This document shows positions 1 to 49,272 of a stretch of 49,272 nucleotides of DNA, in pieces. Made by a program: the position numbers and the translations under genes. Source of the stretch: Sulfurimonas sp. (lineage in GTDB: Bacteria; Campylobacterota; Campylobacteria; Campylobacterales; Sulfurimonadaceae); contig JALSLQ010000035.1 of NCBI GenBank assembly GCA_026988235.1, positions 1 through 49,272 on the forward strand, written 5' to 3'. Positions within the stretch are counted from its first letter, which is position 1. Each line of letters begins with the position of its first letter. The notes under the pieces are model-generated. The model searched no databases, was not told the DNA's origin, and worked only from the letters and a program-made list of their open reading frames with translations.

Positions 1-12
1 GAGGATGTTGTT

Positions 13-234
13 TTGGTAAGAGTAGAATTTTTAGGACCGATACAAAAAGAGGCGTTGGAATTAGAGATAAGTAATCTCAACGAATTAGCAGCAATTTTGC
101 AAAAAGATGAAGCAATGAAAGAGTGGCTTGATACCTGTGCCGTGGCAGTCAATGACAATCTTGTTGCCTCTTTGGAATGTGAACTTAAAAATGGAGACAA
201 GATTTCTTTACTTCCTCCTGTTTGTGGAGGTTGA
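13..234 (+). CDS. moaD: Molybdopterin synthase sulfur-carrier subunit MoaD
   Basis: Small ubiquitin-like ORF ending in ...LLPPVCGG (C-terminal GG), directly followed by moaE. Confidence 0.9.
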   Translation: MVRVEFLGPIQKEALELEISNLNELAAILQKDEAMKEWLDTCAVAVNDNLVASLECELKNGDKISLLPPVCGG

Positions 235-237
235 GTC

Positions 238-684
238 TTGCTGAGCTTGCATAACGGGGCGCTTAATGTGCCTAAAATTTTACAAGAGTGGTATGAAGAA
301 GAGGCTGTCAGTAATTACGGTGCATACATTCCTTTTGTGGGAACGGTACGCAGTGAAGACGGCATTGAGGGGCTGAGCTTTGATATATATGAACCAATTT
401 TAGAGTCATGGTTTGCTTCATGGCAGAAAAAAGCAAAAGAAAAAGGTGCCATTATAAAAATGGCGCATTCTCGTGGGGATGTTATGCTCCATGAATCTTC
501 TTATATTGCAGCAGTTTTTTCGCCAAAAAGACGCGTTGCCTTAGAATTTATAGATGAATTTGTAGAAGACTTTAAAGCATCAGCACCTATTTGGAAGTAT
601 GATTTAAAAAATGGAAAAAGAATCTATGCAAAAGAGCGCTCCACTGCGATAAAGGGTAGTGGTATTTTAGGAGAAAAACAATGA
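238..684 (+). CDS. moaE: Molybdopterin synthase catalytic subunit MoaE
   Basis: MoaE-like features (GAYIPFVGTVRSEDG, HSRGDV, IWKYDLKNGKRIY); adjacent to moaD. Confidence 0.9.
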   Translation: MLSLHNGALNVPKILQEWYEEEAVSNYGAYIPFVGTVRSEDGIEGLSFDIYEPILESWFASWQKKAKEKGAIIKMAHSRGDVMLHESSYIAAVFSPKRRVALEFIDEFVEDFKASAPIWKYDLKNGKRIYAKERSTAIKGSGILGEKQ

Positions 685-1907
685 GTATAACAGGAAGCGA
701 TTTTATCTCTTTTGAAACAAGTCAAAACATGTTGGAGCTGTTACATGTAAACAATCATCGTTATGAAAGAGTTCCTTTAAGTGATGCACTTGGTCGTGTT
801 TTAGCACAGGATATCGTGGCAGAGTTTAATGACCCACAATTTCCTACAGCTTCAATGGATGGCTATGCAGTGCGTCATGAAGATTTACAAAAGGGTGAGC
901 TTCTTGTTCTTGGCGATAATCCTGCTGGACATGATGAAAGGCGCATATTGTCTAGTGGTGAGTCCATCAAAACATTTACGGGTTCCATGATGCCTGAGGG
1001 TGCCGACACGCTCATTCAAATAGAAAATGTCACATATAATGATGGGAAAATCATCATTAATGAAATGGTTGAACGAGGTAATGCCGTTCGTCCGGTCGGT
1101 GAGGGCTACAGAGCAGGTGAGGTACTGATAGAAAAAGGGGCAAAAATTGGTTTTGCACAAATCGGCGTGATGGCAGGACTGAATCAGGTCATGGTAAAAG
1201 TAGCACTTCGTCCTCGTGTGGCAGTCATTGCAACAGGAAGTGAAATACTTGACCTTGGAGAAAACTCTGACAATCCTGCACAAATCCGCAGCTCAAATAA
1301 CTATACCTTAGCAGCACTGTTTGAGCAGGTTGGGTCAGAAGTCATTCAACTTGGAACGGCTCCTGATGATAAAGATGCCATTATGAAAACATTTGAAAAT
1401 GCGCTTGAGTCTGCAGATATTTTGGTCAGTACTGGCGGAGTAAGTGTAGGAGATTATGATTTCGTTAAAGATATTATTCCCCGACTTGGTGCAGAGGTTG
1501 TTTATAAGGGTGTCGGTATTAAACCCGGACGCCATATTCTCGTGGCACAGCGAGGGCATAAGTTTATTTTGGCTTTGCCTGGCTTTGCCTATTCATCAAC
1601 AGTGACGGCAATTTTATATGTACTGCCCCTTATTGCCAAGATGCAAGGTAAAAATAAACCTTACAAAATTGTTGCGGCAAAACTGCAAGAAGATTTCAAA
1701 AAACGCAGTCGGTTTACTGAGTTTACAGCATGTAATGTTGTTGTCGAAGATGGTGAATATTTTGTAAATTTTGCAGGGAAAAAAGTAGGAAGTTCTGCAA
1801 TTTTAACCAATATGCTTAATGAAAGTGCCTTAATGGTAGCAGGCGAAGATGACAAGTTTTTAGAAAAAGGAACCTATGTGAATGTGATTTTGTTGGAGAA
1901 TTTTTAA
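681..1907 (+). CDS. moeA: Molybdopterin molybdenumtransferase MoeA
   Basis: MoeA motifs (PQFPTASMDGYAVR, FTGSMMPEGADT, ATGSEI, STGGVSVGDYDFVK, LPGFAYSS). Confidence 0.93.
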   Translation: MSITGSDFISFETSQNMLELLHVNNHRYERVPLSDALGRVLAQDIVAEFNDPQFPTASMDGYAVRHEDLQKGELLVLGDNPAGHDERRILSSGESIKTFTGSMMPEGADTLIQIENVTYNDGKIIINEMVERGNAVRPVGEGYRAGEVLIEKGAKIGFAQIGVMAGLNQVMVKVALRPRVAVIATGSEILDLGENSDNPAQIRSSNNYTLAALFEQVGSEVIQLGTAPDDKDAIMKTFENALESADILVSTGGVSVGDYDFVKDIIPRLGAEVVYKGVGIKPGRHILVAQRGHKFILALPGFAYSSTVTAILYVLPLIAKMQGKNKPYKIVAAKLQEDFKKRSRFTEFTACNVVVEDGEYFVNFAGKKVGSSAILTNMLNESALMVAGEDDKFLEKGTYVNVILLENF

Positions 1908-2452
1908 TGAAAGCTTTGAGCGTAGAGCATACAACACAAGAAGTAAAAGAGCTAGACATTACTATGGTGGCAAATACCGTGTATACCTTTTTTAGCTCCA
2001 TTTTAATAGATGAACTCCCTACATTGAAAGAGCATATCATATATACGGACTCAAATGCACTTAGTGAGAGAAAAAAAGCCTATTTTATCGGTGAGCAGCT
2101 TATTTTAGGTGATGCTTTGATTTTAGGACGAGAAGATTTTAACGATACGGATGCAAAGATTACTAAAGAAGAGCTTTCTTCTTTAGTAGCCTTACATGTA
2201 AACGATTTTTATAAAGAAGTTTTGGACTTAATTGCCGATACGGATGTCAATTTATATAAGACATTTACAGTAGAAAAAAATGGTGAACAAATTGCTCTTA
2301 ATATAGAATGGGTACTTTATACTTTTAACATTGCGGATGAGAGAACAAAAGAGTATTTTATAAATGAATTAAAAAAAGTACCAGTGAATAAAGAAGATGT
2401 TGAGGCATACATGCAAAAAATGGCGCAACTCGCTATGAACGTGGCAAGCTAA
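1907..2452 (+). CDS. Hypothetical protein
   Basis: Complete ORF abutting moeA (ATGA-type overlap); no family recognised. Confidence 0.7.
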   Translation: MKALSVEHTTQEVKELDITMVANTVYTFFSSILIDELPTLKEHIIYTDSNALSERKKAYFIGEQLILGDALILGREDFNDTDAKITKEELSSLVALHVNDFYKEVLDLIADTDVNLYKTFTVEKNGEQIALNIEWVLYTFNIADERTKEYFINELKKVPVNKEDVEAYMQKMAQLAMNVAS

Positions 2453-2453
2453 T

Positions 2454-3464
2454 ATGGTACTTGTAACCGGTGGTGCAGGCTACATAGGCTCTCATACATG
2501 TATAGAATTAGCCCAAGCAGGCTATGACTTTGTTGTGTACGACAATCTTTGTAATTCTTCTCAAGAAGCACTCAAGCGTGTTGAAAAAATAACAGGTAAA
2601 AAAATTTCTTTTATTCATGGAGATATACGGGATAAAGAGGCGTTGCAAAAAGTATTTGATACTTATAAAATAGATTCTGTTATTCATTTTGCAGGTTTAA
2701 AAGCTGTTGGTGAATCAGTAGAAAACCCCTTAGAATATTATGATAACAATGTTTACGGCACTATAGCTCTTTGTGAAGTTATGCAAAAAAACAACTGTAA
2801 AAAAATAATTTTTAGCTCTTCAGCCACCGTGTACGGCAATCCAAAAACGACGCCAATCAAAGAAAACTTTCCTTTGAGTGCGACTAACCCTTACGGACGA
2901 AGCAAGTTGTTTATAGAAGAAATTTTACGAGATATTTTTGTTTCAGATAACAAATACAAAATTATATTACTACGCTACTTCAACCCAGTGGGAGCACATA
3001 AATCAGGGCTTATCGGTGAAGACCCAAATGGAATTCCAAATAACTTGATGCCTTTTATCGCACAAGTAGCCGTTGGAAAAAGAAAACATTTAAATGTTTT
3101 TGGAAATGATTATAATACGGTTGACGGCACGGGAGTACGCGATTATATACATGTAGTTGATTTAGCAAAAGGGCATGTGCAGGCACTAAAAAAAATAGAT
3201 GCTTTAAATGATGTACTTACAGTAAACCTTGGAACAGGAAAAGGCTATTCCGTACTTGAAATGGCACAAGCATTTCAAAAGGTTTCAGGTAAAAAAATAG
3301 CATACAAAATTGCATCCAGACGTTTAGGTGACATAGCGAAATGCTATGCTGATCCGAGTTACGCCAAAGAAGTTTTAGATTGGAAAACTGTGCATACTAT
3401 AGATGAGATGTGTGAAGATATATGGAGATGGCAGTCTATGAATCCAGATGGTTATAACATCTAA
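2454..3464 (+). CDS. galE: UDP-glucose 4-epimerase GalE
   Basis: VLVTGGAGYIGSHTCIEL Rossmann motif, SSSATVYG, YGRSKLFIE, NVFGNDY..DGTGVRDYIHVVDLAKGH. Confidence 0.95.
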   Translation: MVLVTGGAGYIGSHTCIELAQAGYDFVVYDNLCNSSQEALKRVEKITGKKISFIHGDIRDKEALQKVFDTYKIDSVIHFAGLKAVGESVENPLEYYDNNVYGTIALCEVMQKNNCKKIIFSSSATVYGNPKTTPIKENFPLSATNPYGRSKLFIEEILRDIFVSDNKYKIILLRYFNPVGAHKSGLIGEDPNGIPNNLMPFIAQVAVGKRKHLNVFGNDYNTVDGTGVRDYIHVVDLAKGHVQALKKIDALNDVLTVNLGTGKGYSVLEMAQAFQKVSGKKIAYKIASRRLGDIAKCYADPSYAKEVLDWKTVHTIDEMCEDIWRWQSMNPDGYNI

Positions 3465-3496
3465 AAAGTAATTCTTTATATTGTATTAAATTAGGT

Positions 3497-3502
3497 TATA
3501 AT
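3497..3502 (+). promoter_or_regulatory. Putative -10 box (TATAAT) for the exopolysaccharide operon
   Basis: TATAAT in the intergenic gap between galE and the PAP2 gene; only a weak -35. Confidence 0.4.
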
Positions 3503-3523
3503 ATGTCTTAAAAAAGTAGATGA

Positions 3524-4156
3524 ATGCAATGTTTGGCGGAGAAAAAGCTTAAATTTATAACTCTTTTGTCCTTTATTATGTTTGCAATATTGGTATTGAC
3601 TCTTAAATTAAATATGCTTAATAATATAAACAAGACAGTATATGATTTTTACAAGGAGTATGAAAACACAAGTTTGTATAATACTTCGATGACTTTTAGT
3701 AATTTCTTTGGGTCTATTCATTCTTTATTTATCTTTTTGGTGATAATGCTTGTTTTTTTAAAATTACACAAAATAAATGAATTGATTTTTTCTGTAATTT
3801 TTGCAACTCTAAGTATTGGGGCGACTTTACTATTGAAATATAATCTTCTTGTGCAAAGACCATTGAATACTATTGTTGATCTGAGTGGATATTCATTTCC
3901 TTCAGGACATGTTGTTATGAGCTTTTTGTTGGCAGTTGTATTTTTTTTAATGGTATCGAGTGTAGTGAAAAATAGCTTTATATTGCAAAGTATTAAACTT
4001 TTGTTGGTTGTTTATGTCTTTATATCAATGTTTACGAGGGTATTTATTTGCTCACATTGGATTTCGGATGTCATAGGAAGTATACTACTTGTTATGTTTT
4101 TATACGCAGTTGCTTGTTTGTTTTTTAATACAATAAAAAATAAAGTGAATTTATAA
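3524..4156 (+). CDS. PAP2-family phosphatase (membrane)
   Basis: YSFPSGHVVMSF and SHWISDVIGSIL phosphatase motifs in a polytopic membrane protein. Confidence 0.85.
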   Translation: MQCLAEKKLKFITLLSFIMFAILVLTLKLNMLNNINKTVYDFYKEYENTSLYNTSMTFSNFFGSIHSLFIFLVIMLVFLKLHKINELIFSVIFATLSIGATLLLKYNLLVQRPLNTIVDLSGYSFPSGHVVMSFLLAVVFFLMVSSVVKNSFILQSIKLLLVVYVFISMFTRVFICSHWISDVIGSILLVMFLYAVACLFFNTIKNKVNL

Positions 4157-5662
4157 ATGGAGTCTTATATCAAAATATTAGTAAAGAATTTGCTTGTTAT
4201 TGGACTTTTATCGTCTTTTTTGCATGCAGAACCATATATGGTGAAGTTAGATGAGCCAAGTATTGTACAAAAGCTACATTTTCGAGATATAAATATTTCC
4301 AATGTATCCCAAACAGATAAAAGACCTCTGCTTGAAGACCCTAAAATATTACAAAAATATCAAATTCCAAGTAGTAACAAAAATGCAGATAATAATAATT
4401 ATGACATCTTGAATTTTAAGAATTTTCTTGCAGCTTTGTTTGAAAACAATGAAAACGCACAAGAGCTTTTTTATCAAAAAAAAATAGATTATTTGTTAAA
4501 TGAAATTAAAAAAGACAAGTATGGTTTTGATATTTTTTTAAATGCGTATGCCAGAACAGGCTCTTATATCTCAACACAGCAGACAAATCTGCCAACTACG
4601 CAGCCTGGACGTTTTGATGAATCAGGCATAGGTGCTGCGATTAATGCTAATAAATTACTTTATGATGGCCAGTACACTCTTATAAATAAAAATTATGATA
4701 TTTTACAAAAGAGACTTGCCAATATTAAGGCACTTAATGCAAAAGAGAAGTTATTACTCTTTGGTCTTAATATATATTCAAATCTATTTATTTCACAGGA
4801 AAAATTAAAACTTTTTAACGAAATGTATGATAAACAGGCTATCATGCAAAAAAAAATAGAAAAAGCATATAATCTTGGAGCAACTTCAGCATTAAATTAT
4901 ATTGATTCCAAAAATGATTTACTAAATTTAAAAAAAGCCGTTTTATCATTAACTTATGAACATTTGCATAATGAATATATTTTAAGACACAGTATAAAAG
5001 CCAAAGGTGAAAAAAGATATAGTTTACTACAAGAAAAAATGAATTTTGTATTTGATTCTTTGAGTGATTTGCAAAAAGAGGCAATACAAAATAGTAGTGA
5101 TATAGCTTTGGAATCAAACAAATTAAAAATAAATCAGACAGATTTTGTAGCACAAAAAAGAAGATATTATCCAACTGTCAATTTTAATGCACACTTGGGA
5201 TATGGTGTAGCAAATAATGCTTTATTTTTTAAAAATTTAAATAATACTGGATTTTCTCCCTATTGGGAGTTAGGTTTAACTGTAAATATTCCACTCTATA
5301 ATAGAGGGGATATACTTCTCAACAAAGAAAAAGAGCTTAATAATGTTTTATTGCAAAAAAATATACTCTCTTCAAAATCAAGAGAAATACTGATTGAAGT
5401 TGAACGCTCATATCACTCCATACAAATGATAAAACAACAGCAGAGTATATTGCAAGAACAGGTTAGATTGTTACACAAAAAAATAGAAATTGCAGCAAAA
5501 TTATATCTTGGAGGTGCTGTGCAATATCGTGACTATTCTGATGCTGTTAAAAATTATTTAGAATATAAAAGCCAAGTAATTGATTTAGATGAAAGATATA
5601 CAAAAGAGATGTTTTTATTAGCAAGCTTAATAGGAAAAAGAGATATGTATGGGCAGGATTAA
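4157..5662 (+). CDS. TolC-like outer membrane efflux protein
   Basis: Signal peptide plus long coiled-coil repeats, LYDGQYTLINKNYDIL and WELGLTVNIPLYNRGDILLNKEK typical of TolC-family proteins. Confidence 0.75.
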   Translation: MESYIKILVKNLLVIGLLSSFLHAEPYMVKLDEPSIVQKLHFRDINISNVSQTDKRPLLEDPKILQKYQIPSSNKNADNNNYDILNFKNFLAALFENNENAQELFYQKKIDYLLNEIKKDKYGFDIFLNAYARTGSYISTQQTNLPTTQPGRFDESGIGAAINANKLLYDGQYTLINKNYDILQKRLANIKALNAKEKLLLFGLNIYSNLFISQEKLKLFNEMYDKQAIMQKKIEKAYNLGATSALNYIDSKNDLLNLKKAVLSLTYEHLHNEYILRHSIKAKGEKRYSLLQEKMNFVFDSLSDLQKEAIQNSSDIALESNKLKINQTDFVAQKRRYYPTVNFNAHLGYGVANNALFFKNLNNTGFSPYWELGLTVNIPLYNRGDILLNKEKELNNVLLQKNILSSKSREILIEVERSYHSIQMIKQQQSILQEQVRLLHKKIEIAAKLYLGGAVQYRDYSDAVKNYLEYKSQVIDLDERYTKEMFLLASLIGKRDMYGQD

Positions 5663-7136
5663 AATAGTATGGACAGGTGAAGGAACTTACCCTTATGTTA
5701 CGGGTGGAGTGAGTACCTGGGCTGATATTTTAATGCATGAGTTAAAAAATATTGACTTTGTTTTAATACCGATTCAAATGCATCCTTATGTAAAATTAAA
5801 ATTTGATATTCCTCCTAATGTTGTAGATATTATAAATGTGCCTCTTTGGGGGACGGAAGAGCCTATTGAATATATACGAAAAGTAGAGTTTTCCAAAATA
5901 TATGAAGCAAAAATAAAAACACAAGTTGATGGAAATATTGAGGTTTTAGAACCTATTATAATATTAGTGCTTGAACATATCTTTCGAGATAAAAATGATT
6001 TGGATGCTTTGGGTGATGCTTTGTATGATTTTTATGAGTATTTTCATATATATGATTACTATGAAACATTTAGAAGTGAAGCAATATGGAATATTTATAA
6101 AGAGTATATTTTAAAACATTATGAAAAAACCGAGGAAGATATACCGACTGTATTTGATATGATAGAGGGGCTTCGCTATTTATACAGGTTTTTTATATCC
6201 TTACTTCCAACTTTACCAGAGGCACATATATACCACTCTTCTGCTGCCGCTTTTTGTGGTCTTTCTTGTGTGATTGCAAAAAAGAAATATGGCAGTAAGT
6301 TTCTGCTTACCGAACATGGTGTTTATATAAGAGAACAATATTTGGCTGCATCAAGAAACCAAATGCCTTTTCGTACGAAAGAGTTTTTAATGGGGCTAAT
6401 TACATTGGTGTCAAAATTAAATTTTCACTTTGCAGATATTGTTTCTCCGGTATGTAATTATAACGCTAGATGGGAAAAAAAATGGGGAGTTGATGAAAAA
6501 AAGATTCATACAATATATAATGGGATAGATACAAATATTTTTAAAAAATTTAAAGTTGAAAAAGAGGAAGATAGACCGACTGTGGTTATGGTTGCTCGAA
6601 TTGATCCTCTTAAAGACATAGAAACATTTATAAAAACTGCGCAATTAGTTGCAAAAGAAATCCCTGATGTTTTGTTTAAATTATATGGTCCTATTGTCGA
6701 TGAAAAATATTATCATCACTGCCAAGATTTAGCAAAAGAATTGAATATAGAGCATAATTTTTTATTTGCAGGACTTACTAACAGCCCGCAAAGTGCTTAT
6801 AATGAGGGGGATGTTATTATGCTTACGAGTATTTCTGAAGCCTTTCCTTTTGTTGTTATTGAAGCAATGGCTTGTGAAAAAGTTGTTATATCTTCTGATG
6901 TAGGGGGAACAAAAGAGGTACTCGAAGGCTACGGATTTGTCATAAGACCCAAAGCTTATACCGAGTTTGCCAAAAAAGTGATTTATATATTAAAAAATCC
7001 CGATGTAGCTCTAGAAATGGGTATGGATGCGCGAGAATCTATTTTGAATGGTTTTACCATTGAAGATATGGTTGAAAATTATGGACGCTTATATAAAAAT
7101 TTATATAATGAATTTCAAGAACAAAAAGGGCAATAG
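5649..7136 (+). CDS. pelF: PelF-type GT4 glycosyltransferase
   Basis: N-terminal WTGEGTYPYVTGGVSTWAD (PelF EGTYPYVxGGVSxW), TEHGVYIREQ, GIDTNIF, SISEAFPFVVIEAMACEKVVISSDVGGTKEVL. Confidence 0.9.
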   Translation: MGRIKIVWTGEGTYPYVTGGVSTWADILMHELKNIDFVLIPIQMHPYVKLKFDIPPNVVDIINVPLWGTEEPIEYIRKVEFSKIYEAKIKTQVDGNIEVLEPIIILVLEHIFRDKNDLDALGDALYDFYEYFHIYDYYETFRSEAIWNIYKEYILKHYEKTEEDIPTVFDMIEGLRYLYRFFISLLPTLPEAHIYHSSAAAFCGLSCVIAKKKYGSKFLLTEHGVYIREQYLAASRNQMPFRTKEFLMGLITLVSKLNFHFADIVSPVCNYNARWEKKWGVDEKKIHTIYNGIDTNIFKKFKVEKEEDRPTVVMVARIDPLKDIETFIKTAQLVAKEIPDVLFKLYGPIVDEKYYHHCQDLAKELNIEHNFLFAGLTNSPQSAYNEGDVIMLTSISEAFPFVVIEAMACEKVVISSDVGGTKEVLEGYGFVIRPKAYTEFAKKVIYILKNPDVALEMGMDARESILNGFTIEDMVENYGRLYKNLYNEFQEQKGQ

Positions 7137-8713
7137 TGAACAAAGAACACACTGAAGATTTAAGCTCTTTATACAATGCAATTACAGATGAAAGAGGAAA
7201 ACCGCTTGATTTTTGGGAAGTAGCGGCATTGTTAGAAGTGTATGGGATTCGTGATATTGATGCCAAAAATGATTATGGGTTTGAAAATGTATTTGATATG
7301 GCGCAATACATGATGCAATATAAAAATAGTAAAACATACCCTGTTAAAGCATTAGTCAATTTTGAAAAATTACCACCATTTTGGGTAAGGGTTTTTAAAA
7401 ATTATTTAAGAGGTTTAGCTTTTGCTATGCCTATGTTTGTTCAAATATTTTTTACACTTTCCATAGGATATGCGATTTGGTCGGGGATAGAAATGGATCA
7501 AATGAAAGCAACGGTGATTGCCGTGGGTACATTTTTGGCACTTATTATAACAGGTGCATCTGCTCAAGCGATAGGAAGAAAAGGTTTGTTTTATCTTAAG
7601 CAGGGTGAGCTTATATTGGCTTCAAATATTACAACAGTTTTACTCAATTTCGGGTATATTTTTGTATTTATTGTCGGTGTTTTTCTTATTTTTTTTAATA
7701 TGTTTTTTGAAGTATTTCCAAGTTATTACTTTTTTGTTATGATCACTTTTTATTTTCTTTTATCTTTACTCTTTTTAAATATATCTATCTATTATATGTT
7801 TGAAGAATATAACAATATTCTTTATTTTTTTATTTTAGGAATTGTATTGGTATATATTGCTCACGGTATATTTAAAATAGGTTTGTCTGAAGCACAATTT
7901 ATAGCTTTAGTCTTTTTGGATGCCATTATTTCTTTATTGGCTTATAAAAAAATTAGAGATTTAAAAAATAAAGATTTGAAATCAGAAGGAGAGTCTTTAC
8001 CTCGGGCTTCTATTCTTTTTTATTCTTTAATACCGTTTTATTTGTATGGATTTTTGTATTTTACATTTTTAGTTACTGATAGGATGGTGGCATGGAGTAC
8101 AAGTGTTGAATCTAAGCCTTACTTTATATGGTTTAATGTCCCTTATGAGTTAGGACTAGACTGGGCATTAATTGCTTTGGTCTTATTGATGGGGCTCACT
8201 GAAATAAGCATTCATGAATTTATGTATAGAATTAATGATATGGTTGTGAAATATAAATACAAAGAGTATCAACAGTTTAATGATGAAATTTATAGATTTT
8301 TTAAAAAATTTAATATAGTATATCTCATTTTATCTGTTATAATTATAGCATTAACTTATTACGCTATATACTTTTCATATTATTATATGCAGTATGATTT
8401 TACAAAGAATTTTTTTGATAGTTTTACGCCTTTTGTATATTGGGTTGCGGCAATATCATATGCATTTATGGTAAATGGACTCATGAATGTATTGTTTATG
8501 TTTTCATTTTCAAGGCAGCATTTCTCCTTAAAGGCAATCAGTATAGCAACAATAGTGAATCTAATCGTTGGTATTATTCTCAGTAGAATGTTTGGACTAG
8601 AATATGCTGTATATGGATTATTCGTGGGCAGTATAGTATTTTGGGCATATAGTTTTTCTTATTCGGTAAAAATGTTTAAAAAATTAGAATTTTATTATTA
8701 TTCATCATTTTAA
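7136..8713 (+). CDS. Polytopic membrane protein in PelG position (possible exopolysaccharide transporter)
   Basis: GTG start overlapping the pelF stop; ~90-residue soluble N-terminus followed by many TM segments; positional analogy to pelFG. Confidence 0.55.
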   Translation: MNKEHTEDLSSLYNAITDERGKPLDFWEVAALLEVYGIRDIDAKNDYGFENVFDMAQYMMQYKNSKTYPVKALVNFEKLPPFWVRVFKNYLRGLAFAMPMFVQIFFTLSIGYAIWSGIEMDQMKATVIAVGTFLALIITGASAQAIGRKGLFYLKQGELILASNITTVLLNFGYIFVFIVGVFLIFFNMFFEVFPSYYFFVMITFYFLLSLLFLNISIYYMFEEYNNILYFFILGIVLVYIAHGIFKIGLSEAQFIALVFLDAIISLLAYKKIRDLKNKDLKSEGESLPRASILFYSLIPFYLYGFLYFTFLVTDRMVAWSTSVESKPYFIWFNVPYELGLDWALIALVLLMGLTEISIHEFMYRINDMVVKYKYKEYQQFNDEIYRFFKKFNIVYLILSVIIIALTYYAIYFSYYYMQYDFTKNFFDSFTPFVYWVAAISYAFMVNGLMNVLFMFSFSRQHFSLKAISIATIVNLIVGIILSRMFGLEYAVYGLFVGSIVFWAYSFSYSVKMFKKLEFYYYSSF

Positions 8714-8716
8714 GGG

Positions 8717-10045
8717 TTGATTATGAGATGTTATAGCATAGGTATTTTATTTTTAGTTGGTTTTTTTGTTATAGGCTGTAGTACAAAATACGACAATACG
8801 CTTGAAAAAAAGATTCTTACTCCTGAATCTGTAGAAGTTTACGATATTGCTGTTAACAATGTATATGCTCAGCCAAATAACAGGACGCGTTTATTAAAAA
8901 AATTTCCTTTTATCTCAAATCAGCCTATTTTAGATTTTCATGGAAAATTTTCTGATGAGTTTTATGATAAACTTGATTATAGATATAAAGCAGCCCCTTT
9001 GAAGGATGTAGATTTTTGGAAACTTAGAACAAATCCTTTTTTAGAAGATTTTATTTATGTGCTTCCAACTTGGGTAAATAAGTTTCAAAGAGTCTCAAAT
9101 GATTTGTTTGTAAACATAGGGTACAGCTACAATCTTTCTTCCAAAGAACAAGAAATACTGAAATGGTGGATAGGCCAAGGTGGTATACTGTGGATAGAGG
9201 GAGGAATTTATTCCACACGCTATGACACTTTTAAGAGAAACGGCGAGATTGCTTCTAAACAAATCATGCAAAAAATCATACAAAAAAGCAAAAATATGAA
9301 CTTTTTTGATAAAAAAGTAAAAACATATATATATAAAAGTAAAAGAGTGGACTTTATAAACTATATTCCATTAAACATTACATTTAATACAGATAATACG
9401 CTTGCTTATTTTAAAGATATAAAAACATTAAAGATACAAACACAAAATTATCTTTCAGCTGATTTTTTACCACAGGCAGAGTACCTTATAAAGACTAATA
9501 TGCAAAAACCACTTGTCTCTTTCATTCCTTATGGGAAAGGGGGCGTCATATTTGTAAGACCATTTGAATTTAAAGACAAAAGATTTGATGGTGAGTTACT
9601 TCGTTGGAAGCTTCTTTACTTTTTGTTGAACAAAATGTATAAAAACAGTCATCAAGTTATAAAAGCTGAAGATACTACTGTAACTCAAAAACTCCAAAAG
9701 TATAAGCGTTTAGTTCTAAATAATTTAGAATTTGAGTATAAATCATCTCAAATAAAAAAAAAGAGTTTGCAACTTTTAAAACCTATTAGTGCTTATTTGC
9801 AAACACATAAAAATGTTCGTCTTTTAATAACAGGCTATACAGATAACATAGGTTCGAAAAAATATAATAAGCATTTGTCTACCCAAAGAGCACTCTCTGT
9901 CAGAACAGCCTTAGTCAAAATGGGTATTTCAGCAAAAAGGCTCTCCTGCATTGGATATGCCGATGAAAATCCAATTGCATCAAATGAAACATCGCAAGGA
10001 CGAGCTAAAAACAGAAGAGTAGAATTCATTATAATACAAAGGTAA
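8717..10045 (+). CDS. Lipoprotein with central DUF4159/GATase-like region and C-terminal OmpA-like peptidoglycan-binding domain (likely start ATG 8723)
   Basis: Lipobox FVIGCS; WWIGQGGILWIEGG; C-terminal LITGYTDNIGSKKYNKHLSTQRALSVRTALVKMGI..RGRAKNRRVEF-type OmpA signature. Confidence 0.7.
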   Translation: MIMRCYSIGILFLVGFFVIGCSTKYDNTLEKKILTPESVEVYDIAVNNVYAQPNNRTRLLKKFPFISNQPILDFHGKFSDEFYDKLDYRYKAAPLKDVDFWKLRTNPFLEDFIYVLPTWVNKFQRVSNDLFVNIGYSYNLSSKEQEILKWWIGQGGILWIEGGIYSTRYDTFKRNGEIASKQIMQKIIQKSKNMNFFDKKVKTYIYKSKRVDFINYIPLNITFNTDNTLAYFKDIKTLKIQTQNYLSADFLPQAEYLIKTNMQKPLVSFIPYGKGGVIFVRPFEFKDKRFDGELLRWKLLYFLLNKMYKNSHQVIKAEDTTVTQKLQKYKRLVLNNLEFEYKSSQIKKKSLQLLKPISAYLQTHKNVRLLITGYTDNIGSKKYNKHLSTQRALSVRTALVKMGISAKRLSCIGYADENPIASNETSQGRAKNRRVEFIIIQR

Positions 10046-10051
10046 GCAGAA

Positions 10052-12220
10052 ATGTTTTTACCAGATGCTTCTTTTATTGATTTACATGTAATATCTACCA
10101 TATTCTATAAAAATATTTGGTATTTGATAAAATTACTTTTAGTGGCATATGTTGTGTTTTATTATACTCCATCAAAAATTTTCCCTCAAGAACATATTAA
10201 AAGTGGTATGCAAAAAATAGTTTTTAACTTTGTGTATATGACTGCTTATATAGAAATAGTCGTTCCTTTTTTGATTTTTATTAAAATTTTCAGTCTTCTT
10301 TTCTTTATTTTAGTCTTAATCGCGACAAAATTTGCTTTTATGCACTTTTATTACAAACGAGATATTTTTAAAATTATGAATGATTTAAGAATCAACTTGA
10401 TGCTTAAAGTGCTTAATATCCTTGACAAACCAAATGAATTTAAACAAAATTTGCTTAAATATTTCCATGAAAATCTGATTACTTTTCAGCGTTCTATAAC
10501 CTTAAATACATTTTTAAAAAATATACTTTTCTATGCTATATTTATATATATCTTTTCTACGTTAATGCTTAGGGGTATGTTGAGTTATAGTGATCCTGTA
10601 CTCGATACTGCACAATTTATGGAATGGGTCGGTTATTTGCAAGAAAATATTTTATATGCAGACAATAAAACATTTGGTGCAGATTTTTATGGTATCTCAA
10701 TCTTAATATTTTTTGTTAATATTTTTACAAATATAGATCAAATAATATTATTTAGTCTTTATCCTATTTTATTGCTTCTTGCTTTATACTTTAGTATTTA
10801 TTATATTATAAAAGACATCACATCTTCTTCATATACTGCTTTGTTCGCCGTCATGGTACATGGGATGATTTTGATGACGCCTTTGTCTGATGTGTTGCTT
10901 GGAGAGATAGTTGTGACAGCTCATCCCCATCTCGTTAATTTTTACGGATTAAAATTTTATATGCCCACAAGCTTGGATGTACTTAAAAATGGAAATAATA
11001 TAGGGTTTACGCCCTACATCCGTTATATATCAGGAATGGCGTATGAACATGCCTCTATTTTTGTATTTTTAAATGCTCATTTTTTAATTAAAACATTAGA
11101 AACAAAATTTACAAAGTATTTTGTGATGTATACGTTAACACTTATGTTGGTTTTTATCTTCCATGGCGGTGGAGCTATTATCTTAATATTTATTAGTATT
11201 TTAATCGCTATAAATGGTGCTCTTTTTAGAAAAATAGATTTGAAGCTCCTTAAAAAAGGTATTTTAGCCATTTTATCGGCTGCAATTTTTGGAAATTTGT
11301 GGATATTGTCAATGTTAAAGTATGGTATACCGCAAGATTTTGGTGCAGCAGCTCCTATGCTTGATAAGTTAATGGGAACACAAAAAAATATTCAGAATAT
11401 TGCCGCAACAGGATTTTCTGAAGTCTCAATTATAAATATAACACAGTTTCAGTTATTTTTATTGATAAGTTTATTTTTTGCTTTTATTGTATCTTTTTTT
11501 TCAAAAAAAAAGTTTATTAATAGCTCGTATCTACTAATAGTATTTGCAATATTTATGCTATATTTTGGACCAAATGCAGGTTTGCCCTTATTGGCAAAAC
11601 AGGATAGACTTGCAGAATATATATTTTATGCAATTACTATTTTAAGTGCCTTTTACTTTTTTTACTTTATCTATAAACCAATATTGTTAGTATTTAAAAA
11701 ATATTCTAAGTCAGTATTTTTGTTGCTATTTTATACATTGTTTGTAATTTTATCTTTAGGCTTAACTATATGGGCAGATACAAATATTTTTTGGAAAAAT
11801 ATAAATCAAACACAATATACTTCAATTCCACAAATAATTTTGAGAATAAATAAACAAAATAGACCTTTTACATGGACAGCAGTAGCATATGTTCAAAGTT
11901 ATGCTAAAATTAAAAATAAAGGCTACCATATAAATAGTCAAAATTTCATTTTAAGATATAAGCCAAATGCTGAGTTTTTAACAATACCGACAGGAAAAAT
12001 CTTTATATTTGTTGAAAATTATCCAAATTCTTACAAAGGAATGGATGAGTGGTTTTATAGATGGAGAAATAGGATTCAATCAAATATGAAAAGTTGGATA
12101 GCTATATATACTATGAATCATAACAACATAAAGATATATGCACAAACAAAAACAGTTACAGCATATGAAATTGATAACAATGAATATATGAAATACCTAA
12201 GCAAAGGAAAAGCAAAGTGA
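10052..12220 (+). CDS. Large polytopic membrane protein (polymerase/GT-C-like candidate)
   Basis: 722 aa with many predicted TM helices inside the EPS operon; family not recognised. Confidence 0.55.
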   Translation: MFLPDASFIDLHVISTIFYKNIWYLIKLLLVAYVVFYYTPSKIFPQEHIKSGMQKIVFNFVYMTAYIEIVVPFLIFIKIFSLLFFILVLIATKFAFMHFYYKRDIFKIMNDLRINLMLKVLNILDKPNEFKQNLLKYFHENLITFQRSITLNTFLKNILFYAIFIYIFSTLMLRGMLSYSDPVLDTAQFMEWVGYLQENILYADNKTFGADFYGISILIFFVNIFTNIDQIILFSLYPILLLLALYFSIYYIIKDITSSSYTALFAVMVHGMILMTPLSDVLLGEIVVTAHPHLVNFYGLKFYMPTSLDVLKNGNNIGFTPYIRYISGMAYEHASIFVFLNAHFLIKTLETKFTKYFVMYTLTLMLVFIFHGGGAIILIFISILIAINGALFRKIDLKLLKKGILAILSAAIFGNLWILSMLKYGIPQDFGAAAPMLDKLMGTQKNIQNIAATGFSEVSIINITQFQLFLLISLFFAFIVSFFSKKKFINSSYLLIVFAIFMLYFGPNAGLPLLAKQDRLAEYIFYAITILSAFYFFYFIYKPILLVFKKYSKSVFLLLFYTLFVILSLGLTIWADTNIFWKNINQTQYTSIPQIILRINKQNRPFTWTAVAYVQSYAKIKNKGYHINSQNFILRYKPNAEFLTIPTGKIFIFVENYPNSYKGMDEWFYRWRNRIQSNMKSWIAIYTMNHNNIKIYAQTKTVTAYEIDNNEYMKYLSKGKAK

Positions 12221-13722
12221 GTGTATTTGAGCAAAGTCGGTATTATTTTAATGAAGTTTTACCACAAATTATTCTTTCTAATGTATTAGAAATAAACAAT
12301 TTTTTAAGTTCCTTTTGGTTTGTTTTCTTTTTTATTTCAATTATTTTCTTTGTACTCATATTACAATTATTTAGAAAGAAACTTTATATAAAAGATACGC
12401 ATCAAAGTTTTGATGAATTTTTACATGAACTATGTGATAAAGTGCAAAAAAAAGATGTAGAAGAAAAACTTTTGGAATGTTCCCAATTAGTTAAAGCAAA
12501 ATATAGTGCTTTGTACGAGTTAAGGGGAGAAACATATATACTCATAGAGAGTAATACGGCGAATCATACAGATGTTAATGCTCCTCTAAGAGTAGGAAGA
12601 AAAACCTTACAAACATTTAAAAAAAGTGGAAATTATCGAGTGACATCAATTGTAAATAATAGTAAAGATAAGATGTTGCTACTTTTTAGCACGCAAAAAC
12701 TAAATATAGAAGCTGAATATGGGCATTTTGATATTATGCTGAGTTATTATGAACAAATCTCAAATAAATTTATGATTGAAGGTGTAGAAGAACAATCAGA
12801 TATAGGAAAAAATACCTCTATATCTTTAATGAAATTACAAATGGATAAAAATCAGTTTTTTAAATTTTTTGTGGCTCTTGTGATAAAGATTACAAAAGCG
12901 CAAGGTGCAAAACTTGTCACTAAAGATAATCAAATTGTTTTTGAGTATGCAACATCTAAAGATATTTCTTTGCAAAAAGTTTTTTATATCCGAAATACAC
13001 CATATAAATTAGAATTTTATGATACAAAAATATTAAGTAGTGAAAATGTTGCACAGGTCGGTGCATTTTTAGATATGGCTGGAAGTTCTTTAATGAATAT
13101 AGACCAAAATAGTGAAATGATACAAAATTATTTGTCATTTTTAAAGTTTACAAATGAAGCAATAGAATTGGAGAATAAATATTATAAAAATCACTCTTTC
13201 ATTGTTCAGACTATTTCTGTAGAGCTTGCAAAATCGCTCTTTTTATCTGAAAATGAGATAGACACTATCTCATTGGGTGCTTATTTGCATGATATTGGTA
13301 TGATTGGCGATCTTTTAGCGGTTATAAACAAAGATACATGTGAAGAGAAAGATATGAACTTAATAAAAGAGCATCCTCTTATCGGCAGTATCATTGTAGA
13401 ACCCATTTGCCATGTTTATCCCATTGAAAACATTGTTAAATATCATCATGAACGTTTTGATGGAAGAGGTTACCCATTTGGTCTCAAAGAATCACAAATT
13501 CCTCTTGAAGCACAAGTTGTATCTGTTGGAGAATTTTATGCAGGTATAACAAGTGATAGATCTTATAAACAGGGAAAAACTCATGAAGAAGCAGTTGTGG
13601 AAATACGAAATTTACGAGAAAAAATGTTTAGTGGGGTGATGGTTGATGCATTTTTAGATATTGAGCAGTCTCTCAAAACAAAAATAGATAAAATTAAAAT
13701 GAAAAAGGATGAACTTGCATAA
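12217..13722 (+). CDS. Membrane-anchored HD-GYP domain protein
   Basis: N-terminal TM helix; LGAYLHDIGMIGD, EHPLIGSII, VKYHHERFDGRGYPFG, SDRSYK. Confidence 0.85.
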   Translation: MSVFEQSRYYFNEVLPQIILSNVLEINNFLSSFWFVFFFISIIFFVLILQLFRKKLYIKDTHQSFDEFLHELCDKVQKKDVEEKLLECSQLVKAKYSALYELRGETYILIESNTANHTDVNAPLRVGRKTLQTFKKSGNYRVTSIVNNSKDKMLLLFSTQKLNIEAEYGHFDIMLSYYEQISNKFMIEGVEEQSDIGKNTSISLMKLQMDKNQFFKFFVALVIKITKAQGAKLVTKDNQIVFEYATSKDISLQKVFYIRNTPYKLEFYDTKILSSENVAQVGAFLDMAGSSLMNIDQNSEMIQNYLSFLKFTNEAIELENKYYKNHSFIVQTISVELAKSLFLSENEIDTISLGAYLHDIGMIGDLLAVINKDTCEEKDMNLIKEHPLIGSIIVEPICHVYPIENIVKYHHERFDGRGYPFGLKESQIPLEAQVVSVGEFYAGITSDRSYKQGKTHEEAVVEIRNLREKMFSGVMVDAFLDIEQSLKTKIDKIKMKKDELA

Positions 13723-14407
13723 TAATTCTTCTGGTACAGCTATTGTCATTCCTCTTTATAACGAACAAACCGTTATTGCCGATGTTTTGCAAGAACTTCA
13801 TGAAAAATATCCTGAATATCTTTTAATTGTTGTGGATGATAATTCAACAGATGAGAGTGCAAAAAAAGCCTGCATGTCGAATGTTTATCTTTTGCATCAT
13901 ACTGTAAATTTGGGGCAGGGTGCAGCATTGCAGACTGGTCTTGAATATGCAAAAGAGTTAGAATGTAAATATGTCGTAACTTTTGATGCTGATGGACAAC
14001 ATGACCCTGATGACATAGCTTTATTTGTGCAAACATTACAAAATGATGAAGCGGATATTGTTTTAGGTTCAAGATTTTTAGGTAAAACACAAAATATGCC
14101 ATTGAGAAAAAAGTATTTACTGCAGGCATCGAGACTTTTTACATGGATGACAACGGGAATGTGGCTTACTGATTCCCATAATGGGCTTCGTGCTATCAAT
14201 ATAGAAAAATTTCCTCAGTTTGAGATTACACAAAACAGAATGGCACATGCTTCAGAAATAATTAGTATAATTAAAACACTGAAGATGCGTTATATTGAAA
14301 AACCATGCAATATACGATACACACAGTACTCTATAGAAAAAGGACAGTCTATGTTTAACAGCATTAATATTGTTATTGACTACTTTGTCGGGAATATGAT
14401 GAAATGA
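13709..14407 (+). CDS. Family 2 glycosyltransferase (dolichol-phosphate mannosyltransferase-like)
   Basis: IVIPLYNEQTVI, VVDDNSTDES, TFDADGQHDPDDI, GSRFLG motifs. Confidence 0.9.
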   Translation: MNLHNNSSGTAIVIPLYNEQTVIADVLQELHEKYPEYLLIVVDDNSTDESAKKACMSNVYLLHHTVNLGQGAALQTGLEYAKELECKYVVTFDADGQHDPDDIALFVQTLQNDEADIVLGSRFLGKTQNMPLRKKYLLQASRLFTWMTTGMWLTDSHNGLRAINIEKFPQFEITQNRMAHASEIISIIKTLKMRYIEKPCNIRYTQYSIEKGQSMFNSINIVIDYFVGNMMK

Positions 14408-14730
14408 TATTTATTAAATTTTTACTTATTCTAATCCTTACTCTTGGTTTTGTAATTTTTTCTTTTTCTTCAAAGTTGAAAATATTTCAAAAACTTTTTA
14501 TAATAGCCGGCTATGCGGTCGTTTTTTTCTTTATTCTTTATCCGTCTTATTCGGATGACATTGCACATATGGCTTCTATTAAAAGTGGGACAGATCTCAT
14601 TGTTTATATAGTACTCGCTTTAACAGTATTAATGAATATTGTTCTTTATGTAGGACAAAATAATAACAATAGGATGATAACAAAAATTATAAGGGAAACT
14701 GCTAAAAAAAATGCAAAAAAATGTCAATAA
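14404..14730 (+). CDS. DUF2304-like small membrane protein
   Basis: ~108 aa, 3 TM helices, immediately follows GT2 (common GT2-DUF2304 pairing). Confidence 0.6.
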   Translation: MIFIKFLLILILTLGFVIFSFSSKLKIFQKLFIIAGYAVVFFFILYPSYSDDIAHMASIKSGTDLIVYIVLALTVLMNIVLYVGQNNNNRMITKIIRETAKKNAKKCQ

Positions 14731-15625
14731 CTCTATGCTTTTAACAAAGCCATTTCTTTATAAATTTAAAAATGCTTTAATGGAGTGTTATGGATATAAA
14801 AATTATATGGATTTTCTAATTGTTCCATCTTTATCAAGGCAAAAAACACTCTCATATCTCCCACTGCTTAACTATACGGACAGATGTTATGATGAGGTTG
14901 ATGATTTGCTAGAGTTAGCAAAAGACAATACTTTCCAAATAAGAACATTGAATTTTTTATACAGCGACTTCAAGCAGAATGACACAGTAACAATGCGCTT
15001 GGATATTGATACAAAATCAAGTGAACGCCTTTTTAGTGAAGATGTAAAATCACGATGCAGAAATAAAGTAAGAAATGCAGCAAAAAAGAATGATTACAAA
15101 CTTGTATATGGACATAATGCTCAAGATATAGAAGCTTTTTATGAAATTTTTAGTGACACAATGCATAAACACGGTACACCGGTATTGGATAAAAAAATAT
15201 TTTACGCTTTGGCTGAAGAGTTTGAAGATGAAATTATTTTTTTTACTCTTTATGATAATACGCAAGTTGTAGCAACTATGTGTATACTATTAGATGAAAA
15301 AATTGCATGGTACCCTTGGGGTGGTGTTAAAAATTCTTATGCAAATAAATTGGCAGGATATTATATTTATTGGGAAGTATTAAAATATATATGTGATTAT
15401 ACAGATAAAAAAATATTTGATTTTGGCAGATCTTCATATGGCGGGTCTACCTACAAGTTTAAATCACAATTTGGTGCGAAACCGGTAAAAATAGATATTT
15501 TAACATCTCAGCAGACTGATATTTATTCAAAATATTCTCTCGCATCACAAATTTGGAAAAAACTTCCCAAGCAAGTTGTCGATTTTATCGGTCCAAAATT
15601 ATGTAAATATTTGGTGGATTTATGA
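14711..15625 (+). CDS. FemAB/GNAT-like acyl/peptidyl transferase
   Basis: FYEIFSDTMHKHGTPVLDKKIF, YYIYWEVLKYICD, FDFGRSSYGGSTYKFKSQFGAKP typical of FemAB-related EPS-locus proteins. Confidence 0.8.
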   Translation: MQKNVNNSMLLTKPFLYKFKNALMECYGYKNYMDFLIVPSLSRQKTLSYLPLLNYTDRCYDEVDDLLELAKDNTFQIRTLNFLYSDFKQNDTVTMRLDIDTKSSERLFSEDVKSRCRNKVRNAAKKNDYKLVYGHNAQDIEAFYEIFSDTMHKHGTPVLDKKIFYALAEEFEDEIIFFTLYDNTQVVATMCILLDEKIAWYPWGGVKNSYANKLAGYYIYWEVLKYICDYTDKKIFDFGRSSYGGSTYKFKSQFGAKPVKIDILTSQQTDIYSKYSLASQIWKKLPKQVVDFIGPKLCKYLVDL

Positions 15626-16374
15626 TGTGGCTTACTATAGATGTTGAAGAAGTAACTGATATGAATTTTGATGTGAAATGGAGAGAAAAACCACAGTTAG
15701 TGTATGAAGAGTATATAGATACTTTTATAGAGTTTTCTAAAAATCGTAAAGCAACTGCCTTCGTCCTTGGAAGTTTCGCGAAAAAATATCCTGATATAGT
15801 ACAAAAACTTTCTCAAAATGGTGTCGAAATAGCTTGTCATGGTTTGCATCATAATCTTGTATATACAGAAGAATTTGATACTTGGAGCAAAGATCTCTCA
15901 GAAGCAAAAAAGATTCTCCAAGAACTTACAGGCAAGCCAGTCCACGGATATAGAAGCCCAAGTTGGTCAATGCCTTTTGAAAAGAAATATTATGAAAAGT
16001 TGGCACAAATAGGGTTTACATATTCTTCATCTTATTTTCCTATGAAGAATTACATGTATGGAAATAGCATAAACAAAAAAACTCCTTTTATTATTTATAC
16101 TGACTATGGTGAAATTCAAGAACGACCAATACCTAAAAATATTATTCCTTTTAGCGGTGGTTTTTATTTGCGTGTACTACCATTATGGTTTTTAAAAATT
16201 TTGTTTAAAAGGACGAAAAATTCGATTTTGTATGTACATCCTTATGAGTTGATAGATGAAAATTTATTGCGTTATTATAAAAAATATGCTGCATATAATC
16301 TTGATTACTTTTTGGCATTTTATGCTTCAAGTAGTGCGAGAAATAAGATAAGAATACTTTTAAATGAAAAATAA
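15622..16374 (+). CDS. Polysaccharide deacetylase (NodB-homology, EPS-locus DUF3473-like)
   Basis: LTIDVEE, ACHGLHHN, GYRSPSWSM motifs. Confidence 0.85.
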   Translation: MMWLTIDVEEVTDMNFDVKWREKPQLVYEEYIDTFIEFSKNRKATAFVLGSFAKKYPDIVQKLSQNGVEIACHGLHHNLVYTEEFDTWSKDLSEAKKILQELTGKPVHGYRSPSWSMPFEKKYYEKLAQIGFTYSSSYFPMKNYMYGNSINKKTPFIIYTDYGEIQERPIPKNIIPFSGGFYLRVLPLWFLKILFKRTKNSILYVHPYELIDENLLRYYKKYAAYNLDYFLAFYASSSARNKIRILLNEK

Positions 16375-17269
16375 AATCGTTCAAATTGTTTTACTAGTTG
16401 CTCTGTTTATCTATCTTTTTTATGGTTTTGATGTGAAAAAAATTGATTTTGATAAATTTTCTCTGTTGGGAACTTTTGCTACATTTGTTGTTGTATTTAT
16501 TTCTCAGGTAGTTTTGAGTATGCGATGGATGAAGATGTCTGACTTGTCTTTTAAAATTTCTTTTGAAACTATTATAGTTTCAAGTGCACTCAATATGATT
16601 TTACCGGCAAAACTAGGAGAACTTTCAAAAGCACTGTATCTCAAAAAGTTCTATAAATACAACTATCACAAAACACTTTCAATTATATTTGTAGAACGTT
16701 TTTTTGATGTCATTATGCTTTTTTTATTGCTGTGTATCTGGGCATATAGCTATACTTCAAGTGATATGGTTAAGTCTTCTTTAATTGTTTTGAGTATCTT
16801 AATTGTTATGACTATTTTCTTTTTTAATTCAAACAAAGCATTTGTGTCACTTAAAAAGATACCTTTGCAGTTTTTACGGATTTATTTACAAAAAATTTAT
16901 AAAGTTGTGCATAAAATGCTTAAATCACCTTTGTCTCTTTCTCTGTATACAGGACTACTATGGCTTACATATTTTCTTAGTACTTGTGTACTTTTTACTT
17001 ATGCAGTTCCTTTGCATTTGGATATTATGACGCTACTGGGGCTATTTATTTTTTCTACGATTGCATTATCTGTACCACTAGCCCCTGCAGGAATAGGTAC
17101 ATATGAAGCGGCTGTTGTTTTTTATTTAAGCATGTATGGTGTTAGTAAAGAAGACGCATTATTCGCTGCAACACTTTACCATATTTTATTATTTAGTGTA
17201 GATTTTTTGTTGTTATATCTATTTTTGTTTATAAAAGATATAAAACTCAAAGAGTTGATAAAACAATGA
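16364..17269 (+). CDS. Flippase-like / lysylphosphatidylglycerol synthase TM-domain protein
   Basis: LNMILPAKLGELSKALYLKKF, PLAPAGIGTYEAAVVFYLSMYGVS motifs; polytopic. Confidence 0.85.
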   Translation: MKNKIVQIVLLVALFIYLFYGFDVKKIDFDKFSLLGTFATFVVVFISQVVLSMRWMKMSDLSFKISFETIIVSSALNMILPAKLGELSKALYLKKFYKYNYHKTLSIIFVERFFDVIMLFLLLCIWAYSYTSSDMVKSSLIVLSILIVMTIFFFNSNKAFVSLKKIPLQFLRIYLQKIYKVVHKMLKSPLSLSLYTGLLWLTYFLSTCVLFTYAVPLHLDIMTLLGLFIFSTIALSVPLAPAGIGTYEAAVVFYLSMYGVSKEDALFAATLYHILLFSVDFLLLYLFLFIKDIKLKELIKQ

Positions 17270-18684
17270 AAATATCTTTGTTACATGTAAGCTTTTTATT
17301 ACTCTTCTTTTCACTCTTTTGTAGAGCAGAAACTATTGAAAACTCTATACTTGCCAAAAAAAATTCTTTTTCTAGTTTTACAATAAAAGATGATGTGAAT
17401 ATAACGAAAAAAAAAGGAGAGTATACGCTTGCTTCACCATTTGGTGATAAGAGTGAAATGAAGTGGGCGAAAAAATTCAATATCGTTGAACTTGGTAATG
17501 TTGAAAATCAGGATGTGAGTTATGAGCTACTGAGTAAAAAAGGCTTGTTACATGTAGCGCATCCTATTGCTTACGACTGGATGCCTGCATTTTATTATTA
17601 TACTGAAGGAAAAAATAGAGAATTTGTTGATTGGCTGTATAAAAACAGGCATATGACAACATTAAACCCTCAGGGTCCTTTTTTACATTGTAAAGAAAAT
17701 CATTATGATTGGTGTCAGGATTATTACTATAACTTGGCAAATAAAGAAGTATTGCAAAAACGGGTAGATGATTTACTGAAAAATATGAAGCTTCGTGGTT
17801 TTAGAGGTCTCTTTTTTGATTGGGCATCAGGCAGTTATATTGAAGAAGAAGTTTATAAACCAATACTACAAATTTTTAATAAGATACAGACACAAAAAAA
17901 CTACTTTGATTTTGTAAGTCAGTTTTATCAAAAACTGAACGCTTTAAATATATTTGTTATAACAAATCAGGGATTTAGAAAAGCAAAATATATCCTTCCC
18001 TTTGTAAGTTATGATATGACAGAGAGTTATATAACAACCGATGTAAGAAAAAAAATAAAAATACAAGTAGAAAAAAAAGGTTGGGTTGATTCTGTCATGG
18101 TGACAAACTACTATCCAATTTATGAAGATTCAAAAAACTTAAAAGATTCATTGAAATTTATAGATTTACTTAGTAGTTATAAGAAAAAGTATAAAAAATA
18201 TGGTTTTAAGAATTTTATTTATCTTAATTATTTAGCACCTGAGTATGAGAAAGTGTATGAAAGTAGTTCGCTTTATCGTATGAAAAAGCCAAAAAATGGC
18301 ATATATTTTAGTTATGCCATGGCAAAACTAGCAGATAGCATGGTTTATGCAGAAGTCTCAGAAAATAGAAAGCTTGAGAGAGATGAGGTTTATTTTTATG
18401 ATTTAGGCAAAGCATTAGGAAAAAAATATGAAAAACTTGATGCCATAGACGGTTACATTCGTTTTTATAAAAAAGGTTTCGTTTTAGTCTCACAAGCGTA
18501 TTCTACAGAACTTTATCTCAAAATTAAATCTAAATATCTGAAAAAAAATACAAAGATTTATGATACATATAATGAAAATTATTTAAAAGTTGGCAAAGAA
18601 AGTGTAACTGTGCCTTTAAAATACCAACAAGAGACCTTTGGGCAAAAATATTTGCCATTGGGTAGAGTTTATTTATATTTTTGA
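17266..18684 (+). CDS. Secreted GH114/PelA-N-like glycoside hydrolase
   Basis: Signal peptide; RGFRGLFFDWASG, VITNQGF, VSYDMTESYITTD consistent with an endo-alpha-1,4-polygalactosaminidase-like TIM barrel. Confidence 0.6.
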   Translation: MKISLLHVSFLLLFFSLFCRAETIENSILAKKNSFSSFTIKDDVNITKKKGEYTLASPFGDKSEMKWAKKFNIVELGNVENQDVSYELLSKKGLLHVAHPIAYDWMPAFYYYTEGKNREFVDWLYKNRHMTTLNPQGPFLHCKENHYDWCQDYYYNLANKEVLQKRVDDLLKNMKLRGFRGLFFDWASGSYIEEEVYKPILQIFNKIQTQKNYFDFVSQFYQKLNALNIFVITNQGFRKAKYILPFVSYDMTESYITTDVRKKIKIQVEKKGWVDSVMVTNYYPIYEDSKNLKDSLKFIDLLSSYKKKYKKYGFKNFIYLNYLAPEYEKVYESSSLYRMKKPKNGIYFSYAMAKLADSMVYAEVSENRKLERDEVYFYDLGKALGKKYEKLDAIDGYIRFYKKGFVLVSQAYSTELYLKIKSKYLKKNTKIYDTYNENYLKVGKESVTVPLKYQQETFGQKYLPLGRVYLYF

Positions 18685-19671
18685 TTGTATTTCAATGACT
18701 TTTTCTTTTTTGTTGTGCAAAAAATATTTTTTAACACTTGCTTGCCCTTCTTTAGAGAGTTCAATTGTTACTAAAGCTCGTGTTCCCGGCTGAAGAATAT
18801 AATTTTGATTTGGGACAACTATATCAAGAGTCATACTATCAAATGTTGGATTTACTATAGGACTGATTTGTTTAATGGTAGACTTTACCATGTAAGGGGG
18901 AGTTGTGACAAAACTGACAGTTACTGCTTTGTTTACATGTAAAAAAGGAAGCAATCCCGTTGCAAAACCAGCTTTAACAATGACCTTATTAAGATTAATA
19001 ATAGTACACACTTTTTTGTCATTTCCTATTGTTTGACCCTCTTGTGCTTGAATATCTGCAACAAAACCATTAATAGTAGCATATCCATCTGCGTGTTTGA
19101 TTGCATACTGTAATTTTTTCAGTTCTATTTTTTTTGTTATGAGTGAGGCGTCAAGTGTTTTTAGTCTTTCATAGTTATTCGCATTTTGAGATTGTTGTGC
19201 GTTTAGCGTGTTTATATAGTTCTTTTTATAGTTATTTTGCTCAAAGTCTTGTATATAGCCTTCTGATTTGAGTAAAGCTATCTTTTTTAGCTCCATAGCA
19301 GCTAAATTGACATCTGCAGTATTATGTGCCGTGCGTATATTTGTAGCTAAATTGTTCCTGATTTGTTGTAAGGAAGCAATTTCTGCCTGCTTATTTTGTA
19401 TGTCTAAATTGATAAGTTCTTTATCAAGAGAATAGATATGCTCACCTTTTATAACTTTGTCCCCATACTTTATATATAAATGTTTTATTTTTCCCGATAT
19501 AGTAGATATAATATCTTGACGCTGTAGAGGATATACAGCACCTTCAATACGGATACTGACATTATTATCTGAAACTTTGAGTTCTTTTTCTTCTTGAGAT
19601 TTTGCACAACCATTCAAAATAAAAATAAGGAGTGTACTGAGTAGAAATAACTTTGTTGTATAAAAATTCAT
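18673..19671 (-). CDS. HlyD/RND-type periplasmic adaptor (lipoprotein)
   Basis: Lipobox IFILNGCAKS; VYPLQRQDIISTISGKIKHLYIKYGDKVIKGE.IYSLD; coiled coil; DGYATINGFVADIQAQEGQTI. Confidence 0.85.
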   Translation of the reverse strand: MNFYTTKLFLLSTLLIFILNGCAKSQEEKELKVSDNNVSIRIEGAVYPLQRQDIISTISGKIKHLYIKYGDKVIKGEHIYSLDKELINLDIQNKQAEIASLQQIRNNLATNIRTAHNTADVNLAAMELKKIALLKSEGYIQDFEQNNYKKNYINTLNAQQSQNANNYERLKTLDASLITKKIELKKLQYAIKHADGYATINGFVADIQAQEGQTIGNDKKVCTIINLNKVIVKAGFATGLLPFLHVNKAVTVSFVTTPPYMVKSTIKQISPIVNPTFDSMTLDIVVPNQNYILQPGTRALVTIELSKEGQASVKKYFLHNKKEKVIEIQSKI

Positions 19672-19714
19672 ATGTTTTCCATTTTTTTGCTGACAGATTT
19701 TAACATAAATTTAT

Positions 19715-20266
19715 TTAAAACAATGTTGGTTCAAGGGCTTTAATTTTATAAGTTTTTCTATGTATTGCACAGTAACCATATTTTTTAATCATGGCTACAT
19801 GTAACTTCGTTCCGTAGCCTTTGTGCTTTTCAAACTGGTACTCGGGGTATTTTTTTGCTACTTCGAGAATATCTCTGTCATGGGTTACTTTTGCAAGGAT
19901 TGATGCAGCACTAACTTCAGGGACTTTGCCGTCTGCTTGTACCATTGTTTCAAGATTTTTCACTCCATAGGTCTGATTTCCGTCAAAAAGATACTCATCC
20001 GCTTGTAAGTTTTTTAAAATATCAATGAGCCCTTTTTTTAAGCATTTTGATATACCGTTGTCATCTATATCCTTTGCACAAAATTTTACAATATGATAAC
20101 TCGCATTTTTAACAATAAGCTCATATAAAGCTTCGCGTTTTTTGGCTGTTAATTTTTTAGAATCATTAAGCCCTTCTACCTTACCATGTAAGATACATCC
20201 TGCCATCACCAAATCGCCTGCCAGAGGACCTCTTCCTGCTTCATCTATGCCACATAAAATACCCAT
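19715..20266 (-). CDS. rnhB: Ribonuclease HII
   Basis: GIDEAGRGPLAGDLVMAGC, DSKKLT, AASILAKVTHDR. Confidence 0.95.
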   Translation of the reverse strand: MGILCGIDEAGRGPLAGDLVMAGCILHGKVEGLNDSKKLTAKKREALYELIVKNASYHIVKFCAKDIDDNGISKCLKKGLIDILKNLQADEYLFDGNQTYGVKNLETMVQADGKVPEVSAASILAKVTHDRDILEVAKKYPEYQFEKHKGYGTKLHVAMIKKYGYCAIHRKTYKIKALEPTLF

Positions 20267-20267
20267 A

Positions 20268-21332
20268 TTAATCTCCTAAAGCCCAAATGTCAAAAGGAAT
20301 TATATCCACACTGCTAAGCGGATGAGAAATATTTCCCTCTTTATTCATTGTAATGACTGTGATTTTTGTAATGCCATAGCTAAATATAAAAGCTTCAATA
20401 CTTGCAAGTTTGTTAAATAATCTTCTTTCATCTACAAAAGGCTTGCAGAGTATAATTTCATCACTTTGAGGCAGATAAAAATCAATGCCTTCTTCATAAT
20501 AACACTCCGTAGAAGATTTTAAAAGCTCAAGAAAAACCATATTCTCAAACAGTTTTGCAAAGTTTTTTTCAATACTCAAAGCCCCTTTTAAAGAGGTGTC
20601 GCATAAATAAACTTTTTTTGTTGCACGGGTGTGCTTGTATTTTGCAAGGAGATGAATGTATCTTTTTTGTGTGAGCAAATCAAATGATGTATATAATTTG
20701 TCTTTGGAAATTTTGCGTGTAAGTTTGAGTCTTTCATATAATGTAAAGGCTGAGAGCTTTTGTGACATAAATTTCGTACATAAACAAAGTATGTCAAATT
20801 CAATCTCACTTAAAGTAAATTGTAAAATATTTTGAAGATATACAATCTGCTCATCAGGTGTAATAGTATGCATAAAAGCAAATCCGCCAAGCTGAAAGAA
20901 ATGATTGAGCGCACTTGAGTCATATTTGTGTTCATACGCCAAAAACTCTTCATAATCAAGAGGATAAAGCGTCAAACATTTTAAAACATCTATATCATAA
21001 GGTATTTCACTCGTAATAATTAGCTGAGTGACATTGACAAATTTAATCTCAGGGCTGTAATTATCCAAAACAAGCGTGTCAATTTGGTTTAAATTACAAA
21101 AAGATGCAAGAGAAGCATTGAGTTTTTCTTTGTCAATTCGGATATCTCTACAGTTAATATATAAGTAAGAACTTTTTTTTAAGGACAAAAGATAATTTTT
21201 TACAAGATGGCTTTTCCCACTTTTACTGATGCCATTGATTTGATACGATTTGTCATTGATAAAAACTTTTCTTTGTATATATTTTTCTACATGTAAATCA
21301 GTTTTGTAAAATTTTTCAAGTAATATTTCCAT
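20268..21332 (-). CDS. ATP-binding protein (P-loop, DUF4143-like)
   Basis: Walker A GISKSGKSHL; LYINCRD; YPLDYEEFLAYE. Confidence 0.7.
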   Translation of the reverse strand: MEILLEKFYKTDLHVEKYIQRKVFINDKSYQINGISKSGKSHLVKNYLLSLKKSSYLYINCRDIRIDKEKLNASLASFCNLNQIDTLVLDNYSPEIKFVNVTQLIITSEIPYDIDVLKCLTLYPLDYEEFLAYEHKYDSSALNHFFQLGGFAFMHTITPDEQIVYLQNILQFTLSEIEFDILCLCTKFMSQKLSAFTLYERLKLTRKISKDKLYTSFDLLTQKRYIHLLAKYKHTRATKKVYLCDTSLKGALSIEKNFAKLFENMVFLELLKSSTECYYEEGIDFYLPQSDEIILCKPFVDERRLFNKLASIEAFIFSYGITKITVITMNKEGNISHPLSSVDIIPFDIWALGD

Positions 21333-21424
21333 AATTTTTCCAATTTTTAAACTCTCTAATTATATCACTTCCTTATTAAAAGGAAATAAATTATAAAGAA
21401 TTTTCATTTTTGCTCCCTAAATCC

Positions 21425-21453
21425 TTGAATATTATTAGCTTATTGAGTATAAT
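21425..21453 (+). promoter_or_regulatory. Candidate promoter TTGAAT-17 nt-TATAAT upstream of the S10 operon
   Basis: TTGAAT at 21425-21430, 17-nt spacer, TATAAT at 21448-21453, before rpsJ. Confidence 0.65.
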
Positions 21454-21508
21454 TCTGCTCCCTTAAATAGTTGGGCTAGGATCCAACGAGTTCTTTAGAA
21501 GGAAAAAC

Positions 21509-21820
21509 ATGGAAAAAATTCGTTTAAAATTGAAAGCTTATGATCATCGGGTACTTGATAGATCTGTAGCATCAATCGTAGAGGCTGTAAAGCGTACAGG
21601 TGCCGTAATTCGTGGTCCAATACCTTTACCAACAAAAATTCGTAAATATACAGTATTGAAATCAGTTCACGTTAACAAAAAAGCGCGTGAGCAGTTTGAA
21701 ATTCGTATGCACGCAAGAATGATCGACATCGTTTCTGCAACACCGGAAACAGTAGATTCATTAATGAAACTAGATCTTGCACCGGAAGTGGACGTTGAAG
21801 TTCGCTCTATGGACAAATAG
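21509..21820 (+). CDS. rpsJ: 30S ribosomal protein S10
   Basis: Conserved S10 sequence, first gene of the ribosomal array. Confidence 0.97.
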
Positions 21821-21828
21821 GAGTAATC

Positions 21829-22404
21829 GTGGAATATATTGTTGAAAAAATCGGTATGAGCCGTACTATCACAGTTCCGTCTAAGCCAGTTACTCTTTTA
21901 AGAGTTTTAGATGCGAAAGTGTGTGAAGTGAATGAAGGTACTGCTATTGTAGCTTACAACAGTGGTAAAAAAATGAATAAAGCAATAGAAGGTCAACAGA
22001 AGAAATACAATCTTCCAACTGAATTCAACCGTTTTGTTACTTTAGAAGTAGCAAACGCCGAAGCTGGTGAATTAGATTTAATTCCGCTTGTAGAAGCAAG
22101 TGTTCTTAAAACTACTTTCAACACAAAAGGTCGTGGTTTTTCAGGTGCAATGAAGCGTTGGAATTTCGGTGGTGGTCCTGCATCTCACGGTCACAGAATG
22201 GGTCGTAGAACAGGTTCAATCGGTAATGCTGAATGGCCAGGTCGTGTAATGAAAGGTAAGAAAATGCCAGGTCATTATGGAAACACACAAAATAGTGTAA
22301 AAAATGAAATCGTTTCTTATGATGCTGAAAACAAAATCATTGCGGTTTTAGGTTCAGTTTCAGGGGCTAACGGTTCTTTAGGTCGTGTAAAGGTAGCTTC
22401 GTAA
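21829..22404 (+). CDS. rplC: 50S ribosomal protein L3 (GTG start)
   Basis: [33 protein letters not shown]. Confidence 0.97.
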
Positions 22405-23018
22405 TGAGTGCAATTATTTTAAATGATAAAATGGAAAAAGCATCTGAGACGGCATTACCAGAGTCATTCTCTGGAATTAATCCTCATAACCTTTACCTTT
22501 ATGTAAAATCTGCTCAAGCTGCACAGCGTGCAAATACAGCGATTGCTAAAGGTAGAAGTGATGTGCGTGGTGGTGGTAAAAAACCATGGGCTCAAAAAGG
22601 TGGCGGGCGTGCTCGTGCCGGTTCTCGTCGTTCTCCTATATTTGTAGGTGGTGGTAAGGCATTTGGTCCTCAAAATAACCGTAACTACGATTTAAAAGTA
22701 AATAAAAAGCAAAAGAAACTTGCTTTAAACTTTGCTTTAAATGAGCATGCACAAAATGGTACTCTTTTTATCGTCGACAGTATTTCTGTTGAATCTGGTA
22801 AAACTAAAGATGCGGCAGCAATGTTCAAAGCTTTAGGGCAAAGAGATACACTTTTTGTTAAATCTTTATTAGATGAGTCAACATTTTTAGCGTTTGAGAA
22901 TTTACAGCAAACCTATGTTGTTGAATCTAATGAGTTAAACGCATACTTAGCTGCTAACTATCGCTCAATCGTGATAGAAAAAGCTGTATGGGAAACTTTA
23001 ACAAGTGAGGCTAAGTAA
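22404..23018 (+). CDS. rplD: 50S ribosomal protein L4
   Basis: [34 protein letters not shown]. Confidence 0.97.
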
Positions 23019-23299
23019 TGGCTGATATTACAGATATTAAATCTATTTTATATACAGAGAAGACTTTAGGTTTACAAGAAGATGGTGTTATAGTTGTTCA
23101 AACTGCACCGCGTATGACTAAAACAGGTCTTAAAGAGGTGTTTAGAGAGTATTTTGGAATTATTCCTTCAAAAATTAACTCTTTAAATCAAAACGGAAAA
23201 GTGAAAATGTTCCGTGGCAAAAAGGGTAAACAAAATGACTTTAAAAAGTTTTATGTCACTTTACCTGAAGGTGCACAAATAGAAAGTTTGGCGGTATAA
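23018..23299 (+). CDS. rplW: 50S ribosomal protein L23
   Basis: Synteny and L23-like sequence. Confidence 0.95.
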
Positions 23300-23300
23300 G

Positions 23301-24146
23301 ATGGCAATTAAAACTTATAGACCGATAACTCCGTCTCGTCGTTTTTACACGAATGTAGATAGTTCAGATATCACTGCTAAAGCTAGCGTTCGTTCATTAT
23401 TAGTAAAACTTCCAACAACTGCTGGTCGTAATAATAATGGTCGTATCACATCTCGTCACAGACAAGCTGGTGCGAAAAAGCTTTATCGTATTATTGATTT
23501 CAAAAGAGATAAATTCGGCATAGCCGGTACAGTATCTGCAATTGAGTATGATCCATACCGTAACTGCCGTATTGCATTAATTACTTATGTGGACGGTGAA
23601 AAAAGATATATCCTGCAAGCAAAAGGTTTAAATGTTGGCGATATAGTTGAGTCTGCAGAGTCTGGTTTAGATGTGAAGCCGGGTAATACAATGAAACTCA
23701 AAAATATTCCTATTGGAACACTTGTTCATAATGTAGAGCTTAAAACTGGTAAAGGCGGACAAATGGTTCGTTCAGCTGGAACATCTGCTCAGATTATGGG
23801 TCGTGATGGAAAGTATGTATCTTTACGCATGCCTTCATCAGAGATGCGTTTAGTTCTTGGTGAGTGTTTAGCTACTGTTGGAATTGTTGGAAATGAAGAA
23901 TTTGCAAATATTGTAATTGCAAAAGCTGGTCGTCAGCGTCACCTTGGAATTCGTCCTCAAACTCGTGGTTCTGCAATGAATCCAATTGATCACCCGCATG
24001 GTGGTGGTGAAGGTAAAACGAACTCAGGTCGTCATCCGGTTACTCCTTGGGGTAAACCAACTAAGGGTGCTAAGACTCGTCGTAAAAAAGCTAGTGATAA
24101 ATTAATTATTACTCGCCGTAAACCAAATGCTAAAAGGGTAGGTTAA
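23301..24146 (+). CDS. rplB: 50S ribosomal protein L2
   Basis: [31 protein letters not shown]. Confidence 0.98.
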
Positions 24147-24148
24147 TA

Positions 24149-24424
24149 ATGGCTCGTTCAGTAAAAAAAGGTCCATTCGTAGATGATCATTTAATGAAAA
24201 AAGTGGAGGCTATGAAAGCCGAAGCAAAGAAAAAACCTATTAAAACTTGGTCAAGAAGATCTATGATTCTTCCTGATATGGTTGGTTTAACAATAAATGT
24301 TCATAATGGTCGCCAATTCGTTCCTGTATATGTTACAGAGAACCACATTGGTTATAAATTTGGTGAATTCGCACCAACTCGTACATTTAAGGGCCATAAG
24401 GGCTCTGTTCAAAAGAAGGGGTAG
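24149..24424 (+). CDS. rpsS: 30S ribosomal protein S19
   Basis: [15 protein letters not shown]. Confidence 0.97.
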
Positions 24425-24426
24425 TC

Positions 24427-24744
24427 ATGGCTAGAGCATTATTAAAGTTTATCCGTGTATCACCTATTAAATCTCGTCTTATTGCGCGTGAAGTGCAGGG
24501 TATGAATGCAGAAGAAGCACTAGCAGCTTTAGAATTCACTCCAAATAAGGCAGCAAAAATTATCTCTAAAGTAATTGCATCTGCAGTTGCTAACAGTGGT
24601 AGTGAAGCTGAAGATTGTGTAATTACATCATGTCGTGTTGACAATGGTCCAGTACTTAAGCGTTTCCGTCCACGAGCTCGTGGTATGGCTTCAGGTATTA
24701 GAAAACCAACAGCACATATCTTAGTAGAAGTAGAGGGTAAATAA
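24427..24744 (+). CDS. rplV: 50S ribosomal protein L22
   Basis: Synteny; [20 protein letters not shown]. Confidence 0.97.
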
Positions 24745-24745
24745 T

Positions 24746-25462
24746 ATGGGTCAAAAAGTTAATCCTATTGGTTTGCGTCTTGGTATCAACCGTAATTGGG
24801 AATCTCGTTGGTTTCCAAACTTTAAAACTGCTCCGGCAGCTTTAGGGGAAGATTACAAGATAAGAACATTTTTAAAGAAAGAGCTTTATTATGCTGGTGT
24901 TTCTAACATCATCATTGAGCGAACAGTTAAAAGACTTCGTGTGACTATCGTTGCAGCTCGTCCTGGTATTATTATTGGGAAAAAAGGTGCAGATATAGAG
25001 AAGCTCAAAACTGCTGTTCAAAAACTTGTTGGTAAAGCTATTTCTATTAACATTAAAGAAGAGAAAAAAGCACAAACTTCAGCACAATTGGTTGCTGAAA
25101 ATGTTGCGACTCAATTAGAACGCCGTGTTGCATTTCGTAGAGCTATGAAAAAAGTTATGCAGGGTGCACAGCGTTCTGGTGCTAAAGGTATCAAAATTGC
25201 AGTTGCCGGTCGTTTAGGCGGTGCTGAAATGGCTCGTACTGAATGGTATTTAGAGGGACGCGTTCCTCTTCATACTCTTCGTGCAAAAATTGATTATGGT
25301 TTCGCTGAAGCACATACTACATACGGTATTATCGGTGTAAAAGTATGGATATTCAAAGGGGAAGTACTGACTAAAGGTATTCCTGCAGAAGCTAAAGAAG
25401 AGAAAAAAGAGCGTCGTGGTAGAAAACCAGTGAGACGTGAAAATAGTGAAAAGGCTGAATAA
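24746..25462 (+). CDS. rpsC: 30S ribosomal protein S3
   Basis: [53 protein letters not shown]. Confidence 0.98.
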
Positions 25463-25464
25463 TC

Positions 25465-25890
25465 ATGTTAATGCCAAAAAGAACAAAATATCGTAAAGTA
25501 ATGAAAGGTCGTAACCGTGGTTACGCTCGTTCTGGTTACAAGTTAGCTTTTGGTGACATCGCATTTAAAGCAGTAGAAGCTGGTCGTATCAACTCTCGTC
25601 AGATTGAGTCGGCTCGTATCTCTGCAACGCGTCATATTAAGCGTCAAGGTAAGATTTGGATTCGTGTTTTCCCTGCTAAGCCGTTAACTGCAAAACCTCT
25701 TGAAACTCGTATGGGTAAAGGTAAAGGTGCAGTTGATCAATGGGTAATGAACATTAAGCCAGGTCGTATAATCTTTGAAATGGGTGGTGTACCTGAAGAT
25801 ATTGCTCGTGAAGCATTAATTCTTGCGATGCATAAATTACCATTCAAATGTAAAATTGTTACTGCGGAGATGAACAATGAAATATTCTGA
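25465..25890 (+). CDS. rplP: 50S ribosomal protein L16 (start likely ATG 25471)
   Basis: [24 protein letters not shown] motif. Confidence 0.97.
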
Positions 25891-26065
25891 TTTAGCAGAT
25901 AAAAATTCAGCTGAACTTCAAGCAATGCTTAAAGAAAGAAAAACTGAGCTGTTTACTTTAAAAATTAAACAAAAGACGATGCAATTACAAAATACTAGCG
26001 AACTTAGAGTCGCTAAAAAAGATATTGCTAGAATTAATACTGCACTTGCTGCAGTAGAAAAGTAG
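25877..26065 (+). CDS. rpmC: 50S ribosomal protein L29
   Basis: Synteny and L29-like sequence. Confidence 0.93.
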
Positions 26066-26074
26066 GGGCGAGCG

Positions 26075-26320
26075 ATGGCTAATAAGCGTGAAATTCAAGG
26101 TAACGTAATTAAAATTGCAGGCGATAAAACAGTAACTATTGTTGTTGAGCGTCGTGTAATGCATCCTCGTTATCATAAAGTTGTAAAGCGTTTCAAAAAG
26201 TACTTAGTACATGATGAGCGTAATGAAGTTAAAGTTGGAGACGAGATTGTTGCAATCGAGTGTCGTCCACTTTCTAAGACTAAATCTTTTAGACTTAAAA
26301 CAGTTGTAAAAGGAGCGTAG
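26075..26320 (+). CDS. rpsQ: 30S ribosomal protein S17
   Basis: [36 protein letters not shown]. Confidence 0.97.
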
Positions 26321-26322
26321 TA

Positions 26323-26691
26323 ATGATTCAAGGTTTTACTCGTTTAAATGTAGCTGATAATACAGGTGCTAAAGAGATTATGTGTATTAAGGTACTTGGT
26401 GGTTCTAAGCGTCGCTATGCTTCAATAGGTGATGTTATTGTTGCTTCTGTGAAAAAAGCGATTCCAACTGCTAAAGTGAAAAAAGGTAAAGTTGTAAAAG
26501 CTGTTGTTGTAAGAACTCATAAAGAAGTTCAGCGTGAAAACGGTTCATTAATTCGTTTTGATGATAACGCAGCAGTTATACTTGATGACAAGAGAGAACC
26601 AATCGGTACTCGTATCTTCGGACCAATTGGTCGTGAAGTGCGTTACGCAGGATTTATGAAAATTGTATCTCTTGCACCGGAGGTTGTGTAA
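26323..26691 (+). CDS. rplN: 50S ribosomal protein L14
   Basis: [27 protein letters not shown]. Confidence 0.97.
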
Positions 26692-26921
26692 TGTCAAAGT
26701 TTAATTTCAAAAAAGGCGATATAGTAGAAATTATCGCTGGAGATGATCGTGGAACTAAGGCTGCTGTTTTAGCAGTAATGCCAAAGAAAAACAAGGTTAT
26801 CGTAGAGGGTTGTAAAATAGCTAAAAAAGCTATTAAGCCAACTGAAGAGAACACTAAAGGTGGGCATATCAAAAAAGAGATGCCTATTGATGTTTCAAAT
26901 GTACGTAAAGTGGAGGCATAA
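26691..26921 (+). CDS. rplX: 50S ribosomal protein L24
   Basis: [34 protein letters not shown]. Confidence 0.95.
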
Positions 26922-26925
26922 TTAG

Positions 26926-27471
26926 ATGGCTCGTTTAAAAGAAAAATATTTAGCACTCAAACCAGAAATTCAAGCAGCTTTAGATATTAAAAATGTAATG
27001 CAGATTCCTGCATTAGATAAAATTATTATCTCTGTTGGTGCCGGTTTTGCTATGAAAGATAACAAACTTATTCAAAATATTGAAGATACAATTACGACAA
27101 TAGCTGGTCAAAAAGCTACTACAGTAATTGCAAAAAAATCTGTTGCAGGTTTTAAAGTTCGTGAAGGCATGCCTGTTGGTATCCGTGTAACACTTCGTGG
27201 TGAAAATATGTACAATTTCTTTGATCGCCTTGTGTCGATTGCACTTCCTCGTGTAAAAGATTTCCGTGGTGTTGCTAGAAATGGTTTTGACGGTCGTGGT
27301 AACTATAACTTCGGTCTTCAAGAACAATTAATTTTCCCGGAAGTTAGCTATGATTCAATCATGCAAATCCATGGTATGAATATCACAGTTGTTACAACTG
27401 CTGATTCAGATAAGGCGGCATTTACTCTTTTAGAGAAAATGGGAATGCCTTTTAGTAAAGGGAGCAACTAA
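26926..27471 (+). CDS. rplE: 50S ribosomal protein L5
   Basis: L5 sequence ([16 protein letters not shown]). Confidence 0.97.
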
Positions 27472-27656
27472 TGGCTAAGAAGTCTATGATCGCTAAAGCA
27501 AAAAGAACTCCAAAATTTAAAGTGCGTGGATATACGCGTTGTCAGATTTGTGGTCGCCCACACTCTGTATTGAGAGATTTTGGAATTTGTCGTATCTGCT
27601 TTAGAAAAATGGCAAATGAAGGTTTAATACCAGGTGTTAGAAAGTCTAGTTGGTAA
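27471..27656 (+). CDS. rpsN: 30S ribosomal protein S14 type Z (zinc-binding)
   Basis: [22 protein letters not shown] four-Cys zinc motif. Confidence 0.97.
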
Positions 27657-27687
27657 TATTTCCAAGTAGAAACTCCTAACAATAGCA

Positions 27688-27707
27688 GATGTCTTTTAGA
27701 AGACATC
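27688..27707 (+). promoter_or_regulatory. Perfect 8-bp stem-loop between rpsN and rpsH
   Basis: GATGTCTT-TTAG-AAGACATC in the only sizeable gap of the S10-spc array. Confidence 0.6.
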
Positions 27708-27724
27708 CACATTAAGGAAAAATA

Positions 27725-28123
27725 ATGGCAATTAATGATTTAGTGTCAGATGCGTTAACGCGTGTTCGTAATGCTGGTATGAGAAGATTACCCGTTACTA
27801 CTTTAGTACACTCTAAGAGTGTTGAAGCTGTAGCAAATATCTTAGTAGATAAAGGTTACATTGAATCTTGTAATGTAATTGAAGATGGCGTGAAAAAAAC
27901 TATCAAGGTCGTATTGAAGTACGGTGAAGATGGAAAAACTGTAATTAATGAAATGAAAAGAGTTTCTAAGCCCGGTCGTCGTGTTTACAAAGGCAAAGAA
28001 GACATTAAACGTTTCAAAAATGGTTACGGAACTATTATTGTTAGTACATCACATGGCGTTCTACCAAATGACAAAGCTTATGAGCTTGGTATTGGTGGTG
28101 AAGTTATGTGTACGGTTTGGTAG
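27725..28123 (+). CDS. rpsH: 30S ribosomal protein S8
   Basis: S8 sequence ([26 protein letters not shown]). Confidence 0.97.
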
Positions 28124-28132
28124 GGAGATAGC

Positions 28133-28669
28133 ATGTCAAGAATTGGAAAAAATCCTGTAGAATTTGCGAGTGACATTACTGTTACTACAAATGGAAATGT
28201 TATAACTTTTGCTAAAGGCAAAAATAGTGTTGATTTAGATACAAAAGGGTATGTTACTTTCGCTGTAGAAGGCAATACTTTAACTTTTAAAAATCTTTCA
28301 GATTCTCGTGAGCATAGAGCTTTCTGGGGTACTTTTAGAGCATTGGCTCAAAATATCGTTACTGGTTTAACTACTGGTTATTCTAAGCAATTAGAAATCA
28401 ACGGTGTTGGTTATAGAGCAGCTGTAAAAGGAAAAGTTTTAAATCTTCAACTTGGTTTTTCTCATGATATTAATTATGATTTACCAGAAGCTTTAGAAGC
28501 AAGTGTTGAGAAGAATGTTATTACTCTTAAAAGCCATGACAAACAAATGTTAGGTCAAGTTGCTGCTGAGATTAGATCATTCCGTCCACCAGAGCCTTAC
28601 AAAGGTAAAGGTGTTAAATACATAGATGAGCATATCGTGCGTAAAGCCGGTAAAACTGCTAAGAAATAA
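28133..28669 (+). CDS. rplF: 50S ribosomal protein L6
   Basis: [21 protein letters not shown]. Confidence 0.97.
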
Positions 28670-28682
28670 GGGAGGAAGATAG

Positions 28683-29039
28683 ATGAATGCTAAAGTATTA
28701 AAAAATAAAATTGCTAACCGTTTAAAGCGTAAGCGCCGTATTCGTGCAAAAATATCTGGGTGTGCTAAACTTCCTCGTGTTTCTGTATTTAAATCAAACC
28801 GTTACCTAAGTGTACAAGCAATTGATGATGCAACTGCAACAACAATTTGCTCAATACATTCAAAGGCTACTGGTCACAAAGCTAATAAAGAAGGTGCTGC
28901 TGCACTTGGTGAGGCATTTGCTGCTAAACTCAAAGAAGCAAACATCTCTGAGATTGTATTTGACCGTAATGGTTACCAATATCATGGCGTAATCGCTGCA
29001 TTTGGTGACGCAATTCGTGCAAACGAAATTAAGTTCTAG
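28683..29039 (+). CDS. rplR: 50S ribosomal protein L18
   Basis: [18 protein letters not shown]-type L18, [20 protein letters not shown]. Confidence 0.96.
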
Positions 29040-29044
29040 GGGTT

Positions 29045-29488
29045 ATGATGGAAATCAATAGAGATGAATTTGAAGAAGCAATAGTAAATATTGGTCGTGT
29101 AACTAAAGTTGTTAAGGGTGGTAGAAGATTTCGTTTTACTGCACTTATCGTTGTTGGTAACAAAAACGGTACTGTAGGTTATGGTGTTGGTAAAGCAAAA
29201 GAAGTTCCTGATGCTATTCGTAAAGCTGTAGATAATGCTTTTAAAAATTTAACAACTGTTAAAATTAAAGGTTCTACTATAGCACACGATATTGAGCATA
29301 AATATAATGCTTCTCGTGTATTACTAAAACCAGCATCAGAAGGTACTGGTGTTATTGCCGGTGGAGCAGCGAGACCTGTTCTTGAACTTGCAGGGATTAA
29401 AGATATCCTTACAAAGTCAATCGGTTCAAACAATCCAAACACACTAGTGCGTGCTACAATTGAAGCACTTTCTCGTATAAAAGGATAG
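29045..29488 (+). CDS. rpsE: 30S ribosomal protein S5
   Basis: [43 protein letters not shown]. Confidence 0.98.
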
Positions 29489-29491
29489 AAA

Positions 29492-29890
29492 ATGGGTATT
29501 GAAAACTTAACACCTGCAGAGGGTTCAACAGCTAATCGTAAGCGTGTTGGGCGCGGTCAAGGTTCTGGTACAGGTAAGACTGCCGCTCGTGGTCAAAAAG
29601 GTCAGAAATCTCGTTCAGGTTATAAAAGAAAAAGAAACTTTGAGGGTGGACAACAACCACTTGCAAAGCGTTTACCAAAAATTGGTTTTCACTCTAAAGT
29701 GTTGAAACCATATATAATTAACGTTGAAAAAATCAAAGCTGTTGCAGAGCTTGGTGAAATTACAATGGAGACAATCCGTTGTGTTCACAAAGTTGCTTCT
29801 TCAGTAACTAAAATTAAATTAGTAGGTGCTTCTGCAAAAGATTTAGCACCAAAAATTAAAGATGAAAACGTTACAACAACGGGTAACTAG
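29492..29890 (+). CDS. rplO: 50S ribosomal protein L15
   Basis: [27 protein letters not shown]. Confidence 0.97.
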
Positions 29891-29892
29891 TT

Positions 29893-31155
29893 GTGAATAA
29901 AAATCTAGTAAATAAGATACTTATTACTATCGGGTTTTTATTTATCTACCGCCTACTGGCTTATGTGCCAGTACCGGGCGTAGATACAGCTGTTATTGCT
30001 TCTTTCTTCAACTCACATCAATCAGACTCATTAGGACTATTCAATATGTTTAGTGGTAATGCTGTTAAGAGAATGTCAATTATTTCACTTGGAATTATGC
30101 CTTATATCACAGCTTCTATCATCATGGAGCTTCTTGCTGCAACTTTTCCAACTTTGGGTCAGATGAAAAAAGAGCGCGATGGTATGGTGAAATATATGCA
30201 AATTATTCGTTATGCAACGATTGTTATTACAATCATTCAAGCAATTGGTGTAAGTGTTGGATTACAAAGCTTAACGGGACCTACAGGCAATAGTGCAATA
30301 CTCGCTGACCATAATACATTCATACTGCTTTCTGCTGTTTCAATGTTGGCAGGAACTATGCTTCTTATGTGGATAGGTGAACAAATTACACAAAGCGGTA
30401 TCGGTAATGGTATTTCCCTTATTATTTTCGCAGGTATTGTTTCGGCAATTCCAAGAGCAATTGGTCAAACTATTGAAATGGTGAACACGGGTGCGATGAG
30501 TTTTATTACTGTTATTGCTATTGTTTCTCTTATTTTAATCACTGTTGGCATAATTATATATGTCGAACTTGGCGAACGTCGAGTTCCCATTACCTATGCG
30601 AAAAAGACGATGATGCAAAATCAAAATAAACGTGTAATGAACTATATTCCAATTAAAGTAAACTTGGCTGGTGTTATTCCTGTTATTTTTGCAAGTGCTA
30701 TTTTAATGTTTCCGATGACAGTGCTCTCAAGTAGTACAAACCCTACGATTCAGGCAATTGCAGATTACTTAAATCCAAACAGTTACTTTTTTAACTTTTT
30801 AACATTTGCGTTTGTAGTTTTCTTTGCATTTTTCTATGCAAGTATTACATTTAATGCAAAAGATATAGCAGATAACTTAAAAAGGCAAGGTGGATTTATT
30901 CCTGGTATTCGTACCGGTAATGCGACAAAAGACTTTTTAAATGAAACTGCAAGTAGGTTAACATTTACGGGTGCCCTATACCTCGGATTGGTTGCAACTT
31001 TACCTTTTATGATTATCAAAGGTTTAGGCGTACCATTTTTCTTTGGCGGTACTGCTGTTTTAATCGTTGTTCAGGTTGCTCTTGACACAATGAGAAAAAT
31101 TGAAGCGCAGATATATATGAGTAAATATGAAACTTTAAGTGCGGTTGGTTTATAG
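29893..31155 (+). CDS. secY: Protein translocase subunit SecY (GTG start)
   Basis: RLLAYVPVPGVD, GNGISLIIFAGIV, ERRVPITYAKK, GGFIPGIRTG. Confidence 0.98.
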   Translation: MNKNLVNKILITIGFLFIYRLLAYVPVPGVDTAVIASFFNSHQSDSLGLFNMFSGNAVKRMSIISLGIMPYITASIIMELLAATFPTLGQMKKERDGMVKYMQIIRYATIVITIIQAIGVSVGLQSLTGPTGNSAILADHNTFILLSAVSMLAGTMLLMWIGEQITQSGIGNGISLIIFAGIVSAIPRAIGQTIEMVNTGAMSFITVIAIVSLILITVGIIIYVELGERRVPITYAKKTMMQNQNKRVMNYIPIKVNLAGVIPVIFASAILMFPMTVLSSSTNPTIQAIADYLNPNSYFFNFLTFAFVVFFAFFYASITFNAKDIADNLKRQGGFIPGIRTGNATKDFLNETASRLTFTGALYLGLVATLPFMIIKGLGVPFFFGGTAVLIVVQVALDTMRKIEAQIYMSKYETLSAVGL

Positions 31156-31157
31156 CA

Positions 31158-31916
31158 ATGGCTATTGCACTTAGAAAACCCAAAGAAATAGAAAAACTTC
31201 GTGCTGCCAACAAAATTGTTGGAGGTGCGCTTGATCTTCTTCGTAAAAATACTAAAGTCGGTATGAGCTTAAAAGAGATGGATGCCATGGCAGAGGACTA
31301 TATTCGTTCTCATGGCGCAAAACCCTCTTTTAAAGGCTTATATGGCTTTCCAAATGCAGTATGTACCTCACTTAATGAAGTTATTATTCACGGTATTCCT
31401 TCTGACTATAAACTCCAAGAGGGTGATGTGATTGGTTATGATATCGGTACTGAATTTGATGGATGGTTTGGCGATGCTGCAATTAGTATGGGTGTCGGAG
31501 AAATCAGCAAAGAGGATGAAGATTTAATTAACTGTTCAAAAGATACTTTGTATTACGCAATTGAAAATATCAAACAAGGTATGCGTTTTAAAGAACTTTC
31601 TTATTTAATGGAACAGTTTATTTTAAATCGCGGTTTTGTTCCTTTACGTAACTTTTGTGGACATGGTATAGGAAAAAAACCACATGAAGAACCAGAAATT
31701 CCAAATTATCTTGAGGGAAATAACCCAAAAGCGGGTCCTAAGATAAAAAATGGAATGGTTTTTTGTTTGGAGCCTATGATATGTCAAAAAGATTCTAAGC
31801 CAGTTATATTGGATAATGGTTGGGATGTTGTTAGTGCCGATGGTTTACGCGGTTCACATTATGAGCATACTGTTGCAGTTATCAATGGTAAAGCTGAAAT
31901 ATTATCTCTTGCTTAA
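31158..31916 (+). CDS. map: Methionine aminopeptidase type I
   Basis: NEVIIHGIPSDYKLQEGDVIGYDIG, GHGIGKKPHEEPEIPNY. Confidence 0.97.
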   Translation: MAIALRKPKEIEKLRAANKIVGGALDLLRKNTKVGMSLKEMDAMAEDYIRSHGAKPSFKGLYGFPNAVCTSLNEVIIHGIPSDYKLQEGDVIGYDIGTEFDGWFGDAAISMGVGEISKEDEDLINCSKDTLYYAIENIKQGMRFKELSYLMEQFILNRGFVPLRNFCGHGIGKKPHEEPEIPNYLEGNNPKAGPKIKNGMVFCLEPMICQKDSKPVILDNGWDVVSADGLRGSHYEHTVAVINGKAEILSLA

Positions 31917-31935
31917 GAGAAAAAGGACTTAAAAA

Positions 31936-32154
31936 ATGGCTAAAGCAGACGTTATTGAAGTTGACGGCAAGATTATTGAGGCTTTGCCTAATGCAACTTT
32001 TCGTGTTGAATTAGAAAACGGACATATTATTTTATGTCATATCGCAGGTAAAATGCGTATGCATTATATAAAAATACTTCCGGGTGATAAAGTAAAACTT
32101 GAGTTAACTCCATATTCTCTTGATAAAGGTCGTATCACTTACCGATACAAATAG
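31936..32154 (+). CDS. infA: Translation initiation factor IF-1
   Basis: [39 protein letters not shown]. Confidence 0.97.
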
Positions 32155-32156
32155 TC

Positions 32157-32180
32157 AAAAGAGGTCAAAGTGCCTCTTTT
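32157..32180. terminator. Bidirectional rho-independent-like terminator after infA
   Basis: AAAAGAGG-TCAAAGTG-CCTCTTTT stem-loop between convergent genes, flanking A/T tracts. Confidence 0.7.
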
Positions 32181-32184
32181 ACTA

Positions 32185-32508
32185 CTAGAAATTTCCACCG
32201 TTTCTAAGCTCGCTTATTTCAGTTTCCACCATTTCATTAATCATTATTTTAAATAGTTCAGATATCATATTTGGATTAACATTGAGTGCAATCGCTTTTT
32301 TGCGTACTTTTTGCATAATATCATCAATTCTCTCTTGCGCTTTTACTTCTGCAACACTCTCTTTGAAACCTGCTGCTTGACGAATGAGATGGCTACGCTC
32401 AGATATTAATTCCACAAGCTGTGCATCAATTTCATCGACTTCATCTCTTACTTCTTGCAGTGAATTACATTTTTTCATCTTTGCTCCTTTTTTATTGTCT
32501 GTTAACAC
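32185..32508 (-). CDS. Chorismate mutase-like protein (start likely 32478)
   Basis: CNSLQEVRDEVDEIDAQLVELISERSHLIRQAAGFK (AroQ-type). Confidence 0.85.
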   Translation of the reverse strand: MLTDNKKGAKMKKCNSLQEVRDEVDEIDAQLVELISERSHLIRQAAGFKESVAEVKAQERIDDIMQKVRKKAIALNVNPNMISELFKIMINEMVETEISELRNGGNF

Positions 32509-32589
32509 TATTGTAACAATTAAACTCTATAATCTTTCTTGCGATTCTCCTTGTATATCTTTAACATGATTCATTATGGATATGCGTCC

Positions 32590-32617
32590 ATAAAGCCCGA
32601 TGTCAATTGGGCTTTAT
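32590..32617. terminator. Stem-loop ATAAAGCCC/GGGCTTTAT overlapping the stop of the 67-aa ORF
   Basis: 9-bp perfect inverted repeat with 10-nt loop. Confidence 0.4.
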
Positions 32618-32806
32618 AATCTTTTTTATTGCTTTTGGTAGATGCGCAAAAGGCATTTCAATAGTTGTTTTTTCATTGTCTTCAAGCTTTGTTACATGTA
32701 CCGTCATAAACGATGGATTAAATCGTAATACTTTGTATTGTATATTATCTTCTTTATAATGTATATCTTTCGTACTAAAATCAGTTATTTTTTTCTTTTT
32801 AGCCAT
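32603..32806 (-). CDS. Hypothetical 67-aa protein
   Basis: Start abuts the upstream CvfB-like gene stop; same strand. Confidence 0.6.
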   Translation of the reverse strand: MAKKKKITDFSTKDIHYKEDNIQYKVLRFNPSFMTVHVTKLEDNEKTTIEMPFAHLPKAIKKIIKPN

Positions 32807-33663
32807 TATTTTGCCTTGAGGTATATGCCGGTGTCTTTGACTTCTATCTTACCTTCATCTTGTAGTTGTGTCAAAGAACGCTTAAACTCTTTTTTACTGA
32901 GCCCAAAGACATTTTTAATAAGCTCGGCATCACTTTTATAGTTATAAGGCATTATGCCTTTGTTTTGCTGCAAAAGCTCTAAGACTTTTTGTGCAGATGA
33001 GCCGTCTTTTTTACTACCGGGCTTTCTGAGAGTCAGGTCAATATTGCCGTCTTTTCGTACTGTTTTTACATAAGCAGTTCTTTTGTCTCCTAATTTTATC
33101 TCTTCAAATATCTCATTATGATAAATAAGCCCCTCATATTTATCATTGACAATACATTTAAAACCAAGTGGAGTTTTAGAGATAACTAATATCTCTGCTT
33201 CTTTGTTTACAGCCAAACCTTTGGGTTTTCTATCAAAAAAGTCACCAAGTTTTTCCGTGCCGACAAGTCTATGTGTGCGTTCGTCATAGATGATTTTTAC
33301 AAATCTTTTCTCGCCGACTTCAAAAGGAGTTTTTTGAAACATTTTAGGCACAAGTAAATCTTTTGGCAGTCCCCAGTTCATAAAAGCACCAAAAGGTGCG
33401 ACATCGACGACTTCTAAAAGTGCAAATTCATCCAGCATAGCAACCGGTTTATTGGTGTTTGCTACGAGTCTATCTTCTGAATCTGTGTATAAAAAGACAT
33501 CTACAAGTGAATTTTCACACATATCGTCAGTTACATATTGACCGGGGAGAAGGACATCATTGCCATCTTCTGCCATTAAATAGAGACCGGGTGTTGTGTC
33601 TCTATCGACACGAAGCGTATTTATTTTTCCCAGTTCTAGGTATGGGCTTATTTCTTTTTGCAT
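32806..33663 (-). CDS. CvfB-like S1 RNA-binding protein
   Basis: LLEVVDVAPFGAFMNWGLPKDLLVPK, KTVRKDGNIDLTLRKPG, C-terminal winged-helix region. Confidence 0.85.
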   Translation of the reverse strand: MQKEISPYLELGKINTLRVDRDTTPGLYLMAEDGNDVLLPGQYVTDDMCENSLVDVFLYTDSEDRLVANTNKPVAMLDEFALLEVVDVAPFGAFMNWGLPKDLLVPKMFQKTPFEVGEKRFVKIIYDERTHRLVGTEKLGDFFDRKPKGLAVNKEAEILVISKTPLGFKCIVNDKYEGLIYHNEIFEEIKLGDKRTAYVKTVRKDGNIDLTLRKPGSKKDGSSAQKVLELLQQNKGIMPYNYKSDAELIKNVFGLSKKEFKRSLTQLQDEGKIEVKDTGIYLKAK

Positions 33664-33778
33664 TGGTTATTCCGTTGTATTAATATTGTGACATTATAGC
33701 ATTAATAAATAGCCTGTCAGGTAACTTTATCGGAACTGGGGTTTAAAGCATAATGCCATGAAGTCAGGCAACTTTTTC

Positions 33779-33845
33779 GGAACCCGTACTTTAGTGCGGG
33801 CTTTGTGGCTTTGAAAACTAAAGCCCGCACTAAAGTACGGGTTCC
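33779..33845. repeat. BIME/REP-like palindromic element: 26-bp perfect inverted repeat
   Basis: GGAACCCGTACTTTAGTGCGGGCTTT (33779-33804) and its exact reverse complement (33820-33845), 15-nt loop. Confidence 0.9.
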
Positions 33846-33897
33846 AAGAAAACTTCTAAGTTTTACTATGTATGATTATACAAAAGCGTATAGTCAG

Positions 33898-35064
33898 TTA
33901 TAGTTTACTTCCAAAAACCAATACTTTAAAATATCTTCCACCCCAAACTAAAAAGAGTAAAAGCCAAGCAGTAAATGATATATCAAACAAAAAGTTTAAC
34001 CCCCAGTCAAAAGCTATATTGATGCTATAAAGTGCACGGAGCAGTACAACAATCTGAATGGAAAAAAATATTTTTGTAGCAAGTTTGTCTGCCTGTGGTG
34101 GTTGCCCCGAATGACCTAGTGTTACACGGGTGCCAAAGCCTATAAGGAGTGTCGTTAAAAAACCGATGCCAAGCAGGTGAATGTTTAAAAAGTAAAAAGA
34201 GGTATCAAGCAGGAGTTCAGCACCGAGGCTCAGTGCGGAGATGAAAAAAGCAAGTGGCAACCAAAACAATGCAAGATGTAGTACCCAAAGAATCGGTGGT
34301 GATTGCAAAGGATGCAGATCCCAACGCTTAAATTCAACAAACATATAGAGTGCTAGTAGAAGGTCTACAACTATTTGTACGCTTTTTATATCTGATGCTG
34401 CAAAAATACTTTTAAGGACAAATAGAACAAAAATAATTTTAACAAAGTTTTCATTTTTTACTGCAAAAGAGTGTGAGAAAAAAGGAATCATACGCTGTCC
34501 AACACTAAAGGCAAGAAAAATAAGGTACAGGTAAAAAGATATATTTACGGCTATCGGTAAAATTTCGGGAATAAATAAAGAGAGTATAAAAAGAAAATTT
34601 CCAAGTACGCCAAAATAATTTGCACTAAGAATCCAAAATGAGTCAGACTTATCTGCTGCCGCTCCTGTTTTATATATTTTTTGCAGTTTTAAAACAATAA
34701 AAAATTGTGCAAACAAACTAAGTATCATTGCCCCTAAACTCAAATACTCAGAACTAAAAGCACCGCCAATAAAAAGTAAAGAAGCTAGAGCATTAGCATA
34801 AAAGATTTTAGTGTAATATTTTTTTTCTATGTCCTTTGTTTGATTAAATCGGGGAAAGGTAGTAAATATAAAACCTGTAAAAAAGTTTGTAAAAACTAAA
34901 AATATGAGTGAATAGCTGTGAAACAGTAAAGCCGTTACATGTAAAGAGAAAATACCTTTATAATCCAATGCAAAAATAAGCATCATTACTATTGCATTAA
35001 TGATTCCAAGAAGGAAAAAAGGCTGATGGGGTTGTGATAAAAAATAATTTTCTTTTGTATTCAT
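33898..35064 (-). CDS. NnrS family heme/copper membrane protein
   Basis: Polytopic; FTTFPRFNQTKDIEKKYY, LGIGFLTTLLIGFGTRVTLGHSGQPP. Confidence 0.85.
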   Translation of the reverse strand: MNTKENYFLSQPHQPFFLLGIINAIVMMLIFALDYKGIFSLHVTALLFHSYSLIFLVFTNFFTGFIFTTFPRFNQTKDIEKKYYTKIFYANALASLLFIGGAFSSEYLSLGAMILSLFAQFFIVLKLQKIYKTGAAADKSDSFWILSANYFGVLGNFLFILSLFIPEILPIAVNISFYLYLIFLAFSVGQRMIPFFSHSFAVKNENFVKIIFVLFVLKSIFAASDIKSVQIVVDLLLALYMFVEFKRWDLHPLQSPPILWVLHLALFWLPLAFFISALSLGAELLLDTSFYFLNIHLLGIGFLTTLLIGFGTRVTLGHSGQPPQADKLATKIFFSIQIVVLLRALYSINIAFDWGLNFLFDISFTAWLLLFLVWGGRYFKVLVFGSKL

Positions 35065-35071
35065 AATCTTC

Positions 35072-36331
35072 CTATATTAAGTAATCTTGACCCAGTTTTT
35101 TGCAATATGCTCCAAGCATAGCGCGTTCAAAGTCGTTATTTGTAGCGTATTGGTACCCGAATGTTTTTGCCCACATATGATGTTCTTCCATGCACAGGTA
35201 GAAGAAAACTTTATCTTCTGTCTTGTACCATGGAGTGAAACTCTCGTAAGCATGTTTGAACATTTCTACTTTTGTGGCATCAGGGTATGATGTTTTTCCA
35301 CTTGCATTTTCATGCGGTATTTGTGTTATTTTACTTCTAAACTCCCGCTCGCGTAACTGCTTGATGACAGGTTTAATGAAGGTAAGGGTACCAAAACTTA
35401 CAAGGGCGACTTCTTTGGGAGAGAATTTTAGTATAAGTTCTTTATATACTTCTTGATATTCGTCAAGATAGCCTTCATACTCGACTATAGGATGAAAATG
35501 AAAACCGACTTTGACACCTTTGTCTGCCATTTTTCGAGCTGCTGTTATACGCTTGGCAAGAGAAGCGGTCAAATGCTCTTCATTGTCTATAATAGTTTGA
35601 GTATTGAGACTCCAGGTACAAAGTATATTTTTAGGAACTTCATTTTCAAGAAGATACTTTATATTGTCCGATTTTGTTTTAAATTCTAAAATGACATTAG
35701 GATTTTTTCTTGCAAAGCTAAAAAGAGCATCTAAAACACCCTCACGATTGCCAAACATAAGCGAATCTGATGCCTGACCGGTTCCAATGTGGTAGGTTTT
35801 ATTTGGATCAAGTTGGAGGTTTAAGAGTTTATCTGCAAAACTGCTGTCAAAGGTAATGGTGTTTTGATTGTAAAAACTTTGAATAGAACAATAAGAGCAG
35901 TCAAAACCGCAACTCTCAACCGCATCAAGTGTTAGCAGGTTGCAACAGCGTGTTTTTTCACTCGCAACGGGGCAAAGTCCAAGTCCAAAACCCTCTTTGG
36001 GAACGGTTTTGAAAGTATATTTTTGTTCTTGCGGAATATTTTTGAGGGTAAAATTTTTATAAGAATTTGGTTTGTTTCGTATATCTTCGTAGGCTTTTTT
36101 AAGTCTGGAGAAAACGACTTTTCTTTGGGGATGCTCAGGAAATATAGCGGTAATTCTTTTTTCATCCCACATCCCCAAATCTCTCGCGAAATTGATTATC
36201 TGTTTTATTTCCTGATAGGAAAAGTGATATTCAAAGGCTTTCTCTTTTATAGACTCTTGTTCATGTAGAGGCAACTTTTGAAAAAATGTGTTTTGTATTG
36301 CGTTGGTAAATTTTTCTGCATAGGAATTCAT
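35072..36331 (-). CDS. Radical SAM protein, spore photoproduct lyase-like
   Basis: LDAVESCGFDCSYCSIQSFYN, YHIGTGQASDSLMF. Confidence 0.85.
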   Translation of the reverse strand: MNSYAEKFTNAIQNTFFQKLPLHEQESIKEKAFEYHFSYQEIKQIINFARDLGMWDEKRITAIFPEHPQRKVVFSRLKKAYEDIRNKPNSYKNFTLKNIPQEQKYTFKTVPKEGFGLGLCPVASEKTRCCNLLTLDAVESCGFDCSYCSIQSFYNQNTITFDSSFADKLLNLQLDPNKTYHIGTGQASDSLMFGNREGVLDALFSFARKNPNVILEFKTKSDNIKYLLENEVPKNILCTWSLNTQTIIDNEEHLTASLAKRITAARKMADKGVKVGFHFHPIVEYEGYLDEYQEVYKELILKFSPKEVALVSFGTLTFIKPVIKQLREREFRSKITQIPHENASGKTSYPDATKVEMFKHAYESFTPWYKTEDKVFFYLCMEEHHMWAKTFGYQYATNNDFERAMLGAYCKKLGQDYLI

Positions 36332-36357
36332 ATAAGAATTCTAGCAAAAAAAGTTGA

Positions 36358-36855
36358 TTATTTTATAGGAATCAACTTAGCTTTTGGTTTTTTAATTTCT
36401 GTTTTAGGAATAGTTATCGTTAAAATACCATTTTTAAAGCTTGTTTGCAATTTATTTTCATTTATATTCTCCGGCAATTGAATTGATTTTTGAAACTCAC
36501 CGTAAAAAATCTCTTTTTTTACAAAATCTTTGGATTTCTCTTCTTTTGACTCCTTCTTCTCACCTTTGAGAGTCAGAATTTTATTGTCATCAATTGAAAG
36601 TTTAATGTTTTTTTTGTTAACTCCTGCCAAATCAAATTTTAATACTATTTTGTCTTTTGCGTCTTGAATATCCGTTCTTGGATAACTGAAATTATTTAAT
36701 GCAGAACTACTCAAATGTGATTCTATCAATGAATTAAAATATTGATTCATTCGTGCGAAATTGGCATCATAAGGACTCTTGTCATTGAGAGTCGTTGCAA
36801 ATGCAGAACCTGCAAGGAAAGTTGAAAGCAAAATGCTACTTACTATTTTTTTCAT
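36358..36855 (-). CDS. Hsp20/alpha-crystallin protein with N-terminal signal peptide
   Basis: MKKIVSSILLSTFLAGSAFATT signal peptide; DKIVLKFDLAGVNKKNIKLSIDDNKILTLKGEKKE and FKNGILTITIPKTE. Confidence 0.88.
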   Translation of the reverse strand: MKKIVSSILLSTFLAGSAFATTLNDKSPYDANFARMNQYFNSLIESHLSSSALNNFSYPRTDIQDAKDKIVLKFDLAGVNKKNIKLSIDDNKILTLKGEKKESKEEKSKDFVKKEIFYGEFQKSIQLPENINENKLQTSFKNGILTITIPKTEIKKPKAKLIPIK

Positions 36856-36980
36856 AGGAAACTCCTTTATTTTTTGTCTTTTTAGACTCTAGTTTTTCAA
36901 GCGTCAGATAATCATCTTCGACTTTTAATTCTATATCTTCTTTTTTAACACCCGGTAAATCAACCTCGATTGTAAAGAAA
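36856..36980 (-). pseudogene. Remnant of a second hsp20 gene (5'-truncated fragment)
   Basis: Reverse strand reads TIEVDLPGVKKEDIELKVEDDYLTLEKLESKKTKNKGVS without a start codon, homologous to the Hsp20 core of the adjacent gene. Confidence 0.7.
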
Positions 36981-36990
36981 AAGTATTTTA

Positions 36991-37674
36991 TTACTTAAGT
37001 AGCATTTGGGCAGTTTTTTCCAAAAGTTTTTGCAGATTTTTTACTTTTATATTGCGTCGAGCAGTCTCTATGATATTATCAGTCTTTAACTGTTTAATAC
37101 TCCGCTCAATAACATGACGGACAGTTCCAAGTAGTTTTGCTATTTCACTATTGGAGAGGTTCTGTAAAAGTTGATAGCGAAATCTATTGTTAGGATTTAG
37201 ATTTTGCACTAAAAGATTTAAAAAACGCTCTTTTGTGTCATATAGGGCAAGTTCGGTTGCCAATTCTTCTGTATAGCGCATATGGGTGGCAAGATAAGGA
37301 AAGAATTTTTTGTTAAAAGTTGCATCGTTTTCAAGCCAGTAACGAACCCTTTCAATAGGTAAACGCAGAACATGCGCATTTTCTAACACTTCATAAATGA
37401 CTTCATGTGGCTTGCCGTCAAGTAGTGAAATGACATCAAACATATCACCGCGTTTGTATATAAAGATGGTCTGCTCTTTGTTCGTTTGAAAATTAATTTG
37501 ATAGGTTTTTATTCTGCCATCTACTATAACATAAAAATATTTGAGTAGGTCATCAGGATAAAATGCAGAGGAGCCTTTCTTATACTCAAAGGGTTTTGCA
37601 TATTTGTAAAATTCTTCTTCAAAGGTTTTATTTGTATTGTCTAAAAGTTCTAAGTGTTTGGAATTATTTTGCAT
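36991..37674 (-). CDS. Crp/Fnr family transcriptional regulator
   Basis: cNMP-binding-like N-terminus; HTH LSNSEIAKLLGTVRHVIERSIKQL; no Cys cluster. Confidence 0.88.
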   Translation of the reverse strand: MQNNSKHLELLDNTNKTFEEEFYKYAKPFEYKKGSSAFYPDDLLKYFYVIVDGRIKTYQINFQTNKEQTIFIYKRGDMFDVISLLDGKPHEVIYEVLENAHVLRLPIERVRYWLENDATFNKKFFPYLATHMRYTEELATELALYDTKERFLNLLVQNLNPNNRFRYQLLQNLSNSEIAKLLGTVRHVIERSIKQLKTDNIIETARRNIKVKNLQKLLEKTAQMLLK

Positions 37675-37686
37675 ACGGAAATTGTA

Positions 37687-38763
37687 TCATATTTCTGTTT
37701 TTTGTTTTTTTATAAACTCAAGTACGGATTGTTCATTGCCTCTAAATATAACAGGGATAGAAGTTTTTTGGATTTGATAATCATACATCGGGTCATAGTA
37801 TCTTTCTAGTAAAATGGTAATCCACTCTAAATATAATGCTGTCGCTTCTGCTTGTGTATGTTTGGAATAAGCTTCGTCAAAGAGTTGTGTGAGTTGTGTA
37901 TAGAGTTGATTGCCAAGGCGTTTTTGTATTCTTTTGAGTCCAGATTTCACATTTTGCCCCCAAAGGTACAGCCCTTTTTCCTCGTAAAGCTTCTCATACT
38001 CTTTGCCGGCATTCACAACATACTCTTCATAGGTTATTTGTGCGCGTAGTTCAATTGGAGTTTCAAGGAGTATAAGTTTTCCTTGCATAAAGTTGTCATA
38101 CACAGGTTTTGGAATGAACATTCTGCCGATATTATGGCTTTCATGCTCTAAAATAAGGGTGTGGAAATTTTTGTGATGAAACTGTATGAGTTTATAGGCA
38201 AGAGTATTTTCAAAGTCGATTTGTGTAGGTTGAGCATTGGCAAAACCGCCAAAAGAAGAACCGCGATGGTTTGCAATGCCTTCAAGGTCAATAGAATTTT
38301 CTAGTTTGTTTAAAAGAATAGTTTTGCCAGAACCGGTTCTGCCACCTAAAATAAGTGTTGGGGTACTAGCGCTTATTTGCTCTGTCTGTTGCATAAGAAA
38401 GTTACGAAAAGCCTTGTACCCACCTTTGAGCCTTTGTATTTCTATGCCTGCTTCTTGAAGCCATGCTTGTGCAATTCCTGAGCGTTGTCCTCCTCGAAAA
38501 CAGTAAAGCTTTGCATCAGGATTTACTTTTAAATACTCCTGCCACTGTGCTACCCTTTTTTCTTTGCCTTCATTTTTTATAAGTGACTCAGCAAGTTGTA
38601 CAGCCGCTTCATTTCCGCTTTCTTTATATTTTGTGCCTACAAGCTTACGCTCTTCATCGTCTAAAATTGGTAGATTTGTGGCGTTGATAAATTTTCCTTT
38701 TTCAAACTCAATAGGTGCGCGTACATCAAGTAGAGGTGTTTCATTGAGGACAATAGAAGTCAA
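37687..38763 (-). CDS. mnmH: tRNA 2-selenouridine synthase SelU/MnmH
   Basis: Rhodanese domain with CFRGGQRSGIAQAWL; P-loop GGRTGSGKTILL. Confidence 0.93.
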   Translation of the reverse strand: MTSIVLNETPLLDVRAPIEFEKGKFINATNLPILDDEERKLVGTKYKESGNEAAVQLAESLIKNEGKEKRVAQWQEYLKVNPDAKLYCFRGGQRSGIAQAWLQEAGIEIQRLKGGYKAFRNFLMQQTEQISASTPTLILGGRTGSGKTILLNKLENSIDLEGIANHRGSSFGGFANAQPTQIDFENTLAYKLIQFHHKNFHTLILEHESHNIGRMFIPKPVYDNFMQGKLILLETPIELRAQITYEEYVVNAGKEYEKLYEEKGLYLWGQNVKSGLKRIQKRLGNQLYTQLTQLFDEAYSKHTQAEATALYLEWITILLERYYDPMYDYQIQKTSIPVIFRGNEQSVLEFIKKQKTEI

Positions 38764-39855
38764 TTATATGACCTCGACCAAATATTTTGAAGACGGAATT
38801 GTTTTTCCTATTGGGCTTAAATCTAATCCTGCCTTTTTTGTAATGGTTAAAAAGTCCTCAAGTGCATCTTTGCGAACAGCACAAAGCAGTCCGCCAGAGG
38901 TTTGGGCATCACATAAAATATCTTGTTGTTGAGGTGTCATTGGTGAAATTTTATCGCCGTAACTCTCAAAATTTCGGCGTGTTCCACCCGGTACACAGCC
39001 CATTTGCAGGTATTTTTTGACATTTTGTAGTGTCGGTACTTTTTCAAACTCTATAACGGCACTGATATCGCTTCCCTCACAAATTTCGCTCAAATGCCCA
39101 AGTAAACCGAAACCCGTTACATCGGTGAGTGCCGTAACACCTTCGAGTTGAGAAATTTCTGCCCCAATTTTATTAAGTGTGCACATAGCATCTATGGCAA
39201 CATTAATGTCGCCTTCTGAAATTTTTCCTTGTTTTTGGGCGGTTGTGAGGATGCCAATACCAAGTGGTTTTGTTAAAAAGAGTTCACAATCAGCCACGGC
39301 GGTATTGTTTCTTTTGAGGTGTTCATTCTTTGCTATACCCGTGACGGCAAGTCCAAATATCGGCTCAGGGGAATCTATACTATGCCCACCTGCTAAAGGT
39401 ATGCCTGCTTCTTCGCAAACAGAACGACCGCCGTCAATGACTTCACGGGCTACATCGGCGTCAAGCTTGTTAATAGGCCAACCGAAGATGGAAATCGCCA
39501 TAAGTGGTTTGCCGCCCATTGCATAAATGTCACTGATGGCATTGGTGGCTGCTATGCGTCCAAAAGTAAAAGGGTCATCGACTATGGGCATAAAAAAATC
39601 AGTCGTGCTTAAAACAGAAGTACCGTTGCCCAAATCAAAGGCCGCGGCATCATCTTTGGAAGAGTTGCCGACAAGTAAATCAGGGTAGCTTATAGTTTCT
39701 CTTGTTGTTGTTAAAATAGTGTCAAGTAATTTTGGTGAAATTTTACAGCCGCAACCTGCACCGTGACTGTATTGTGTCAGTTTTATGTCTTTCATAATGT
39801 ATAATGTCCTAAATTTATATTTTTTTAAAGTATCACATAGTAATCTTGTTTTCAT
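38764..39855 (-). CDS. selD: Selenide, water dikinase SelD (Cys form; likely start 39795)
   Basis: [64 protein letters not shown]. Confidence 0.95.
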
Positions 39856-39905
39856 AAGAATCAGGTTAAAATCACACGGTAATTCAAAACATTGTTGATT
39901 TTCAC

Positions 39906-40090
39906 AACCCAGACTTTAGTCTGGGCTGAGAGTGGCAAGAAAGTTACAACAGCCGGCACTAAAGTACCGGTTCCGACAGCTTTTGGAACCCAGACTTTAG
40001 TCTGGGCTGAGAGTGGCAGAAAATAGCAACAGCCGGCACTGAAGTACCGGTTCCGAGAGGTTTCGGAACCCGTACTTCAGTGCGGGCTTT
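39906..40090. repeat. Tandem BIME-like palindromic repeat array (two 80-81 bp units plus a partial)
   Basis: AACCCAGACTTTAGTCTGGGCTGAGAGTGGC...CAACAGCCGGCACTRAAGTACCGGTTCCGA begins at 39906 and 39987; a third AACCCGTACTTCAGTGCGGGCTTT begins at 40067. Confidence 0.9.
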
Positions 40091-40121
40091 AGGCTTAAAA
40101 ATAAAAACAATAAGGAAAAAA

Positions 40122-40565
40122 ATGCAAGAAAATATCAAACATATTGTTCTCGATTATAACGGAACGATTGCAAAAGACGGTGTATTAAAAGATGAGGTGA
40201 AAAAATTATTACCGCTTTTAGCACAAACATATACCTTACATGTAATCACTGCAGATACATTTGGCAGTGTACAAAAAGAGCTCAAAGAGTATGCGTTACA
40301 TGTAAAGGTGCTAGAGAGCCATAACCATACTATGGAAAAAGAGGCATATATTTCAGCGTTACATGTAACTGAATGTGTGGCTATCGGCAATGGAAACAAC
40401 GACATGAAAATGTTACAAAAAGCAACAATAGGCATTTGTATACTTGGAGATGAAGGTTGCAGCACAAAAAGCCTACTCGCTTCAGATATAGTGTGCAAAT
40501 CTATCACCGAAGCACTTGAGCTGTTTTTGTACCCTAAAAGGCTGACTGCGACGCTTAGGGTATAA
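40122..40565 (+). CDS. HAD-family hydrolase (track start 40080 lies in repeat; ATG 40122 preferred)
   Basis: HIVLDYNGTIAKDG, VAIGNGNNDMKMLQKATIGICI; AAGGAAAAAA Shine-Dalgarno before ATG 40122. Confidence 0.88.
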   Translation: MQENIKHIVLDYNGTIAKDGVLKDEVKKLLPLLAQTYTLHVITADTFGSVQKELKEYALHVKVLESHNHTMEKEAYISALHVTECVAIGNGNNDMKMLQKATIGICILGDEGCSTKSLLASDIVCKSITEALELFLYPKRLTATLRV

Positions 40566-41208
40566 ACTCCACGACTTCGTCAAATGGCAGTCTGATTTGT
40601 TTTGGTTGCGGATTTAATCTGTACCCAAAAGGTAGCACCATTGCAAGTTGAAATTTGCTTGTGTTGAGTTCAAGAATTTCTTCGACTTTTTCTTTTTCAA
40701 AACCTTCTATAGGACAGGAGTCTATTCCGATAAAAGCAGCACCAGTCATCATATTTGCAGCCGCAATGTAAGTCTGCTTTGCAGTCCAGCAGTAAATATT
40801 TTCATCACTGCTGAGTGTTTTTTCTAAATGTTTTGCATATAAATCCATATACATGTCAAGTGATTCTTGTGGCATATCGCGTCGTGCAAAGCGTTTTTCA
40901 ACTTCGCCCGATTCGGGTTTGACACTCTCTATACCGGCAAGGACAATGACAAGATGAGAACATGAAGTGACTTGAACCTGATTCCAACATGCCGGTCTGA
41001 GTTTGGCTTTTAGCGCTTCATTGGTAATGACTAGAAATTTCCAGGCTTCCATACCAAAAGAAGAGGGCGATTTTCTGCCACACTCCAAAATAAAGTGCAT
41101 ATCTTCATCACTTATTTTCTTTGTTTCGTCAAATATCTTACACGCATGGCGAAAGTTCATGGCATCCATAAATTCATTTTTCATTGTTTTATCCTTATAA
41201 TATGTCAA
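40555..41208 (-). CDS. NAD(P)H-dependent nitroreductase family protein
   Basis: MNFRHACKIFD, RKSPSSFGMEAWKFLVI, PIEGFEKEKVEEIL. Confidence 0.9.
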   Translation of the reverse strand: MTYYKDKTMKNEFMDAMNFRHACKIFDETKKISDEDMHFILECGRKSPSSFGMEAWKFLVITNEALKAKLRPACWNQVQVTSCSHLVIVLAGIESVKPESGEVEKRFARRDMPQESLDMYMDLYAKHLEKTLSSDENIYCWTAKQTYIAAANMMTGAAFIGIDSCPIEGFEKEKVEEILELNTSKFQLAMVLPFGYRLNPQPKQIRLPFDEVVEFIP

Positions 41209-41274
41209 ATTGCAATAAATTGCGAAGCAGTGGCGGAAAAGTTTTATAATAATAGCATAAAAATCAGGAGTAAA

Positions 41275-41622
41275 ATGATGGTTTTAGGGAAATGTCCATA
41301 TTGTGGTGATGGGGAGATTGAGGTACGCGATAAAGAGGTGCGAGGGAAAAAAGTAAAACTCTATGCCTGTTCAAACGCCCATTGGAAGACAGAAGATGGT
41401 GAGATGTTTGAAGTGACGCAGGATTCTACATGTAGCTTTAGAATCTGGCAAAATTCTTTGGCAAAATACGGTAAATGGCTAGGTTATAAAGAAGTGAGAG
41501 AACTTTTAAGTGAGGGGGAACTTGAAGTGGAACTGCTCAGTAAAAAATACGGTAAAAAAATTTACTACACGAAAACACTTGTTTTAAATGAAGAGTATGG
41601 CGTAAGTGTACTTTGGGATTAG
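41275..41622 (+). CDS. Zinc-ribbon protein resembling a stand-alone topoisomerase III C-terminal repeat (start ATG 41275)
   Basis: GKCPYCGDGEI..YACSNAHWK..CSFRIWQNSLAKYGKWLGYKEVRELLSEGE..LVLNEEYGVSV; SD AGGAG upstream. Confidence 0.65.
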   Translation: MMVLGKCPYCGDGEIEVRDKEVRGKKVKLYACSNAHWKTEDGEMFEVTQDSTCSFRIWQNSLAKYGKWLGYKEVRELLSEGELEVELLSKKYGKKIYYTKTLVLNEEYGVSVLWD

Positions 41623-41640
41623 TTTGGCTAAAATTAAACT

Positions 41641-42864
41641 ATGTTAGAACAATATAAAGAAGCGATTGAAAAAAGCAATATTATCTCAAAGACCGATGTT
41701 AACGGCATCATCACTTTTGTGAATGATGAATTTTGCAAAATTTCAGGGTACTCAAAAGAAGAACTTCTTGGTAAAAATCATAATATCGTCAGACACCCCG
41801 ATGTGCCTGCTTCTGCATTTAAAGCTTTATGGGAGACGATAAAAGCAAAAAAAACCTATAAAGCTACGGTTAAAAACAGAGCAAAAGACGGGACAACTTT
41901 TTATGTTAATACCACGGTAATTCCCATACTTGATAAAAAAAATAACATAGAAGAGTTTATAGCAATTCGTTATGATGTAACAAAAGAAGTTTTTTATAAA
42001 AAAAGTTTGGAACAAAAAGAGAGAGAACTGCAAGAACTCAATGAAAACCTTGAAAAACGAGTAATAGAAAAGACAAAAGAGCTTAAAGAACTCAATGAAA
42101 CGCTTGAACTCAGAGTGCACGAAGAGATAGCTAAAAATGAAGAGAAACAAAAAGTGATGTTTTGGCAGTCACGGCTTGCAAGTCTAGGTGAAATGCTAGC
42201 AAATATTGCCCACCAGTGGAGACAGCCCTTAACAGAACTCAGCCTCACCCTCTTTAGCTTGAAAAAAGCCGCTGAAAATGAAAATATACAGGATGTTGAG
42301 AGCCTGTATAAAGAGAGTAAAGCGATTATACAAAACATGTCTACTACCATTGATGATTTTACCAACTTTTTTAAACCGACAAAACAGAAGCACTATTTTA
42401 AAATAGCAGACAGTGTTAATGAAGCATTGAATATTTTAGAAAAAATTATTACAAAAGAAATGATAAATATTCATACTACTTTCGAAGATGTGAAAGTGCT
42501 AGGTATTTCAAATGAACTAACACAGGTTATGATAAATCTCATACAAAATTCTAAAGATGCTTTTTTACAATCAGGCGTATTGCTCAGAGAAATACATATA
42601 CGCGTGAAAAAAGAAAAAGGTTTTGCGCTTATAGTATTTGAAGACAATGCCGGAGGCATACAAGAAAAAGAGATTTATAAAATATTTGAACCATATTTTA
42701 CTACAAAACATTCTTCTTCTGGTACAGGTTTAGGTTTGTTTATGTCCAAAATGATTTGTGAACAGGGCTTAAACGGTTCCATAGATGTAAAATCTAAAAA
42801 AAGTTTTACGACTTTTAGCATAAAAATTCCACTGCAAGATACGGATAGAGAAAATGCGCAATAA
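41641..42864 (+). CDS. PAS-domain sensor histidine kinase
   Basis: PAS (FVNDEFCKISGYSKEELLGKNHNIVRHPDVP), H-box IAHQWRQPLTELS, GTGLGLFMSKMI. Confidence 0.93.
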   Translation: MLEQYKEAIEKSNIISKTDVNGIITFVNDEFCKISGYSKEELLGKNHNIVRHPDVPASAFKALWETIKAKKTYKATVKNRAKDGTTFYVNTTVIPILDKKNNIEEFIAIRYDVTKEVFYKKSLEQKERELQELNENLEKRVIEKTKELKELNETLELRVHEEIAKNEEKQKVMFWQSRLASLGEMLANIAHQWRQPLTELSLTLFSLKKAAENENIQDVESLYKESKAIIQNMSTTIDDFTNFFKPTKQKHYFKIADSVNEALNILEKIITKEMINIHTTFEDVKVLGISNELTQVMINLIQNSKDAFLQSGVLLREIHIRVKKEKGFALIVFEDNAGGIQEKEIYKIFEPYFTTKHSSSGTGLGLFMSKMICEQGLNGSIDVKSKKSFTTFSIKIPLQDTDRENAQ

Positions 42865-43543
42865 GTTTTTAAAAAGTTTAAAAGTTTTGTTGGTTGAAGA
42901 TGAGGAAAAACTCGCTTTACTGCTTAAAAATGCTATCGGAGGTAGTTTTCGCAGCTTTTTATTGGCAAAAGATGGTGATGAAGGTTTACAAATTTATAAA
43001 AAAGTTTTACCTGATGTTGTCATTACAGACATTATGATGCCCCATAAAACTGGTTTAGAAATGGCTAAAGAGATAAAAAAGTTAAACCCAAACAGTAAAA
43101 TTATCATATTGAGTGCCTTTAGTGAAGTAGAAAAGCTCTTAAGTGCTATAGATATAGGTGTACTCAAGTATTTTATCAAGCCTTTTGACCCGGATGAGGT
43201 GTTAGAATATATTCTTTCACTTGAAAATGTTATAGAAAGTAAACTTATAAATTTGCAAGATGGATTTTTCTTTAATAAGACTACAAAAAGTTTGTATAAA
43301 AATAATAGGTACATTGTGCTCTCAAAAAAAGAGGTTTTGTTTTTAGAAGTATTGCTCCAAAATAGTGAGGATGATAAGTGTGTTACAAAATATGAAGATA
43401 TTAAAAAATTACTTTGGAATGAAAAGGTGAGTGATGAAAGAGTTCGAACATTTATAAGACGTTTCAGAGAAAAAACTTCCAAAGAACTACTCATAAATGT
43501 CAAAGGACAAGGCTATTGCTTAGATTTATTTGTTGATGTATAA
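42854..43543 (+). CDS. OmpR-type response regulator
   Basis: VLLVEDEEKLALLL, DVVITDIMMPHKTGLEM, K in FIKPFDPDE, winged-helix C-terminus. Confidence 0.93.
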   Translation: MRNKFLKSLKVLLVEDEEKLALLLKNAIGGSFRSFLLAKDGDEGLQIYKKVLPDVVITDIMMPHKTGLEMAKEIKKLNPNSKIIILSAFSEVEKLLSAIDIGVLKYFIKPFDPDEVLEYILSLENVIESKLINLQDGFFFNKTTKSLYKNNRYIVLSKKEVLFLEVLLQNSEDDKCVTKYEDIKKLLWNEKVSDERVRTFIRRFREKTSKELLINVKGQGYCLDLFVDV

Positions 43544-43669
43544 ATTAGCACCAGGATGATTTGGCTTTGAAATTGCCGGTTTTTTAAGTTCTTTTTTATC
43601 GTAGTGAACGATATTTTGTGCTTGAAGTGCAACCATTGCGAATGTAAATGCTAGTATGATTTTTATCAT
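43526..43669 (-). CDS. Small secreted peptide (47 aa), not in ORF track
   Basis: MIKIILAFTFAMVALQAQNIVHYDKKELKKPAISKPNHPGANLYINK with SD AGGAAA; signal-peptide-like N-terminus. Confidence 0.55.
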   Translation of the reverse strand: MIKIILAFTFAMVALQAQNIVHYDKKELKKPAISKPNHPGANLYINK

Positions 43670-43775
43670 GATATTTCCTTATAAAGAGTATGTAAAATAC
43701 TCGAATTTTTAAATAGGACAATTTTTGTCTGATTTAAACTTGAGGGAATAATAACTCATTCTTACAAAGAAAAAA

Positions 43776-43789
43776 TTGATATATATCAA
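43776..43789. promoter_or_regulatory. Candidate FNR/CRP-family box TTGATATATATCAA
   Basis: Exact match to TTGAT-N4-ATCAA, ~107 bp upstream of the 47-aa peptide start. Confidence 0.6.
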
Positions 43790-43801
43790 GAAAATGAGTA
43801 T

Positions 43802-44503
43802 TTATCTCCACTTTACATGTAAACATTGTAAAAGCTGTGCTTTGTCGAACGATTTAGAGGATTTTTGTAGGTTTGCGATGTTGTTTTGAGTACCCACAAA
43901 CTCTTGAATATAATAAGTTTTGTTGTAGCCTCTGCTTTTTAAATCGGATATGATGCAGTTTATATCTGCTTCATCCAGTAAATCTGCATGCAGGGTTGTG
44001 CGTACTTCAAAGTCTATACCGCTTTTTATAAGCAAATCAAGTGTTGTACTAAATGCGTCATATTTATTTGAATGTGTAATGCGGGTAAATTTATGTTGAG
44101 GTGCTTTGTAGTCCAAGGCAACAAAATCAAGTAAGCCTAAATCAAGTAGCTCTGCTACATGTAAGCTGTTTGTACCGTTTGTATCGAGTTTGATTAAAAA
44201 TCCGAGTTTTTTAATGGCTGTGCAAAAAGAAACAAGTTCGTAAGAAGATGCTTCTCCCCCTGAGAGTACGACGGCATCTAATAAAGCAACTCTTGTTTGT
44301 AAAAAAGCGAGGGCATCTTCAAAAGTATGCTTGCCCTCTTTTGCAAAAACTATATCTTTGTTATAGCAAAAATCACAGCGCATATTGCATCCGCTAAACC
44401 AGAGAATGCAGGCAAGATGATTTGGATAATCTACATGTGTAAACTTTGTTATATCATAGATACATTTTTTACTCTTTAAACTGTTTGCGTTGTCTGTGCT
44501 CAC
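43802..44503 (-). CDS. nrdG: Anaerobic RNR activating radical SAM protein (NrdG-like)
   Basis: WFSGCNMRCDFCYNKDI, VVLSGGEASS; adjacent to nrdD. Confidence 0.9.
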   Translation of the reverse strand: MSTDNANSLKSKKCIYDITKFTHVDYPNHLACILWFSGCNMRCDFCYNKDIVFAKEGKHTFEDALAFLQTRVALLDAVVLSGGEASSYELVSFCTAIKKLGFLIKLDTNGTNSLHVAELLDLGLLDFVALDYKAPQHKFTRITHSNKYDAFSTTLDLLIKSGIDFEVRTTLHADLLDEADINCIISDLKSRGYNKTYYIQEFVGTQNNIANLQKSSKSFDKAQLLQCLHVKWR

Positions 44504-44618
44504 CGGTTTTTCCTATGTTAAAACTCTCAACAGGTCGATGATAACCCATGACTCGTGTATATACTATACATTTTTGTCTATTTTCTCTTACTAATGCTAA
44601 AATTTCATTTTTACTCAT
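44469..44618 (-). CDS. 49-aa ORF with NrdD-type glycyl-radical C-terminal motif
   Basis: MSKNEILALVRENRQKCIVYTRVMGYHRPVESFNIGKTGEHRQRKQFKE; SD AAGGAG; in operon between nrdD and nrdG. Confidence 0.85.
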   Translation of the reverse strand: MSKNEILALVRENRQKCIVYTRVMGYHRPVESFNIGKTGEHRQRKQFKE

Positions 44619-44646
44619 GATGCTTACTCCTTAATTTTATTTCATA

Positions 44647-44667
44647 AAATGAAGGAACCCTTCATTT
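44647..44667 (-). promoter_or_regulatory. 9-bp perfect stem-loop between nrdD main ORF and the 49-aa ORF
   Basis: AAATGAAGG-AAC-CCTTCATTT. Confidence 0.6.
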
Positions 44668-44699
44668 ATTTTGTACGATGCCAGGAGTAATCCTGTCAT

Positions 44700-46838
44700 C
44701 TACGCTAACGCTAAGTTCCCTTCAGCAGGGAGCTTATGCAACTTTGTTGTGTTTTCATATTCATGTATCAGTTCTTCGTCACATTTTGGACAGTATTCGT
44801 GTTCTCCTGAAAGATACCCGTGTTTTGGGCACACTGAGAACAGAGGTGTAACCGTAATATAGGGTAGCCTGAAATTCGTAATGACATTTTTTACCAGTTT
44901 ACGACAGGCTTCTGTTGAGCTAAGCCGTTCTTGCATGTAAAGATGCAGTACCGTTCCTCCGGTATATTTTGTCTGCAGATCATCTTGCAGTGTCAGTGCT
45001 TCAAAGGGATCGTCCGTCAGACCGACAGGAATTTGTGAAGAGTTTGTATAGTAGATGTTTTCATCCATCCCAGCTTGTATGATGTTGTCGCCGTATCGTT
45101 TTTTGTCTTCTTTTGCAAATCTGTAGGTTGTTCCTTCTGCCGGAGTGGCTTCGAGGTTATAAAGATTGCCTGTTTCTTCTTGAAATACAATCATTCTCTC
45201 CCTAATATGATTTAAAATTTCAGTGGCAAAATCAATCCCTTGCGTAGAACTGATGTCATAAACGCCACCCGTAAAATTTAAAATCATTTCATTCATTCCA
45301 TTCACCCCGATAGTAGAAAAATGGTTTTTAAATCCTGGCAAATACCTTTTTGTGTAAGGAAAAAGCCCTCTGTCATACATCTCTTGAATAAAAACACGTT
45401 TTTTCTCCAAGGTAGATTTTGCATACTCCATTAACTCATCAAGTCGCCTCAGTAAAGAGGACATATTTCCTTTATGTAAAAAGCCAAGCCGTGCCATATT
45501 TATGGTGACAACCCCTATGCTTCCCGTCATTTCTGCACTGCCAAACAGGCCACCGCCTCGTTTAAGAAGTTCTCTTAAATCAAGCTGTAGTCTGCAACAC
45601 ATACTTCGGACATGTCCCGGTTTATAGGCTTCTTCGTTTGCTATAAGCTCTCCGTTTTTGTCGCGTTTATATTGGCTCCCTATGAAATTTTGAAAGTAGG
45701 AAGAGCCAATTTTTGCCGTATTCTCAAACAGCAGGTCTGTATTTTCACCGTACCAGTCAAAATCTTCTGTGATGTTGACGGTAGGTATAGGAAATGTAAA
45801 AGGTTGACCGGTTTTGTCTCCTTCTGTCATAACCTCATAGTAAGCTTTGTTGATGATGTGCATCTCTTTTTGAAAATGTTTATAGGTCATACTCATGAGG
45901 GATGAAGCACCCCTCTCTTGTGCTTTGAATCTAAGCTCCGTATCTAAAATATTTGTAAAAAGATGCTCTTGCTTACTCGTTGGAATTTGATCCTTCAAAT
46001 CATCAGGAACATTCCAATCTATAGTGATATTTGTAAAAGGTGATTGTCCCCATCGAGCAGGAACATTTAAGTTGTATATGAAACTACGAATACTTTTTTT
46101 TACCTCCTTATATGAAAGTTGATCCTTAAAAAGATAAGGTGCCAGGTATGTGTCAAATGATGAAAAAGCCTGTGCCCCTGCCCACTCACTTTGTAAAATA
46201 CCTAAAAAATTTGCCATTTGCCCAAGCGCTTCCCTGAAATGCTTTGGCGCATCGCTTTCCACTCTTCCCCGTACTCCGTTAAATCCTTCATCCAGAAGAA
46301 CCCTCAGACTCCAGCCGGCACAATAACCGGTCAAACAGTCCAAATCGTGTATGTGATAGTCCCCGTTTCTATGCGCATACCCCTCTTCTTTAGAGTAAAT
46401 TTTGTCAAGCCAGTAGTTTGCTATAACTTTGCCTGCCGTATTGTTTACAAGCCCTGCATTTGAATAGCCTGTATTGGAGTTTGCTTTGATTCTCCAATCA
46501 CTCCCATTTATATACTCTTCTATCGTTTGTGTAGAGTTAATATAAGTAGTGTCATCTTCAAGTAATTTGTCTCTTTGAAGTTTATGCAAATGTCTATAGA
46601 GTATAAAAGAGCGCATAACATCAAAATATTTTGCTTTGTATAACTCTTTTTCTATAATGTCTTGTATGTCTTCTACGGCAACAACCCGTTTAGTGTCGAG
46701 TTTTTGTATAACTTTTATGTATACTATTTCATCAAAATCTACATGTTCACTTAAAAAAGCTTTTTGAATGGCATCTTCTATTTTATAAGAGAAAAATTGT
46801 TTATAAGAACCGTCTCTTTTTAAAATATACTCTACCAT
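44700..46838 (-). CDS. nrdD: Anaerobic ribonucleoside-triphosphate reductase large fragment (ATP cone + catalytic barrel + Zn site; track start 46883, preferred start 46838)
   Basis: MVEYILKRDGSYKQFF ATP-cone; GGLFGSAEMTGSIGVVTINMARLGFL; CPKHGYLSGEHEYCPKCDEEL; SD AGGAGAACAACA before ATG 46838. Confidence 0.93.
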   Translation of the reverse strand: MVEYILKRDGSYKQFFSYKIEDAIQKAFLSEHVDFDEIVYIKVIQKLDTKRVVAVEDIQDIIEKELYKAKYFDVMRSFILYRHLHKLQRDKLLEDDTTYINSTQTIEEYINGSDWRIKANSNTGYSNAGLVNNTAGKVIANYWLDKIYSKEEGYAHRNGDYHIHDLDCLTGYCAGWSLRVLLDEGFNGVRGRVESDAPKHFREALGQMANFLGILQSEWAGAQAFSSFDTYLAPYLFKDQLSYKEVKKSIRSFIYNLNVPARWGQSPFTNITIDWNVPDDLKDQIPTSKQEHLFTNILDTELRFKAQERGASSLMSMTYKHFQKEMHIINKAYYEVMTEGDKTGQPFTFPIPTVNITEDFDWYGENTDLLFENTAKIGSSYFQNFIGSQYKRDKNGELIANEEAYKPGHVRSMCCRLQLDLRELLKRGGGLFGSAEMTGSIGVVTINMARLGFLHKGNMSSLLRRLDELMEYAKSTLEKKRVFIQEMYDRGLFPYTKRYLPGFKNHFSTIGVNGMNEMILNFTGGVYDISSTQGIDFATEILNHIRERMIVFQEETGNLYNLEATPAEGTTYRFAKEDKKRYGDNIIQAGMDENIYYTNSSQIPVGLTDDPFEALTLQDDLQTKYTGGTVLHLYMQERLSSTEACRKLVKNVITNFRLPYITVTPLFSVCPKHGYLSGEHEYCPKCDEELIHEYENTTKLHKLPAEGNLALA

Positions 46839-46979
46839 TGTTGTTCTCCTTAAGTGATGACGACAGTGTATAAAAAGCGGCATTAAAAATCACTAAGAAA
46901 TTTTGTCACTTTTGTGTCACTCTAGATATGCCAAGTTTCATAAAATGCAAACTTAATAATACTTTTACATTAATTTGTG

Positions 46980-46985
46980 TATAAT
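46980..46985 (+). promoter_or_regulatory. Putative -10 box TATAAT upstream of rpmJ operon
   Basis: TATAAT ~10 nt before a structured leader. Confidence 0.5.
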
Positions 46986-46994
46986 TCTCATCCA

Positions 46995-47101
46995 CTTTAG
47001 CGTTTTAACAAAGATAAAGAGTATTTCTACCTATATACTTATATATAGATAAAAGTATTGGCAGATAAAAATATATAGCCTTCTGCCTGAAAACGCTAAA
47101 G
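46995..47101 (+). ncRNA. Candidate structured 5' leader of the rpmJ-rpsM-rpsK-rpsD-rpoA operon
   Basis: 12-bp perfect outer helix CTTTAGCGTTTT (46995-47006)/AAAACGCTAAAG (47090-47101) enclosing hairpins CTATATA/TATATAG (47031-47048) and GGCAGA/TCTGCC (47060-47087). Confidence 0.6.
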
Positions 47102-47124
47102 AGAATGAATAACAAGGACTTACG

Positions 47125-47238
47125 ATGAAAGTAAGAGCTTCAGTAAAAAAAATGTGTGATGACTGTAAAGTTGTCAAAAGAAGAGGTATTGTAAGAGTAA
47201 TCTGCAAGAATCCTAAACATAAACAGAGACAAGGATAA
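47125..47238 (+). CDS. rpmJ: 50S ribosomal protein L36 (not in ORF track)
   Basis: [37 protein letters not shown]. Confidence 0.97.
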
Positions 47239-47240
47239 CC

Positions 47241-47603
47241 ATGGCTCGTATTTCTGGTGTAGATTTACCTAAGAAAAAGAGAATAGAGTATGGCTTAACA
47301 TACATCTATGGTATTGGTCTTCATACTGCTCGTCAAATATTAGACGCAACAGCTATAGACTATAACAAAAGAGTTTTCGAATTAAACGAAGAAGATGTAG
47401 CCGTTATTACAAAAGAAATCCGTGAAAACCATATGGTTGAGGGTGATTTGCGTAAAAAAGTTGCTATGGATATTAAGGCACTTATGGATTTAGGTTCATA
47501 CCGTGGTCTCCGTCACCGTCGTGGTCTTCCATGCCGTGGTCAAAAAACTAAGACAAATGCGCGTACTCGTAAGGGTAAACGCAAAACTGTCGGCGCAGCG
47601 TAA
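47241..47603 (+). CDS. rpsM: 30S ribosomal protein S13
   Basis: [26 protein letters not shown]. Confidence 0.98.
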
Positions 47604-47614
47604 GGAATTATAGT

Positions 47615-48007
47615 ATGGCAAAAAGAAAAGCTGTTAGAAAAAAAGTAATAAAAAAGAATATATCTCGTGGTATTGTTCATATTGCAGCATCATTCAATAA
47701 TACATTAGTAACTATTACTGATGAAATGGGTAATATGATTGCGTGGAGTTCAGCAGGAAGTCTTGGTTTCAAGGGTTCTAAAAAATCAACTCCATTTGCT
47801 GCACAAGCAGCTGTTGAAGATGCAATTGCAAAAGCACAAGTACATGGCATAAAAGAACTTGGTATTAAAGTTCAAGGTCCTGGTTCTGGTCGTGAAACTG
47901 CAGTAAAAGCTGTTGGAGCTATCGAAGGAATCCGTGTTACATTTATGAAAGATGTTACACCATTACCACACAACGGTTGTCGCGCGCCTAAGCGTCGTAG
48001 AGTTTAA
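47615..48007 (+). CDS. rpsK: 30S ribosomal protein S11
   Basis: [41 protein letters not shown]. Confidence 0.98.
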
Positions 48008-48018
48008 GGAGATTACTG

Positions 48019-48645
48019 ATGGCAAGATATAGAGGTCCAGTAGAAAAAATCGAAAGAAGATTTGGAGTAAGCCTTAACCTAAAAGGTGAGCGTCGTTTAG
48101 CAGGAAAATCTGCTTTAGAGAAGCGTCCTTACGGTCCAGGTCAACATGGTCAGCGTCGTAAAAAAGTTTCTGAGTATGGTTTACAACTTAATGAGAAACA
48201 AAAAGCGAAATTTATGTATGGTATTTCTGAAAAGCAATTCCGTGCTTTATTCGTTGAAGCAAAACGCCGTGATGGAAATACAGGTACAAACCTTATTACA
48301 TTAATCGAGCAAAGATTAGACAATGTTGTTTATAGAATGGGATTTGCATCTACTCGTAGATTTGCTCGCCAACTAGTAACACATGGTCATATTTTAGTTG
48401 ATGGTAAAAAACTTGACATTCCTTCTTACCGTGCTAAACCGGGACAAAAAATAGAAGTAAAAGAAGCTAGTAAAACTAACAATCAAATTGTTCGTGCTAT
48501 TGAGCTTACAAACCAAACTGGTCTTGCTCCTTGGGTAGATATTGATGCTGAAAAAGTTTATGGTATCTTTACTCGTCTTCCAGAGCGTGAAGAAGTTGTT
48601 ATTCCAGTTGAAGAACGTTTAATTGTTGAGCTTTACTCGAAATAA
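48019..48645 (+). CDS. rpsD: 30S ribosomal protein S4
   Basis: [52 protein letters not shown]. Confidence 0.98.
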
Positions 48646-48673
48646 TAATTTACTATAAAAAGGCGTAAAAAAT

Positions 48674-49272
48674 ATGAAGAAGATTAAAACTACTCCACTT
48701 GCTCCCCAAGAGTTTGAGGTAGAACAAATAAGTGAGAATGAAGCAAACATAATGGCATACCCTTTTGAAGTAGGGTATGCTATATCGTTGGCTCATCCAC
48801 TTCGCCGTTTTCTATTAAGCAGTTCAGTTGGGTATGCCCCAATTGCTATTAAAATCGAGGGTGCGAAACATGAGTTTGACTCAGTTCGTGGTATGCTTGA
48901 AGATATTTCAGATTTTATCTTAAATTTGAAAGAGATTCGCTTTAAACTTAATAATGATGCAGCAGAAGCAGAAATTAACTATAGTTTTGCCGGTCCGTGT
49001 ACTATTAAAGGTGCAGATCTTAGCAATGATGAAGTAGAAGTGGTAACACCTGATGCTCCGCTTGCAACATTAAATGAAGATTCAACACTTAACTTTACTA
49101 TTAAAATTGCACAGGGTATTGGTTATGTAGCAAGTGAAGATACTGCAGAGGAAGTTAATGATGATGAGTATATTGCGTTAGATGCGTATTTTACTCCGGT
49201 AAGAAGCGCAACATATAAAATTGATAATGTATTAATAGAAGACAACCCTAACTTTGAAAGAGTTATTATGAA
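48674..49272 (+). CDS. rpoA: DNA-directed RNA polymerase alpha subunit (truncated by window end)
   Basis: [20 protein letters not shown]...[50 protein letters not shown]; no stop before window end. Confidence 0.95.

Follow-up and report, generated by a model that had tools for sequence, protein, structure and literature searches.

A gene block in the 49,272-nucleotide Sulfurimonas sp. contig analyzed here (the window) is, on balance, likely to encode a Pel-related system, in which a backbone made by PelF and a PelG-like protein is decorated in the periplasm with a lipid-linked amino sugar and exported through a TolC-like channel. On this reading, what the block has in common with Pel is limited to the inner-membrane synthase, formed by PelF and the PelG homologue, and to a hydrolase of the PelA type. 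The genes named in the first-pass annotation at positions 3524–18684 are all present as overlapping or abutting plus-strand ORFs, and the run of about 15 kb around PelF and a protein in the PelG position was borne out by these ORFs and by Pfam and NCBIfam scans. The block is a single syntenic unit, better bounded by galE (2454–3464) and an HlyD-type lipoprotein gene (18673–19671, minus strand), since the galE–HlyD segment is precisely what is missing from close relatives in which the site is empty. All coordinates are on the plus strand unless otherwise stated.

Six genes, encoding the TolC-like protein, PelF, the PelG-like protein, a lipoprotein, a 722-aa protein, and a GAF-HD-GYP protein, form a core whose order is the same in every sufficiently complete related locus. 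The survey of gene order proposed in the first-pass annotation found this order in Sulfurimonas, Nitratiruptor, Arcobacteraceae, and other Campylobacterota, genomes with long contigs included; the order is more than chance. The core has so far been found only in Campylobacterota (Sulfurimonas, Nitratiruptor, and Arcobacteraceae MAGs). The TolC-like gene comes first in the core in all complete loci, and the HlyD-type lipoprotein gene comes last in the block and is present in nearly every locus whose contig extends that far. A PAP2 phosphatase gene (3524–4156; PF01569, 43.9 bits), possibly for a polyprenyl-(di)phosphate phosphatase, is not universal and was seen in loci L046, L048, and L031.

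The claim of a PelF-type GT4 polymerase (5649–7136) holds, with 164 bits to NF038011 against the NCBIfam cut-off of 100, 136 bits to DUF3492, and an hhalign probability of 100 against canonical PelF. Its identity to canonical PelF is about 24%, and its clade is fully apart from canonical PelF in the tree (support 100/100), the sequence comparisons together identifying a true but deeply divergent PelF. The PelG-like polytopic protein (7136–8713) scores 14.4 bits to PF16933 by itself, where the cut-off is 29. Among its orthologues, 17 of 20 match this family (best 2e-9), and those in genomes G203 and G172 exceed the cut-off (37.4 and 34.4 bits). Direct hhalign against Campylobacterota PelG was no better than shuffles, so the case for kinship comes from the broad Pfam profile, which points to a remote PelG homologue. 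The protein was looked for on plasmids and was not found there.

The absence of canonical PelB, PelC, PelD, and PelE noted at first reading was confirmed by Pfam and NCBIfam scans and profile comparisons of the block; profile searches thus did not recover the full PelA–G set under divergence. The scans gave no PelB match in the block, where a TolC-like outer-membrane protein (OEP; 4157–5662; PF02321, 83 bits) is found instead. Similarity of window proteins to PelC is confined to signal peptides; matches of the lipoprotein and the HlyD protein to PelC were rejected as signal peptide or lipobox only. Canonical PelE profiles matched no window protein above decoys. No PelD was found in the block, and a PF16963 (PelD) search of the own genome gave no match, though its positive control gave none either. 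We do not claim the HD-GYP N terminus as PelD (hhalign P = 0.9%, although above all 40 shuffles). The central domain of PelA was also rejected as a counterpart of the N-terminal domain of the lipoprotein, 8 of 40 shuffles being as good.

The secreted 472-aa glycoside hydrolase-like protein (17266–18684) belongs to no Pfam or NCBIfam family. It had been placed among the non-canonical partners; the gene is present, but profile comparison suggests that it is itself a Pel relative. Against the N terminus of canonical PelA, hhalign gave P = 67% and E = 5e-5, with 0 of 100 shuffles as good, and the catalytic-strand Asp, Asn, and Glu align with those of the PelA hydrolase domain. Asp185, Asn234, and Glu253 are invariant in the protein. 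These observations point, weakly, to kinship with the PelA hydrolase domain. The profile comparison was used in place of AlphaFold2, which gave a pLDDT of 45 from five sequences. PDB sequence searches with profiles of this protein and of the 722-aa protein gave nothing useful.

The 722-aa protein (10052–12220), described at first as a membrane protein, is one, and its nature as a GT-C glycosyltransferase emerged from AlphaFold2 and Foldseek. It has no Pfam or NCBIfam match. The model (pLDDT 73, pTM 0.72) resembles OST/STT3, DPY19, PglB, AftA, and ALG9 with modest TM-scores of about 0.36, and Asp185 and Asp211 are invariant. Judging from the model, it folds as a GT-C integral membrane glycosyltransferase and is a novel core protein. 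Its gene lies between the lipoprotein and HD-GYP genes inside the core of every complete locus, often in tandem copies.

The core lipoprotein (8717–10045) has an invariant lipobox (Gly20–Cys21), a domain of about 300 residues of no known family, and a C-terminal OmpA peptidoglycan-binding domain (84 bits). In 16 orthologues, the C terminus is OmpA in five, SPOR in three, and neither in eight. The HD-GYP protein (12217–13722; PF13487, 75.6 bits) has a transmembrane segment and, by eye, two GAF-like regions. Compared with PmGH (4mcw), it keeps the metal ligands except for Glu185, replaced by Tyr, and Asp305, replaced by Glu. It is a candidate node of c-di-GMP control in the place of PelD, but it might instead work as a catalytically active phosphodiesterase and not as a sensor. 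The HlyD/RND-type periplasmic adaptor lipoprotein (PF16576, 66 bits) is the likely partner of the TolC-like protein, itself the likely outer-membrane channel.

Downstream of the core, a GT2 gene (13709–14407) encodes a PpgS-like polyprenyl-phosphate amino-sugar synthase, judging from a full-length match to NF058614 (PpgS) of 213 bits, below the cut-off of 370. PpgS is its best family by 150 bits (the next gives 62), and it is the only strong NF058614 copy in the genome; the family exceeds its cut-off in one control genome. The abutting gene (14404–14730) encodes a small DUF2304 membrane protein (PF10066, 43.5 bits; cut-off 25.5), the proposed GT2 partner. Both genes had been noted as exopolysaccharide parts; they are present, and they resemble the mycobacterial PpgS/Rv3632 pair, not a chain-forming glycosyltransferase. 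Next come a FemAB/GNAT-type transferase (14711–15625; PF13480, 44 bits), a CE4/NodB-fold polysaccharide deacetylase with DUF3473 (15622–16374; PF01522, 58 bits; PF11959, 52 bits), and an LPG_synthase_TM protein (16364–17269; PF03706, 113 bits; TIGR00374, 49.7 bits, cut-off 43.2) that is a candidate lipid-phosphate-sugar flippase. These family matches substantiate the proposed joining of lipid-linked-sugar genes to the PelF/PelG cluster. GalE (TIGR01179, 465 bits; its gene is absent from the empty site of the relatives) reads '...GDIAKCYADPS' where human GALE (1hzj) has '...GDVAACYANPS'. From the Cys at the position of the human substrate gatekeeper, formation of UDP-GalNAc is predicted. The amino-sugar product suggested at first reading is plausible.

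In mycobacteria, galactosamine is brought to arabinogalactan by an epimerase, PpgS with Rv3632, flipping and deacetylation, and the GT-C protein Rv3779 (PMC9671496). By analogy, GalE, the PpgS-like GT2, DUF2304, the flippase-like protein, the deacetylase, and the GT-C protein together match this pathway (Rv3634c, PpgS Rv3631, Rv3632, Rv3779): both have an epimerase, a PpgS-type GT2 with a small membrane partner (DUF2304 here, a family also found in C. glutamicum), and a GT-C transferase. Unlike in mycobacteria, the acceptor would be a Pel-like chain, the GT2 is below the PpgS cut-off, and the GT-C likeness is at the fold level only.

The route that we infer would begin with UDP-GalNAc from GalE. 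PelF would polymerize a hexosamine chain that exits through PelG while, in parallel, the GT2 and DUF2304 proteins would load an amino sugar onto polyprenyl phosphate. The flippase-like protein would flip the loaded lipid, the deacetylase would expose the amine, and the GT-C protein, acting in the periplasm, would attach the amino sugar to the chain as it emerges. The polymer would leave through the TolC-like channel and HlyD lipoprotein, the peptidoglycan-anchored lipoprotein would hold the export path, the hydrolase would trim the chain, and the GAF-HD-GYP protein would tie activity to c-di-GMP, replacing PelD. The polymer-making half of Pel is thus combined with different decorating and exporting genes, and the product is probably an undescribed Pel-like coat sugar of vent-dwelling Campylobacter relatives. 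More tentatively, the cluster could represent a distinct synthase-dependent class, with a cytoplasmic PelF/PelG chain, periplasmic branching by GT-C with a flipped polyprenyl-phosphate amino sugar, and a TolC-type tripartite exit. In such a class, the branch sugar would depend on which GT2 has been swapped in. Sulfurimonas-type loci that lack the PpgS-like GT2 usually have another polyprenyl-phosphate-type GT2 (AglJ/PgfS/ArnC-like) in its place, which suggests that the GT-C protein is normally accompanied by a lipid-sugar synthase.

If the proposed route is true, it would show the PelF/PelG synthase to be modular, able to combine with lipid-linked decoration and with a TolC-type exporter, neither of which is reported for Pel in the literature searched. 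A search of incomplete coverage also found no description of this cluster. The mycobacterial galactosamine pathway still lacks a flippase and a deacetylase, and the cluster supplies named candidates for both. Its product would also be a likely biofilm sugar in Sulfurimonas and Nitratiruptor, two Campylobacterota genera that live at hydrothermal vents and in similar habitats.

It is rather unlikely that the block is a divergent but ordinary Pel system, making the usual α-1,4 GalNAc/GalN polymer with non-homologues in place of PelB–E and the PelA deacetylase while the GT-C and lipid-linked genes do other envelope work. Its likenesses to pelABCDEFG are as follows: a PelF above the cut-off followed by a PelG-like protein, a PelA-type hydrolase, a GalE neighbor, a c-di-GMP-type protein, a deacetylase, and the same chromosomal site. 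At this moeA/rnhB site, close relatives G034 and G060 carry canonical pel instead, and relatives G020 and G428 carry neither. Gram-positive pel (pelDEADAFG) has also lost PelB/C and split PelA; however, it keeps PelD and PelE (PMC7112168), both missing here. A GT-C gene inside the core of every complete locus, often in tandem, is odd for a bystander, and the PelF clade is fully separate. The cluster further differs from Pel in its TolC-like and HlyD exporter, its lipid-linked sugar genes, a GAF-HD-GYP protein where PelD has GAF and degenerate GGDEF, and a CE4/DUF3473 deacetylase with no detectable relation to the PelA C-terminal deacetylase domain (hhalign; 2 of 40 shuffles as good).

Two neighboring systems, a core exporter/synthase and an independent GT2-DUF2304-FemAB-deacetylase-flippase unit modifying lipid A, O-antigen, or peptidoglycan, are less probable still. 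The decorating genes do vary by locus: they form a separate convergent unit in Nitratiruptor, are reduced or replaced in L035, L049, L053, and L059, and are absent from the 13-kb contig of Arcobacteraceae locus L044. However, the second unit lies beside the core across several genera, the GT2 start at 13709 overlaps the HD-GYP gene end at 13722, Sulfurimonas-type loci without the PpgS-like GT2 have a broadly similar GT2 in its position, and the only nearby GT-C is the core's own. The suggested link to lipid-linked exosortase (XrtA/PEP-CTERM) exopolysaccharide is mostly refuted and very improbable, since the resemblance of the deacetylase to TIGR03006 (137 bits; cut-off 276) and of FemAB to TIGR03019 (131 bits; cut-off 260) reaches half of the cut-offs, the 92.6% complete genome has no match to exosortase PF09721 (the control matched), and Pfam/NCBIfam scans recognized no Wzx/Wzy or initiating phosphoglycosyltransferase family in the block.

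No genome has both this cluster and canonical pel; since chance alone predicts just one or two such genomes, mutual exclusion is not claimed. Low GC was rejected as a sign of foreign DNA: it is 0.325 versus 0.44 at codon positions 1–2 and 0.223 versus 0.25 at position 3, and a drop that hardly touches position 3 is mostly due to the composition of membrane proteins. For gain or loss, the comparison with empty sites is a better guide than GC. In Nitratiruptor, paralogues of the hydrolase and GT-C genes form a separate two-gene pair.

The run of overlapping plus-strand genes described in the first-pass annotation is real: positions 3524-18684 hold 13 ORFs, all on the plus strand and overlapping or abutting. 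Pfam and NCBIfam scans assigned a PAP2 protein, a TolC-like OEP, PelF, a PelG-like protein, a lipoprotein with an OmpA domain (8717-10045), an HD-GYP protein (12217-13722), a GT2 nearest to PpgS, a DUF2304 protein, a FemAB/GNAT protein, a CE4 deacetylase with DUF3473 and a flippase-like protein (LPG_synthase_TM). A 722-aa protein and a 472-aa GH-like protein received no family. The galE gene lies directly ahead of the run, and a minus-strand HlyD-type lipoprotein gene directly after it.

The cluster is conserved. The order OEP, PelF, PelG-like protein, lipoprotein, 722-aa protein, HD-GYP protein is intact in all loci with sufficient contig, and 20 of 398 Campylobacterales genomes, in six genera, have a PelG-like relative. 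The 722-aa profile found 26 loci among 84,980 species, in Campylobacterota only (Sulfurimonas, Nitratiruptor, Sulfurimonadaceae and Arcobacteraceae MAGs), though the scan relies on two short peptide patterns and may overlook distant relatives. The nearest locus to the window's is in Sulfurimonas MAG JALUXS01. In most loci this six-gene core has a second unit (GT2, DUF2304, FemAB, deacetylase, flippase, HlyD) beside it, which is arranged in line with the core in Sulfurimonas types and is convergent to it in the Nitratiruptor loci. Only Sulfurimonas-type loci have the GH-like gene next to the core. No description of the cluster was found in the part of the literature that was searched.

The earlier view of a divergent Pel-like operon stands in part: PelF, a relative of the PelA hydrolase and, remotely, PelG were recognised. 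PelF was correctly named as such (NF038011, 164 bits against a curated cut-off of 100; DUF3492). It shares ~24% identity with canonical PelF proteins from this order, and the two groups split at 100/100 on very long branches. The PelG-like protein is probably a remote PelG homologue. It scores 14.4 bits with PF16933 (cut-off 29), a family matched by 17 of its 20 orthologues (best 2e-9), with two from Nitratiruptor exceeding the cut-off; direct comparison of its profile with a local PelG profile was no better than shuffles. Judged by sequence, the GH-like protein is akin to the hydrolase domain of PelA (P=67%, E=5e-5; alignment score 41.7, with the best of 100 shuffles reaching 30.3). The aligned segments are GLFFDWASGSY/LFLDTLDSY, VITNQGFR/IILNRGFE and DMTESY/VAAESLY, and the residues D185, N234 and E253 of the GH-like protein do not vary among 11 sequences. 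As in the annotation, canonical PelB-E were not recognised: profile comparison gave no PelC, PelD or PelE counterpart, and family scans recognised no PelB. Because of these absences, and because the deacetylase is of a different type from that of PelA, we do not call the cluster Pel. The main texts of two Pel surveys (PMC7112194, PMC7112168) do not mention Campylobacter or Epsilonproteobacteria.

An AlphaFold2 model of the 722-aa protein, built with 13 orthologues (pLDDT 73, pTM 0.72), places it in the GT-C fold class. All top 15 PDB matches are GT-C enzymes or GT-C-containing complexes, among them OST/STT3 (E=6e-4, probability 1.0), DPY19, PglB and AftA; the modest TM-scores (~0.36) support the class but not a particular enzyme. 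D185 and D211 are invariant. Tandem copies of the gene occur in three loci (L032, L051, L056), and three Nitratiruptor loci have a separate pair of GH and GT-C paralogues with no PelF/PelG adjoining, the GH paralogue lying near 8.3 (L062), 8.3 (L064) and 6.2 kb (L069). In another Nitratiruptor locus (L037:6866-11680), a GT-C gene already split in two has undergone tandem duplication (2.39 kb); the duplicates share the split point and are ~94% identical over the entire unit without gaps. The mycobacterial protein Rv3779 is a GT-C enzyme.

The GT2 scores 213 bits with PpgS (next family, 62) and is the sole strong PpgS-like copy in the genome. With the aid of Rv3632, PpgS loads polyprenyl phosphate with GalNAc taken from UDP; flipping and deacetylation of this product fall to factors yet to be identified in that pathway, and Rv3779 attaches galactosamine to arabinogalactan (PMC9671496). 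One control genome, presumably Corynebacterium glutamicum, has PpgS over the cut-off. This species has a DUF2304 protein, which would be its Rv3632 homologue. Compared with that pathway, the window block holds epimerase, GT2, small partner, flippase-like protein, deacetylase and GT-C together. Its GalE aligns a Cys with Cys307 of human GALE, the residue permitting N-acetyl sugars. Sulfurimonas-type loci without the PpgS-like GT2 have an AglJ/PgfS/ArnC polyprenyl-phosphate-type GT2 instead, often with a different flippase-like gene; neither was seen within the short contig of Arcobacteraceae L044. This replacement points to a functional link between the GT-C protein and lipid-phosphate-sugar supply. 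The cluster probably works like a Pel synthase coupled to a PpgS-type decoration pathway, in which the GT-C protein would add a lipid-linked amino sugar to the PelF product and the TolC-like protein would export it.

In the lipoprotein, a ~300-aa domain past the lipobox is conserved, and the C-terminus is OmpA in 5, SPOR in 3 and absent in 8 of 16 orthologues. Such exchange (OmpA, SPOR repeats or nothing) is seen at window 8717-10045, L060, L061 and L066; the replacement of one peptidoglycan-binding domain by another suggests that the protein is anchored to the wall. The HD-GYP protein retains the PmGH ligands H189, H221-D222, H250 and H276-H277 (PmGH numbering). It has Y for E185, E for D305 (E in 13 of 13 sequences) and HDIGM for HDIGK, and could act as a receptor or be an altered phosphodiesterase. 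By eye, two regions further upstream resemble GAF domains, and the second contains an invariant IRNTP motif (residues 258-262).

The chromosomal site should also be noted. In the genomes of two relatives (G428, G020) moeA-u181-rnhB-AAA is contiguous with no insert; in the window and L046 the galE-to-HlyD block lies between u181 and rnhB; and in G034 and G060 canonical pelC-D-E-F-G-A adjoins rnhB. A single site therefore holds either system or none, and the block exchanges with canonical pel there. The moeA/u181-rnhB site (window 3465-19671; L099, L121, L122, L123) is apparently an exchange site for biofilm sugar systems among Sulfurimonas-type genomes. Canonical PelG exceeds the cut-off, at ~400 bits or more, in ~31 of 299 Campylobacterales (33 hits in total, two of them window-type), with the order C-D-E-F-G-A in the loci read, and is absent from the window genome. 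An AAA/DUF4143-like ATPase (20268-21332, minus) is conserved across the genus (46 of 50 genomes), mostly close to rnhB and the ribosomal protein operon. Elsewhere in the window (37687-39855, minus), a rhodanese-domain protein gene adjoins an AIR-synthase-type (selenophosphate-synthetase-like) gene, and the two may be a selenouridine pair.
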